From contig OZ025220.1 in the NCBI GenBank assembly GCA_964019055.1, positions 8,986,647 to 9,050,646 on the forward strand: a stretch of DNA of 64,000 nucleotides, read 5' to 3'. The DNA comes from Anthopleura xanthogrammica (lineage: Eukaryota > Cnidaria > Anthozoa > Actiniaria > Actiniidae). The first letter of the stretch is position 1, and every line of letters starts with the position of its first letter. Made by a program: the position numbers and the translations under genes. Below the pieces are notes generated by a model. That model did no database searches and was not told the DNA's origin. It worked only from the letters and a program-made list of their open reading frames with translations. Positions 1 through 64,000 of the stretch are shown here, piece after piece.

Positions 1-229
1 TCCACAGGAATGAATCTTTGTAGTACACCAAGGCCTTTTAATTGAACCGATCCAAGTCGAATCGACTAATCGACCCTCTTTCATAGGAAGAATAATCATC
101 GAAATTCAGTTGGGCGTCGCTTCTCATTAAAACATCCATTGATGTGGACTGAATACTTTGAACGAGGAACTTGCCACAGCTGAAGTCAACAATACGTTTG
201 TATAGCTGCAAACAAGTCTTACCATCAGC

Positions 230-2170
230 TGAACAGATTTGAAAAGTCGTTCCTAATTTTTGATGGTTTGAGGTAGTAAGAATGTAACAACCGGAGACGC
301 CAATTCAAATCCAAGAGATGTATACGTTGTAATTTGATTTGGATCTGGTGCAACTCTGCGCATTCTTTGTGTATGCATGAGAAGACAGATATGGTTGTTA
401 TGAAGGAATAAGCCACAGGGTTCCATTCCTAGAATATGTTTACAAAAATCAGTCCACTCAAGCAAGAAATGAAACTGCTCAATCTTTGTAAAATAATCTA
501 TAATGGCGATAACGGCGATTATTGATGAGAGTGTTGGTGATCGTGATGATGATACATGAAGGTGTTGGCACAGTACATGGTGATGATACGTACAACTCCA
601 CACATCCAGTGTATGCATGAGACAGACTGTTATGGTTGCTATGATGGAATGAACCACAAGGTCACATTATTAGACAGTGTATACCGAAATCAAACTGCTC
701 TTAGAAAGAATAACAATAATGATGAAGTTAATAAATGATGATAGACATATATGATGGTGATGGCAATAACTGCGATGGTGGTGATGATGATGATGATGAT
801 ACATAAAGTTGTTGGTAGTAGCACATGGTGATCATACGTACAACTCCACAAATTTTGTGTATGCATGAGAACACAGATATGATTGTTGCGAAGGAAGAAC
901 ATTCCTTAACAAGTGTTTACCAAAATCAGTCCACTGAAGCACTGCGAGAATTGAAAATGCTCTTAGAAAGAATAACAATAATGATGAAGTTGATAAATGA
1001 TGATAGGAATATGATGGTGATGGCAATAACTGCGATGGCGGTGATGATGATGATGATGATGATGATACATAAAGTTGTTGGTAGTGGCACATGGTGATGA
1101 TACGTACAACTTTCGGCACATTATGTAAATGCATGAGACAGACTGATATGATTGTTGTGAAGGAAGAACATTCCTTGACAAATGTTTACCAAAATTAGTC
1201 CACTGAAGCACTGCGAGAATTGAAAATATGATGCTCTTAGAAAGAATAACAATAATGATGAAGTTGATAAATGATGATAGGAATATGATGGTGATGGCAA
1301 TAACTGCGATGGCGGTGATGATGATGATGATGATGATACATAAAGTTGTTGGTAGTGGCACATGGTGATGATACGTACCACTCCACATACTATGTGTATG
1401 CATGAGAACACAGATATGGTTTATTTATTTATTTATTTTGTGATTCGCCCAAGGGCAGGTGATTATTGTGAAGGAAGAACATTTCTTGACAAATGTTTAC
1501 CAAAATCAGTCCACTGAAGCACTGCGAGAATTGAAAATGCTTTTAGAAAGAATAGCAATAATAATGAAGTTGATAAATGATGATAGGCATATGATGGTGA
1601 TGGCGGTGATGATGATGATGATGATGATACATAAAGTTGTTGGTAGTGGCACATGGTTATGGCATATTTTCTGAATGCATGATATAGTTGTTATAAAGGA
1701 ATGAACTACATAGGATTCATAGAATTCCATTGAAGATGTTTACGTACCAAAATCAGTCCACTGAAGCAAGAAAGGAAAATGCTAGTCAAATAATGATAAT
1801 AATGGAGTGGTTTATGATTGATAGAAATTGTGGTGATGTCAATAAATAAATGTGGTGATGATATGATAATTATGATAAAGTTTGTCTAAAATGTTATTGT
1901 ACGTGGGAATAACCATATTGTATATTGTTTACGTTTGTTTCTTCCCTGATGATGCACCAGAAGTGCGAAAGCTCGGTAAATTATTAACAATTCGGAGAAG
2001 AAACAAACGTAAACAAAATGGTAAAGTTGTTAGCCATTGATACATAATGATACCCGCAACTCTGCACTTTTTGTGTATGTATGAGAAGACAGATATAGTA
2101 CGTTGTTATAAAGGAGCGAACTATAAGATTCCATTGAAGATGTTTATGTTCCAAAATCAGTCCACTGAAT
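230..2170. repeat. degenerate ~265-bp tandem repeat array (satellite-like)
   Basis: About seven diverged copies of one unit. Each has a TGATGATGATG run, a segment with GTTGTTGGTAGTGGCACATG (clear near 806, 1070, 1341 and 1632), a TGTATGCATGAGA segment and a CCAAAATCAGTCCACTGAAG segment. Spacing between the best copies is 264, 271 and 291 bp; the longest holds an inserted TTTATTTATT-rich piece at about 1418-1460. Copies become more diverged towards both ends. Reading frames here (His/Ser-rich on minus, Met-rich on plus) come from the ATG triplet runs and are not genes. Bases 1-229 show nothing else I recognise. Confidence 0.85.
1922..2021. repeat. small foldback element
   Basis: Terminal inverted repeats of about 20 bp (GTTTACGTTTGTTTCTTC on the left, GAAGAAACAAACGTAAAC on the right) flank about 60 bp. 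It sits inside the diverged end of the satellite array, so it probably inserted after the array formed. Confidence 0.65.
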
Positions 2171-2780
2171 CAGGATGTTTTGCTGCCAACCTGATTATTA
2201 GAATCTAAAATTAAAAAAATCGTACAAGAGTTATTTCAGATTTCTGTTTCAGAAAACGGAAAACAGGCTTTTTGCATCTTTTTAGCATGATTTCTTATGC
2301 TAAAAACAGGATTTCTATTAGTTAATGGAGGATTTGGGATTTCCGTTTCCTGAATCGCATTTCTGTTTTTGTAAATCAAGAATCAGAAATCGAATCCAAT
2401 TTTTTTATCCATGCATACTAAACGGTTCTAGAACAATCTTTTCTATTTTCAGTTCAAATGTTTTGTTTGGTTGATTTTCGTTGTTGATCAACAGATCCGA
2501 CTCCCACAGAGCCTTTCATTTACGTAACGGAGACCAAAAGGAACGCGGGCTCATAAACAAAATCAATGATCTAATACGCATGCGTGCTCTTTAATCAGTC
2601 ATTTGCTTCGTATTGTCATTCTGAGACCTCGCCACGTTCCTTTTTCTCCACCAAAATGAAGAGTGAAGAGCTCTGGGTGCCACAAAACCACAATGAATTT
2701 TTTTCAAAGTCTCTATTTTCAACTACTTTGCTGTCTTAAATTAATGGAACAATGTTGAACTTTGCCATTTTTGTTTTCAG
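2171..2780. other. unannotated spacer
   Basis: AT-rich non-repetitive DNA. An ATG at 2656 in fair context opens a 27-codon frame only. I see no gene, RNA or repeat that I can support. Confidence 0.5.
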
Positions 2781-2970
2781 AAAAGTCCACCCAAAAAAGC
2801 GAACATATACAAACCAATCCGAAAAAGCTGTAACTATAGCAACTGGGTTCCTACAAATCAAGGTCAAAGATCAACCTTCAGCTACTTCAAGTGCACCAGC
2901 AGTGAAAGAGAGGAAAAGAAAGAGAAGCACGCTAAGAAAAATAAACAAGCCAACTGAAAAGGGTAACTAA
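2781..2970 (+). CDS. possible terminal exon of an unknown gene (weak)
   Basis: A good acceptor (TTTTGTTTTCAG, ending at 2780) is followed by an open frame of about 63 codons to a stop at 2970. It is lysine/arginine-rich with a basic cluster (KERKRKRS) like a nuclear localisation signal. A second frame is open over nearly the same length, so coding status is doubtful. No upstream partner exon was found and no family is recognised. It may be a pseudo-exon. Confidence 0.18.
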
Positions 2971-3057
2971 AATGAATGCACCACTTAGCCCCAACCACTG
3001 TTTCCCATACTAGTCTCTAATATAGCTCCACCACTTTTTAGGGTGCTCCGCGGTCCC

Positions 3058-3180
3058 TGCAAGTGACCACGAAACCATGGCGCCAAGTGGAGGTTAGACT
3101 TGAAAAAATGCAGTAGATGTATGAAAACATCAAGTTCAACCTCGACTCGACTTGGCGCCATTGTTTCGTGGTCACTCAAG
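3058..3180. mobile_element. foldback MITE, family with AGTGACCAC arms
   Basis: Imperfect inverted arms of about 48 bp (left 3058-3108, right 3131-3180) surround a short loop. Outer ends read AAGTGACCACGAAAC and GTTTCGTGGTCACT. The arms and the central ATGTATGAAAA-like core resemble the element at 49555-49669. No transposase is encoded. Confidence 0.75.
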
Positions 3181-3365
3181 TAAATTCGAGATAGCCTATT
3201 AACAATCCCATGGGACAATTCATCCCTTATCCTAAGCTAAACAAAAATTATTGTTTCTCATTTAAGAATCTTTAGTCATACGAATATCAAGATAACATTA
3301 CAGCAGTTGTTAGATTTCTAGCTAAGCTTGGAATTGGTACATTAAGGAACTAAGGTTCCTCCTAT

Positions 3366-3870
3366 TGTATACATGGTGTACCCCTTAGACACACCCTAGT
3401 TATCCTTCTTTTGTTTTCCTAATGTTTTATGATAGGTTAATACTAGCTCTATAAATTCTCTTGGTATACATACATACATACATATTGTATACATACTTCT
3501 TAGACACACCCTAGTGCTTTTTACCCCATTTGATTAGCTAAATTAACCTTCTTTTGTTTTCCTAATGTTTTATGATAGGTAAATCCTAGCTCTATAAATT
3601 CTCTTGGTATACATACATACATATTGTATACATACTTCTTAGACACACCCTAGTGCTTTGTACCCTCCATTTGCTTAATTATTCTTCTTTTGTTTTTCTA
3701 ATGTTTTATGGTAAATGCTCTTTGTATACATACATATTGCATACATACTCAGAGAAGACGTTCTTAGACACACCATAGTGCCTTGCACCCCCTTTGATTA
3801 GCTATCCTTCTTTTGTTTTTGTAAGGTTTTATGATAGAGTGAAATACTCTATAAATGCTCGCTATTGATC
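3366..3870. repeat. ~120-140-bp tandem repeat, about 4 copies
   Basis: Each copy has TATACATAC, TTAGACACACCCTAG, CTTCTTTTGTTTTC and ATGTTTTATGATAGGT in that order; copies start near 3366, 3485, 3625 and 3746. The last is the most diverged. TACA/CATA microsatellite runs lie between copies. Nothing is recognised from 3871 to 4276. Confidence 0.8.
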
Positions 3871-4276
3871 GAAGATTGTGATGACCTTAGTCTTAAGTAA
3901 GTCAGCAAGCAAGCAATTTACGTTACTTTTATATATTCGCCTTACTTCTAGCTATGTTTAATGATTATTCCTAAGAATTTTACTCAAATACTTGTATTCC
4001 TACAAAATTATCATAAAGAATCGCCTTATTTCAGACTAACCAATCATGGTTTAGAAATAATACAGCTATTATGTACATAGCTAACTAGAACTATAGTTCA
4101 TGTATTCAGACTTAGTAGACCAATAAAGTCCTTGTTTCCTCTGGCATCTGTTGAAAAAGGCAAATGATCTTCCTTAATTAGGTATGAAGGGTTTAAAATG
4201 AAGATATCTTATTTTGCCAATGTAACAGGAAATATCTGTGAACAGTGTAAATTCCAAATTATATCTCTTTCCTTTG

Positions 4277-4640
4277 GACATTTCGGTTATTCTCTGGATT
4301 AAAGCGGTTGTCGTATGGGTGGGAAACATACGGGATTGAATTACAACACGTTCACGATTCGACATGCCCTATCATTGAAATGGCTTCCCATAAGAATGGT
4401 TATCGTATGAGTGGGAAACATACGGTACTCCCTTACAGCACGTACACCGTACGACATACCCGGCCGTAACATTGAAATGGCTTCCCATAAGAATGGTTAT
4501 CGTATGAGTAGGAAACATACGGTACTCCCTTACAGCACGTACACCGTACGACATACCCGGCTGTAATATTGAAATGGCTTCCCATAAGTATGGTTATCGT
4601 ATACCGTACTAAATTACAACACGTAAACGGTACGGTATGC
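4277..4640. repeat. ~98-bp tandem repeat downstream of the ankyrin-kinase gene
   Basis: Copies starting at about 4373, 4471 and 4569 share ATTGAAATGGCTTCCCATAA, GGTTATCGTATGAG and GCACGTACACCGTACGACAT. A more diverged copy precedes them from about 4277. The unit contains short GTACGGT/ACCGTAC-type inverted pieces. The array ends about 170 bp before the stop codon of the minus-strand gene and could lie in its 3' untranslated region or just beyond. Confidence 0.8.
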
Positions 4641-4812
4641 CGTAAAGAAACCCTGTCAGTGACCACCCTCAGTGTCTGTCATTCCAACTAACCATCTCTC
4701 ATATCTGTAAAGCACTTTTTAGTATATACTTAGAAATGTATCATAATCATATAATATGTAACTTGTAAATACTCATCGTTAATAACATGTTACCTGTTCG
4801 TTTTGTGACTCA

Positions 4813-7800
4813 CTACTTCATCACATACTTGATCTCTTCTTTCTGATCCCATCCATGAGTGGTTACAGTCTTGTAGACTTCCATCACAAGATTTGGAAAA
4901 TATTCCAAGAACACAAAGTCTTCCAGCAACTGTTTTATGATTGGTGCTGGTCGCGAGCTTCCAGAGACATGTGCAATGGCGTTTCGTATAAAGCGCACTA
5001 ACTCTACCGTAGAGAAATGATCATATGGCGTTTTCCTTTTGAGCATCATTTCCGTGTAAATGGCAGGCATGTGTGTATAACCTGGGTCATTCCAATTCAC
5101 ATGTTTGACTATGGTACCAAAGCTTGCTTCCAGGTCATTCTCAACAGCAGTCAAGGTATAGGTCACTTTAGCACGTGGGCATTCAAATTCTGGTTGATTA
5201 CCAACAGCAATGAGAAGATCCTGCTTTTTCTTTTTTGGCCAGAAAAAGGGATGATCCAATGCTTCATCTGCAGGTGGTCGTTTACTTTCATCTCCATCAA
5301 GCATTACTTTAAAGAGATGAGCTGCTTCAGGACACAGAGAATCATCCCATCCTTCCATTTTTCCATTTAGTGTATTATCTTCAGTCTCGTGGTTGATCTG
5401 TTCTTCACTTTTATTGGCAAGATCAGATGGTGCAAATGGATGTCCTTTCATTGACAAGATGTAATGAAGAACAAGACCACAGGTAAAGACGTCCGATTCT
5501 TTTGAATGCTGCTCACCTGCTTTGATAGACTTTAATACTTCTGGAGCAATCCAACATCGGGTACCTACATTAGTACCATACACTGTTGTACAGGCACTAT
5601 CGATGCGACGGCTTAGACCAAAGTCAGCGATTTTCAAGCAAAGCTCGGGATGGCATTTGTAGAGAATATTACTTGGCTTCAGATCTCGGTGAATAATTTT
5701 CTGACTGTGCAAATATCTCAAGCCACTCACCACGTTTTCACATAACAAAACTCCTTTAGTTTTGTCAAAGTAAGGACCGTCCAAGTAATTAACTAGAGTT
5801 CCTTCCATCAGTTCTAAAACTACGTAAGAAAAGTTTTCATCTTCAAAGAAGGACAAATAACGAACGACTTGCTCGCAGTCTGCAAGAGCAGTGAGATTTG
5901 TTATTTCTCGTTTGTCTTCTGGCCGTTGCATGTGCCTCTTTTCAATACGTTTGATGGCCACCTCTCTACCATCTTTCTCGTTGATTCCTGCATATACAGC
6001 ACCAAATGAACCATCTGCCAAATGGTCTTTGTAGTACCAGTATGATTTAAAATGCTTACTTTCTTGGTGCCTTGCTACTTTGGCCAATTTGTCTTTGAAA
6101 GTGTTAGAAGTCTCAGTCCAAGGAATCAGCAAAGGAACTTGTTTGATATCTTGTGGTTTTGTCAGAAGGTCTTTGAGTGCAGGATTGGTCTTGGCTATAT
6201 CGAGACAAGACTTACCAGTTGAATCTGGAATTCTACAATCAGCACCAAACAAAAGAAGCTGTTTGGCAATAGTCCAGTAAACTTCTTTGTCATTGCTTTC
6301 CGCCAAAACATGATATCCACTAAAATTCTCCACTATATTCAGGCAGCAGTGATGAAGCGGTGAGGTTTCATTGTTGTGTCCCATTACAGTGGATCCACTA
6401 ACTGACTTTAAAATCATTTCCGCAAGATTACTTTTCCAATGGGCGCGTGTGGATTTATCCTTACATATTGCGTTCAGAAGTGAGACTGCAATAGTTTCCG
6501 ACTGAAGGTGGTTGTCATCGCGAGCCACTTCAACCAAGGCTTTAGCGAGAACAAATTGATCTGATTTGATGAGAACACTCAAAACAGATTCACCACGTTT
6601 GTCAACAGTCCATGGATCAAGACCTCTTTCGATAGCGCTTCTCCAGAACTCATGAGACTCGAGTTTAACATCAAAATAAAGACTGTTTTCGTCAAGGAAA
6701 TGCGGCAAGCTTTGGGCAGAAAAAAGAGGTTGGCGTCCCAATGAATCAGCCAAAACCTTGTGCTGGGCAGATTCTGCCGCAACAAGAAGAGGTTGGCGTC
6801 CCAATGAATCAGAAACGCATGGATCTGCTCCAGCATCTAATAACAGTGTGACTGCAGTCCAGCTTGAACATACGTGGAGAGGTGTTTTCCCTTCATCGTT
6901 GATAATATTTAAGCTGGCTCCATATTCTAGGAGATTGTTTAAAACTGTTTTTAGAGTATTTTCAAGAACTTTGACGCCATTCACTTTTAAAGTTGCCCAA
7001 ATATGAAGCGGTGAGTCTAGATCAACATTCTTTCTCAGGTTGATTGTGTCTTTTTCCACATATAGCGTGGTCTTAAAAATCGATAGGACTATACGAACTG
7101 CTTCTTCTTCTTGTTCTTCTTCTAAAATCCATCCTCTACAAATTTCTTGAAGCAGATCTAAGAGCAAATGAAAGACTGAGTACCCACTTGACGTTGTCTC
7201 TTCTGCGCATGAACCATGTTCCAATAAAAACGTGTAAACATCTCGCAAGATCCTGATTTTTAAAACTTCATTATCTTCCCAACAATGTGCTGGATGATTT
7301 AATGGAGAAAGGCAAAATAGAAGAGGTGTTTCTCTTTGATGATTCCTGATGTTGAAGATCACTCCAAAGTTTTCTAGTTGATGGCATATCTTCATAACCG
7401 TTTCTCGAGAAAGACCATAAAGTGGTAAGCAAGTGGCAAAATGAAGTGCAGTGTTTCCATGTGCGTCAGCACTGTTTGGATTTGCACCTAATTCTATGAG
7501 ATGTGACAAAATGTCTGGCGCCAGAAATTCATAAAACTTTTGAAAGTCTCTTGATTCGTCTTGCACCATTGTCAAAATATTGTCAATAATCTTCTTTTTG
7601 GTATTGTGTGTTTCCGTTGTATAATCGCTTGCTAATATTAGAATGTTAAAGAGAGGCTTGATTTCATTTCTTTCACAACGAACTGAAACGTAAGAGGCCA
7701 CGAGAATTGTCTTGCAAAAGACGACATTGATTATTGCTTCAAAAACTGAGTTTCTCGTTATCCCGTGCTGTAGAAACAGGTCTAACACTTTGTGCATGTC

Positions 7801-10260
7801 ACGTGGCAATGAGGGATACACGCGCGCGTTCCAGATGTCAAGGGTTACCATACAGTTTTCAATAAAAAATGCCAAGGCACTTACACCACAGTTGTCTCTG
7901 ATCGACAAATTTGCTCCTTTTTCAATAAGGTAAGTATATATGGACAATGATTTTCCAATGGCATAAAAAATTGGGGTTCTGCCATCGATATATCTTGCAT
8001 TAACATCCGCATTTCCATCTTCAACTAATGCTTGAACAATGTTCATTCTTGCAGGTTTGCCGGCAGGTTCAGCTCGAAACATGAATACATCAGTTTCCTT
8101 TTCTTTCGAGACATCCTCATAAACCAGGAGATTAACAGTAGCGAACAATACTGTGTGACCACGACAATCAGATATATTCGCATCAGCACCATCTTCAATT
8201 AACCTATGGGTTAATTCTACATCATCTCCTATTGCAGCCCAGTATAAAACAGTTTTACCCTGTTTATCAACTTTGTTGACATCCAGCCCAGCATTGATCA
8301 AGCCATCAATCATATGTTTAAAGTCAGAATATTGATTCCCACTCCATGATGTTGTAGCAAAATAAAACAAAGCAGTTCTCCCTTCATTATCAACTTTGTT
8401 GACATCTAGTCCAGCATTGAGTAAGCCATCAATCATGTGTTTAAAGTCAGAATATTGATTCCCACTCCATGATCTTGTAGCAAAATAAAACAAAGCCGTT
8501 CTCCCTTCATTATCAGTTTTGTTGACATCAGCTCCAGCATCAATCAATCTTTGAACAACAGTGAAATCAAAGGATTGATTCTTAACTGCATCAAATAAAG
8601 GTGTATTGCCTTGTCTGTCATGTGTATTAACATCTGCACCAGCCGCAATTAACACATCAAGAAACCGAAAATCACCACTGTAGCACCAAGCCAGAGCACT
8701 AACAAGTGCAGTTTTACCGAAGACATTTTTAATTTCTAAGTCTGCACCAGCTTTAATCAGTGCACAAACAGAACGAAAATCACCACACTCAACAGCTTTC
8801 GACAATGCAGTTTCACCTTCTATAGTAGTGCTATCTATGTCTGTACCAGCATCGAGCAGTGCTTGAAGAACACTGTTGAAAGTAGAGTGAGTACCGTATA
8901 CGTAACCATACCAAAACATGCCGTCGTTCCAAGCCGGAATGGAATCTGCTCCTTCTTCAATTTGTGCAAGAATTTCAGTCTTATCGCGGCCCGATTGAAG
9001 AAGAGACTTCACATCTGTGATGATTCTAAACAGAGCAGTTTGTTTTTTATGATCCTTTACATTGACATCTACACCAGCATCAATCAGTGCAGATATCAAG
9101 GTAAGATTTCTAAGTTTTACAGCATAAAACAAAGCTGTTTGGCCAGTCTTGCCCTCATTATCTGTACAGTTCACATCAGCACCAGCATCAATCAATGTAC
9201 GAACAACATGTTCACTGCCACAGCAATACACTGCTTTAAACAAAGGAGTTTGTCCATTCTTGTCAGTGACATTCAAATCAGCACCAGCATCAATCAAGAT
9301 TTGAAGCACATTTGCATTGTTACTTTGTCGAACAGCATAAAACAAAGCAGTTTTCCCCTCATTATCAGTTACGTTGACATCCGCACCAGCATCAATCAAT
9401 ACTTGCTCCATGACTTCGTTGTCACTTTGGACAGCAGCAAAAAGAGGAGTCTTGCCATTCTTATCAGTGAAATTAACATCGGTACCATTACCTAGTAATA
9501 CATGAACCAAACTGACTTTGTTATTATTAACAGCATCAAATAAAACAGTTCTACCATTATACTTATCTCCTACAATATTGACATCAGCACCAGCATCAAT
9601 CAGTAATCGCACCATACTTTCATTGTTATTTTGAACAAAATGGTCTAAAACAGTTCTAGGGCTAATTCCAAGCCATCTATTATATACGGTTATATTGACA
9701 TCAGCACCAGCATCAATTAATAACTTCACCATAGCTTCATTGTTTTTTTGAACAGCATCACACAGTGGATTTTGGCCATAATAACTAGTTGTATTGACAT
9801 CAACACCAGCGTTAATTAATAACTTCGCCATAGCTTCATTGTTATTTTGAACAGCATAAAAGAAAGCAATTCTACCTCCGAACTGTTTATTTACAATACT
9901 GACATCAGCACCAGCATCCTTTAATAACTTCCCCATAGCTTCATTATTTTGAATAGCAAGAAACAAAGCAGTTTTGCCATAATAACTAGTAATATTGAAA
10001 TCAGCACCAGCATCAATTAGTATTCGCACCATACTCTCATCGTTATTGTGAACAGCATCAAACAATCCATAACTTGGATTGACCCCCGCCTCAATTAATT
10101 CAGAAACCTTACTTGTATCACCATTTTTAACGGCATGTTCCAAATTGTCTATCAACTTCAAATTATATTTGTAAACCGGGTTCAAAGATTCGCTTCTTGC
10201 AGTGATTTCGTCCAAAAGTTCTTCATCTTCACTCGTCCTCTCAAATCCTCCTTCAGCCAT
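4813..10260 (-). CDS. ankyrin-repeat / protein kinase / KEN ribonuclease protein (RNase L-like)
   Basis: A single uninterrupted 1,815-codon frame. Residues ~35-1385 are about 30 ankyrin repeats with a recurring DAGADVN...GKTALF pattern. Residues ~1405-1670 are a protein kinase that keeps its key residues: glycine loop DGSFGAVYAG near 1415, VAIK lysine K1437, HRDLKPSN with D1526, DFG with D1546, and an APE motif near 1572. Residues ~1672-1812 match the KEN domain shared by RNase L and IRE1, including the RNxxxH motif (R1759, N1760, H1764) that carries the RNA-cleaving residues in that family. IRE1 would have a signal peptide, lumenal domain and membrane helix; none is present, so the order matches RNase L, a cytosolic 2-5A-activated antiviral RNase in vertebrates. 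Human RNase L is about 740 residues with nine ankyrins; this one is more than twice as long. Ligand and function are inferred. The coding region has no intron, unlike its neighbours. An in-frame duplication is visible at 8281-8526. Confidence 0.93.
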   Translation of the reverse strand: MAEGGFERTSEDEELLDEITARSESLNPVYKYNLKLIDNLEHAVKNGDTSKVSELIEAGVNPSYGLFDAVHNNDESMVRILIDAGADFNITSYYGKTALFLAIQNNEAMGKLLKDAGADVSIVNKQFGGRIAFFYAVQNNNEAMAKLLINAGVDVNTTSYYGQNPLCDAVQKNNEAMVKLLIDAGADVNITVYNRWLGISPRTVLDHFVQNNNESMVRLLIDAGADVNIVGDKYNGRTVLFDAVNNNKVSLVHVLLGNGTDVNFTDKNGKTPLFAAVQSDNEVMEQVLIDAGADVNVTDNEGKTALFYAVRQSNNANVLQILIDAGADLNVTDKNGQTPLFKAVYCCGSEHVVRTLIDAGADVNCTDNEGKTGQTALFYAVKLRNLTLISALIDAGVDVNVKDHKKQTALFRIITDVKSLLQSGRDKTEILAQIEEGADSIPAWNDGMFWYGYVYGTHSTFNSVLQALLDAGTDIDSTTIEGETALSKAVECGDFRSVCALIKAGADLEIKNVFGKTALVSALAWCYSGDFRFLDVLIAAGADVNTHDRQGNTPLFDAVKNQSFDFTVVQRLIDAGADVNKTDNEGRTALFYFATRSWSGNQYSDFKHMIDGLLNAGLDVNKVDNEGRTALFYFATTSWSGNQYSDFKHMIDGLINAGLDVNKVDKQGKTVLYWAAIGDDVELTHRLIEDGADANISDCRGHTVLFATVNLLVYEDVSKEKETDVFMFRAEPAGKPARMNIVQALVEDGNADVNARYIDGRTPIFYAIGKSLSIYTYLIEKGANLSIRDNCGVSALAFFIENCMVTLDIWNARVYPSLPRDMHKVLDLFLQHGITRNSVFEAIINVVFCKTILVASYVSVRCERNEIKPLFNILILASDYTTETHNTKKKIIDNILTMVQDESRDFQKFYEFLAPDILSHLIELGANPNSADAHGNTALHFATCLPLYGLSRETVMKICHQLENFGVIFNIRNHQRETPLLFCLSPLNHPAHCWEDNEVLKIRILRDVYTFLLEHGSCAEETTSSGYSVFHLLLDLLQEICRGWILEEEQEEEAVRIVLSIFKTTLYVEKDTINLRKNVDLDSPLHIWATLKVNGVKVLENTLKTVLNNLLEYGASLNIINDEGKTPLHVCSSWTAVTLLLDAGADPCVSDSLGRQPLLVAAESAQHKVLADSLGRQPLFSAQSLPHFLDENSLYFDVKLESHEFWRSAIERGLDPWTVDKRGESVLSVLIKSDQFVLAKALVEVARDDNHLQSETIAVSLLNAICKDKSTRAHWKSNLAEMILKSVSGSTVMGHNNETSPLHHCCLNIVENFSGYHVLAESNDKEVYWTIAKQLLLFGADCRIPDSTGKSCLDIAKTNPALKDLLTKPQDIKQVPLLIPWTETSNTFKDKLAKVARHQESKHFKSYWYYKDHLADGSFGAVYAGINEKDGREVAIKRIEKRHMQRPEDKREITNLTALADCEQVVRYLSFFEDENFSYVVLELMEGTLVNYLDGPYFDKTKGVLLCENVVSGLRYLHSQKIIHRDLKPSNILYKCHPELCLKIADFGLSRRIDSACTTVYGTNVGTRCWIAPEVLKSIKAGEQHSKESDVFTCGLVLHYILSMKGHPFAPSDLANKSEEQINHETEDNTLNGKMEGWDDSLCPEAAHLFKVMLDGDESKRPPADEALDHPFFWPKKKKQDLLIAVGNQPEFECPRAKVTYTLTAVENDLEASFGTIVKHVNWNDPGYTHMPAIYTEMMLKRKTPYDHFSTVELVRFIRNAIAHVSGSSRPAPIIKQLLEDFVFLEYFPNLVMEVYKTVTTHGWDQKEEIKYVMK

Positions 10261-11660
10261 TTTATCTTCAAGGTAATCGATAAAACATTTTCAGTACTCT
10301 TCTATACATTATGATATCTGAGATTCTCTTATTTCAAGGCGAAAGTCAAGCTTGAGTCTTTGTGATTTCGGTTCATAATACCGAATGTGAAACGCCAAAC
10401 GCTTCCTTCCATCATGAAATGAGGCTGTATTTCTTTCGTACTACGCTAGAAATACCCTGATATTTAGTATCTTGAGTAAAAAGAATGAACGTATGACGAA
10501 CTGAAACGGATTTTTGGCCTGAACTGCGAAGCTTTGGGCGTCATTTCTTTAAATAAACTTGCTTAGTCATATGTTTTTGTTTGAGGGTCCGCCATCTTGA
10601 CCACAGGAATCCCATGTATAGAAATCCGAGATAAGGAATCGTGACGACCTGACCTCGTTTGAATGTGGTCATTTTTAGGGGGTCTAGGGGTAGGGTAGGG
10701 AAAGACTAGAAAATCTACAAAATCAAGTAATTCTAGCTTTTTTAGGACTAGAAATTCCTATTAAAATTAGAATTATACCAAAAAAACCCTAAATCAGATT
10801 TATGAGAAACTTTTTTTTGCCATTTACCATGCAATTTTCTAAATCACACGAGTTTTTTAACAATAAAAAAATTCAAGAATGTACAACTTTAGACTCTTCC
10901 GCAGGCTACTCCATATTTATTCTCCAGAACGGGATTGGGATTCCTGTGTTGTAATTGGGATTCCTCTTCTTCTTTTTTTCTTCCTCTCCTCCTCCCCCTT
11001 CGTTTATTTTCTCCTCACCACAGGAAGCCCGGGGAGATGCCTGCGGAGGAGGCTTGTACAACTTGAAGTTATAACACTTACGTTAAATATTATATAAATA
11101 TCTATCATAATTAAACGATTTTGAATTGAATTTTTTTTTATAATAAAATTTGCAGAATCAAGACCAGTTGTGGTGGTAATAACTTAAACGGGACCAATTA
11201 ATATTTTATTAATATTTATTATATTTTCAACGGAATTATTTCAAATAAAACTTCCAGAATGCCAGACATTTGTCGTAGTTACTTACCTTAAACGGATCAA
11301 ATAATATTTTATAAATGTCTATAATATTCTGTGATATTTTCGAAGGTTTTTTAAATAAATGACTCCCAGAATATGAGACTTTTAGTCGCAATTACTTAAT
11401 TGATATTTTACAAAAATCTATATAATATTTTTAAAGATATTAAAACAATTATTCCCTCAAGGGTTGACTTAAATTCTAGACTTGATTATCCAGAGAAAAG
11501 ACGAAATTAGGGATTTAAAAAAAATGTTTTAGTATATACTTCTCCTCTGGCAAACTTTGACAAACCTCATAATCAACGCTTGAGCAGTGAATATTGTCTC
11601 ATATTCACTAGTCGCTCGACCAATCACAGCGCGCGAAACTCCATACATAATTAAGAAATG
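10261..11660. other. intergenic region upstream of the ankyrin-kinase-KEN gene
   Basis: Very AT-rich, especially 11080-11450, where short diverged pieces (ACTTCCAGAAT, AATATTTTATAAAT) recur about every 130 bp. The promoter of the minus-strand gene should lie just right of 10260, but no convincing core element stands out. A polypyrimidine tract is at 10960-11010. Short frames here look spurious. Confidence 0.4.
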
Positions 11661-11962
11661 TATATGTGATCGTACCATACATTTCATATTCCATCATCAT
11701 ACGCAAAACCAACATTATCATGTATTTTCCTTAGACATTTCTGTGACTGTAGCTTATACAGTACGTTTGTCACAATTAAACCCACATTAACGACCTACTC
11801 GCCATTAGAATCTCCAGCAGCTCAGTGGTAGAGCGTCCGGGAGGGTCGTGGGTTCGATTCCCATCTGGGGCTCAGAATTTTTTCTAAGTCCATTCAGTAT
11901 GGTACGATCACATATATATTTCATATTCCATCATCATACGCAAAACCATCATTATCATATAT
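11661..11962. repeat. pair of ~60-bp direct repeats flanking a tRNA-like element
   Basis: 11661-11722 and about 11898-11962 share TTTCATATTCCATCATCATA and CGCAAAACCA...CATTATCAT. The first reads in from TATGTGATCGTACCATA, and the second from the exact reverse complement, TATGGTACGATCACATA. So each repeat has an inverted first part and a direct second part. Confidence 0.7.
11812..11873 (+). pseudogene. tRNA-like remnant (SINE head or tRNA pseudogene)
   Basis: An A-box-like GCTCAGTGGTAGAGC (a 4-bp D stem) and a B box GGTTCGATTCCC within a 5-bp T stem are present. CTCCAG and CTGGGG can pair as a shortened acceptor stem. Only about 13 nt (GTCCGGGAGGGTC) lie where the anticodon arm should be, so there is no anticodon loop and it cannot be a working tRNA. 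It may keep RNA polymerase III promoter boxes. Confidence 0.7.
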
Positions 11963-12913
11963 AAATAAGCTGAAAATCATACTAAACTGCTAAATAATAA
12001 TCTTATCAAACGACTTTTTTTTTCTAAATAAAACTTCCACTGATGTAAGACCTTTAGTCGTAATTACTTGCCATGAACGTGATCAATTAATATTTTATAA
12101 GCGTTTCTGCATTATTACTTTAGCCTTTTTGGCTAGTTTAATAGAAAAAGTTTTGACACTTGCTGACATAGAGACTAATCAGGAAAATTGTTTTACAGTT
12201 TTCATTATGTTCATAGCGGCGTGACGTCCAAAAAAATCGATCAAGTCTCTTAAATGGAAGAGCATTGAAATTAGAATGACAATCTAGGTTGACGAAAGGC
12301 GACACTTGCAGTAGTCAGAAAGGGCAGCTGGTTAAATATACGATTGGGTGAGAATCACCGGTGACTTTGTACAGACAATATTAAAAACTCCCTTGGGTAA
12401 ATAATCAAGGAATCGCGAATAAAATCATAAGAAATATAGCGTAAATTTTAAGGTTATCTATTTGTGGATCAAGCAGTGTTTTCACTAATGGACGTGATAT
12501 ATTTATCTGTTCCTGAGCCGGCAACGAAGCTGGCTGACTGATTTTGATCTCTCGATTGTTTTGAAACTGGGATTATTTGAGTTGCTGCGCTTTTGGATTG
12601 CTCAAGATCGAAGATCTCTCAGCTGGCATTTTTCGCATTGTATTTTTGGATGAATTTAGAGCGAATTGAAGACCGCGCTGTATATTTAGACACCTCGGAT
12701 TCACTCCGACCGGAACACTAAATCTAAGTGCTTAGATTTCGTTGAAAAGACCGCGCAAGCCCTGCCAAGCAAGATTTTGATGCCGATAAAGTCCATAAAT
12801 GCATGAAAGAAATGCTTCTTCAATTTCCTTTTTGATTGATTGTCAAAAACTGCTTCGAATTCAAAGTTAAAAAACGTTGAACTTTAATTGTACGCCCCAC
12901 TTCTGACACCAAA
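11963..12913. other. upstream region of the PAN/fibrinogen-like gene
   Basis: AT-rich DNA with no repeat or reading frame that I can support. The 5' untranslated region and promoter of the gene starting at 12914 should lie here. ATGs at 12780 and 12803 would precede the chosen start if the transcript begins upstream of them. Confidence 0.4.
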
Positions 12914-15900
12914 ATGGCTTCCACATATTTTCAATTTTTTCTGATCCTTGCCATCCAGTTTGGTCAATCCAGAGAAATTTCCATAACTTTTAAAGATAGA
13001 TACCTAGCAGGTCATATCTTCGCCGTGAATTTCCCAAACGATTGGCTAAAGTGTAGCTTATCCTGCGAAAAAGACTCAAGGTGTGTTTCGTATAACTTTC
13101 ATTTGGAATATGGAAGTTGCGAGCTAAATGACCATGGCTTACGAAAAGATTTCAGAGCAGAAGAACAACTAACTGAGGGTAAAAACTTCATATTTCACCA
13201 GATAAGGGTAGGTTATTCTATATATTTTATGATGTCGTTTTTAATTGGAATATATTTTTTGTACTTTTGGGAAGGAATTAAAGTTCAAAGGTTTAAATAT
13301 ATTGTTTTCGTAACTGTTTAAAATTTAACACTTTCTCTCTTTTTACTATTTTCCTCGCTTTCCGATGCGAATTTATCTCCGCTCAAGACAAAAAAGGATG
13401 ATAAATATACTTTTCTTTCTTACGTGAGTCATTTCTTTGATAGATATTATAGAATAGGTTTTGGGAATTTTAAGAAACCTAGGTTTCTAAGCAATTTTAA
13501 GAAAAAATTATAAGATGTTTACGACCATGGTTAATTGTACTAATTTCAACTATAAATAAGATCATATTCATTGCGAGATTATGTACGCGCACATCAACAC
13601 GTACATCAGTCTTCGCAGGAAGCCTTCTAGCAGAGATATAAAAATCAATCAGATATAAAAACTTTCTTATCAAAAACAGCTAATATTTCATTTCTAAAAA
13701 TCAAATCATTGGGTTTGAGTTTCTATTAATTTTTTCGGTGATTTTCGGCTTTATTTTGCAGAAATACATCAAAGAAATTAAATACGCAATGCTGATCTTA
13801 TATAATGACGGGATAAGAAAAAAATATTTCAATCATTGAGATACTTATACCTGGATATTTAGGGGAAAATATTATGATTACAGAAATTAGAGCATAGCTC
13901 CCCTAGTGAGGTCTATGTTTTATTCAATTACCAAGTTTTGAAGACGAAGCTAGTGGGATTAAATATTAGTATAGTGTCCATCTTTAATTCTTGAATAGGA
14001 ACATATATTATTGCAGGTTGAATAAGCTGAATAAATACGCTGAATATGAGATGATAGAATGGGATGATAAATGCTTGGAGGATTGTGTTGAGCTGCGCAT
14101 GAAGGAGGAGAAAAACGGATGGATGGATGGGATGTATGGATAAATGGGATGGATTGAATGGATGGATGGACAGAAGGATGGATAAATGGGATGAATGGAT
14201 GGATGGATGGGTGAATGGATGGATGGATGGGATGGAAGGATGGGATGGATGGATGGATAGACAGAACGATTGATGGACAGAACGATGGATGGACAGAACG
14301 ATGGATGGATGGATTGATGGATGTTTAAATGGACGCACAGATGGACAAGGGATTGAATGGATTGAGAGATAAATGAACGAATGAATGGAATATGGGTGGG
14401 ATGAATCAAATAATATTTGGAATTATAAAAGGATGGAAAAACCGCGAACCAACGAGAACCAACCAGAGAAAAGAGAGAGAGAGTTTAACGATCATACTTC
14501 TCCCTTATAAATTAACCCCTGAACAAATATAACAAAAGACACTGCCATCCACAAGATAATTCATTAAACCCCAAATCTCATGATCAATTTCCTGGCTAAG
14601 CTGGCTTGATATAAATCTCTCAAGCTGAAAATCTAATTCTCCTTTTTTGATTCACGTTTTAATAACTCCCATTAAAATTTTATCAACAACATGAAAAAGC
14701 TTTTCAAACCAATGACACGTTTCCTTGTACATTGATTAACCGTTACCCTGGTAACGCAAGGTTGCTTAGATACCTTAGAATCCTCATACGTTATTATGAA
14801 TTATAAAATCTGTATTCTTGAGTGATCATATGCAGCTTTGATATGATTCTTTTTATGTGTACAGAAATTAATTGCTCTGCATTTTTGGGTTGATTTTTGT
14901 CTGTTGTTCAATTTGATAGAGAGAGAAAGGAATAAAGAAACAAAGCAGGAAAGAAAGGAAGAGAAGAAAGAAAGAAAGAACAAAATAGATAAATAAAGAA
15001 CGGACGAAAAAAAGAAAGAAAGAAAGAACGAAACACTCGACTATTTATTTTTAGATTTAGGCTATTAATTAAATGTTCCTAATTAAATCTACTAAAAGAC
15101 CCAAGTCGTGCTAATAATGTCATTAAAATCCATTACCAAGACTCATTAATCAACCAGGAACACACTTCTTTAGCTTTTAGCTTTTTAAGTAGCAATTTGG
15201 AATGAGATTATTATCAAATCACTGCCTAAATGACTATAAAAATAAATATAAATGCTTTACTTAAGAAGCAGGTGTAAGAGAAGAGGAGAGAAGAGGTGAC
15301 GAGAGGAGACGAGGGGAGAGGAGAGGAAAGGAAAGTAGAGGAGAAGAGACGACACGAGCGATGAAACGAGAGGAGAGGAGAGGACACGAGCGATGAGACG
15401 AGAGGAGAGGAGAGGAGACGACACGAGCGATGAGACGAGAGGAGAGGAGGCCAGATTGTGATGTCTGTTGCTCAGGGTTAGCCTCGATTTTGTATACCAT
15501 ATTCATGTACATGTGCTTCTAACCAGTGAGAGTCCATAGACTTTCAAAGTGTTTGTATTGTTGAAGTTGTGCATTCTTTACTTCATCATTGGTATTTGTG
15601 AATATTCTGACACTGAAATGAGGCTATCCCTGAGTAAATGAGCCTGCAGTCAAGGTATACAGCGGTATTGTACGAATTCGAAAATGGTCTATTGCGTTAA
15701 TTCTTATAGATTTATAGAAACCATTATTTATTAAACCACTATTAGCCATTCGCCGAGCTTGAGGGAAAAAACTGGGTTGAGTTGACATTGCAGTGCATTG
15801 TGGGAATGCTATAGGGGACGAATTAGACGCCATCTTGGAAATATGTCCCAAAAATAGTCCCACAATGCACTGTGTTGCAAATGTTTGTTCCTCAAACTCG

Positions 15901-18900
15901 AAAAGGCTAATAACGGAAAGATTGATATCATTATTTATTACATTTCAGCCCATCTTTAAAGATATTCTCCCACCAAAACGAATCATCGAGAATCAATGCG
16001 ATTGCAAGTGTGCTTCTGAAAGCGCTTGTACCCCAAACCCAGGTATGATCGAAAAAGCACAGACTAGTACTATACGAGAGAGGAAATGACGTCGATCTCT
16101 TATTATTTCTGGGTTTCACTATACGTCAGTTCCTGTCTCGTATAGCTGGGTTTCAATCAGCTGATAAAAGTTTTTGAATCTCATTATCTGCTCCAAATAG
16201 TGGTCAAACACTCAGTGACCACCATGTGCTGTCAGCCAGAAAGAATTCTATTGAAGACTTGTGATTCAGCTGAGGAACATTCTGCACGAGACAGGAAATG
16301 AAAGTGAAACCCAGGGATATAGAGCCCTTGCAGCACGTCGGAATGCAGCTCAATTTAGAGGACAAAACAATAGGTTCCAATTCTCAGAAGATTGAAATTC
16401 TTTTGTTTTGTCCTACAAATAGAGCTGCTATGGCGTGAAAGGGGTCTATAGAACTTCTGTCGTTTTTGTACGTAAGATATCTTGAGAAATTCGAAAGCTA
16501 GAAAACCCCATACATTTATCGTAGACAAAGGGAGCAACAAACAGAGAGTATCAGATCCCTTTACCTGAACTACGAGTACCCCCCCCCCCCCCCATCTGAA
16601 ATACGGGGTATCCCTTCACCTGAACTACGAGTATCCCTTTACCTGAACTACGAGTGTCGCTTCACCTGAACTAGGAGCATAGGAGAATTTTTAATAGAAA
16701 TAATCTTACTTCCATTAGCGATAAGGCAGATAATATCGGTAATGAAGATGATAATATTTACTCTACTAATATACTACTTAGTAGATAGTTCATGATTTTT
16801 GAGAATTACACCACCAGAGACTGAATCTTTTAGCATTAAAATAACTATACTAGTATGCAGTGTTTAAAAGAGTTTATCACGGGCGAAGAGAGTGCACCAC
16901 AGGGCCCCCACAGCCACATTTACATACATTTACTGTAATTTTGAAAACCCCTCTCCGCCCGGGATATAGTCTTGTCTTTCCTTAACTGGTTTAAAGTGAA
17001 CATCAGCCATTTCAAAGCCATCTTTTTCACTTCCTAACTGTCAAAGTATGAGAAAAAGTATCCCTTCACCTGAACAAGGAGTATTATCCCTTCGTCTTAA
17101 CTAGGAGTTAACTGTCAAAGTATGTAAAAAAAGTATCAAGTAATTTCTTGATGACCGTAAAAACATCACGGTAGAGTGCTTACACTATGTCCATGAAATA
17201 AAATCTAAATAGTTACTACCTAATAGTTTTTATTAAGTGACTTTTAGTCACTATCACTCAACTGGAACAGCTTTAGTAACAATACACAAGGGAAATCAAA
17301 TACTCAAGACAATAGAAAGATAATACTTTATTTATTAGAGACATACTTTATTGTTACTGAAGCTGTTCCAGTTGAGTGATAGTGACTAATAGTCACTAAA
17401 TAAAAACTATTAGGTATTAGAAAAAACCTACTAATGGTCTATCACCAATCGAGCCCTGTGATTGGCTGCGCTACTAGGGGTCTATTAGTGATAGACCTCT
17501 AGTAGCGAAAAGCGCCGGTTTTGAAAACCAAAAAAAAATAGATTTAAAGCAAAATCCAAAACTTTTTGCATCTTTTTATTGGACCGATTAGTAGGTTTTT
17601 ACTAAAACAATTAGACCTCTCGCCCTCATGGCCTACGAGTCAATAGCCCATTTGGCCTTCGGCCTCATGGGCTATTGACTCGTAGACCATTCGGACTCGA
17701 GGACTAATTGTTAAGTAACTATTTAGATTTTATTTCATGGACATAGTGTAAGCACTCTATGGTTCAATTTTACTCTTAAATATAACTTTAATTCACCATG
17801 ATTTAGAGTCATTTATTTTGATTTTCAGATGTGAACGACAAGTACCTACCACTTTCTTGTAAAGATGTATATCAAAACCAACGGTATGTTATGTATTTTT
17901 TAAAGAAAAATTGGAGTTAATTTTCAAGAGGAAGAAGAAATAAATATAGACCCAGGGATATAGACCCCTTGCAGCACGTCGGAATGCAGCTCAATTTGGA
18001 GGACAAAAAAATAGGTTCCAATTCTCAAGAGATTGAATTTTTTTGTTTAATGTTTTCGTCCAAATTGAGTTGCTTTTACGTCACAAGCAAGGGGTCTATA
18101 TGTTTGATATGAACATGAACGAATTTTACTGAGGGAAATGGGGATGGGAATAATTGGGATTAGAAAAAACCTACTAATGGTCTATCCCCAATCGAGCCCT
18201 GTGATTGGCTGAGCTACTAGGGGTCTATTAGTGATAGACCTCTAGTAGCGAAAAGCGCCGGTTTTGAAAACCAAAAAATATATATTTAAAGCAAAATCCA
18301 AAACTTTTTGCATCCTTTTTTGCATCCTTTTATTGGACCGATTAGTAGGTTTTTACTAAAACAATTAGACCTCTCGCCCTCATGGCCTTCGACCTCATGG
18401 GCTATTGACTAGTAGACCATTCGGACTCGAGGACTAATTGTTAAATATTTCGTTAGTTGGTACTATGTTTCAGTCAATCACTATTAAAAACGTATGTAAT
18501 GGACCGCTTTGCTGTAGCCGTGCCGTGACTTTTCACACTCATACGAATTTTGGTCTAGGATCATACAGAACATACAGTAGCTTACCTTGCTAACAGAAAT
18601 GCAACATATCGCAATCATACAACTTTGTCTTGCCTTATATGCAGTCTTTGTAGCCAGCGGTTCAGTGTTGTTTTATTTTACTCTTTCTTACAACAACAGG
18701 CAAAAAAGTGGAGCTTATGATCTTCGTGGTGACGATACTCTTGGTAAATTTCGTTCGTATTGTGCAATGAACGAGAATCCAGGATGTGGAAGTGGGGGAT
18801 GGACGCTGGTCATGAAAATAAAAGGCTCAGAGGTAAATTAATGTCAGTGACTGAGCAAATGAATGAACAATTTCATGAAAGAATAAATATTTCATTTTTC

Positions 18901-21575
18901 TACACAGAGTACTTTCACTTACAATTCTTCGTTATGGACCAACAAAGCTACTTTCCAACCAGGAAACGGCCAAAATCTCGCAGAACAAGAAACGAAGCTG
19001 CCATCCTATTGGTTGACACCGATGACGAAAATCTGCCTCGGTATGAAGAACGGCGCTCATACCAACTGGATTAAAATCAACCAATCAGGAAAATCCCTGT
19101 ATGACGTCATAAAGGATGGAAAGTTTAAGAAAGGAAATCTGCCTGCGAGTACTTGGAAGTCTCTGTTGACTGGCAGCTCTATTGAGGTGATTAGCATTTG
19201 TATGTTACGACTGACTGACTGACTGACTGACTGACTGACTGACTGACTGACTGACTGACTGACTGACTGACTGACTGACTGACTGACTGACTGACTGACT
19301 GACTGACTGACTGACTGACTGACTGACTGACTGACTGACTGACTGACTGACTGACTGACTGACTGACTGACTGACTGACTGACTGACTGACTGACTGACT
19401 GACTGACTGACTGACTGACTGACTGACTGACTGACTGACTGACTGACTGACTGACTGACTGACTGACTGACTGACTGACTGACTGACTGACTGACTGACT
19501 GACTGACTGACTGACTGACTGACTGACTGACTGACTGACTGACTGACTGACTGACTGACTGACTGACTGACTGACTGACTGACTGACTGACTGACTGACT
19601 GACTGACTGACTGACTGACTGACTGACTGACTGACTGACTGACTGACTGACTGACTGACTGACTGACTGACTGACTGACTGACTGACTGACTGACTGACT
19701 GACTGACTGACTGACTGACTGACTGACTGACTGACTGACTGACTGACTGACTGACTGACTGACTGACTGACTGACTGACTGACTGACTGACTGACTGACT
19801 GACTGACTGACTGACTGACTGACTGACTGACTGACTGACTGACTGACTGACTGACTGACTGACTGACTGACTGACTGACTGACTGACTGACTGACTGACT
19901 GACTGACTGACTGACTGACTGACTGACTGACTGACTGACTGACTGACTGACTGACTGACTGACTGACTGACTGACTGACTGACTGACTGACTGACTGACT
20001 GACTGACTGACTGACTGACTGACTGACTGACTGACTGACTGACTGACTGACTGACTGACTGACTGACTGACTGACTGACTGACTGACTGACTGACTGACT
20101 GACTGACTGACTGACTGACTGACTGACTGACTGACTGACTGACTGACTGACTGACTGACTGACTGACTGACTGACTGACTGACTGACTGACTGACTGACT
20201 GACTGACTGACTGACTGACTGACTGACTGACTGACTGACTGACTGACTGACTGACTGACTGACTGACTGACTGACTGACTGACTGACTGACTGACTGACT
20301 GACTGACTGACTGACTGACTGACTGACTGACTGACTGACTGACTGACTGACTGACTGACTGACTGACTGACTGACTGACTGACTGACTGACTGACTGACT
20401 GACTGACTGACTGACTGACTGACTGACTGACTGACTGACTGACTGACTGACTGACTGACTGACTGACTGACTGACTGACTGACTGACTGACTGACTGACT
20501 GACTGACTGACTGACTGACTGACTGACTGACTGACTGACTGACTGACTGACTGACTGACTGACTGACTGACTGACTGACTGACTGACTGACTGACTGACT
20601 GACTGACTGACTGACTGACTGACTGACTGACTGACTGACTGACTGACTGACTGACTGACTGACTGACTGACTGACTGACTGACTGACTGACTGACTGACT
20701 GACTGACTGACTGACTGACTGACTGACTGACTGACTGACTGACTGACTGACTGACTGACTGACTGACTGACTGACTGACTGACTGACTGACTGACTGACT
20801 GACTGACTGACTGACTGACTGACTGACTGACTGACTGACTGACTGACTGACTGACTGACTGACTGACTGACTGACTGACTGACTGACTGACTGACTGACT
20901 GACTGACTGACTGACTGACTGACTGACTGACTGACTGACTGACTGACTGACTGACTGACTGACTGACTGACTGACTGACTGACTGACTGACTGACTGACT
21001 GACTGACTGACTGACTGACTGACTGACTGACTGACTGACTGACTGACTGACTGACTGACTGACTGACTGACTGACTGACTGACTGACTGACTGACTGACT
21101 GACTGACTGACTGACTGACTGACTGACTGACTGACTGACTGACTGACTGACTGACTGACTGACTGACTGACTGACTGACTGACTGACTGACTGACTGACT
21201 GACTGACTGACTGACTGACTGACTGACTGACTGACTGACTGACTGACTGACTGACTGACTGAATAAATGAATGACTGAATAAATGAATGAATGAATGAAT
21301 GACAATTAATTAATTGGCTTTTTTTTACATTATCCTTCAAGACTGGTTGCTTTCTCGAGGGCTTCAACGTAGACACAAACACGTACCCAGGGGCTGCGAG
21401 GGCTCGTATCGGAATAATTGGCTTCCAGCGTAACTGCAGTTTTGCATCAACATCTCGTATAGGGTACGGCACCTCGGGAAACAATTACGGTATGGACGAC
21501 AAAAACTCGTGTGGCAATGAGAATGGACCAAATAGCACATCAATAAAAGCTTTTGGTTATGTGTTTGTCCAGTGA
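12914..21575 (+). CDS. secreted PAN/apple plus fibrinogen-like protein (skeletal-matrix-protein-like), six exons
   Basis: Exons: 12914-13207, 15949-16042, 17829-17883, 18700-18832, 18908-19186, 21342-21575. All junctions are GT-AG and phases agree (0, 1, 2, 0, 0), giving 362 residues with no internal stop. Residues 1-19 are a hydrophobic signal peptide. Residues ~20-98 are a PAN/apple domain ([16 protein letters not shown], then GSCELN). Exon 2 encodes a short cysteine-rich linker ([11 protein letters not shown]). Exons 3-6 encode a fibrinogen-like C-terminal region, with SCKDVYQ at its start, [13 protein letters not shown] in exon 4 and [15 protein letters not shown] near the end. This layout matches proteins annotated in corals as uncharacterised skeletal organic matrix proteins; an anemone copy would be secreted but not mineral-related. 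The ATG context AAAATGG is good. Intron 5 is mostly (GACT)n. Family and exon structure are well supported; the role is unknown. Confidence 0.88.
14105..14410. repeat. imperfect (GGAT)n microsatellite
   Basis: Runs of GGATGGATGGA mixed with GGATGGACAGAACGATGGAT variants in intron 1 of the PAN/fibrinogen-like gene. The Ile/His/Pro/Ser reading frames on the minus strand are by-products of the repeat. Confidence 0.9.
14926..15035. repeat. purine-rich (GAAA)n tract
   Basis: Interrupted GAAA/GAAAG repeats in intron 1 of the PAN/fibrinogen-like gene. Confidence 0.85.
15273..15450. repeat. GAGGA-rich minisatellite with ACACGAGCGATGA units
   Basis: AGGAGAGGAG runs alternate with GACACGAGCGATGA..CGAGAGG units, three clear copies between 15352 and 15450. 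It ends just before a dispersed repeat that starts at 15467. Confidence 0.8.
15467..15689 (+). repeat. dispersed ~220-bp repeat, copy 1 of 3
   Basis: Begins TGTTGCTCAGGGTTAGCC, holds GTTGAAGTTGTGCATTC and GAAATGAGGCTATCCCTGAG, and ends near ACAGCGGTATTGTACG. Related copies lie at 33325-33540 and 51628-51835 in the same orientation. No ORF, terminal repeats or tRNA boxes are visible; it could be a SINE body or a LINE tail. Confidence 0.8.
15742..15916. mobile_element. foldback MITE with GCAGTGCATTGTGGGA core
   Basis: Outer arms (TAGCCATTCGCCGAGCTTGAGG at the left end, CCTCAAACTCGAAAAGGCTA on the right) and inner arms (TGCAGTGCATTGTGGGA and TCCCACAATGCACTGTG) are inverted. An inverted copy of the inner part lies at 50733-50838. 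It ends about 30 bp before exon 2 of the PAN/fibrinogen-like gene. Confidence 0.75.
16111..16314. mobile_element. foldback element with GGGTTTCAC arms
   Basis: Left TGGGTTTCACTATACGTCAG and TTCCTGTCTCGT oppose right ACGAGACAGGAA and GAAAGTGAAACCCA. It abuts the MITE starting at about 16320. Confidence 0.65.
16320..16449. mobile_element. Tc1/mariner-like foldback MITE, TAGACCCCTTG family, copy 1
   Basis: Ends TAGAGCCCTTG and AAAGGGGTCTA, each next to a TA, which fits the TA target duplication of Tc1/mariner elements. Inner arms GGACAAAACAATAGG and TTTTGTTTTGTCC make it foldable. Other copies: 17959-18100 and 29800-29929. Confidence 0.75.
16578..16680. repeat. poly-C run and short CCTGAACTACGAGTA repeats
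   Basis: A run of C at about 16580-16593 lies among several copies of CACCTGAACTACGAGTATCC; related CACCTGAACAAGGAGTAT appears again near 17068. Bases 16690-17165 hold nothing else recognisable. Confidence 0.7.
17172..17759. mobile_element. nested foldback element, outer TIR TAGAGTGCTTACAC
   Basis: Near-perfect inverted ends of about 45 bp (left 17172-17218, right about 17714-17759) contain TAGAGTGCTTACACTATGTC and ATTTCATGGACATAG. A second inverted pair inside (AGTCACTATCACTCAACTGG near 17250, CCAGTTGAGTGATAGTGACT near 17370) marks an inner fold. The right half, about 17415-17712, is a copy of the element at 18157-18447, so one element sits inside another. Confidence 0.75.
17959..18100. mobile_element. 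Tc1/mariner-like foldback MITE, TAGACCCCTTG family, copy 2
   Basis: Ends TAGACCCCTTGCAGCACG and CAAGGGGTCTA with TA on both sides. It is preceded by another ATAGACCC end at 17946, suggesting insertion into or beside a related copy. It lies in intron 3 of the PAN/fibrinogen-like gene. Confidence 0.75.
18157..18447. mobile_element. compound foldback element, free-standing copy
   Basis: Near-identical to 17415-17712. It has AAAAACCTACTAATGGTC and GATTAGTAGGTTTTT as one inverted pair, then AACAATTAGACCTCTCG and CGAGGACTAATTGTT as a second. The two side-by-side folds suggest two fused MITEs moving together. Confidence 0.7.
19209..21262 (+). repeat. perfect (GACT)n array, about 513 units
   Basis: About 2,054 bp of GACT with no interruption that I can see. 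It starts 22 bp after the donor of intron 5 of the PAN/fibrinogen-like gene and ends 79 bp before the acceptor. A short AATGAATGA-type tail follows. The long Ser/Gln/Val frames on the minus strand exist only because the AGTC repeat has no stop in any frame. Confidence 0.97.
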
Positions 21576-22165
21576 CTAAATAGAGTAATGACGTCATGTT
21601 GCTTGGCAACCACATTGGTTTGTTATTTTCTACGGACACGTCTGCGCATGTTCAAAATCATTATTCAAATTATAGCCCCACACGTTTTAAAATTGTTGTT
21701 GTAAAACTATGCAAAATTGACTCATAAACCTTGCATGACAAGGACTTCACAAAATCTCCAAAAATGATTAAGAGTCCGTTCTTGAAACTGAAGGCTATAT
21801 TCTTTCATATTGTCTTCATAAATACATTATGCGAATGTATGCTCACGAATTTTTTATAATTTTATTATTATTCAGAAGCTATATTCAATATAATTCAAAT
21901 ATAGGGTAGGATAAAGGACGTCTGTTTCCTCAGGCTAAATATATAGGGGCTTAGCATGGTGCATTCATTTAGCTATTAAAAGATAACATATTTAACTTGA
22001 TCTAAAAAAAATTTATTTCTTTAAAACCACAAGGTTTTTGAGGTATTGATTATATATCGACATGCATCATCTTGCCTCCAGAGCATTCTGTGTAACCTAA
22101 TATATATTAATTGTAATTATTTAGCTGACCTCCACTGTAATTCAGTCGTCAGTCTGCAATTGTGG
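21576..22165. other. 3' flank of the PAN/fibrinogen-like gene
   Basis: AT-rich sequence holding the 3' untranslated region. I see no canonical AATAAA soon after the stop; an ATTAAA lies near 22151. No other gene or repeat is recognised. Confidence 0.4.
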
Positions 22166-22436
<271 letters not shown>

Positions 22437-22794
22437 TCTGGGGGATAAGTGCTGACCATGAAGACCGCAGGCTCTTAGTGCGAGACTAGCATTGCTATTG
22501 TACTCACTGAGCATGCGCGAAGCACATAAATTCTGATTGAGTTTTGTTTTGTAAATACTATATTTATGGAAGAAATATAAGGCATTGAGATGAATAAAAA
22601 AATAAGATCATAAATGGTCGTGTGTTTTTTTTCAAGTGGGAATAATTTTAGTGGTTGGGCATTCAAATACAGACAAAGTGAATATATATATATCATTATG
22701 AATAAGTTAAGTGTGAAGACACTTCTAAAAAATTTTAATTTCTAGACAGTAGTTAGGATTTTAAATTTTAATTTCAGTTCACCATGAATTAATT

Positions 22795-23072
22795 TTCATC
22801 TTCCTTTCGAATTCTTCCTTTACTCGATTCATTTCTTGCTTGCTTCTTTCCTTCCTTTCTCCCCTCATTCCCTCTTTCCTTCATTTTTTCTTTCTAAATT
22901 TCATTTTCAACCATTCATTCATTTAATTTCTTTCTCTCTTTCTTTTTTCTTTTTTCTTTGCTTTTTCTTTCTTTCTTTCTAAATTTCATTTTCATTTATT
23001 CATCCATTCAGTTATTCGTTCATTCATTCATTCATTCATTCATTCATTTATCATTCATTCATATATTTTCCT

Positions 23073-23103
<31 letters not shown>

Positions 23104-23230
23104 CTTCCTTTCTTTTTTCTTCCTTTCTTCTTTCCTTCCATTGTTTCTTTCCTTCGTTTACTCGTTCGTTTCTTCTTCCATTTTTGATTCGTTTGTTCCT
23201 TCTTCTTCCCTATCTTTCATCAAATTCTCT
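22795..23230. repeat. pyrimidine-rich low-complexity region
   Basis: CTTT, CTTC and CATT runs, including a (CATT)n block near 23017-23048 and (CTTT)n near 23083-23105. The Phe/Ser/Leu reading frame across it is not a gene. Confidence 0.85.
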
Positions 23231-23285
23231 TCCTTATCTCCGCCTTTTCTAAAATCTAAAGTAAAATGTACTTAAATATTAAATC

Positions 23286-23485
23286 CTTCATTGCAAATGT
23301 TATGCCTTGATCATAAAAACACCCTGAGGGGGTCACGCATCACTAGCGTGACGAAATTGTAACACCACGATGTGACCCGAACCACACTAAACCATTAAAG
23401 TGTTCGTAAAGGAGTCTGTTAGCGATCGAGTTATCGATCGTCAAATCTGTTATCTTCATTCATTTGCCATTTCTCAAAAACCCAG
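23286..23485 (+). other. candidate 5' noncoding exon of the Ly6/uPAR gene
   Basis: A strong donor (AAACCCAG then GTAAGAAG, cut at 23485/23486) follows less AT-rich sequence. A good acceptor (TGTTTTTCTTAG, ending 25018) lies 28 bp before the ATG at 25047. This is the usual layout of an untranslated first exon. The exon start is unknown and the 5' limit given is arbitrary. The 1.5-kb intron (23486-25018) is AT-rich and holds nothing else that I recognise. Confidence 0.35.
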
Positions 23486-25046
23486 GTAAGAAGCTAAAAA
23501 AAACTAAACTATCCATCTATTAGGAATAGAGTCTAAAGTTTGAAGTCGTTTAGCAGAATTTTAGTTAAACATTTTATCGCCGGTGTTGTGCTCGCGTCGA
23601 AGTAGTTACTTGACCCAGAACTCGTGCTACCTTGTCTGGAAATAGCATTTCTAGAATATATTCGATTTATTAAGACCAAATTATCCTAAATTTCTAAGGT
23701 GTAGACTTAAATTGAGCCCAGACATCCAGTAGAGCAGTATAATTCCTACAAGACAAAATAATATCTTCACGCAGATTTCAATCTTATAAATTTATGTTCG
23801 CCTCCAAGCATTTCAGGTTACATGAATTCAAGCTTTTTTTTACCCTTAAATCTTGAGTTTACTTTGAATATCTTTCAAAGAATTTCTTCATTTCTAAGGA
23901 ATTATCTTAGGGAAGAGCAAAACAGTTTGAATGTCTTAAATTTAGGCACAAAATTATGCTTACATCCAACCTGATCCCAACCCATGCAAACAAATTACTT
24001 ATGCTAATACTAACTTCTACATGACGATAAAACGAAGAACGAATTCTTTTCTCTTCATTTTTTATCTACATAAGAGTTTGTGAGCAATTATTTTATGTTT
24101 ATTCTGCAATTTTTTCGTGGTAATAGCTAAAAGAGTTTGAAAACATCGCTTGGGAACGCTGGTTATGTAGATTATGTAAATTTAAGAAGCTTCATTCCAC
24201 TTGAATATGATTTTTCAAATTCTTATTTATGTTTTCCATCGCAGGATGCCCATCAAATTTATTTATTTAAGTCCTCTTAGACTATGAACAGACTTTTTTT
24301 ATATAATTGTACAACAAAGACTGACAAGTATCGTATAAGTTCTTCAAGAAAATTCGGGATAAAAAAAGCTAATGATGAAATAAAAAAGTGATTCTGACTT
24401 TTCAAGCGAATGATTCGAATTCAGTTCCAGCTATAAAGGAGATTTTGAATAGGCAATAATAATTATTCTTTGGACGTAGAAATAATGTCCAAAAAATATA
24501 AAACAAACTCTTCTCTTTTGTCCTATGCTCATAGTATTTCCTCCTTCAAACAGACAGGTAGGAAGTAGAGGATTATTCAAGTTAAAAATTAACTTTTCAC
24601 GAGATTTATATTCGCTCTATTAGGTTGTCTACGAAATACAATATTGTGCATGTTCTGTCGAAGAGGTCATCAAAAGGTGCCAAAACAAGAGTATTTTTTT
24701 CGTAGAAAACAAAGCCAAAAGTGGTAGAAAAGTGGTAGTATAATTATACGTGGCATAAAAAGGCGTGATTATGAAGTAGAAGTAAATTATTTAAGCCAAA
24801 ATAACCACTAAATATAATCTTAATGTTCATACGCATTTCGCACGGATAATTTTTTTTTCTAAACATTTTAAAACAGTTAAGTAAATGATGTTTGGCTTTT
24901 ATTTTTTATTTTCTCTGTAGTTTTCTTTTCCACGGTGAGTGGGGGGGAGGGGGGGATGAGTTGGGGAAAACTAGTCGGCACTAAAAATATCACGTTGGGC
25001 TTCCTGTGTTTTTCTTAGCTCGCTTTTCCAAGCCAGCTGGTCGACC

Positions 25047-26188
25047 ATGGAACTCCACTACATTCCACTGGTAGTGTTATTATTCATGGCCTGTTATCTT
25101 CAAAACGGTAAGTACTGGATGTCATTAGTAATTATAATTTTAAGTAGCTAGTCATCATTTACTGTCGGGGGGGGGGGGGGGGGGGGGGAGGGAGGAATGG
25201 GGTGGAAGGATTTCTGCCACAGCATCATAAAGATTAACTGAAAGGTTTTTATACTAGAGTTGGATGATATTATGCTAGACCACAAAAAAATCATGTTCAC
25301 TATCTCAAAAAAAGGTCTATAGTTTGTTCATATTAGCGTTTGTTTATCCCCGGGTCATGCTCTTCTTAACCCATGATAGACCACAATGCACCATGTTATG
25401 AAGGGGGATTGATTCCTTATATGGTGTTGTTCCTACCCAAGCTAGAACACAATGCTCCATGTTATGAAGGGGGATTGATGTCTTATCTGGTGTTGTTAGT
25501 ACCCAAGCTAGACCACAATGCACCATGTTATGAAGGGGGATTGATGCCTTATCTGGTGTTGTTAGTACCCAAGCTAGACCACAATGCACCATCATGTTCG
25601 TTACCTCAAAAGGTCTATGAAGGGGATTGATTCCTTATAGGGTGTTGCTTGTACCCAAGCCAGACCACAATGCACCATGTTCGTTATCTAAAAGGTCAAT
25701 GAAGGGGGATTGATTCCTTATATTGTCTTGCTTGTACCCTAGCAAGACCACAATGCACAATGTTCGTTTTCTCAAAAAATGAGGTCTATAATTTAATTAT
25801 ACCAGCGTTTTTTTTATCGCCAGGTTATGCGCTGAAGTGCTATTCCTGTACTGTTAGTGGTTCATCACCAGATCTAAAATGTAACGGTACTTTACAAAAT
25901 TGCACAAGCGACGAACCATTTTGCAACATCTACACAGCCAAAGGAAGTGACAACATTTCTGATTTTACTCGTGCCTGTGTTAGATCCGAGGTCTGTGAAT
26001 TAAATTATTGTCAGGACACAATTGTAGGACAATATGGGAAGACGAAGTGTGCTATATCTTGTTGCAAAGAAGATTTATGTAATCGTGATGTCATCAAAAG
26101 AGTCTACGGTAGTTCTAGTGGTCAGCTGACAGTGCGTGGATTACATATTGCTCTAGCGGTTGTTTTTATCGTGGTATATGTCAGTTGA
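25047..26188 (+). CDS. Ly6/uPAR (three-finger) GPI-anchored-type surface protein, two exons
   Basis: Exons 25047-25107 and 25824-26188, phase 1, GT-AG, 141 residues. Exon 1 encodes a signal peptide (LVVLLFMACYLQNG). Exon 2 starts with a cysteine pattern typical of the LU domain: KCYSC at the mature start, paired cysteines through the middle and ISCCKEDLCN at the end, the family's CCxxDxCN signature. There are 12 cysteines in the domain region against the usual 8-10, so an extra pair may exist. The C-terminus is hydrophobic with no charged tail (HIALAVVFIVVYVS), as expected for GPI attachment. Partner and role are unknown; the family includes receptors, complement regulators and ion-channel modulators. 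A longer in-frame start inside the intron (25760) lacks the signal peptide and is rejected. Confidence 0.88.
25165..25190 (+). repeat. poly-G run
   Basis: About 20 consecutive G in the intron of the Ly6/uPAR gene, on the coding strand; able to form a G-quadruplex and prone to length change. Confidence 0.85.
25278..25790. repeat. 66-bp minisatellite in the Ly6/uPAR intron
   Basis: GACCACAATGCACCATGTT recurs at about 25379, 25445, 25511, 25577, 25662 and 25746, with GGGGGATTGATTCC and a CCCAAGCTAG junction in each unit. The last copies are about 85 bp because of an added GTTCGTTATCTCAAAAGG piece. The array ends just before the exon 2 acceptor. Confidence 0.85.
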
Positions 26189-26273
26189 ATTGCACTTAAC
26201 CCCTGATAAGATACTTTCAGTATTGATTCTATATGTTAGCAGATATCACAGTTACACTCCATTGCATTCAAGC

Positions 26274-26443
26274 AATAGACCTTTTTAGCTTCGTTGTTTG
26301 TTGTGCCCATTTCAGACCATGTGATGCCACTCTTGGGAGTTGATTCTTTCATGTGTAAATATTTTAACAAAAGAACATTTCTCAAGGGAATGTCATGTGG
26401 TCTGAAATGGGCAATTTGCATACGAAGCTAAAGAGGTCTATTG
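26274..26443. mobile_element. foldback MITE, TAGACC family 2, copy 1
   Basis: Ends AATAGACCTTTTTAGCTTCG and CGAAGCTAAAGAGGTCTATT, with inner arms CCCATTTCAGACCATGTGAT and CATGTGGTCTGAAATGGGC. It lies 85 bp past the Ly6/uPAR stop, perhaps in its 3' untranslated region. Related copies: 34717-34902 and part of 38944-39080. Confidence 0.75.
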
Positions 26444-26520
26444 CTTCAAGTCGAGGCATTTGAGTCAAAAATACAGTAAATGTATAGAAACTGACCCAAA
26501 TGCCACGACTTGAAGCAATT
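26441..26520. repeat. hairpin with TTGCTTCAAGTCGAGGCATT arms
   Basis: Arms of about 30 bp face each other around TACAGTAAATGTATAGAAA, abutting the preceding MITE. The core resembles those at 3058-3180 and 49555-49669. Confidence 0.75.
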
Positions 26521-26847
26521 GTATGAAGGTAATGGAGTGTAAATATCCTTACTATCAATCATGTGACTTTTCTGGATTTGACTGGGGGGCAACTTGTGAT
26601 TCTTAAATCAAATCACATCAAAATAACCCCTCAAAGTATTCTATCTGACTATTTGTACAACATGAAACCAGAAAACACGATACACAGACGACAACCTCCA
26701 ACATTCTCTAAGCCGGTTAGAATGGAGATATTACCGGAAGTGAATATCTCCTAATATTACCTATTGATAGTAAGCAAATGAATAGTAAAATAATACTTCT
26801 TGATTTGAGTGATGCGTCTTTAAGTCCTTTAAGTCACCATTTTCCAT

Positions 26848-26979
26848 ACATCGGTTCACTGGTCAAACACTTAGCATTCAATCGAGGCTGCAAGGTAGTT
26901 TCAAAGGATTATTCAAATTTGAACCTTGCAGCCTCGACTGAATGCTTTGTGTTTGACCAGTGAACTGATGTATGGAAAG
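26848..26979. repeat. long hairpin, ~55-bp arms
   Basis: Left CCATACATCGGTTCACTGGT and ATTCAATCGAGGCTGCAAGG mirror right CCTTGCAGCCTCGACTGAAT and ACCAGTGAACTGATGTATGG. The loop is about 30 bp. It is probably a MITE. Bases 26521-26847 and 26980-27380 contain nothing else supportable. Confidence 0.8.
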
Positions 26980-27382
26980 TGGTGGATTTGAAGTATAATT
27001 CTTTATCACTTAAAATTGCATGCAACACCACTCAAGTCAAGAAATGTTTCGCCATTCAACTATTCACTTCATGTAGAATCAATACTGAAAGTATTCAATT
27101 CAAGGGGCTATATATAGGTATTTTAAGTTGGATGGTATCTCGGCACGGTCACGGCAAGCTTAGAACGCGGGTGGCATCACTGGTGATCCACAAAATTCGT
27201 AAAATAGCAAATTGCTGGACATGCCTTAGAATATCCTGGCACGGAAACGGTACAAGATCTCATAACACGTCAAAATACGCCATGGTAATGCATGATAGCA
27301 CATTTTAATATTCGACCTCAAGACGAAAACGCAAGTTTACGCGCACAACGCTTAGCGGTCTTGTTTCATCATAAAAATACAA

Positions 27383-27545
27383 AAGCGGTTGGTGCAGTTG
27401 TAGTACACTTGCCTCTCATTTCTGGGGTCTTGGGTTCGATTTCTTTACTTCGGATCACGTGTGAGTAGAGTTTGTTGGGTCTCTCCCTTATTGATCTGAG
27501 GGTTTTTCTCTGTTTTTTTTTCCTCCGTGCCCTGACTTAGATCAG
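27383..27545 (+). mobile_element. tRNA-derived SINE, diverged copy
   Basis: A box-like GCGGTTGGTGCAG..TAG, B box-like GGGTTCGATTTC at about 27432, then GTGAGTAGAGTTTGTTGG, TCTCTCCCTTATT and AGGGTTTTTCTCTG, in the same order as in the better copy at 42264. Confidence 0.65.
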
Positions 27546-27750
27546 CCCAGAGGTTGTTTCAGGGTTCGATCTGTGAGTAAGCCGTGCCCTGATTTAGTTA
27601 GATCAGCCAAGAGGTTCAGTGTTTCAGGGTTTGATCTGTGAGTTAGCCGTGCCCTGACTTAGATCAGCCCAGAGGTTGTTTCAGGGTTCAATCTGTGAGT
27701 TAGTCATGCCCTGACTTAGATCAGCCCAGAGGTTGTTTCAGGGTTTGCTA
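27525..27750. repeat. ~60-bp tandem repeat at the SINE 3' end
   Basis: Four copies of GCCCTGACTTAGATCAGCCC followed by AGAGGTTGTTTCAGGGTT, starting near 27530, 27585, 27647 and 27708. It looks like local amplification of the SINE tail. Beyond it, 27760-28600 is AT-rich with a (TA)n run at 27860 and no gene. Confidence 0.8.
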
Positions 27751-28602
27751 AAAATTCAATTGATATCGAATAATCGATACGAGAATTACTTACCGTGCTG
27801 TATGACGTGTTTGAGCATTCTGATTGGCTACTCATCATTCCGTACCTTGACCGTGCCATATATATATATATACCGTGGACGGGGTTGAACCGAGCTAGTT
27901 ATCTGATCTGTGATATGCTTTTTTATGAGTGATAAATGTCGAATATCATATTGTGCAATGTAATAGATAAATATATAGGTAAAATTTGAGAATTTATTAT
28001 TTGCATTTTTTTAAAATTAAATATAATATTCTATACCGAGAAAAGAAAAAGGCCTAAAATAGAACTCTATCAAACTCGCGAAAAGCGCAGGATATTTCTC
28101 AAGAAGGTAGAAAAGATTAATGGCATCGAATTGGGTTGTTTTGCGGAATTATTTGCAAAATTTCGGACTGCCGCTCCTTTTAGAAAAAGTCCGATCCAAG
28201 AGGTCAATCCACGGTTGCGGATATTCCACAATTTTGGAATTTCGTACTGAAACCACCGAATTCTAAAAGAGCAAGTGAAATAGGTTTCAATGGGGCAAGT
28301 TTTGTTGTTTTTGATGCAAAAAAAATCATGGTTTTGCGAGCATCAAAAGTATCGACTCCAAAAACGAGAGTAAACCGTAACTTAAACCTCTCACTCCCCT
28401 AAGGGACTGCCGGTGTGCGCCAAACAAACCTAGGTTGTCAAGGATAATATCTCTCTATTTATTATGTCTTACTGATTACCTATTGTCTAGCTGACCCTGT
28501 GTGGGAGTCCAGTGTCAACACTGACTAAAACTCAAAGCTCGCCTAAACATTTAGTTGTTTGATGATAGATCAACCACAGGAAGCCCAAGATTTGGGAAAT
28601 GG

Positions 28603-28710
28603 GGAATCCAGAGTGGCATAGCAGTAGGGCACTCACCTGTCTCATCTCGGGTCAGAAGCTATAGAGTTTGTTTGGTCTCTCGCTTGATTCAAGGGATTTT
28701 TTTTTCCTAG
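28603..28710 (+). mobile_element. tRNA-derived SINE, diverged partial copy
   Basis: GAGTGGCATAGCAGTAGGGC, ACTCACCTGTCTCATCTCGGGT and TAGAGTTTGTTTGGTCTCTC in the order seen in the SINE at 42264. The B box is damaged. Confidence 0.5.
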
Positions 28711-29799
28711 CTCTGCAAAAGCCTAATGGACTACTTCGACGACGGCGACCATCTTGAAGCGCAAGGCATTATAATAATAATAATAATTATGGGGGACTTG
28801 GGAGCTTAGCAAAACAAAGATATGGCGGCTCATGTTCATCTTCTCAACTCATCTCTTAGTCAAATTCGCTTGTGATGAATTGTTAATGTCAATTTTTTTT
28901 CTCTCTTCTTTACATTCTTCTTGTTTCCTCTTCCAATATTTCACTTTTTTCACTTCCGGTGCCTTTCACTTCCGGTACCACAGGAAGCCCGATCAGACTA
29001 CTCCCCTGGCAAATCAGCGAAGTGCAAATGAATCGTACTTGAACAGTTCACTTCACAGTGTGTGGTCGTGCTTAACACCTCTGATGAAAAAAACATCTTA
29101 AAGCATCAAATTTCACGATATCTCGAAGGTAGAACTAGCTAAAGGTCGGTGAATTTGGAGCTGCTTTCTTCGCTTCGTACTCACACGATACAGCTACTTT
29201 TTCAGGTAAACACAAATACTTCATATATTATTTGTACTTCTAATTATTAATCTTATTAAGATCTTCAAATATTTGCCAACTAGTTAAAACTCAGTCAATG
29301 TGAACCGTAGTCAGCTCTACCAAACACGAAACACTACTAAAGTTATATTTTGAAGTCTTTCCATCTCTGAGCTGTAACGTTTCATACTCGCAATTGAATT
29401 ATTTTTCTTGATCTTGGTATTTGTTTTAGCTGGAAAGACTGTTGCTACAAGCTCTGAATTTATTTTCAGGATATAAGGTTAGCCATTACAATTGTTAATG
29501 TGAACTTTTTTGAAAGAATAGCTCACTTAACGCGTTGAATTGTATGTCAGATTATCGTGTGCTGAAACTCTCTTGTCAGGATCGCTTGTCGATGTGTGAC
29601 AACACAAATGGTATCAGATATCTTGATTTAAGTCAAAATGTTTAATTTTCTAGGTCAATATATAGTTTACAGCTTAGCTTTTGCTTCAATCTATGCTATA
29701 AATAACGTGTGAGAATGGAGGAAAATATATTTTAAAATGCTCTATTTTTATGCAGCATAAAATATCATTTTCACAAGCATTTTATAAAATCAAACGGCA

Positions 29800-29929
29800 A
29801 CATGTTTGACGTTGGAGCAGCTCCATTTGGAGGACAAAAGAAAAGAATTTCAATCTCCTGAGAATTCAAACCTATTGTTTTGTCCTCCAAATTGAGCTAC
29901 ATTTCGAAAGTGTTGCAAGGGGTCTATAG
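29800..29929. mobile_element. Tc1/mariner-like foldback MITE, TAGACCCCTTG family, copy 3
   Basis: Right end TTGCAAGGGGTCTA next to TAG; inner arms GCTCCATTTGGAGGACAAAA and TTTTGTCCTCCAAATTGAGC. The left terminus has decayed. The flanks (28711-29799 and 29930-31090) hold no clear gene, except possible noncoding exons of the next gene near 29205 (donor TTTTTCAG/GTAAAC) and 30950 (acceptor GTGTACTCAG), both weak. Confidence 0.7.
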
Positions 29930-30179
29930 TTATGGGCAGAATTAGAGCAAAATTTTGGTCAGTCGAGAGCTGAAAGCATTCAGAATTCTTTCAGAAGGTT
30001 TTTTTTTTCTTTATTTGACGATAGCATTCATTGTTGTTGCTGGTTAATTGAACAAGAAAGACCCCCGTTGCAATATCATGAAATACAATGGAGCGCATGG
30101 AGCTGTTCCGTGGCGATTTTTAATTTAGCTAGCACCGTATGACAAAGGAGATAAATAAAAGATTAATCTAGACTTGTGT

Positions 30180-30375
30180 AGGAATATGTAGACAGGTAGA
30201 AGAAAGGGCGAGAAGAAATAGATGAAGAAGGAGAAAAAGAAAGAGAAGGAGAAGAGTAAGGAGAAGGAGAAGGAGAAAAAAAAGAAGAAACAGAATTTAA
30301 GAACAACAACAAAACAGAAAATAATATCGTCAACAACATCGACAACAGAAACGACAAAAGTATAAGAGGAAAAAA
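30180..30375. repeat. purine-rich GAGAAGGAGAA low-complexity tract
   Basis: Interrupted GAA/GAG repeats followed by CAACAAC/ACGACA runs. Phe/Ser-rich frames on the minus strand are by-products. Confidence 0.8.
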
Positions 30376-31090
30376 AAAGCCTCGGAATCTGCAAGCAAAG
30401 CTATTTTTACAGGATGAACAAAAAATTTGGAAGCGGAAATGACGACTAAGATGAGGTCATCACCGGAAATTAATTAACGGTATATTTTCTCACCGGAAGT
30501 ATGGACACTCTATCTTGCGTTTGCGTTGAGCCTGTATTGACTGTGAAGGTCCCTAGTGCTTGCCTTGGTAATTATTTTTCGCCAAAAAAATTGTGGGCAG
30601 ACAACTTGAATTGTTTTCTCATCGACAATACCACTTAAATAAAACACTTTCAAACGGATATTTTTTGTTTACTTACCTATAAGAGATTACGAATACTTTA
30701 ATGAGATTTTGATAATGGCGTTAATCCGTCAGAGTTGACTGAAATGACTCACACTTAAAGGTCATCTACAACTAAACACTATACTCTATTGTAACAATAT
30801 GATCCTCACAAAGCAAATGTTATTGAATTGCACATGTAGCCAAAACGATTCTACTCGTAGCATGGAATTTCTCCCAAATTTATTGTTAAATTATTTATGA
30901 TTTCCAAGGTTTAAGTAACTCTAGCTTTGACCTTTTATTGTGTACTCAGGGGTTTGTAAAGTTGGCGATAACAACGGAGCAAAAGAAAGACCTTTTGATT
31001 GCAGCTAAAGGTGGAAAGACTTGAAAGATACAATCTCTTTCTTCAAGATCAGTTCATCTTTCTACGGAAACGTCCAAGAAGTGTTCCAAG

Positions 31091-31922
31091 ATGATGGAGT
31101 TTCTCGCTGTTGTCCTGTTCTTCGTGTTCAGCTATTCAAATGGTAAGTATTTTAAAACTGAACAATCTTATGTTTTTAGTTTTCATACATCATTGTTAAT
31201 GAATTGTCGATACACTTGAGACTTTGATATTAACTCAGCGTATTCCATCACCAAGAATTATTTATTTATACAATATCCCTTTACGCACACCTCAAAATTC
31301 ATCTTTATAAACATAAATATTTAATACTTTTTAAAAACATTTACTCTTAGAATCTTTGTCTCAACTGACATTTTAAGTGTCTTTAGAAATGAGTAAGGTA
31401 TAGTTCTTTAAGCAACAACAGAATTTTTTTTTTTTATTCGTGAATTATATTAGCGACGAAACCGATAGGTGTTGATGTCATTAAATTCCAGAGTTGAAAA
31501 TTCTGCAAGATGCTTTCTTCGCCTTGGTTTGAACTATTTGATCAAAACATTCACACCAAAATTCCTATATCTTAATGAAATGAATAATGGTTTATTGAAA
31601 AAAACTTAGATATGCTGGTTTTTGTAATTTGTTGTAATTGTTTTCCTTTGCGTGTTGTACTTTTGGTGAGAGATAACGTTCAACTTGACCAAATGTTTGG
31701 TACGTTTCCGGTTAGCTGGTAAAGATAAATTGGACTGAAGCCATGTTAAGGCTTGAGGCTAAAGAGTGGATGGTGAAATTGAATAATAAATTATCTAAAC
31801 ATCTGAATTAAAGAAATTATCTTTTTGTAGTTTTTCTGTGAACAAATATTTAAGAGGCAAATGCAGAGAGAATGGAAGAGAGAGAAAAAAGAAAGAAAGA
31901 AAGAACGAAAGAAAGGAAGGAA

Positions 31923-31996
<74 letters not shown>

Positions 31997-34900
31997 AATT
32001 TTAAAGAAAGAGAGAGAGGTAGAAATCTAAATCTAGTCTATCTCTGTTATTTTTAGAAAAAGAATTCAAAAATTAAAAACCTACATTCCTCAGTATTCAA
32101 CAAATTATCCTTTTCAACTTTTTTATTTACCTAGAATACAAACTTAGAGAATTCCAATCCATCTTATATATTTATATATCTTAGTTTATATCTGTTTATA
32201 AAAATAATCCAAACTAGAGTTCGTTTTCACAGGCGCCGGATTGTTTAACCCAATTTCCGAGAGTTTCAGATTTTTATCTATTTATCTTGATTTTTAAATT
32301 TGATATTAAAAAAATGCAAAAACTGCTGTTTTTGACTAAAGACTTTAGGTTCCACATAACATGAAATAAGAAAAGTTAAGTAACGGGAAAACTTTGGATT
32401 CATTTACGACGACAATTTAGATGAAGATCGCTATGAATGAATGTTAAAAGAAAGGCGTTCTCATAATTTTGACAGTTAGCTTGTAACTGCGCATATCCTG
32501 TACAAATTCTACTCACCCTCTCTCCCTGGGGAAACGCGTATGTCTTTCTGTTTTTAGACCAATCAGAGAAGAGTTAGGAAGTTTTGCGAACGGGCTATAA
32601 TACTGCTTCAGCTCTCTTTTACGAAGAATAACGTTTTGCTGTCGGCGCGAATGTCATGCTTGCTTTCTTCAGATCTCGGTGATTTGCTTTGAAATCTTTA
32701 TCATACAAGAGGTTTTCCCCCTGATTTTAAAAGCTGTGATTTCATACTGAGTCAGAAAAGAGTAGCTAGTTTTTAGCCACTCGTTTTTAAACATTTTTTT
32801 GCAATTCTCAGCAATCATATGTTGATTTTAACTAGACTGAGCTGATTTTGAAAAAGAAGGTTTTAGTTTCCTGATCCAAATCATCAATATTACTTCTCTG
32901 CTTAAGCCTGGTTCACACTAGCGACACAAGCATAAGCATAACGGAATACGCAAGCACAGATAATCTTTTACAGTTAATTAACCCCCGGCTATACAATTGG
33001 ACAGCACAAAACATCCAGTCATCCTTAAAGTACTATATCTTCGCTGGCATATGTCGTTATGCTTATGCTTGCGTCGCTAGTGTGAACCAGGCTTTACCAT
33101 AGTAAAAATCAACTCAAACATATTTCCAAGAGGTGTATCTGATATGTGGTAAATTTACGGGAAGCGCCGCGGCCGTGTGGGTGGTGCGCGCGCTAGATAT
33201 GCGTCACCTCTTACCACAATGGTTATGGGTTTGTGCTTCGATGGTTTTTCTCCGTCGACGTGTTCTCCAGTTTTTCTTCCTTACGCAAAAAAATGACTTC
33301 GAAATACTCCAGTTTTGAGTTCACTGTTGCTCAGGGTTAGCCTTGATTTTGTGTAGAACATTCATATGTTCCAGTGAAGGTCCGTGGAATTTCAAATTAT
33401 TTGTATTGTTGAAGTTGTGCATTCTTTACTTTAATCTACCGTTGGTATTTGTGAATGTTCTGACACTGAAATGAGGCTATCCCTGAGTAAATGAGCCTGT
33501 AATCAAGGAACACAGCGGTATTGTGCGGATTAGGAAATGGCTGATTCCAAATCAAACTGGTATCAAGCGCTTTAGACTTTCAGCTCAGGAGTTGGGGATT
33601 GAGCATTTACTCGCTGCATAAATAACTTAAAATGACATTTATAGCTCATTCACTTCTAAAAATATATAAAGAGTTTAAAACGTAGCCAGAAAGACTCCAA
33701 CAGCGAGGCGTCCAGCGGATGGTTCATATAACCCGTGTTACTGAGCTGATTTCTGTCAAAGGCCAACAGATTTGTTAACCAGGTATATGACCTAACAGGA
33801 AACGTTTAGCGTGGCCCGCAGCGATTGAATATAATCTTTAAAAGCCACATGTTGAATAAGATTATATGAGATTATTCTTTCTATTGCGCCTCGGGGAGTA
33901 GTGAGTGATTTTCGTTGATATCAAAACCTTTTGGCAAAACTGGACTGGACAAGAGGGACTGTGGATTCTGAATTACAAAATGCATGGATACTTTTTGTAA
34001 CAGATTTTTTTTTCGATTTTGGCGTAAAATTGGACTGGATACCAGATGCTGATATACTTGTCTTGTCTTGTCTTGTCTTGTCTTGTCTTCAATCTCTTCT
34101 CTTCTGACCTGTTGAGGTGCTCGAAACTGGGTGACTGTAGTGACTATTTCTTAACACAAATACGTTTTTAGATCCAGGAATTCAATTTCAGAGTTGGTGT
34201 GTACCGGGCAACCCCACCAGTCCCCTCTAAATTAGGTCTCGTAAGATGACAATTGCTTTGATCTTATATGATATTTGTAATTTATTCAGAAGTATCAAGC
34301 ATTACTCAGTTCCATACACACGAAGGATGTAACGCAAGCTTCGTTTGTTATCATTCATTTGGTGCATCAGTCAACTGGACGAGCTCTAGAGGTCCTCTCC
34401 AACAAGGTATGGACACAGGGAACCCAAGCTAAAAAAAACGTTTATGTGACTGGGCTACCTGTGGTATGAAGCAAAGACCTCTTAACTCTCGACCCCAGAG
34501 CCCTGTCATTCTTATATTTACTACGCATGCTCTACGAAATACAACTTCTGCCAAACATTTTCAAGATCATCATCTTCTGGGACGATAAAATTCCGATAGT
34601 TTACGCGGTATGAAATATCATTTGCTGTCATAACAAATCGTGTAATTTCGAGACAAGTTGCCGGGGAAGGGGGGTTTTACTAGGCAATTTCTCGTGCATC
34701 ATGCATCGCAACAAAATATAGACCACTCTACCTTGGGCGTAATTTTTTCCCCCCATTTTTCAGACCACGTGTCATTCTCTTGAGAAGAAGATTCTTTGTT
34801 TGAGTTGTATTCATATTCATGTGTCTTCTCATGTGCAATGACAAAGGGAATGACATGTGGTCTGAAATGGGAAAACATTACGCCCAAGGTAAAAGAGTAT

Positions 34901-37900
34901 ATTGCAAAGCAGATGCAAGGAACATTGCAAAATGTAACACCACGTTTACAGCCATTTCAAAAAAGGTTGGTGAAGATTTTGTTGCTTGTTGCATATTGCA
35001 GTGACGGGTGATGTGAATTCAACCAGCGAGAGGTCACAACAATTTGGAATTTTCCCAAAATTTATCTGCAGGTCTTTTTCAGCATATTTTCTTCTGTGTT
35101 GACATTATTTACATATGAATATAATACATTTTAATCTTGGTAAGCAACATGCAACATGCAACATGCAACATGCAACATGCAACATGCAACATGCAACATG
35201 CAACATGCAACATGCAACATGCAACATGCAACATGCAACATGCAACATGCAACATGCAACATGCAACATGCAACATGCAACATGCAACATGCAACATGCA
35301 ACATGCAACATGCAACATGCAACATGCAACATGCAACATGCAACATGCAACATGCAACATGCAACATGCAACATGCAACATGCAACATGCAACATGCAAC
35401 ATGCAACATGCAACATGCAACATGCAACATGCAACATGCAACATGCAACATGCAACATGCAACATGCAACATGCAACATGCAACATGCAACATGCAACAT
35501 GCAACATGCAACATGCAACATGCAACATGCAACATGCAACATGCAACATGCAACATGCAACATGCAACATGCAACATGCAACATGCAACATGCAACATGC
35601 AACATGCAACAAAACCTTCACCACCCTTTTTTGAAATGGCTGTGTATTAGATAGATTGATTCTTGTTCATTTTATCCAGGTCCAAAGCTTGTCATAGCCA
35701 ATACCAGTTATTATAGCGTGTTGAGCTTGATCAGTGTCTCTCCTGGTGACAATGGAAATATATCATGTGAAAGGAACCAAACAGAAGATTTACATTTCTC
35801 TCTTAGCGTACAAGGTAAATATTTGAATACATTTGATCTGACTGACTGACTGACTGACTGACTGACTGACTGACTGACTGACTGACTGACTGACTGACTG
35901 ACTGACTGACTGACTGACTGACTGACTGACTGACTGACTGACTGACTGACTGACTGACTGACTGACTGACTGACTGACTGACTGACTGACTGACTGACTG
36001 ACTGACTGACTGACTGACTGACTGACTGACTGACTGACTGACTGACTGACTGACTGACTGACTGACTGACTGACTGACTGACTGACTGACTGACTGACTG
36101 ACTGACTGACTGACTGACTGACTGACTGACTGACTGACTGACTGACTGACTGACTGACTGACTGACTGACTGACTGACTGACTGACTGACTGACTGACTG
36201 ACTGACTGACTGACTGACTGACTGACTGACTGACTGACTGACTGACTGACTGACTGACTGACTGACTGACTGACTGACTGACTGACTGACTGACTGACTG
36301 ACTGACTGACTGACTGACTGACTGACTGACTGACTGACTGACTGACTGACTGACTGACTGACTGACTGACTGACTGACTGACTGACTGACTGACTGACTG
36401 ACTGACTGACTGACTGACTGACTGACTGACTGACTGACTGACTGACTGACTGACTGACTGACTGACTGACTGACTGACTGACTGACTGACTGACTGACTG
36501 ACTGACTGACTGACTGACTGACTGACTGACTGACTGACTGACTGACTGACTGACTGACTGACTGACTGACTGACTGACTGACTGACTGACTGACTGACTG
36601 ACTGACTGACTGACTGACTGACTGACTGACTGACTGACTGACTGACTGACTGACTGACTGACTGACTGACTGACTGACTGACTGACTGACTGACTGACTG
36701 ACTGACTGACTGACTGACTGACTGACTGACTGACTGACTGACTGACTGACTGACTGACTGACTGACTGACTGACTGACTGACTGACTGACTGACTGACTG
36801 ACTGACTGACTGACTGACTGACTGACTGACTGACTGACTGACTGACTGACTGACTGACTGACTGACTGACTGACTGACTGACTGACTGACTGACTGACTG
36901 ACTGACTGACTGACTGACTGACTGACTGACTGACTGACTGACTGACTGACTGACTGACTGACTGACTGACTGACTGACTGACTGACTGACTGACTGACTG
37001 ACTGACTGACTGACTGACTGACTGACTGACTGACTGACTGACTGACTGACTGACTGACTGACTGACTGACTGACTGACTGACTGACTGACTGACTGACTG
37101 ACTGACTGACTGACTGACTGACTGACTGACTGACTGACTGACTGACTGACTGACTGACTGACTGACTGACTGACTGACTGACTGACTGACTGACTGACTG
37201 ACTGACTGACTGACTGACTGACTGACTGACTGACTGACTGACTGACTGACTGACTGACTGACTGACTGACTGACTGACTGACTGACTGACTGACTGACTG
37301 ACTGACTGACTGACTGACTGACTGACTGACTGACTGACTGACTGACTGACTGACTGACTGACTGACTGACTGACTGACTGACTGACTGACTGACTGACTG
37401 ACTGACTGACTGACTGACTGACTGACTGACTGACTGACTGACTGACTGACTGACTGACTGACTATAATGGCTCATACTCAGTTGTTATATAAATCTCAAT
37501 TTTTACGTAGGACAATGTAGGGATATTTTTAATACTGTTACGTGCAAAGGAACAGTGGATGGAGGAGATGACTGTACAAACCCTTGGATGGTAAATAACT
37601 GTCAAAAATCATGTGGTCTTTGTCCAAGTGAGTATTTATTGTTAATCTTTTGCATGGCCAGCCTGCATATTCCCAGATCAGGACCCAAGTACTAGGGGCC
37701 TCCATCTCCCATACTGGGTCTGTGAGCAAGCCTATTCCCAGATCAGGACCCCAGTACTAGGAGCATCCATCTCCCATACTGGGTCTGTGAGCAACATATT
37801 CCCAGATCAGAACCCCAGTACTAGGAGCATCCATCTCCCATACTGAGTTTGTGATCAGCATATTCCCAGATCAGAACCCCAGTACTAGGAGCATCTATCT

Positions 37901-38761
37901 CCCATACTGGGTTTGTGATCAACATATTCCCAGATCAGAACCCCAGTACTAGGAGCATCCATCTCCCATACTGAGTTTGTGATCAGCATATTCCCAGATC
38001 AGGACCCCAGTACTAGGAGCATCCATCTCCCATACTGGGTCTGTGAGCAAGCCTATTCCCAGATCAGGACCCAGTACTAGGAGCATCCATCTCCCATACT
38101 TGGACTGTGAACCAACATTCGAACGTACCGTCATCTGCCTGCACTCATCCGCTACTTATCCGACGAATATCGTACGTATCGTATGTCTCTAAGACTTTCT
38201 CAATTTTCTCTACAGAGTATAATTGTACAGAATCCGAGCAGCCAACAGGTAAAAGTTATGCAACTATAAACTGGGATATTTCTCGCGATTCTATACATAA
38301 TAAAATCGCGAAAATCAATGATATTACCCCTTAATTGACCACTCTAAGGGTGGACAAAGACCTAACAGGTTCTCTTTCTAAATGAGCAAGGTCCCCAGAA
38401 GATTGAATTTGAAATTAGACGTTAGCTTATGTGTAGGGAAGAAAACTGCATGGAAGAAAACTATTCGGGGTCGTATATAAGCTGATTGGATTGTTCTTTG
38501 GTTCTACTAACAATTTCTAACTTCTTAGTTTTATGCGTGTTTTTTTTACCCCGCACAGTTCCGCCAGTACCTTCAACTACAGTGACGTCATCAGCTGCAT
38601 CAAACAAGTTCATTTCGAATTCAAAATCATTTCAAACAAGTGCCAGAACAGATAAGACAGAGGCCAATTACAGCAGTAGTACCTCTCCTCGTAGCAACAT
38701 CTTTATTGTTGTTTTACTAGGATTTTTTTTAGTAACAATAATTTGGTTTAAATCTTTGTAA
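31091..38761 (+). CDS. Ig-like plus ShK-domain single-pass membrane protein, six exons
   Basis: Exons: 31091-31142, 34290-34406, 35680-35814, 37511-37627, 38216-38248, 38559-38761; all introns are GT-AG and all phase 1, giving 218 residues. Exon 1 is a signal peptide (FLAVVLFFVFSYSNG). Exons 2-3 form one Ig-like domain: CNASFVCYHS..VNW on the first exon and LSLISVSPGDNGNISC on the second, the latter resembling the DxGxYxC strand F motif with tyrosine replaced. Exon 4 is exactly one ShK domain with six cysteines in the family spacing (CRDIFNTVTC..CTNPW..CQKSCGLC). Exons 5-6 give a Ser/Thr-rich stalk and a C-terminal hydrophobic helix (IFIVVLLGFFLVTIIW) ending FKSL. The ShK fold is used by many cnidarian surface proteins and enzymes; membrane anchoring argues against a free toxin. 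Ligand unknown. The first of two adjacent ATGs is used. Confidence 0.87.
31890..31995. repeat. (GAAA)n microsatellite
   Basis: GAAA/GAAG repeats, nearly pure from about 31925, in intron 1 of the Ig-ShK gene. Confidence 0.9.
32905..33093. mobile_element. Harbinger-like MITE with TTA target duplication
   Basis: Inverted ends of about 35 bp (AGCCTGGTTCACACTAGCGA on the left, TCGCTAGTGTGAACCAGGCT on the right) continue into GCATAAGCATAACG and CGTTATGCTTATGC. Direct TTA flanks at 32902-32904 and 33094-33096 fit the 3-bp TWA duplication of PIF/Harbinger elements. It is 189 bp with no coding capacity. Confidence 0.8.
33325..33540 (+). repeat. dispersed ~220-bp repeat, copy 2 of 3
   Basis: TGTTGCTCAGGGTTAGCC start, GTTGAAGTTGTGCATTC, GAAATGAGGCTATCCCTGAG and ACAGCGGTATTGTGCGG end. 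Very close to copy 1 at 15467. Confidence 0.8.
34048..34089. repeat. (TCTTG)n pentanucleotide repeat
   Basis: Seven or so CTTGT units in intron 1 of the Ig-ShK gene. Confidence 0.85.
34717..34902. mobile_element. foldback MITE, TAGACC family 2, copy 2
   Basis: Left TATAGACCACTCTACCTTGG, right CGCCCAAGGTAAAAGAGTATA, inner CAGACCACGTGTCATTC and GAATGACATGTGGTCTGAAA. The TA flanks fit a Tc1/mariner-type insertion. It lies in intron 2 of the Ig-ShK gene. Confidence 0.75.
35146..35611. repeat. (CAACATG)n heptamer array, about 66 units
   Basis: An uninterrupted 7-bp repeat of about 465 bp in intron 2 of the Ig-ShK gene, ending about 70 bp before exon 3. Because 7 is not a multiple of 3 and the unit has no stop in any frame, long repetitive frames exist on both strands; they are not genes. 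Confidence 0.97.
35838..37463 (+). repeat. perfect (GACT)n array, about 406 units
   Basis: About 1,626 bp of uninterrupted GACT filling intron 3 of the Ig-ShK gene: it starts 23 bp after the donor and ends 47 bp before the acceptor. Same unit, same strand relative to the host gene and same placement as the array at 19209-21262. Confidence 0.97.
37660..38105. repeat. ~63-bp minisatellite, seven copies
   Basis: Each unit has ATTCCCAGATCAGGACCC, AGTACTAGGAGCATCCATCT and CCCATACTGGGTCTGTGA; copies start near 37668, 37735, 37797, 37861, 37925, 37988 and 38054. It lies in intron 4 of the Ig-ShK gene. Confidence 0.9.
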
Positions 38762-38943
38762 CGGTAATTTTAACAATAACGTATTTCGAAGCACACTCCG
38801 GCGTAATAATAAGAATTGAAGACATCACACGGGGACATTTTAATGCGAACGAAATGCATCCTGGTATAGGATGGGTTCACCAGCACCTTATAGTTCTAAT
38901 GCCTTATATGGCACTGGTTGTATATTTGTATTCAAGCTAGAGT

Positions 38944-39080
38944 ATAGGTCTTTTTGGCTTGGGTGTAATGTTTTCTCGTTGAGATCATGTGCCATTCCCT
39001 TGAGAAAAAGATTATTTTTCTGAGTTGTATCCATATTCATGTGTCTTCTCATGTGCAGCCATTGAACAAAGAAATGATAC
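38944..39080. mobile_element. foldback MITE, TAGACC family 2, truncated copy 3
   Basis: Shares TTGGGTGTAATGTTTTCTC, CCATTCCCTTGAGAA and TATTCATGTGTCTTCTCATG with the copy at 34717; the right half is missing. It lies downstream of the Ig-ShK stop and may be in its 3' untranslated region. Confidence 0.6.
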
Positions 39081-39411
39081 TCTAGGGAAAGGCAAATGGC
39101 CAGGCAAATACTTCATGTATTTCTAAATCAATTTGTTTTTAGGCAGAAAATATTATAAATAACAAAAGTAAGACTCATACATGAATTATTTACCTTATGA
39201 ATAGCCTCAGTCTCTCACGGTCAGACTCAGTCTGGAATCGACGAGTATGGCATAAAACTTGAGATTTTTGTTAAATGCTGCATAATTTTTAACCTATATT
39301 TTGTGGTATTTCGTATTGTAAATAATATTTCCATTCCTTGTCCAATGAAGTTTGTAATATTTTATAATGTTCACATACACGTGCACACCCAAGATTTTAT
39401 AACCTTTAAAA

Positions 39412-39417
39412 AATAAA
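39412..39417 (+). promoter_or_regulatory. candidate polyadenylation signal of the Ig-ShK gene
   Basis: AATAAA about 650 bp past the stop at 38761, with another AATAAA about 25 bp later and no competing gene between. No earlier AATAAA was seen. Confidence 0.35.
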
Positions 39418-39599
39418 GCTTAAATTCCCACTGTATTTAATAAATGTTGATTTTAAACTAGAATAATTAACAAGATCTTATTCAAAACGAGATTTATCGA
39501 TCAATCTTTTCTGTAGCAACGCCGCGAAGATGTAGTTTACTGCTACCTTAAAAATTAGCGCTCGGCCCAGTTTTCGCTCATTTAGCAAACCGTTGTCAC

Positions 39600-39829
39600 G
39601 GTAACAAAGAAAATGGCGGCGAACTTGAGTTGAATGAAGTTTTCTCGCAAAATTATTAAAAAATGCGAGAAAAACAGCACAAAATTTAGCCATTTCTGAG
39701 AAATTTTTGTAAAATAGAAACCGTAGATTATATTCTCTGTGAGAAATTTTGTACTTTTGATGAAAATGCTCGTTTTTTGCCGAAAAAAGTTTTTCGAAAT
39801 TCTTTGAAGTCTCTCAGCTGTTGAAGAAG
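39600..39829 (+). other. candidate 5' noncoding exon of the LRR-RRM gene
   Basis: TTGAAGAAG followed by GTAAGAATT is a strong donor at 39829/39830, and ATCAG at 40611-40615 is an acceptor 2 bp before the ATG at 40618. The sequence before the donor is less AT-rich around 39540-39640 (GGTAACAAAGAAAATGGCGG), as expected near a promoter. The 5' limit is a guess. Confidence 0.45.
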
Positions 39830-40100
39830 GTAAGAATTTTTCTTGAATTTTCTCTTATTTTTCTCTAAATTTTTCTTTAAATTCATTGCGAATATTTTTG
39901 CAGTTGTGCTTGTTTATACGCTGTTCATTGTAAAGATTAATTTGAAGCATAAGTATTGCAAAAAGTGTCCAATTTAAGTGTTATGCATTTTACGAAAAAA
40001 TCTGCAAGGTTTTTCAAACTCGCGGTCTTGAATTTTTCTTTTAATGGTTTTGAAGCATGCTTTATAAAGCAATTGATAGCGAATTGGCTGTTCATGTTTG

Positions 40101-40490
40101 TTATACTTGCTGCTGCAGTTGTTTCTGTAGCTGCTGCTGCTGCTGTTGTTGTTATTGCTGTTGCTGTTGTTGTTGCTGTTGTTACTGTTGCTGTTGTTTA
40201 ATATTGTTGCTGCTGTTGTTGCTGCTGTTGTTGTCACTGCTGCTGTTATTGTTGCTGCTGCAGTTGTTTCTGTTACTGATGATGCTGTAGTTGTTGCTGC
40301 TGCTGTTGTTGCTGCTGTTGTTATTGTTGCAGTTGTTGTTACAGTGATTGTTGTGGTTGCTGTAGCTGCTGTTGTGATTGCTGTTGCTGTTGTTGCTGCT
40401 GTTGTACAAGTGGTTGTTGTGGTTGTTGCTGCAGCTGCTGTTGTTGCTGTTGCTGTTGCTACTGTTGTTTTTGTTGTCACTGTTGCATGA
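40101..40490 (+). repeat. (GCT/GTT)n trinucleotide-rich region
   Basis: About 390 bp of mixed TGCTGT and TGTTGT triplets, i.e. a CTG/CAG-type repeat with interruptions, inside the proposed 5' untranslated intron of the LRR-RRM gene. Homopolymer-like frames (Thr/Ala, Asn/Ser, Val/Ala, Cys) in several phases follow from the repeat. Confidence 0.9.
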
Positions 40491-40617
40491 TTTGTTTTCA
40501 TTTCATTCATATATTTTTCGTCTCATCTAATTTCTAAACTTAAAAATACAATGCTTTAATTTATTTATAATGCTACTTTATAATTTATTAATTACCATTT
40601 ATTTATTTTAATCAGGC

Positions 40618-43600
40618 ATGGGTTGTGGTACATCTAAATCCACAAATATTGTTACTCCAGCTGTGCAAACAGGCAAGTAAAAACCATTAGAAAAACATAA
40701 TACATTAGTTATTGGCACAATTCCAAACTTTCATTAAATCGTATTTTCAATAATCTGCAAACTCAGATCAATGACTGGTTGTGAAATTAGTATTTTGCTG
40801 CCATCAAGCAATACTAAACAGTCAGTGCCTTAAATTTTGTTTGACTGAAAGCAGTGAAAAACAAATTCCAACGGGCAACTTGCAGCTACTGAGTTCACAT
40901 AATATTTAGAATGGCAGTATTAGCAATCTTACACTATTAGGGTGAGGAGATTAAGTCAATTGTTGAACCTCCCATTACTCCTCTACCTGCACGAATTCAA
41001 GCTTCAAATTTTCTATGTAACAATGGTTGATACATAATAATATTTCTGCTGAATACAAAACTTCAAGGGTTAATTTGACTATAGAGGCTTTGCACCGTCA
41101 CTTGATGGCAGCCATGACAGGAGGCCGCAGGAACGGTTGAATCTGGTCTAATGTGATTTACATGAGAAAGAATTCAGTCTCCCAGGGGGAAAAGACTTTA
41201 TTGTTCCTGCCTCCTGTCATGGCTGCAATCACATGATGGTGCAAAGCATTTATTCCCTTTAAAACCATTGTTACATAGAAGACCTCCCCCCCCCTCCCTC
41301 TCCCCCCTCCCTCTCCCCAAAAATATCTGAAACTTGGATTCTTGCCAGGAATTGAGCAATATGCCAAATGCAATAATGGCCGCCACTTCATTATAATCAT
41401 AATTTTTAAATTCAAGTTTTAATTCAGCACAACATTAAAATTATAGATTAGAATGATATCAACAAAGTTAGAAAGTTTGAGGAAAAATATTATTGTGAAA
41501 AACACTGGAAAAACACCAGAATGAGGCTAGTCAGTCCTCAGTTGACTAAACACATAATAATAATAATAATTTTATTTCAAAGCATCTAACTAGGTCTCGA
41601 TGCTTTAACAATATAACAATAAAAATAATATAGACAAGTAATAAAAAAATAGAACGATAAAAACATATATATATAAATATTAACGCGTATACACCGAATA
41701 CATACATACATACAAACAAATCTCTGTATTTTTTATTCCAAATAACTTCACTGGAATTGGATTTATAGCAATAGAACTTTCCAAAAATACATATTTCTGC
41801 TTATTATTTCTGATGGTGGTGCTTATTTTTAAAGATTAGTTTTTATTTCCGACAGTCAATAGTGGCCATTATTGCATTCGGCACTTACTCTCCCCACCCA
41901 AAAGTGCAAGATTGCTTATTATAATTAATAAATAGATAAATGTTCTGAAGGACAAAATTGGTACTAAGTAGAATTTTGCACATGGTGCTCCCTTTTTCCA
42001 CAAATACTTTTGTGTGATATTCTAAGAACCTTGTTCATTAAGAATTATAAAGTAATGGTAAATAATTTATTTGTGATACACTATACATTTCCATTGACCA
42101 GAAAAATCTTGATTCCCCTTATTAGTCTTGCTTACCACTACTACCAGAATCCTTTCTGTATTCCTTTTGTTGGTCTAATTAATTAACACCATTATCTTGT
42201 GACTCCCAAAGGAGTTCAAACATTTGAATAAGAAAAAGAATTCAAAGAGGTTTCTTGTGGGAAGCACGGGTGGCGTAGCGGTTAGAGTGCTCGCCTCTCA
42301 CAAAGGCAACCTGAGTTCGAGTCCCACCAGGCTCGGTGTTGTTGTGAGTAGAGTTTCTAGTTGGTTCTCTCCTGTGCTTCAAGGGTTTTTCTCCAGGTTC
42401 TCTCAGTTTTCCTCCCTCAAAAATCCCTCTACAAAAATCAACTTCTAAATCCCAATTCAATCATGGAATGAGGGCCACAGGTTTGTTAGCCACTGGCTAT
42501 TTAGTGTTACCCTGATAAAAAAAAAGAGGGGGTGGTAGTGGTATCAAGACGTAATGAGGGAATGTTCAGTTACATCCCTGTAAAAATTGTTCGTTTATTT
42601 AATCTTTGTCAATTAATTAATAATTATGTATTAATTATTATTATTATTATTGATATTAATTTTTAGTTTATTATAATCATTATAATCATGATTTTCATCT
42701 ACATTAGGTAAGTCAGAGAAAGTTGAAGGAAGAACTGGAAAAACTATCCAGAATGATGTAGATAGGCAGACAGGCAAGAAGGCAGTAGATAACACCATTA
42801 GAATACACACAGGACAAACCCACTTGGGTGTGGTTGATAAACCTACGATATCTGTATCCAAAAAAGAACTACCTCTTGCCAAACCTGTAGAGTCATCTAG
42901 TGAATCTTATCTCAGTGGTTCTGAGAATGCTGAAGGAAGAAGTTATACTGAAAGGATTGGTTCAATAGAAGAAAATGAAACAGTTCTGGTTGATCATGAA
43001 AAGACTGAAAAAGTTTTCATAACTCAAGATAGCAGTGGAAGTTGTACTGGAGGTTCAAAAGAAGAAACTTTTTCAAAGAAAGAAAAAGAGGAACCTCAGC
43101 TTGAAACATCAAGTGATATTCCAACAGAAATCGTTAAAGAGAAGCAGGAAGATTTGCTCAAAAACGAAGGATTGGATGATTCAATTACCATTTCTACTAA
43201 AAAAGATGAGATATGTAAAGAAAAAAGTTACTCCACGGAAAAGCTTGGAAATTCAAGCACTTTTCCATCAGAAATTGTTGAGGACACTAACAAAAATGTT
43301 TCACCGGAAATTCCTAAAACTAGTTTGGATTTAGAAACAACGGAGGATCAGCGTGTTGTGGATCGTAAAGAAAGTATAAAGAAAGATGAAAAAAATGATG
43401 TTGCAGCTGTAGAGGTTGAAGATTGGTCACCTCGAAGTAGTGCCACGCCCATCCCAGAACACGTGATATCTGAGATCCTCGGAAGCTCAAAAAGCATGAA
43501 CAAGGACTTAGCAGAAAAGAAGTCTTTTTGTTTACAAGATGGTAGTACGAATGGTGGAGCTTTGAGTGTAGAGAAATTTAAACGAACTGTCGTCGAGGAA

Positions 43601-46600
43601 GACATGGTTTGTGCGGATCGCGACCACGAGAAGGAAATCGTGACGATACGAGTTGAAGTCGATGATGAATTTGAAGTCGATGATGAATTTGAACCCGAAC
43701 TAATAACGCAGCATTCAGTCGAAAAAATTAAGGGTTCAGTAAACGATAGTTACCATGGGCAACAGCGCTCTTCCACCAGCAAAACAGTTGGCAGTGATGA
43801 CGTCATGCCTAAAATTCACTTCCGTGTCGAGAATCAAAGCACAATATCTTCAAGCCTTTTGACACCAGGGTCAAAAGAAGCAGCGCCTTCAGGAAAAAGC
43901 CTTAATGATATCAGCGCCAGTACTGGATCGTTCGGTAGGTCGCCATCTTGGAACGCTGACAGGCAATCAAAGATGGAGAAGCTAATGAATGAAGAGCTTG
44001 ATGTTCATCCTTCCATCAGAAACGTGTCGCCTGCTTTAGGATTCACACGGAGCGTGGTTGCTGCGTGCTTCGATGAAGTGGACGAAGAAGGAGAAGGCGA
44101 GAAGGAGGCAGAAAATGAAGCCAAAGGAAGCACCAAAGGTGGCAGCGACTGAGTAAAAAAAATTTGCTGGCAGCCATGTTGAATGGGGTACAAGTCGGTG
44201 AATGACTTAAAAAACTGAATTGTTTTTTCAACTGTCATCCCAATCTTATGATTATTTGCTCATCATGCATGTTTTTAACAAGATTTCCTTTTTTCATGTT
44301 CCTTGGCACTAAAAGCTAAGAAAAACTTCCACATTTCTAAGATATTATGGGTGACAACACTGGATCAAATTATTTTGTTAATAAATATTAGAATACCATT
44401 AATTATTAATACAACTATAATCTGTCTCCATATTTTTGAGATATAAGGGTTTGACAGGATGTGTGCATTTATATTTATTAAGATATTATTAATTACTAAT
44501 AAAACTAATCTATTGTGTGAATCTGTGGAGTAAATGAATCAGTTTTATGTTTAGATTTTGCCATTCAACATGGCTGCCAGGATAGTGTCTTGCTATACCA
44601 TGGTCATTGTTAATATAGTATCAGTCAAACTCGTTGGATTTGGGTTATCTTTAGGATTAGAGATAGGGTCCCCTCCTTTAGCCCCCCACCTCCCCCAAAT
44701 CACAAAAAAAAATTCAAGGGGTGAGGGCATTCTCCCGGACCCCCTGATTAGGGCCTCATTCAAAACTATGCTCAACGGTCTCTAATAACCAGCTGAGTTG
44801 ACCTTCAGTATGAACTCAAGGTCAACCAATCAGAATTGAGGATTTGACATGTATTTTATGAATTAGCAATTTTTAGCAATGTCCCTGCTCAAAAAATACT
44901 AACCAAAAATAATTGACCTATAATACCCTTCAGGGAACATGATCAACTCATGATCAGCAAGTACAAGGGGTAGAAAGAACGATGCTGACGGATTAAACCA
45001 ATCACTGCGCGCGAATATGTTAACCTATCATACGAAGCTAGCCGAACACTATGTATCCTAATATCAAATTAATTCTTACTTTTAGTCACCAGTCCTCCAA
45101 AGCCGGAAGACTCCAAAAATAGCGAAAAGACTGGGAACGAGAATGTTAGTAACGATGTTGACAAAGAAAAGAGTGCGAATTCTAATTCGTCTGGTCACGA
45201 GGAACCAGTACAAAGTACTGAGAAAACTGGAAATCAGGAATCTTCAAGTGAACATACTCCCAAAACAGACATTGGTAGAATTAATGACCCGTCAAGTTAC
45301 GCTGATACTCCAAAACCAGGTATTGAACACGTGACCAGAAATACGGGAGATCACGTGCCCATGTCCAAAGAAATACACGAGACTAAAGATGATAAAATTG
45401 CTGATAGTCAGATGAATATCATCGTAGATGAAAATGAAAGGCAAAATGAGAGTCGGACTGAAACAACAAATAATCATGTGAGCGGAAGTAAAGGTGATCG
45501 GACAGTTGATCATGTGACCGAAAGTGCGGATAATCAGGCATTAGATCATGTGACTGGAAGTACAGAAGATAAGGCAGATGATGATGTAACTGGAAGTACG
45601 GATAATCAGGCAGTTGATCATGTGACCGGAAGTACAGATTTCCAGGCTGTTGATCATGTGACCGAAAGTAAGGATAATCAGGCAAAAGATCATGTGACCG
45701 GAAGTACAGTTAATCAGGCCAGTGATCATGTGACAGGAAGTAAACATAATCAGGCAGTTGACCATGCAACCGGAAATACAGATGGTCACGTGAAAGATAT
45801 AAATCCACCTTCAGACAATGTGGTTGCTAGTGGCAACAGTCACGTGACTGAAGATTCCCCGTCAATAAAGCAAGATGGTCAGCCTACTGACCAAACTGAT
45901 CCTGATTCACAAAGAAAACTAGCTACTACTTTACGATTTGCCTGCAAGGCGTTACCATGGCAACACATACGAGACCAGGCCTCCTTGGGAGTTACGTCAT
46001 TGAATCTTTCCCGCGCGCTGAGATGGCGTGAGTACGGCGTTAAGGATTTGGTTCGAAGTCTAAGGAATCTGAAGGAACTTGATGTGTCAAATAATGTCCT
46101 TGGACCTCAAGGGTTCAGGGTGCTGTGTTTGGGTGTGGCACAGAACAAGACGCTGAAGTCGCTGAATATGGCAAACAACTTATCTGACACAGAATCGTCG
46201 GTGAGTACCACACTTGATATGGAACCAACAAATACAGTAAGATCAGACGATGTTGATACCAAGCCAAGGAATACTCTCTGGTTGATGGCACATGACGGGC
46301 AGTGTTTGCCTGTTATTGTGGGCTGGTTATGACATTCATGAAATTCATGCAGCTGATTGATACCAAGCAATAGAATACTCTCTGATTGATATGGACAATT
46401 GCAGTGTTTGCCTGTCATTGCAGGCTGGTAATGGAATACAGGAAATTTAAATTTATCTTGATCAATCCACAGAAAGCTTTAGGTACCATGTTGTCTTCAA
46501 ATACCTGCCTGGAATTCCTGGACGTGTCTGGTAATGACCTGGGTAAAGACTACTTTTCCCGTTGCGTTGGGCCAGCTTTACAAGTCAATACGTCACTCAA

Positions 46601-49600
46601 AGCGTTAAAGTGCGCGAGCTGTGGGTCTAATGACATGTCTGCCATCTTGGATGCTTTGAGTGGTAACCATGGTAACAGAGCTCTGGAGGAATGGGACGTT
46701 AGTAATAATCAGTTGGGGGAGAAGTTTGGTAAAGGCATTGAAGAAGTGCTTAAGGTAATGAAGTGAGCCAAACATTTTATGCGAAAGGGTATTTTGTTCT
46801 TCTTTTGTTTTCTTTCCTGTCTTTTCTCCTCTCCTCTCCTCTCCTCTTCTCTCCTCTTCTCTCCTCTCCACTTCCCTTCCCTTCCTTTCCCTTCCCGTTC
46901 ATTTCCTTCCCTTCCATTTCCTTCCCTTTGCATCTCTTTTCTTGTATGTATACCTTTTTTTTTTTCATTTCATACTTCAATGTTTTTTTTTCGCTTTCGA
47001 ATTTTTTTAATTCAGATTCCCGAGTGTAGCCTGAAGTATTTAGATGTTCATGCTACTGATCTTGAGGCTGGTGGTATGGCTGCTCTTCTCGCTGGAGTGA
47101 AAAACAATGGGAGCTTGGTTAGATTGAATGCTGGTGGTCACAAGGTGAGTTATTACATAATAGGAATGGTATCATGTGTCTTCATCATTATTATCATACT
47201 CCACCATCATCATCATTATCATGCATCAAAATTATCATCATCTGATCATACAACATCATTGTATCAACACCATCATAATCATCATGTATCATCATCATCA
47301 TCATTCACCATCATGTACCATCATCATCATCATTCACCCTCATCATCATCATCATCATGTACCATCATCATCATTCACCATCAACATCATCATTCACCAT
47401 CATCATCATTCACCATCATGTACCATCATCATCATTTATCATCATCATCATGCATCACTATCATCTTCATATATACACCCTCATCATAAGTCATCATCCT
47501 GCACCACCACCACCACCACCACCATTATCATCATGCCTCACCATTATCAACTTGTATTAACATCACCATCATCGCTATCATGTATCATCGTCATCAACAT
47601 CATTACATCTTCATTTGACAACAATATTATGCATCAATACCATCACCATCATGTATTACCAAGATCACCATCATACTATACCGTACTCATCATTATCATC
47701 GACTTCTTATTAAGTCATGATATTTACTTCATCATATTACAACCTCGTCAGTGATCTCTTCTTTACTCATGATTTTGAATACTTTTTCAGATCAGCAGTC
47801 TTTCATTCTTAATGGACTTTCTCTACACATGTATCACACATCCACTCCTCCAAGACCTGTCATTGGACAACTCCAAACCAGCAGAGATGAATGAATGGGA
47901 GAAAAAAGGTACCATGCATTTATACTATTATTATCATCGTCATCATCATCATGCATCATCATCATCATGCATCATCATCATCATGCATCATCATCATGCA
48001 TCATCATCATCATGCATCATCATCATCATGCATCATCATCATCATGCATCATCATCATCATGCATCATCATCATGCATCAACGTCATGAATCAACATAAC
48101 CATCGTCTTTATACACCCTCATCATGTATCGTCATCACCACCGTTACTATCATTATGCATCATCATCATCATCATCACCCTCATCATCATCATCACAATC
48201 ATCACTGCTACCATAATGCATCATCATCGCAATCATCGTGCATTTTCATCATCACCGTCATCAACTTGTATCATCTTCATCATTATCATCAATGCCGTCA
48301 CCACCACCATATGTCATCATCATCATTAATATTATCATTAACATTTTCCCTTATATTTTATTTTAGCCATTGCAGAATTACCCAAGCCATCATCCTCTAG
48401 TATAACAAATCTTAGCCTAGCAGGCTGTTCTCTGAGCGATGCCCTCATATCATCTCTTGCTGAAGAGACGTCAGGATTACTGTCCAAGCTTGCTGTGGTA
48501 AATCTGTCTGGAAATAACGACATTACAGGAGAGAGTGTACGCTCAATATGCACCATGATAACAGCAGGTAATTATGATGATGATCATGATGGATGATGTA
48601 GATGCAGGATAATGATGACCATGATAATGGTGATGATGATACATGATGATGATACATGAAGATAATGATGATGATGCATAATGATGATAATCATGGTGGT
48701 GATACATGTTGATAATGGTGATGCAGGATGATGGTGATGATGGTGAAGATAATAATATTGTTGATGATAAACATGATAATGATGGTTGTAATATTAATAA
48801 TGATTATTCATTAGACCAGTTGATGATATCCACATTATATACAAGACATTTTGTGATGATCATTGATTGCAAACACAATTGTTTTTCAAAACCATCATTC
48901 CATTGTTTTCCAGGTGACGGGCAACGATCAAACGTTCTAGAATCTCTTGATTTCGCCCTCAACAACGCGGAAACAATTCCTGATATCTTAAGCACAACTA
49001 CGCTCTCTAAACTAAAACACTTGAACTTGAGGAAGGCTAAAATATCACCAGGAAAAGTAATGGAACTACGTCAACATCTCGTCAAAAAAACCCAAGAGAA
49101 TGACGTCACGATTACGTCACTTAATCTTGACTCAATCAAACTTTCAGGAACAAACACCTTGCAAAGCATGCTGGGATTGTCCGAGGACTTTGTACCCACG
49201 ATGCCTTGCGCGCTTACCTCGCTGTCTTTGAGCGGTTGTAGTTTGAATGATAAGGACATCAAGCCGTTGTTTGTGGGGATTGCGAAAGGACTGGGTCTGG
49301 CTCATGTTAATTTGTCAAGCAATCGATTGACTGACACGAGCGTTGATTGGTTGGTTGATTCAATGGAGGAGCCGTGTGCGCTATGCCATCTGGATTTATC
49401 CAATAATAAGGTATGGCATTCATGTTCTCCCTCCCCTTAGTTACCGTTGCTATGTGCCACAAGCTCGACAAATTAGCTGGAATATCTCAAAATTGAAAAT
49501 TCTGATTGCGGATATTTGATTACAAATTGTTTTAATTTACCCTTCCCTAACAGGCTTGAGTGACCACAGAACAATAGATTCAAGTCGAGGCTGGGGTTTT

Positions 49601-52600
49601 CTATCCATAAATTTACTGTATAGTCTACTCCAGCCTCGCCTTAAATCTATTGTTCTGTGATCATTCAAGAAAATTACCGAGGGTATACCGAAGGTTTATT
49701 GTTTACTGTCTTACGTAGCAATGTCCTACCAATATTTTTCAAGATTTTGGACGGATAAACCTTCCCAGACATGAGTTTAATACACTTTATTCATCACTGT
49801 CCTAGATTCGTGCCAATGGTGCAGAGAAGTTGGCATCTGCCATCGAAAAAGATAGACTGTCGCACCTAGCAACGCTGTTCCTTAGCAACAACAATATAGG
49901 AGCTTCTGGCATCCTTGCATTGGTAACACAAGTTACTCCCCACGGTACCCTACACAGTCTGAATTTGAAGGACCAACAACAACCCGTGGGGGAGGAGGAC
50001 ATGGATGAAATTTTTAAAACGCTCGCTGGGGCATGTGGTAAGTGCTGTGAAAATAAGTTACGGTCGAACCTGTATTAAGCGACCACTTATGGAGAATTGC
50101 CGATCAAGCGGCCGCTCTATCAGAGAAATATAATTTTAGTGCAAAAATCATCTTTGGGACTAACTACTGGTTGTTAAATAGAGGTTGGTCGCTTAAGAGT
50201 GGCGGTCCGTAACGGTCGAGAATGGCGGGACAGTTGCAGAATTTTCAAATTTCCCATATTTTGTCAGAAGATACCCTTACTTTTGTCTTCGAGCTGGGCT
50301 CCCTGTGGATGGCATAGAAAGACTGATGTGTCGATGCCGTTGAAATATATACTTGATTAAATGTTCTCTTATTTCTTTGTGACAGATATTGCACTCGATA
50401 ACAACTCCAACAGTGCATCTACAACTTACCTTAAATTCTCGCCCCAGACCACTATCAACTTATCCGGGCTGGGAGGAGAGCCTGGCGACTACGGGCCATT
50501 ATTAGACAGTATCGCTATACAAACAGATTATCTGAAGAAGCACAAACGAATACTAAATTTACAAGATGCTCTCGACTTGACTGCAGTGTTCAGTTTCCAT
50601 GGTGATATCTGTGAGCCGAGATTGAGTAAGGAGGACTGGGATCTAGTGATAAGCGCGGATAAAGATGCGCCAGCCTGGCTACAGGTTTGGAAACATTTGA
50701 CTTGATTATTAGCCGTTCTTGGGTCGAGTTGGCATGACAGGGCATCGTGGGACTATTTTAGGAGACATACTTCCAAGATGGCGTCTATTTCGTCCCCGAA
50801 AACAGTCCCACAATGCACTGCAATGCCAGCTAGACCTCTTATTTCCGCAACCTCGGAACGAATAGTAATGAACTTTTGGATGGACGGCTTATATCCTGGG
50901 TAACAAGGTTCCCTTTTCTTCTTACTATTTTCTCTGAGTCTTTTTGCTTTACTGGCTTTTGTTTTTATTGTTCTCGATCGCGGTTACAAAAGGAACCTCT
51001 GCCCAGACTTGTTACTTTCCGTTTGAGCATGCACCAAGATGTCGTTTGTAAGGCGCACGCATAAAACCACAAAACGTTTGCGTTCTATGACAAAATTTGA
51101 GTCCACGACATCATATATGTACGCATAAAACCGCAATACGTTCTCTGGCAAAATTTGAGTCTGCGACATAGCTGCGCATTACTTAAGTCATAAGTAGCCA
51201 CAAATGAGTCCACTTCTTATTTGGATAATTAACTCATTTTGTGACGTACCTAATAACGATACTGGGCGAACGCTCGGCTGAATCTGGGAAGAGATAAAGC
51301 AAAAAAAAAACTCAGTGAAAAGAGAAAGACTAGAAGGGACATCTCCTAGCCGGGTTGTAAGACATAGTTGATAAGAGAAAGAGGTCGTAGAGACGGGTTG
51401 TCATAAATATATTTTTTAGGTGTCATCTCATCGTAACCGAGGTGTTTACATCAGTAACCTACCGCTGACCGCTACAAGAGAAAAACTCGAGAGCCTTCTA
51501 GAAGACGAGGCGGACTGTAACGTCAAAGAAGTTTTCCTCTCAAAGGTTTGTGTTCAACATTTCCACTTCCCTTACCACAGGGTGACCAATTTTAATCTTG
51601 TCTAATTAGTACTCTAGTTTCGAAATAGCTGTTTCTGAGGGTAAGCCCCGAATTTGTGTAGAAATTTAATGTGTTCCAGTTAAGTTCTGTGGAATTTCAA
51701 AGTGTTTGTATTGTTGACGTTGTGCATTCTATATTTTACCGTTGGTATTTGTGAATGTTTAGACACAGAAATGAGACTAACCCTGCGTAAATGAGCCTGT
51801 AATCAAGGAACACAGCGGTAATTTGTACATCTAGTAACGCCTGCGTGTTTTCTTACTTAGGACCCAATCCTCCGTAAACCAAATGGATTAGCATGGGCCT
51901 TGTTCAAGGATGATGATTCAGTGCAGAAAGCTATGGAATATTATAACTCAGGACAAGTGAGTTGAATATCACGTCATTCACATCACTTGATTTCTTAAAT
52001 TTTTCTAATTTTAGATTTAGGGCGTGGCATGCTGATTCTCCGTTTGCATATATATTACGTCATCATCGTCATCAGTCAACTTCCATCGAAATCAGAGACA
52101 CTGTTTTGGTCGCCGCCATGTTGGTCAGTGTTATTTAATTATTATTTTGCTATTTTGTTATCAGGCTCAGTGTTTTGGTCGGCCATTCGTTCTATCACCG
52201 ATTAATGTAAATATTGATAGTTCAGAAACTGGCCAGGAAACAACAGACGACGCTGCAAGGTATAGTACTAAACATAGCTCAGCTTTTCCCCCGGGGGGGG
52301 GGTACTCCCTATAATGGACTATACGGGGATGCTCCGCCCGAAAGGGGTACGTTTTTCAGGCCGCAGGTATAGAAAATTAGGTATAAAATTTTGGTATGAA
52401 AAGGGGGTAGCTTTTCTTCAAAAGTATATGAAAGGGGTACCTTTTCAGGCAAAAAAAAGTATATAAAAGGGGTACCTTTTCAGGCAAAAAAAAGTATATA
52501 AAAGGGGTACCTTTTTGCTGAAATTTGGTATATCAAAGGGTAAGGGGTCGAGAGTCCGGGCGGAGCATCCCCCTATGAAACGACCCGAAGTACCCCCCGG

Positions 52601-52846
52601 GGGCTTTTCCATTCCTGCTGTTTCCCTGCTTGGCAAAAATATCAGGGGCGTGTCAATATTATTTTGTTATTTGAACCCAACTCTGATTTCTTTGCTTTTA
52701 GACAAGAAATGAGTCTTCGAGATGAGTTGCGTAAAGCAGAAGAAACAGAAAAGGCGGCTATTATACGAGCTAAGTTTGCAGAATCCAGTGCAAGGCATGA
52801 GTATGCAGCCCAAAACCCTGCTTATGCAGATGGTAGAATTTGGTAA
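40618..52846 (+). CDS. N-myristoylated disordered / leucine-rich-repeat / RRM protein, 14 exons
   Basis: Exons: 40618-40672, 42708-44138, 45086-46200, 46473-46754, 47016-47144, 47791-47908, 48367-48567, 48914-49410, 49806-50037, 50386-50684, 51420-51545, 51861-51956, 52165-52259, 52702-52846; phases agree throughout, 1,606 residues. The N-terminus MGCGTSKS fits N-myristoylation plus palmitoylation at Cys3, predicting membrane attachment. Residues ~19-770 are Ser/Glu/Lys-rich and probably disordered, with an EVDDEF duplication and about nine 12-residue repeats around DHVTGSTDNQAV (45508-45790). Residues ~775-1345 are leucine-rich repeats of the long ribonuclease-inhibitor type (LKELDVSNNVLGPQG, LAHVNLSSNRLTD, LCHLDLSNNK). 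Residues ~1458-1545 form an RRM (RNP2-like GVYISNLP, RNP1-like GLAWALF). A charged helix and AYADGRIW end the protein. Intron 1 is GC-AG. If intron 2 is retained, translation stops about five codons later. I do not recognise a named orthologue. Confidence 0.85.
40965..41400. mobile_element. long foldback element
   Basis: CTATGTAACAATGGTT at 41012-41027 is exactly inverted at 41264-41279, and GGCTTTGCACCGTCACTTGA plus GGCAGCCATGACAGGAGGCC (41086-41126) is inverted at about 41208-41248. The inverted similarity extends weakly outwards. A C-rich run lies at 41283-41317. It is in intron 1 of the LRR-RRM gene. Confidence 0.65.
42264..42528 (+). mobile_element. tRNA-derived SINE, best copy
   Basis: The head has an A box (TGGCGTAGCGGTTAGAGTGC) and B box (GAGTTCGAGTCCC) 30-odd bp apart, then GTGAGTAGAGTTTCTAGTTGG, TCAAGGGTTTTTCTCCAGG and a 3' body ending TAGTGTTACCCTGATAAAAAAAA. 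The intact A and B boxes and A-rich tail are typical of a SINE. Diverged relatives lie at 27383 and 28603. It is inserted in intron 1 of the LRR-RRM gene, sense orientation. Confidence 0.8.
44139..45085 (+). other. intron 2 of the LRR-RRM gene
   Basis: The donor AAAG/GTGGCA is weak-looking, but it is the only one that joins in phase to the acceptor at 45085. Unspliced, the frame ends at 44152. Within the intron, 44161-44184 (GCTGGCAGCCATGTTGAATGG) and 44562-44582 (CCATTCAACATGGCTGCCAGG) are inverted copies, so most of 44160-44585 could be a foldback element. No other gene is seen. Confidence 0.5.
46800..46925. repeat. CTCCT/CCTTC pyrimidine tract
   Basis: TCTCCTCTCC and CCTTCCCTTCC runs in intron 4 of the LRR-RRM gene; possible triplex-forming DNA. 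Confidence 0.85.
47165..47700. repeat. (ATC)n-rich intron 5
   Basis: ATC/ACC triplets with CATCATGTACCATCATC motifs fill most of the intron. His/Ser-rich frames are not genes. Confidence 0.9.
47935..48345. repeat. (ATC)n-rich intron 6 with ATGCATC units
   Basis: Tandem CATCATCATCATG blocks, regular from 47945 to 48075, then degenerate ATC repeats. Same class as the neighbouring intron. Confidence 0.9.
48570..48820. repeat. (ATG)n-rich intron 7
   Basis: GATGATGATACATGA-type repeats: the complementary triplet (ATC on the other strand) to that of introns 5 and 6. Confidence 0.85.
49555..49669. mobile_element. foldback MITE with CTTGAGTGACCACAG ends
   Basis: CTTGAGTGACCACAGAACAA and TTGTTCTGTGATCATTCAAG oppose each other, continuing into TCAAGTCGAGGCTGG and CCAGCCTCG; the loop holds ATAAATTTACTGTATAG. 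Similar ends and core to 3058-3180. It lies in intron 8 of the LRR-RRM gene. Confidence 0.75.
50038..50385 (+). other. intron 9 of the LRR-RRM gene
   Basis: Contains GTCGAACCTGTATTAAGCGA and GGTCGCTTAAGAGTGGCGGT in partly inverted orientation around 50064-50205, perhaps an old mobile element. No gene. Confidence 0.4.
50733..50838. mobile_element. foldback MITE with GCAGTGCATTGTGGGA core, inverted copy
   Basis: GGCATCGTGGGACTATTTT and ACAGTCCCACAATGCACTGC are inverted; CCAAGATGGCGTCTA matches the reverse complement of the middle of 15742-15916. It lies in intron 10 of the LRR-RRM gene. The rest of that intron (50840-51419) shows two copies of CATAAAACC(A/G)CAA(A/T)ACGTT near 51062 and 51125. 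Confidence 0.65.
51628..51835 (+). repeat. dispersed ~220-bp repeat, copy 3 of 3
   Basis: Diverged copy of 15467-15689: CTGAGGGTAAGCCCCGA, GTTGACGTTGTGCATTC, GAAATGAGACTAACCCTG and ACAGCGGTAATTTGTAC. It lies in intron 11 of the LRR-RRM gene. Confidence 0.75.
52290..52605. mobile_element. MITE with CCCGGGGG ends and 8-bp target duplication
   Basis: Ends CCCGGGGGGGGGGTACT and AGTACCCCCCGGGG are inverted, and GGATGCTCCGCCCG mirrors CGGGCGGAGCATCC further in. GCTTTTCC directly flanks both sides. Tandem AAAGGGGTACCTTTT units (about 35 bp) fill the middle. An 8-bp duplication is what hAT-type elements make. It lies in intron 13 of the LRR-RRM gene. Confidence 0.8.
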
Positions 52847-53880
52847 TGAGGGGTTGATAACACTTCAATTGAAATACAAGTATTTTTATCATTTCAACCC
52901 ATGCTTTATTTTGTTTCTGTCACCTTTCGTTCTATTTCGTTTTATTTATTTATTCCTCCCCCCCCCCCCCCCCCCTGATTTTCTCGCCCTTGTGCTGGCC
53001 TTATTTTACTCTCACCACAGGGTACCCACACCCTGTAAGTCTAGACGTTCTTGTTGTTCCCTTAGAGTTTTGTTGTCGACAACGAAGTCAGTCTAAATTC
53101 TCTATCCCTCTCTACTCCCCTTTTTCCTCCTCCTCCTTCCTCCCATAGGCGGCAGACTATTTAGGACAATTTCGAACTCCCGAATCACAATTTGCTGTTT
53201 CATCTTTCTGCATCATACTATACACCGTTGCGCCTATAAATTGGGGGTAAATCTGCGTAATATGAAGGACACCCTTCTTTTACGAATATTTTTTTCTCTT
53301 TGGGATCATGATATACCAGTGGTATAATCTCTTCACAGAAAAGCTGAAAAATGAGAGATAAGTTTTGCTTTAACTTTATTCGTTTCTATTCATTCGTTCA
53401 AAAGTGAGAGTTTGTATTAAATTTCCATTCGTTCACATATTTCCTTTTTGGGATACCTGTGGTATAATATCTTCTTGGGGGGGGGGGGGGGGGGACTAAA
53501 AGAATGAGAAATAGGAACAAAAGAATTTTGCTTTAGTTTTATTCGTTTCCATCCGTTCAAAAAAAATACATCATCTTCGGTCAAATTTTTTCTTCCTTGG
53601 GTTTCCTGTGGTACATTCTACAAAATCACGAAATGAGATAAAAAAATTAAAATAAAAAAGCGAATGTCAAAAGAAAAGAGACGAAAAGTAAAAAGGGGAC
53701 AAATAGATGAGACAAGAATAAAACTGGACAGACAGACAAAAAGTGATAGAGCCGTTCGCGAGACTGCATTAAAAATTTATGCTAATTTATGCAGACTGCC
53801 GCTGATAATTACAACGCGGGCAGTCCCTAACAAATGTTTATAAAATTTTAAACTCTGCTGCTTTCGTCCCACACAAGACA
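52847..53880. other. 3' flank of the LRR-RRM gene and spacer to the STELLO gene
   Basis: Contains a C run at about 52960-52976 and a G run at about 53477-53493. GATACCTGTGGTATAATATCTTC-like pieces recur near 53310, 53450 and 53600, suggesting a diverged ~140-bp repeat. No clear polyadenylation signal close to the stop and no further gene are seen. Confidence 0.45.
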
Positions 53881-53945
53881 CTATAAAACATTTTTCCACA
53901 TTTATTAGAGGCTGGAGTTACCGGAAAGCAAGAGAAAGTAGAAAG
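53881..53945 (+). other. candidate 5' noncoding exon of the STELLO-like gene
   Basis: GAGAAAGTAGAAAG followed by GTAAGCTT is a strong donor (53945/53946), and TATTGTTTTCAG ending 54912 is a strong acceptor 33 bp before the ATG at 54946. The exon start is not known. The 967-bp intron is AT-rich with nothing else recognisable. Confidence 0.5.
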
Positions 53946-54945
53946 GTAAGCTTATATGCTTGTATATATCGTATTTATTTCAATATTTGAGATGATATTA
54001 ATTTTTTTTGACAGCGTGGCAAAGTAGTTGATGTCTTTAATTGTTAAATTTTTGCGCTGAAATAATAACTTAACATCTCTTTATATTTTATCTAGTTCTT
54101 TATAATTTATTTTAAAGATTATAAACATGTCTTAAGACATTAATGGGTAGTTTGGGGTTATTTATTGCTTTGATATTAAAACGTAGAGATTTGCATGCCT
54201 TTATGAATGAATTTTGTCCACGTACCACTTGTTTTTTTTTTACGCTATTCACTGACTTAATTTAATACAATAACTATTACTTTGTCCTGAGCTCATGCTT
54301 GGACTTATTTCGGAATAAACTACAATCCTTATGCTTTCCTTTGTGCATTTTTTAGCTCGCAAAAGCAATATTTGGTTCAGAGTTAGAGCTACATTTTTTT
54401 TGAGAGCAAAAGTCTTGCAAAATAGTAAGCTTACGTGGTTTTTTCAGTGATGACCCTTTGTATTTCACCATGGGATAGTTTTTACTGCAATTTTTACCTT
54501 TAAACCTGTTTTTAAAATCAAGTAAAAAGTTATTTATGCACTGGAGAAAAGGCTAATTGTAAACCGCTTTAAGCAACAAAGAATTTGAAAAAAGAATAGT
54601 AATCAGTAAGTTATATTATTCTTGTTTCTGCAATCCAGTTGACTCCAAACATATATTTTATATTTTTATTTGTGCGCTTCTTCAAATCTATGACCCTATG
54701 AGTTGGAAATATTTTTCATTGATTTGAAGCCATAAACTCAGACATCTGGAAGTGCAGCTGTATGGAAGTTACAGAAGCATTAAAAGAGCCTGGACTGAAA
54801 TGATTAGGGGGTTGGATAGATAAAAGGCAAATGCAGTTATAGTGATGAGAGTGCTAGCTCTCCTTTCATTACTCCCAAACTGAAAATCTCAAATTATTTT
54901 TATTGTTTTCAGGTTGGATAGTTCATTCATTTTCCAGTCCAAAAA

Positions 54946-56997
54946 ATGAAGATTTTTACATACAACAAAACAACACTATATATCATTGGAATGGCAGTTA
55001 TTCAGGTTATCCTAATGTTCTTATGGTATGGCATGACTAACAGAACAACACAGGGATCCGAGAACTCAGTCTTTACTATCGATGCGCAGTTTGACTGGCA
55101 TAGTGTCCCAAAAGATCCCCTACTAGTAGACTGGAGTCAATTGAGAAAAGGCAAGCAGTTGGTGAAGGATATTGATTGGATGGCAGTCGATAGAAAACCT
55201 AGGCCGTCACAGCTCCATGACAAATGGGTTGTTGTTACATCTATTAATAAACCTACAAGTGACGTCAAAATGTTGGCCAAAATGGATGGATGGAAGGTTG
55301 TAGTTGTGGGGGATACGAAGACGCCACCAGACTGGAGGTACTGTGTCATTCATTCATTTATTTACTTGTTCATTGTACTGGGTTATTGTTTAATAATTTT
55401 GGACTTGCAACTGTATAAATTTGTACAAAAAAAAGTAATGAATTGCCAATTATTTATTATATTGTGCTATGTAATGACACATGCATTAATTGCCAATAAT
55501 AATAAATATTACTGTATGCTTAAATACAGTTTTCTTTGTAATTCATCGGGATGTATCTCTGATATATACATCCCGATGAATACATTAATGAGGGATGTAT
55601 CTAGATATCGACCTGGGTCAATATCTAGATACATCCCTGGAACTGGTGATGAGGATCTAGGTCAGGGCATGGCTAACTAACAGGATGCATTGTAGCTTGA
55701 ATCAAGGCTGCGAGTGGACGAAGGGTTCTTCTTCATGATCAGCTTGAACTGTCTCATATCTGCAAATCAAAATATAAATTGTAACAATAATGAAAAACAT
55801 TAATTTCATTTACACTGCAGACTGTGTATTTTTAGTGTGAAAAATCAGGAGTTCCTTTTTTTAATTTTTAATTCTTTTGATTGATTTTTAATTTTTAATT
55901 TTCAGTTTTTGATTTTTAATTTTTATTTTTATTCTTTTGCATTTTAATTTTTTAATTTATTTTTCATTATTTTTAATCTTTTTAGTCATCCAAATTGTGT
56001 GTATTTGAGTGTGGAAGATCAGAAAAATCTTGGCTATCGTATAGTTGATTTTATCCCTTACAAGAGCTATGCTCGTAAGAACATCGGGTACCTCTATGCC
56101 ATACAACATGGGGCGAAACAAATTTACGACACTGATGACGACAACCACCCAACATCAGGGAAAATCACTTTCTTTCAAAAGGATTCTGGGGAATTCCTGG
56201 TGTATGACACAGATGCAAACTCAGTCAATCCGTATTCTCATTTTGGACAGAGTACAATTTGGCCCCGTGGGTACCCCCTTGAGAATATCGCCGACCCCAC
56301 CCATCATACGTTTGATAGATGCCGGGATGTACAAACTGCGATACAGCAAGGGGTGGTAGACGGGGATCCAGATGTCGATGCTATGTATAGACTCACACGA
56401 AAGGATAAAAATGTTCGGCTTGATGTCAAGTTTGATGTTAATGCCCCTGCAGTCTTACTCTCCCCTGGAACAATGGCACCATTCAATTCCCAGAACACTT
56501 TTTTCCTTTACAAAGGATTATGGGCCACATTGTTACCCATAACAACCGCATTTCGAGTCTGTGACATATGGCGGGGTTACTATGCACAACGGTTGCTATG
56601 GGAGATTGGAGGGTATTTATCTTTTTTCCCGCCAAATGCTGTCCAAGTTCGAAGCGCGCATAATTACCTTGATGACTTCATTGATGAGAAAGATCTCTAC
56701 CACAACGCCGGACGGCTGGTCCATTTCCTCACAAACTGGAAGTCTGACAAGAAGGATTTTTTCAGTCGTGTTATGGATTTGAGTGTTGCTATGGTCGAGA
56801 ATAAATTCTGGGGAGTTAAGGATGCTCTTCTTACCGAGGCGTGGCTCCATGATCTTGTAAGTGTTGGTTACAAAATCCCTGATTTAAATCCAACACCGAA
56901 AAAATGCAAGAATGTCAGCGAGAAAAGAATCAAGTTGGAACAGAAAGAACAACCAAGTTCGTATCTTCGGGCAGGCAAAAAACTGGTGGTAATTTGA
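54946..56997 (+). CDS. STELLO/DUF288 glycosyltransferase-like protein, two exons
   Basis: Exons 54946-55337 and 55986-56997, GT-AG, joined within a serine codon (phase 2), giving 467 residues. Residues ~11-30 are a single hydrophobic helix (YIIGMAVIQVILMFLWYGM) near the N-terminus, fitting a type II Golgi membrane protein. The rest matches the STELLO (DUF288) family: VVVTSINKPTSDVKMLAK, GWKVVVVGDTKTPPDW, then PYKSYARKNIGYLYAIQHGA and the acidic IYDTDDDNHP, which resembles the DxD metal/nucleotide-sugar site of GT-A enzymes. Plant STELLO proteins act in the Golgi on cellulose synthase; in animals the family is found mainly in invertebrates and its substrate is not established. Exon 1 read through the intron would stop at 55680, so splicing is needed. 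Start chosen at the first ATG after the acceptor. Confidence 0.88.
55541..55637. repeat. two adjacent perfect hairpins in the STELLO intron
   Basis: ATTCATCGGGATGTAT is inverted at 55566-55581 after a 9-bp loop, and GGGATGTATCTAGATAT (55592-55608) is inverted at 55621-55637. Both arms contain GGGATGTATCT, so the hairpins are related. Confidence 0.8.
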
Positions 56998-57079
56998 TAA
57001 TAATATTTTTGAGAGAAATGGGAAATATTACATGCATTTTGATTGGGATTGGACTTCATGGTTTTTAGAGTGTATTCTA

Positions 57080-57415
57080 ACACTTGATTGGACAGCTTGA
57101 GTTTCTGTCATTTGATTGGTTCGGAGCGGAAGCCAATTAAAAGTCATGACAGTGTATTCTAAAACTTGATTATATGGGTCAAGTTTCTATGTTTTTGATT
57201 GGTTCAGGGCTGACAGAGTATTCTAGCACTTGATCGGATGGGTTGGAATTGCTGCTTTTTGATTAGTTCAGAGCAGAAGCCATTTAAGAGTCTTGACAGT
57301 GTATCCTAACACTTGATTGGTTTGCTTGAGTTTCTGCCTTTTGATTGGTTCAGAGTGGAAGCCAATTAAAAGTCATGACAGTGTATTCTAGCACTTGATT
57401 GGATGGCTAGAGTTT
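57080..57415. repeat. ~83-bp tandem repeat after the STELLO gene
   Basis: CACTTGATTGGATGG, TTGAGTTTCTG, TTTTGATTGGTTCAGAG and TCATGACAGTGTATTCTA recur with copies from about 57081, 57164 (shortened), 57227, 57310 and 57392. It may lie in the 3' untranslated region. Confidence 0.85.
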
Positions 57416-57470
57416 CAATTAACATTCACAGATATCTATTTAATGGACCCAAATTATTTATATTCGAATA

Positions 57471-57471
<1 letters not shown>

Positions 57472-57512
<41 letters not shown>

Positions 57513-57569
57513 GTAATAATAATAATAGTAATAGTAATAATAATAATAATAATAATAGTAATAATAATA

Positions 57570-57604
<35 letters not shown>
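57472..57604. repeat. (AAT)n microsatellite
   Basis: AAT repeats with occasional AGT triplets; the Asn/Ser frame is a by-product. A poly-A run lies at 57677-57708 and a second short (AAT)n at 57728-57760. Confidence 0.93.
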
Positions 57605-57605
<1 letters not shown>

Positions 57606-57673
57606 GTCAGTTTGAAGTCTTAGGTCTTGGGAAAAGACCCGACTAGTAATTTTACCAGGGAAAAATCATATTA

Positions 57674-57711
<38 letters not shown>

Positions 57712-57990
57712 TCTGAGGTTAAAATAAAATAATAATAATAATAATAATAATAGTAATAATAGTTTTAGTTATCAAATTCAGGTTTTGTTGGAGGGAGGGG
57801 TGAGGTTTGCTTTCATTTTAATCTTTTTCATAAAAAGCATTTAAATTTTTTTTGGTAAAAATTAACGTTTTACATGTGGATCTATAAAGAAAAGTTATTT
57901 GTTAGTTTTTTTACTTGGAAAAAAAGAGAAATAATTTTATAATGGCTACCCTGGGATATTATAATAGATAGGATTATTAATAGAATATAC

Positions 57991-58522
57991 AATAGCAATA
58001 TATAATGGGTAGAATAGAGTAAAGAAAAGAATATGGAATTGTCATAATATAATAGCAATATATAATGGATAGAATAGAGTAAAGAAAAGAATATGGAATT
58101 GTCATAATATAATAGCAATATATAATGGATAGAATAGAGTAAAGAAAAGAATATGGAATTGTCATAATATAATAGCAATATATAATGGATAGAATAGAGT
58201 AAAGAAAAGAATATGGAATTGTCATAATATAATAGCAATATATAATGGATAGAATAGAGTAAAGAAAAGAATATGGAATTGTCATAATATAATAGCAATA
58301 TATAATGGATAGAATAGAGTAAAGAAAAGAATATGGAATTGTCATAATATAATAGCAATATATAATGGATAGAATAGAGTAAAGAAAAGAATATGGAATT
58401 GTCATAATATAATAGCAATATATAATGGATAGAATAGAGTAAAGAAAAGAATATGGAATTGTCATAATATAATAGCAATATATAATGGATAGAATAGAGT
58501 AAAGAAAAGAATATGGAATTGT
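57991..58522. repeat. 60-bp minisatellite, nine near-identical copies
   Basis: Units begin AATAGCAATATATAATGGAT at 57991 and every 60 bp to 58471. Eight look identical except for one G/A change in the first. Because 60 is a multiple of 3, repeated 20-residue frames appear on the minus strand; they lack any gene context. Confidence 0.97.
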
Positions 58523-58574
58523 GACAGTCATAATATAATGAAGAGGGTCCTGAAGGGCTAAAATGGGAGCTGGG

Positions 58575-58700
58575 ATTTTCTTTTCTTTTCTTTTCTTTTC
58601 TTTTTTTTTTCTTTTTTTTTTTTTTTGCCTAGGAAAATGGGATTTCATGCACTGAGACTGGGATCTAACCATTACTGGGACTGGGATCTAACCATTACTG
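58575..58700. repeat. (CTTTT)n tract and GACTGGGATCTAACC repeats
   Basis: TTTTC runs at 58577-58628, then three copies of ACTGGGATCTAACCATTACT from 58656. Confidence 0.8.
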
Positions 58701-58831
58701 AGACTGGGATTTGCAAAATCATCGACACTAACTCTATAATTCGAACTAAGATTTTGCATGACTGGGAATGGGATTTTGCAAAATGCAAAATAAACATCTT
58801 ACAATGCAAATCTTGGTTTAATGTTCAATTA

Positions 58832-58837
58832 TTTATT
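58832..58837 (-). promoter_or_regulatory. candidate polyadenylation signal of the minus-strand Ly6/uPAR gene
   Basis: TTTATT on the plus strand (AATAAA on minus) about 265 bp past the stop at 59101. Other AT-rich hexamers lie nearby, so the choice is uncertain. Confidence 0.35.
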
Positions 58838-59100
58838 GATCAAATCAACAAAAAGTAAATTGAAATGAAATAGAATAAAAACAAAACAAAACAAAAAGAA
58901 TCTTATAATAGCGTTATTGTGCAAATATTATTTCATGCCTAATAAAAAGATGACTATGATCAATAGCCCTATACCTGATTTAATGCCTTTATCAAATTGA
59001 CAATCCTTTCCTAATCTAAAAAACAAAAAATATATATTGAAAAATATCTACGTTTTGAAGTAAGTGAGATCTGACAGTTTGTCATCGACCGTTGCCATGG

Positions 59101-59393
59101 TTACATCAGGTACTTGGCAACAGCAAGAGCCATGGCGAGGAGAGTCAGGAACGTCACAGGCTTCAAGGGTACACTTCCGTTACACAGGTCACTGTCACAG
59201 CAATAGGCCTCACAGTCTTGGCTTTCACAAACTTTCTTGGCTGAACTACACATTAAGCTGTTACTGCATACCTTCTGAACCTTATCGCCTTTTTTCATCT
59301 TAAGGCATTGATCGAAGGAAGATTGGCATGTCTCCTTGCCAGTCTTACAGTTGCCATTTTCACCCGTACAGACATAACACTCAATGGACAGAG
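59101..59393 (-). CDS. Ly6/uPAR (three-finger) protein, terminal exon; signal-peptide exon not found
   Basis: The exon begins after a clean acceptor: on the minus strand a long TTC-rich tract ends in CAG at 59394-59396, and the next base continues in phase 1. The frame then gives SIECYVCTGENGNCKTG and a regular cysteine pattern ending EAYCCDSDLCN, the CCxxDLCN signature of the LU domain. Ten cysteines are in the expected order. The C-terminus (VTFLTLLAMALAVAKYLM) is hydrophobic, as for GPI attachment. The poly-serine stretch obtained by reading upstream of the acceptor is the pyrimidine tract, not protein. The first exon should lie at higher coordinates, perhaps beyond several kilobases; no convincing signal-peptide exon was found up to 62.5 kb. 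The phase-1 intron matches the Ly6/uPAR gene at 25047, a likely paralogue. Confidence 0.82.
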
Positions 59394-59520
59394 CTGAAGA
59401 AGAAGAAGAAGAAGAAGAATACATCAGTATAAGTTCTAACGTCGGCGATGCTTACGTGTCATACCAATACAAGTGCGAGCGAGGTATTCAAACTATTTGC
59501 GATAATCAAATGCTGTTATA

Positions 59521-59722
59521 AACCCCTTTCGAATTTGGTGTCTATGACGTCATAGGAGGGTTCTGAGAATGTCCCGGATGTCAAAACCCAATGATTTCCA
59601 CTAGCAGCATCCGGGACTGGAATGCCCCGGATTTCAAAACACAATCATTATCACTCACGACATCAGGACATGCTCGGACTCCTCGTTTGATGTCATAGAC
59701 GCCATATTCGAAAAGGGTCTAT
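59521..59722. mobile_element. foldback MITE, ACCC(C/T)TTTCGAAT ends
   Basis: AACCCCTTTCGAATTTGGTG and TCTATGACGTCATAGG face TGATGTCATAGACGCCATAT and TCGAAAAGGGTCTATT. Short GTCCCGGATGTCAAAACCCA and GCCCCGGATTTCAAAACACA repeats are inside. Right end AGGGTCTA resembles the other TAGACC families. It lies in the intron upstream of the minus-strand Ly6/uPAR exon. Confidence 0.75.
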
Positions 59723-60589
59723 TGATGACCCCAGTCTTATTGTCGGCACTTTGGGGAGTCACAACAAAAAAAATATGAATAAAATCATAATTATAAACCT
59801 TTGGTCCAATCTGAGCGACCATACACTTCACAAGCATATTTTTTTGTCATGTTTTTTCCCTTCTTTTTCTTTTGATTGTATTTACCCCAACAAGAGTGAC
59901 ATTGAAACATTTTCATATTCAGACCCCTCACAAAAGTATCCAGGAGTTAAAAAAACGAATCTTAAATAAACTTCGTATCGCAGCTTTTTAATTCGAATCA
60001 TTCTAAAACTATAAGAAAAACTTTACATCAGAGCGCGCCACAGAATACTCGATAGTAAGCGGAAATTATTGATTAGAAAAGCTGAAATCTTGTTCTAAAA
60101 GTAACGCTTCTTGCGTCGACTCTATGCCAACTTCCAACTAGACCGATGACGACAGATCCCGCAAATGAAGATGGTTAAATAGTATCGGGTAACATACACG
60201 ATGTATAGCACAACTAGGCTGAAAATATCTCGAATTTAGGATGTTTTATAACAGTGAGAAAACATCATCAAGTATCCGCCCAAAATCTCTTTGTCCTCTG
60301 TCTATTCATCTTCAGTTTTGCATTAAAAAATACTTGGTTTACTACGAAAATTTAGATGCGAATGTCTCGCTAACTGCTGATAATGAGCACCAAGTTGAAG
60401 CTTAACTACATGAGTCTACATTAGTATAAATGTTGGACGAGAGATCTTGGCCTGCATTAGTTTAGATTTGAAGTTGAAAAAACTTTAAAACAACAATAAC
60501 ACTACGATCTTTTATGGGGTGTCGTAGTCTAATTGCTTAGAAAAGGTTTCGTGTTTTTTTCTAAGATAATTATGAGATTTCTAAGTTCT

Positions 60590-60630
60590 AGCTTTCAACC
60601 GTCGTGGTTTTTGTAACGACGGTTGAAAGC
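60590..60630. repeat. perfect 15-bp hairpin
   Basis: GCTTTCAACCGTCGT and ACGACGGTTGAAAGC with an 11-bp loop. No T-run follows, so it is not a bacterial-type terminator. The surrounding 59723-60809 has no gene that I can support. Confidence 0.75.
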
Positions 60631-60811
60631 CGTTCCAACCTTGGTTGGTTCATATCACATCGGATTGGCAATGGCTTCGAAAAAAATTGGCTTTTGAAAC
60701 TGTTAGCGTTGAATTCCGAAAGGGAGATCGATTGTGTGGTTGTATCAGATATCGGACTAAGGTTGTGTGAAAGAATTTCGGCTTGATGTGTAATTTTGGC
60801 TGAACTAGCAT

Positions 60812-61263
60812 CCCGGGGGGGGGGGGGGTACTACCACCCCAACTTGGGTGGGGGTGTACCGCCAGGTCCTCAAAACCCTGACCCTATCCCAGACCTAGAA
60901 TTTTGATTTCATATACCCTACCCCAGACTAAACCTAAGAATTGTAAACCCTATCCCAGATGCAAAAAACGGTTATTCAATAGATTTCAATAACTATTTGG
61001 CAATTGTTTAATTGAATTTAAATCGTTTTTTTTTTGTGCCGGCAGAAAACGTAGCCTACCAGGCTAAAACAACTAAAACATAACCCTATCCCAGAAAAAA
61101 TGTCAAAAAGATACCCTATCCCAGACAAAAACCTTACCCTTCCCCAGACAAATTGTAAAAAAATGATACCCTACCCCAGACCTAAAAGCCAAAAAACCAT
61201 ACCCTATCGGGCGGCACATACCCGTATAGCAAATATAGGGGAGTACCCCCCCCCCCCCCCGGG
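60812..61263. mobile_element. MITE with CCCGGGGG ends and 8-bp target duplication, second family member
   Basis: CCCGGGGGGGGGGGGTACT at the left and a long C run ending GGG at the right; GGGGAGTACCCCC is the inverted end. ACTAGCAT flanks both sides directly, an 8-bp duplication. The middle has repeated ACCCTATCCCAGAC units and is unlike the element at 52290, so only the ends are shared. Confidence 0.8.
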
Positions 61264-62738
61264 ACTAGCATAGAGGCGAATTATTGACCCTTATCGAGGG
61301 TTCGAGCGGCCTGAAGTGTGCTACCTTCCCAATTTTTAAGTACGAGGGATACTCCACCACAATACTCGCTCAATATTGCTGCAAATGACCTGAAACTTCA
61401 CAGAGACTCAAAGGAAAACACGAAACACAAGTAGGAACATTTATTTGTGTGATTTACTAATTTTTAATTTTTTCTAAAAATCGCCATACATTGCCTTATA
61501 AGTTCGATAGGATATCACAGAAACCCAGCTTGGGATACCTGTGATTTCATCAGCTAGTCTTGAAAGGTACTCTAGTAGGTCAAGTAGAAATATAATATGC
61601 GTTGACAAGTCAGTAACGAAAAACTAATGCCTTACTAGAATTTAAAATGTTTTTAATAAACGGGGACTTTGAACCCAAAAGGAACACTTTGGTAAGAAAT
61701 AATAGAGTATATAGGATTGGTGAGTGGGCGAGCTCTCGCACAGGCAACCCAGTGAACGCTCCAAGAGCGTCTAGTTGGTTCTTAAACCTTTTTAAAAACA
61801 AAATATCAAGCAACCCGACTTCTGTGCGAAAAAAAATAATTATCTAATGCTCCGTCCCACAGTCATGCAAACTGTTGAATAGTTGACGTTAACTAAATTA
61901 GATAAGTTATTTACTACTTCCTGTCGAAACGGCATAATGGATTTTGAATAGTTATGTAGCACAATCACCCTCACCATTACCCTGGCGCCAAGGAACGAAG
62001 CGGTTTTTCATCAGGTGTTTCACAGGGTAAATTCATGCGGCCGCTAGAAGCAGCATCTTTAAGAGGAAATATGATAGGAAAAACGAGGTGACCCGGTTTG
62101 TGTGTCCCACGATACGTATCATAGCGGACAAGCGGGTGGATGGCAAGTCATTTTTTGGGTACTCCATATCTTAATATATATTCATGTGCATTGTAGGCAC
62201 TCGTGAGAATGATAGACTATTTTAGACGGCCTTGCATAAATTTGCATCTACGAGTAAACTGCTACTGAGATCAAGGGGAAAACAATAATATAATCGTGTG
62301 TCTCTTCACAAATTATCTGGCAAAGTGTTTAAACCCCCGGATTTGCATGACCGTTACTTTACTATTTTAGTTGGTGTTTACAACTATTTTATACTTATAA
62401 TTATGTTTTTATAGTCTTATTTATAGATATATTATTTATTGTATATAATATTGTATTGTAAATCTATTCTTAACTATTCTTAAAATTGTATATAATTATG
62501 TAATTCAGCTTTCGGGCTGCGAATAATTCTAATAAACTATCTATCTATCTTTATAACATAGATACTATATAACGCGCGCTCTGATTGGATAATATTCTAT
62601 GAAAAAGAAATGGATGGTTCATAGAGATGGTTCATGCTGACGTCAGCATTGCTGAAAAAAAAATTTCCAGCAAAAAGTTTTCCCATTTTTTTCTTGATAT
62701 TAGTCTTAAAATTCTCATTAAGGAATGGCTAGTAATAG
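61264..62738. other. spacer before the recombinase fragment
   Basis: AT-rich. 61719-61800 (GTGGGCGAGCTCTCGCACAG, CAACCC) faintly recalls the SINE head, and a short ATCT run is at 62551-62567. A 66-codon frame at 61647 overlaps the SINE-like piece and is not supported. No other gene is seen. Confidence 0.4.
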
Positions 62739-63290
62739 CCCAAAGACGGTTATAAAGCTGTAAAGCTCTATATTTCCAAGCTCAACCCCAAATGTTCAGC
62801 ATTCTTCCAGTATCCCAGCCGAAACTGGGCGCCTTCCCATGACGTTTGGTACGACAACAAGCCGCTCGGCATCAATAAACTTGACAATATGATGAAGGAA
62901 ATTAGTCAAGCAGCCCAACTTTCAAGAGTTTATACTAACCACTCCGTCCGTGCCACAGCAATTACCCTCTGGTCAAATGCTGGAGTTCCTAACCGCCATA
63001 TAATGGCAATTTCTGGCCATAGAAATGAGCAGAGCTTGGCTCACTACAACACTCGTCCTTCGACCGCTCAACTTCTGCACTGCAGCGAAGTCCTTTCCAG
63101 CCATATTCAAGGGTCCACGGCGTTAGTTCCCGTTCAGCAATCAACCAACACAGCTTCTAGGTCCACCACCATATCAGTAAACCATGAGTTGAGGCCGATG
63201 ATGAGCAGTTTTGAATCCATTTTCAGCAATTGCACCATTCAAAATGTGCAAGTCGTCGTCTCTTCAGCTTCGGCGAATCCTTCAAAATAA
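62739..63290 (+). pseudogene. 5'-truncated Crypton-type (DUF3504-like) tyrosine recombinase
   Basis: An open frame of 183 codons from just after an in-frame TAG (62736-62738) to the stop at 63290. It reads KLYISKLNPKCSAFFQYP and NWAPSHDVWYDN, then the C-terminal catalytic part of a tyrosine recombinase: NHSVRATA (the HxxR motif), ISGHRNEQSLAHYN (histidine, then the tyrosine nucleophile). This matches the DUF3504 domains of Crypton elements and of animal proteins derived from them, such as the ZMYM2/QRICH1 group. The N-terminal half with the first catalytic arginine is absent from this frame. The TAG/CCC at its start could be a splice acceptor, so a 5' exon is possible, but none was found. Catalytic residues visible here are intact. 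It is either a mobile-element remnant or the last exon of a domesticated gene. Confidence 0.72.
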
Positions 63291-63440
63291 CTTTTGATCT
63301 TAGCAAATACTTTTGATCTTTTGAATGGATAAACTTCAAACAAACTTTATCGTTGACATTGAAGTCAAATATTTTTAGAATGGACATCTTTTGTGTTGTA
63401 TTTAGACACAATTTAGTGACTCACACTTGTACTTAGCTTC

Positions 63441-63446
63441 AATAAA
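63441..63446 (+). promoter_or_regulatory. candidate polyadenylation signal after the recombinase fragment
   Basis: AATAAA about 150 bp past the stop at 63290, a normal distance for a terminal exon. Confidence 0.45.
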
Positions 63447-63579
63447 AATACTGACTTTGAACTAAATCAAGTTGTTCTATTTTTAGTCTGCATTCGCACG
63501 CTTAGGAGAATTTGTCGCTTGATCAGAACAGAAAATATGACTTTTCGGAGCGAAAAATATCTCGCTATGTTATAAAAGC

Positions 63580-63674
63580 AATGGAAAATGTCTAGCTTGT
63601 GCGTCCATCCAATTCGGGATGCACGCGGATAGTTGGGAGAGCACTCAGCTAGCTAGAGATGCTCTCGACTGCGT

Positions 63675-63728
<54 letters not shown>

Positions 63729-63762
63729 GAATTGGATGGACGCACGCTAGACATTGTCCATT
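63580..63762. mobile_element. long near-perfect palindromic foldback element
   Basis: Arms of about 63 bp: CCATCCAATTCGGGATGCAC, GCGGATAGTTGGGAGAGCAC on the left and their exact reverse complements on the right, with only a few mismatches at the outer ends. A second small hairpin (AGAGATGCTC/GAGCATCTCT) is in the loop. It is right beside the (ATCT)n array. Confidence 0.85.
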
Positions 63763-63768
63763 CCTTAA

Positions 63769-64000
<232 letters not shown>

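Follow-up and report, generated by a model that had tools for sequence, protein, structure and literature searches.

What kind of protein is encoded by a single-frame sea anemone gene in which ankyrin repeats, a protein kinase and a KEN nuclease follow one another in the order known from vertebrate RNase L? RNase L (PDB 4oau, 4o1o) is the 2-5A-dependent, RNA-cutting enzyme of vertebrate interferon defence, and IRE1 (ERN1) is the kinase–endoribonuclease of the unfolded protein response, which acts in the splicing and decay of mRNA; in each of them, the pairing of two kinase–KEN modules leads to cleavage of RNA. The gene lies in a 64,000-nucleotide stretch of Anthopleura xanthogrammica DNA, referred to here as the window. 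A 2018 survey that covered two corals, Nematostella, five further invertebrates and four sponges reports OAS without RNaseL in them and concludes that the pathway is absent (PMC6307210). A 2021 Nematostella study, in the part of its text available, names RNase L in a list of poly(I:C)-responsive homologs (PMC8476169), and a table in the accessible part of a HEPN survey gives kinase–KEN–ankyrin fusions in general (PMC3710099). In the open-access literature that we searched, we found no description of an anthozoan ankyrin–kinase–KEN expansion.

The gene occupies positions 4813–10260 of the window on the minus strand and encodes 1815 amino acids in an uninterrupted frame, and an in-frame TGA precedes the ATG by ten codons. 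Pfam, run on the whole protein, finds Ank_2 at 2e-106, Pkinase at 2.9e-53 (181 bits, residues 1412–1673) and the KEN model Ribonuc_2-5A (PF06479) at 5.7e-8 (residues 1708–1806, with 33.4 bits where 23.3 is the cut-off), all in one chain as in RNase L. The single-frame architecture proposed in the first-pass annotation is thereby borne out, including its KEN assignment. The kinase domain (5242–6027) carries K1437, HRD at 1524–1526 and DFG at 1546–1548, and the KEN endoribonuclease domain, taken as residues 1674–1815 (4816–5241), includes the genomic match at contig 15:8991486–8991788 and the active-site motif R1759, N1760 … H1764 (4969–4986). Each of the six residues that had been named from the letters (K1437, D1526, D1546, R1759, N1760 and H1764) is present under its number. 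At E≤1e-3, Pfam finds no lumenal-domain family in the window protein, the N-terminal part of which is ankyrin. IRE1, which has the kinase–KEN module in common with the window protein, has a lumenal sensor where the latter has ankyrins.

The ankyrin array proper covers residues 42–790 (7891–10137) and holds 20 of the 22 repeats scored by an iterated profile, which superseded a weaker initial profile that gave 16. The first-pass annotation had put the number at about 30; 22 are demonstrated, and a figure of about 30 is plausible from the ankyrin-like model of the neck that follows. This divergent neck and linker (residues 791–1379; 6124–7890) contains two weak repeats and can be aligned across 14 paralogs, with 26–43% identity to the window row. 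Residues 780–1400 score poorly as ankyrins, but their AlphaFold2 model is mostly helical (pLDDT 78) and has ankyrin solenoids as its best Foldseek matches (ankyrin-B, E 1.2e-10, with a TM-score of only 0.36 by query length). A hydrophobic stretch at residues ∼838–860 (mean 1.9, against 2.4 for the IRE1 membrane helix on the same scale) peaks at 842–860, inside the predicted solenoid, and would be compatible with membrane association. With the same profile, 110 of 114 mammalian RNase L proteins have 8–9 repeats. Twenty 10-kb loci of the anemone genome yielded 15 frames with an open kinase–KEN, which have between 0 and 57 repeats; exons further upstream may be missing from some of the shorter ones.

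The catalytic positions were compared across the window gene and 48 paralogs from its own genome. In the KEN domain, R, N and H are found in 49, 48 and 49 of the 49, and in 117, 116 and 118 of 121 family rows, two of which have gaps there. W1723 of the window protein is the counterpart of RNase L W632, a residue with a role in the KEN active site of that enzyme. In the kinase, the Lys, HRD-D and DFG-D are kept in 48, 46 and 47 of the 49. The earlier annotation had argued that these three residues set the kinase apart from the pseudokinase of RNase L; the residues are there, but the argument is weak, because the aligned columns of mammalian RNase L show the same residues (in 12, 11 and 12 of 12 rows). 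The two do differ at HRD-R, the Lys two residues after HRD-D, and DFG-G, which occur in 69, 70 and 70 of 73 family members (all three in the window gene) and in none of the 12 mammalian RNase L rows. Since these are retained, unlike in RNase L, the kinase of the family is probably active, and this suggests, by analogy with IRE1, a switch gated by ATP and autophosphorylation.

The window gene is one of dozens of paralogs and not a lone gene, and it belongs to a large, partly tandem anthozoan ankyrin–kinase–KEN family. Residues 1380–1815 are matched at E≤1e-3 by 1440 proteins among 7985 candidates scored (lengths about 998–3176 aa), and PF06479 is also present in 115 of the best 120 of the 1440, as read from the table. 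Among the same best 120, all 18 rows that name an organism are anthozoan, with Actinia, Exaiptasia, Actinostola and the octocoral Dendronephthya represented, which fits the invertebrate origin read from the sequence at first pass. The genome of the anemone itself (290 Mb, 125 contigs) contains 79 KEN matches, all above the cut-off and free of internal stops, a number which, like the other domain match counts for this genome, is an exon-level lower bound. Two of these are exons of the sole multi-exon IRE1 gene of the genome, on contig 18, recognised by the signatures VSDRIEKE and HHY; the other 77 fall outside it, and for 56 of the 79 the surrounding frame is open over at least 1000 aa. Many of the matches form same-strand clusters, and the window gene ends a row of six on contig 15. 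Human RNase L, for comparison, is the product of one gene.

The 79 places comprise 60 targeted loci, one read together with a tandem paralog, one inside locus L012, the window's own, and 16 outside the reading. Open kinase–KEN frames were found at 48 of the 60 targeted loci, 11 were interrupted, by decay or by introns, and one is the IRE1 gene. A single frame of a paralog on contig 1 encodes two complete kinase–KEN modules, which score 590 and 623 bits against the family profile; VAIK, HRD and DFG are present in both, and the KEN motifs, by eye, are RFIRNAHAH and RFIRNAYAH. This protein looks like a natural built-in dimer, an arrangement that would fit activation by dimerisation as known for IRE1 and RNase L. 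Two family members have a death-effector-like domain before the ankyrins, at 32.5 and 34.5 bits, just below the cut-off of 35.9; such a domain would link the family to cell-death signalling. By crude match count, KEN is also the largest of the gene sets that we compared in this genome, with 45 matches for Mab-21/cGLR, 29 for TIR_2, 15 for OAS1_C and 3 for STING.

The two halves of the protein evolve differently. Over 59 non-independent paralog pairs of at least 75% identity, the median dN/dS of the kinase–KEN half is 0.34, and it is well below 1 in the 40 pairs listed; on these ratios the kinase–KEN half is under purifying selection. In all seven pairs compared over both halves, the ankyrin half is the more divergent, with 59–76% identity against 81–95% in the kinase–KEN half, dN/dS of 0.40–0.79 against 0.24–0.43, and far more gaps. 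As read from these alignments the pattern is that of a sensor that diversifies while its effector stays fixed, although repeats may be misaligned, and the divergence of the ankyrin half may partly stem from the pairing of repeats that do not correspond.

We then considered descent, using trees of 55 rows, of which 34 come from the family, 12 from mammalian RNase L and 9 from IRE1; the IRE1 rows include yeast, a mosquito and the genome's own. The homolog searches supplied the best 120 rows each, in which the organism-named RNase L rows are all mammalian and the organism-named IRE1 rows are vertebrate except for yeast and one mosquito, so that the sampling is without RNase L-like proteins of fish, amphioxus or molluscs. 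In the kinase–KEN tree the family, RNase L and IRE1 form one group each, and the family and RNase L group together against IRE1 with support of 99/97; the KEN domain alone gives the same grouping at 98/93. When either the family or RNase L is included alone, each attaches outside metazoan IRE1 (the clade of which has support of 99/95 and 90/87), as is mirrored in the KEN-alone set with the family and without RNase L (99/99). Long-branch attraction to the sole fungal outgroup could mimic such an attachment. The kinase-alone tree was set aside as support: its value was 93/77, it carried a long-branch warning, and both constrained alternatives scored slightly higher than the free tree.

AU tests bound what these trees can establish. 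Joining RNase L to metazoan IRE1 (p 0.386) or the family to metazoan IRE1 (p 0.285) was not rejected, and across tests the alternatives to a family–RNase L grouping gave p values of 0.285–0.581. A union of RNase L with vertebrate IRE1 was rejected with all groups present (p 0.033) and gave p 0.097 without the family; with one group removed, the family with vertebrate IRE1 gave 0.10 and RNase L with the genome's own IRE1 0.028. It had been allowed at first pass that the gene might prove to be a recent IRE1 duplicate. The best tree does not bear this out, since it separates the gene from the genome's own IRE1; the union of the two was rejected when RNase L was left out (p 0.017) and borderline when it was included (p 0.054). 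The shared ancestry with RNase L suggested at first pass thus has the trees on its side and the unrejected alternatives against it. A shared non-ER kinase–KEN ancestor of the family and RNase L is favoured by these comparisons but not proven, because the AU tests leave alternatives standing.

If the family shares its descent with RNase L, it might also share the trigger, 2-5A. In the structure of human RNase L the 2-5A-binding ankyrin residues are of the W60, F126 and E131 type, and we searched for the corresponding pattern of loop aromatics two repeats apart plus a Glu, a pattern that had been relaxed against the RNase L proteins ahead of the count. A stricter form of the pattern recovered 44 of the 114 mammalian RNase L proteins in its loose setting and 24 in its strict one, probably because it demanded Thr in the loop; the final pattern, with Ser allowed and the last aromatic dropped, recovered 104 of 114. 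It was found in none of the 136 other proteins searched (120 from the family, 15 own-genome frames, some with 0–4 repeats, and the window protein), and a third, K89-like pattern occurs in 51 of the 114 RNase L proteins and in none of the other 136. The 2-5A site that the first-pass annotation had proposed to check for in the ankyrins is therefore not supported, and, judged from the sequences, the trigger of the family is probably not 2-5A in a pocket of the RNase L type. In four family proteins two aromatic loops are correctly spaced, but the Glu is missing. Because the signature is absent and the kinase looks active, the window gene is, as far as its sequence tells, RNase L-like rather than an established RNase L.

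The same genome does contain OAS-like genes, as the earlier annotation had proposed to check. All 15 OAS1_C matches, four of which contain a stop, lie within 172 kb of contig 3. One gene of the cluster has an exon with GGSLGKGT...SDLD and VEVDLLP, with the three aspartates used for catalysis by OAS. The OAS1_C match of this gene scores 94.2 bits, and its NTP_transf_2 match, at 20.3 bits, is just below the cut-off of 21.

Our best explanation, which we regard as somewhat probable, is that these proteins are an anthozoan ankyrin–kinase–KEN endoribonuclease family working on the principle of RNase L and IRE1. The protein would be cytosolic, and the ankyrin arm of each paralog would recognise a ligand or partner tied to infection or stress. 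By analogy with RNase L and IRE1, ligand binding would pair two kinase–KEN modules, the kinase would bind ATP and probably trans-autophosphorylate as IRE1 does, and the paired KEN domains would then cut RNA. The family and RNase L would probably come from a common non-ER kinase–KEN ancestor. We infer the cutting of RNA, a ligand and a role in defence, the last from the behaviour of the family together with the role of RNase L. Among the points against this explanation are the mixed signature columns and the dissimilar linker described below, the unrejected AU alternatives, the kinase-alone tree, the 11 interrupted loci of 60, and the hydrophobic stretch.

One alternative is that the gene is a true RNase L ortholog within an axis that predates vertebrates, in which anemone OAS senses dsRNA and makes the 2-5A that activates the ankyrin arms. 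The OAS cluster and the grouping with RNase L both point this way, as does the presence of Nematostella RNase L and OAS1 homologs among poly(I:C)-responsive genes in the available part of the 2021 study (PMC8476169). Against this are the 2-5A signature, common in mammalian RNase L and absent here, the 22 repeats rather than 8–9, and the active-type kinase, and we consider the axis improbable; 2-5A binding in some different pocket would be compatible with the absence of the signature. A convergent origin, in which an early IRE1-like kinase–KEN protein lost its lumenal and membrane parts and gained ankyrins in cnidarians independently of RNase L, has more in its favour. Ankyrins are easily recruited to new proteins, the linker resembles that of RNase L no more than shuffles do, and the AU test leaves the family with metazoan IRE1 unrejected. 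Foldseek lists IRE1 in its first 48 rows, and IRE1 stands above RNase L by Z in the fold comparison among the 50 entries listed, a preference that reflects the kinase half as much as the KEN domain. In addition, the kinase signature columns shared with IRE1 number 14–23 against 4–5 with RNase L, and at the looser threshold KEN gives 8 against 6. However, RNase L is a fast-evolving pseudokinase, and IRE1-like kinase columns are as expected if RNase L decayed in its kinase. At the stricter KEN threshold, five columns join the family with RNase L, four the family with IRE1, and one RNase L with IRE1. In most of the family, as in RNase L, V1686 is followed by G-N (1687–1688) and R-N is preceded by F-I, the IRE1 counterparts being S-D and, mostly, A-M; the window protein has V-G-N, F-I-R-N and H-V, and lacks the IRE1 residues (S in 9 of 9, D in 8 of 9, Y/F after the His in 9 of 9). 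The family also mostly keeps Y1746, the equivalent of which RNase L mostly lacks in this alignment. The KEN columns shared with RNase L, and the attachment of the family and RNase L, each alone, outside metazoan IRE1, speak against convergence, which is unlikely in our estimation, though a serious contender. The linker was dropped as evidence for a single joining of ankyrins: it could be located in 77 of the 114 RNase L proteins, and against the family profile (residues 1380–1410) these linkers have a median of −1.1 bits, within the range of shuffles (median −1.7, 95% at 0.8) and near 95 IRE1 linkers (−1.5). Because the linker gives no signal, that joining may have happened once or twice.

It is also conceivable, though we think it rather unlikely, that the proteins are regulators of stress or development, cytosolic IRE1-like enzymes that process or decay host mRNA and form no immune repertoire. 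The intact IRE1-like kinase and the role of IRE1 in host mRNA metabolism speak for it. However, a high copy number, arrangement in tandem, arms that diverge fast and copies that are interrupted, all seen here, are typical of conflict genes, and the HEPN survey, in its accessible part, argues that expanded HEPN/KEN families serve defence (PMC3710099). The expanded KEN families of Oikopleura and monocots, as described there, are likewise lineage-specific and proposed to act in defence at the RNA level; they are described as KEN separate from kinase, whereas the listed anthozoan members keep ankyrins, kinase and, in 115 of 120, KEN. That the family is an assembly artefact, contamination or a dead repeat family was already disfavoured and is scarcely credible: the interrupted loci would fit, but 48 of 60 loci are open across kinase–KEN with no stop in any KEN match, dN/dS in the listed pairs is well below 1, homologs occur in named anthozoans, and the window lies within a 10.6-Mb contig of the genome.

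Returning to an anthozoan family of RNase L-like endoribonucleases, what is new is an unusually large and diversified set without two defining features of RNase L, the 2-5A signature and the pseudokinase. Going further, and tentatively, we propose that anthozoans may have a repertoire-type RNase L-like immunity, with diversifying arms on a fixed nuclease and some copies, such as the tandem gene, as built-in dimers. The ancestor that it would share with RNase L would have been an active kinase pre-dating the split between cnidarians and bilaterians, and vertebrate RNase L would be a single survivor, a pseudokinase tuned to 2-5A. The finding thus raises the question of whether the ancestor of RNase L was an active kinase older than vertebrates. 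With OAS genes clustered in the same genome as dozens of nucleases that resemble RNase L, the target of invertebrate OAS becomes directly testable. If the proposal is true, a repertoire of RNases that is receptor-like, its ankyrin arms being variable, would be an unusual arrangement among the innate immune systems of animals.

Two complete kinase-KEN modules, arranged head-to-tail in a single open frame of 1604 amino acids, were found on contig 1 of the same genome (loci L041 and L070, G000:C1:27350852-27353720). The kinase motifs are present in both modules, as are, in a by-eye reading, the R, N and H residues of the KEN active site. Judged by its sequence, this tandem paralog is a possible candidate for a natural single-chain dimer. 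Additional domains were also seen among the family proteins, where P0095 (residues 22-99) and P0101 (residues 24-98) have a death-effector-like domain, slightly under the Pfam cut-off, N-terminal to the ankyrins, kinase and KEN, and P0038 has TPR repeats N-terminal to its ankyrins.

Fifteen OAS1_C matches are clustered on contig 3 (G000:C3:8516523-8688008; locus L069), and four of them contain a stop. The three aspartates that are the catalytic residues of OAS were found in one gene of the cluster.

The window also contains pieces of other genes, namely an exon of a STELLO glycosyltransferase-like gene (55948-56997, +; PF03385, 97.8 bits), the exons of a leucine-rich-repeat gene with weak LRR matches, perhaps PPP1R37-like (45073-50705, +), and two CD59/Ly6-like three-finger exons (25703-26188, +; 59101-59451, -) scoring 32.7 and 35 bits against a cut-off of 33.9. 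A tyrosine recombinase fragment (62739-63290, +; Phage_integrase 31.5 bits; DUF3504 27.8, below its 29.7 cut-off) is probably a mobile element of Crypton or DIRS type. Two long simple arrays, reading (SQSV)n when translated in several frames (19057-21484 and 35711-37484, -), a short palindromic repeat open on both strands (35103-35666) and a longer repeat (57882-58687) are also present. By eye, a short tandem repeat lies immediately behind the KEN gene of 4813-10260 (-), at 4390-4660, and a tRNA-like piece upstream of it, at about 11800-11900, may be a SINE.

Divergent family members at loci L049, L059, L030 and L031 are 36-43% identical to the window kinase-KEN and retain the KEN R and H; in the tree, L049 is the earliest-branching family member. 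The genome's ordinary IRE1 (L012, G000:C18:6102185-6111949), a multi-exon gene with VSDRIEKE and HHY, can serve as a cnidarian reference.
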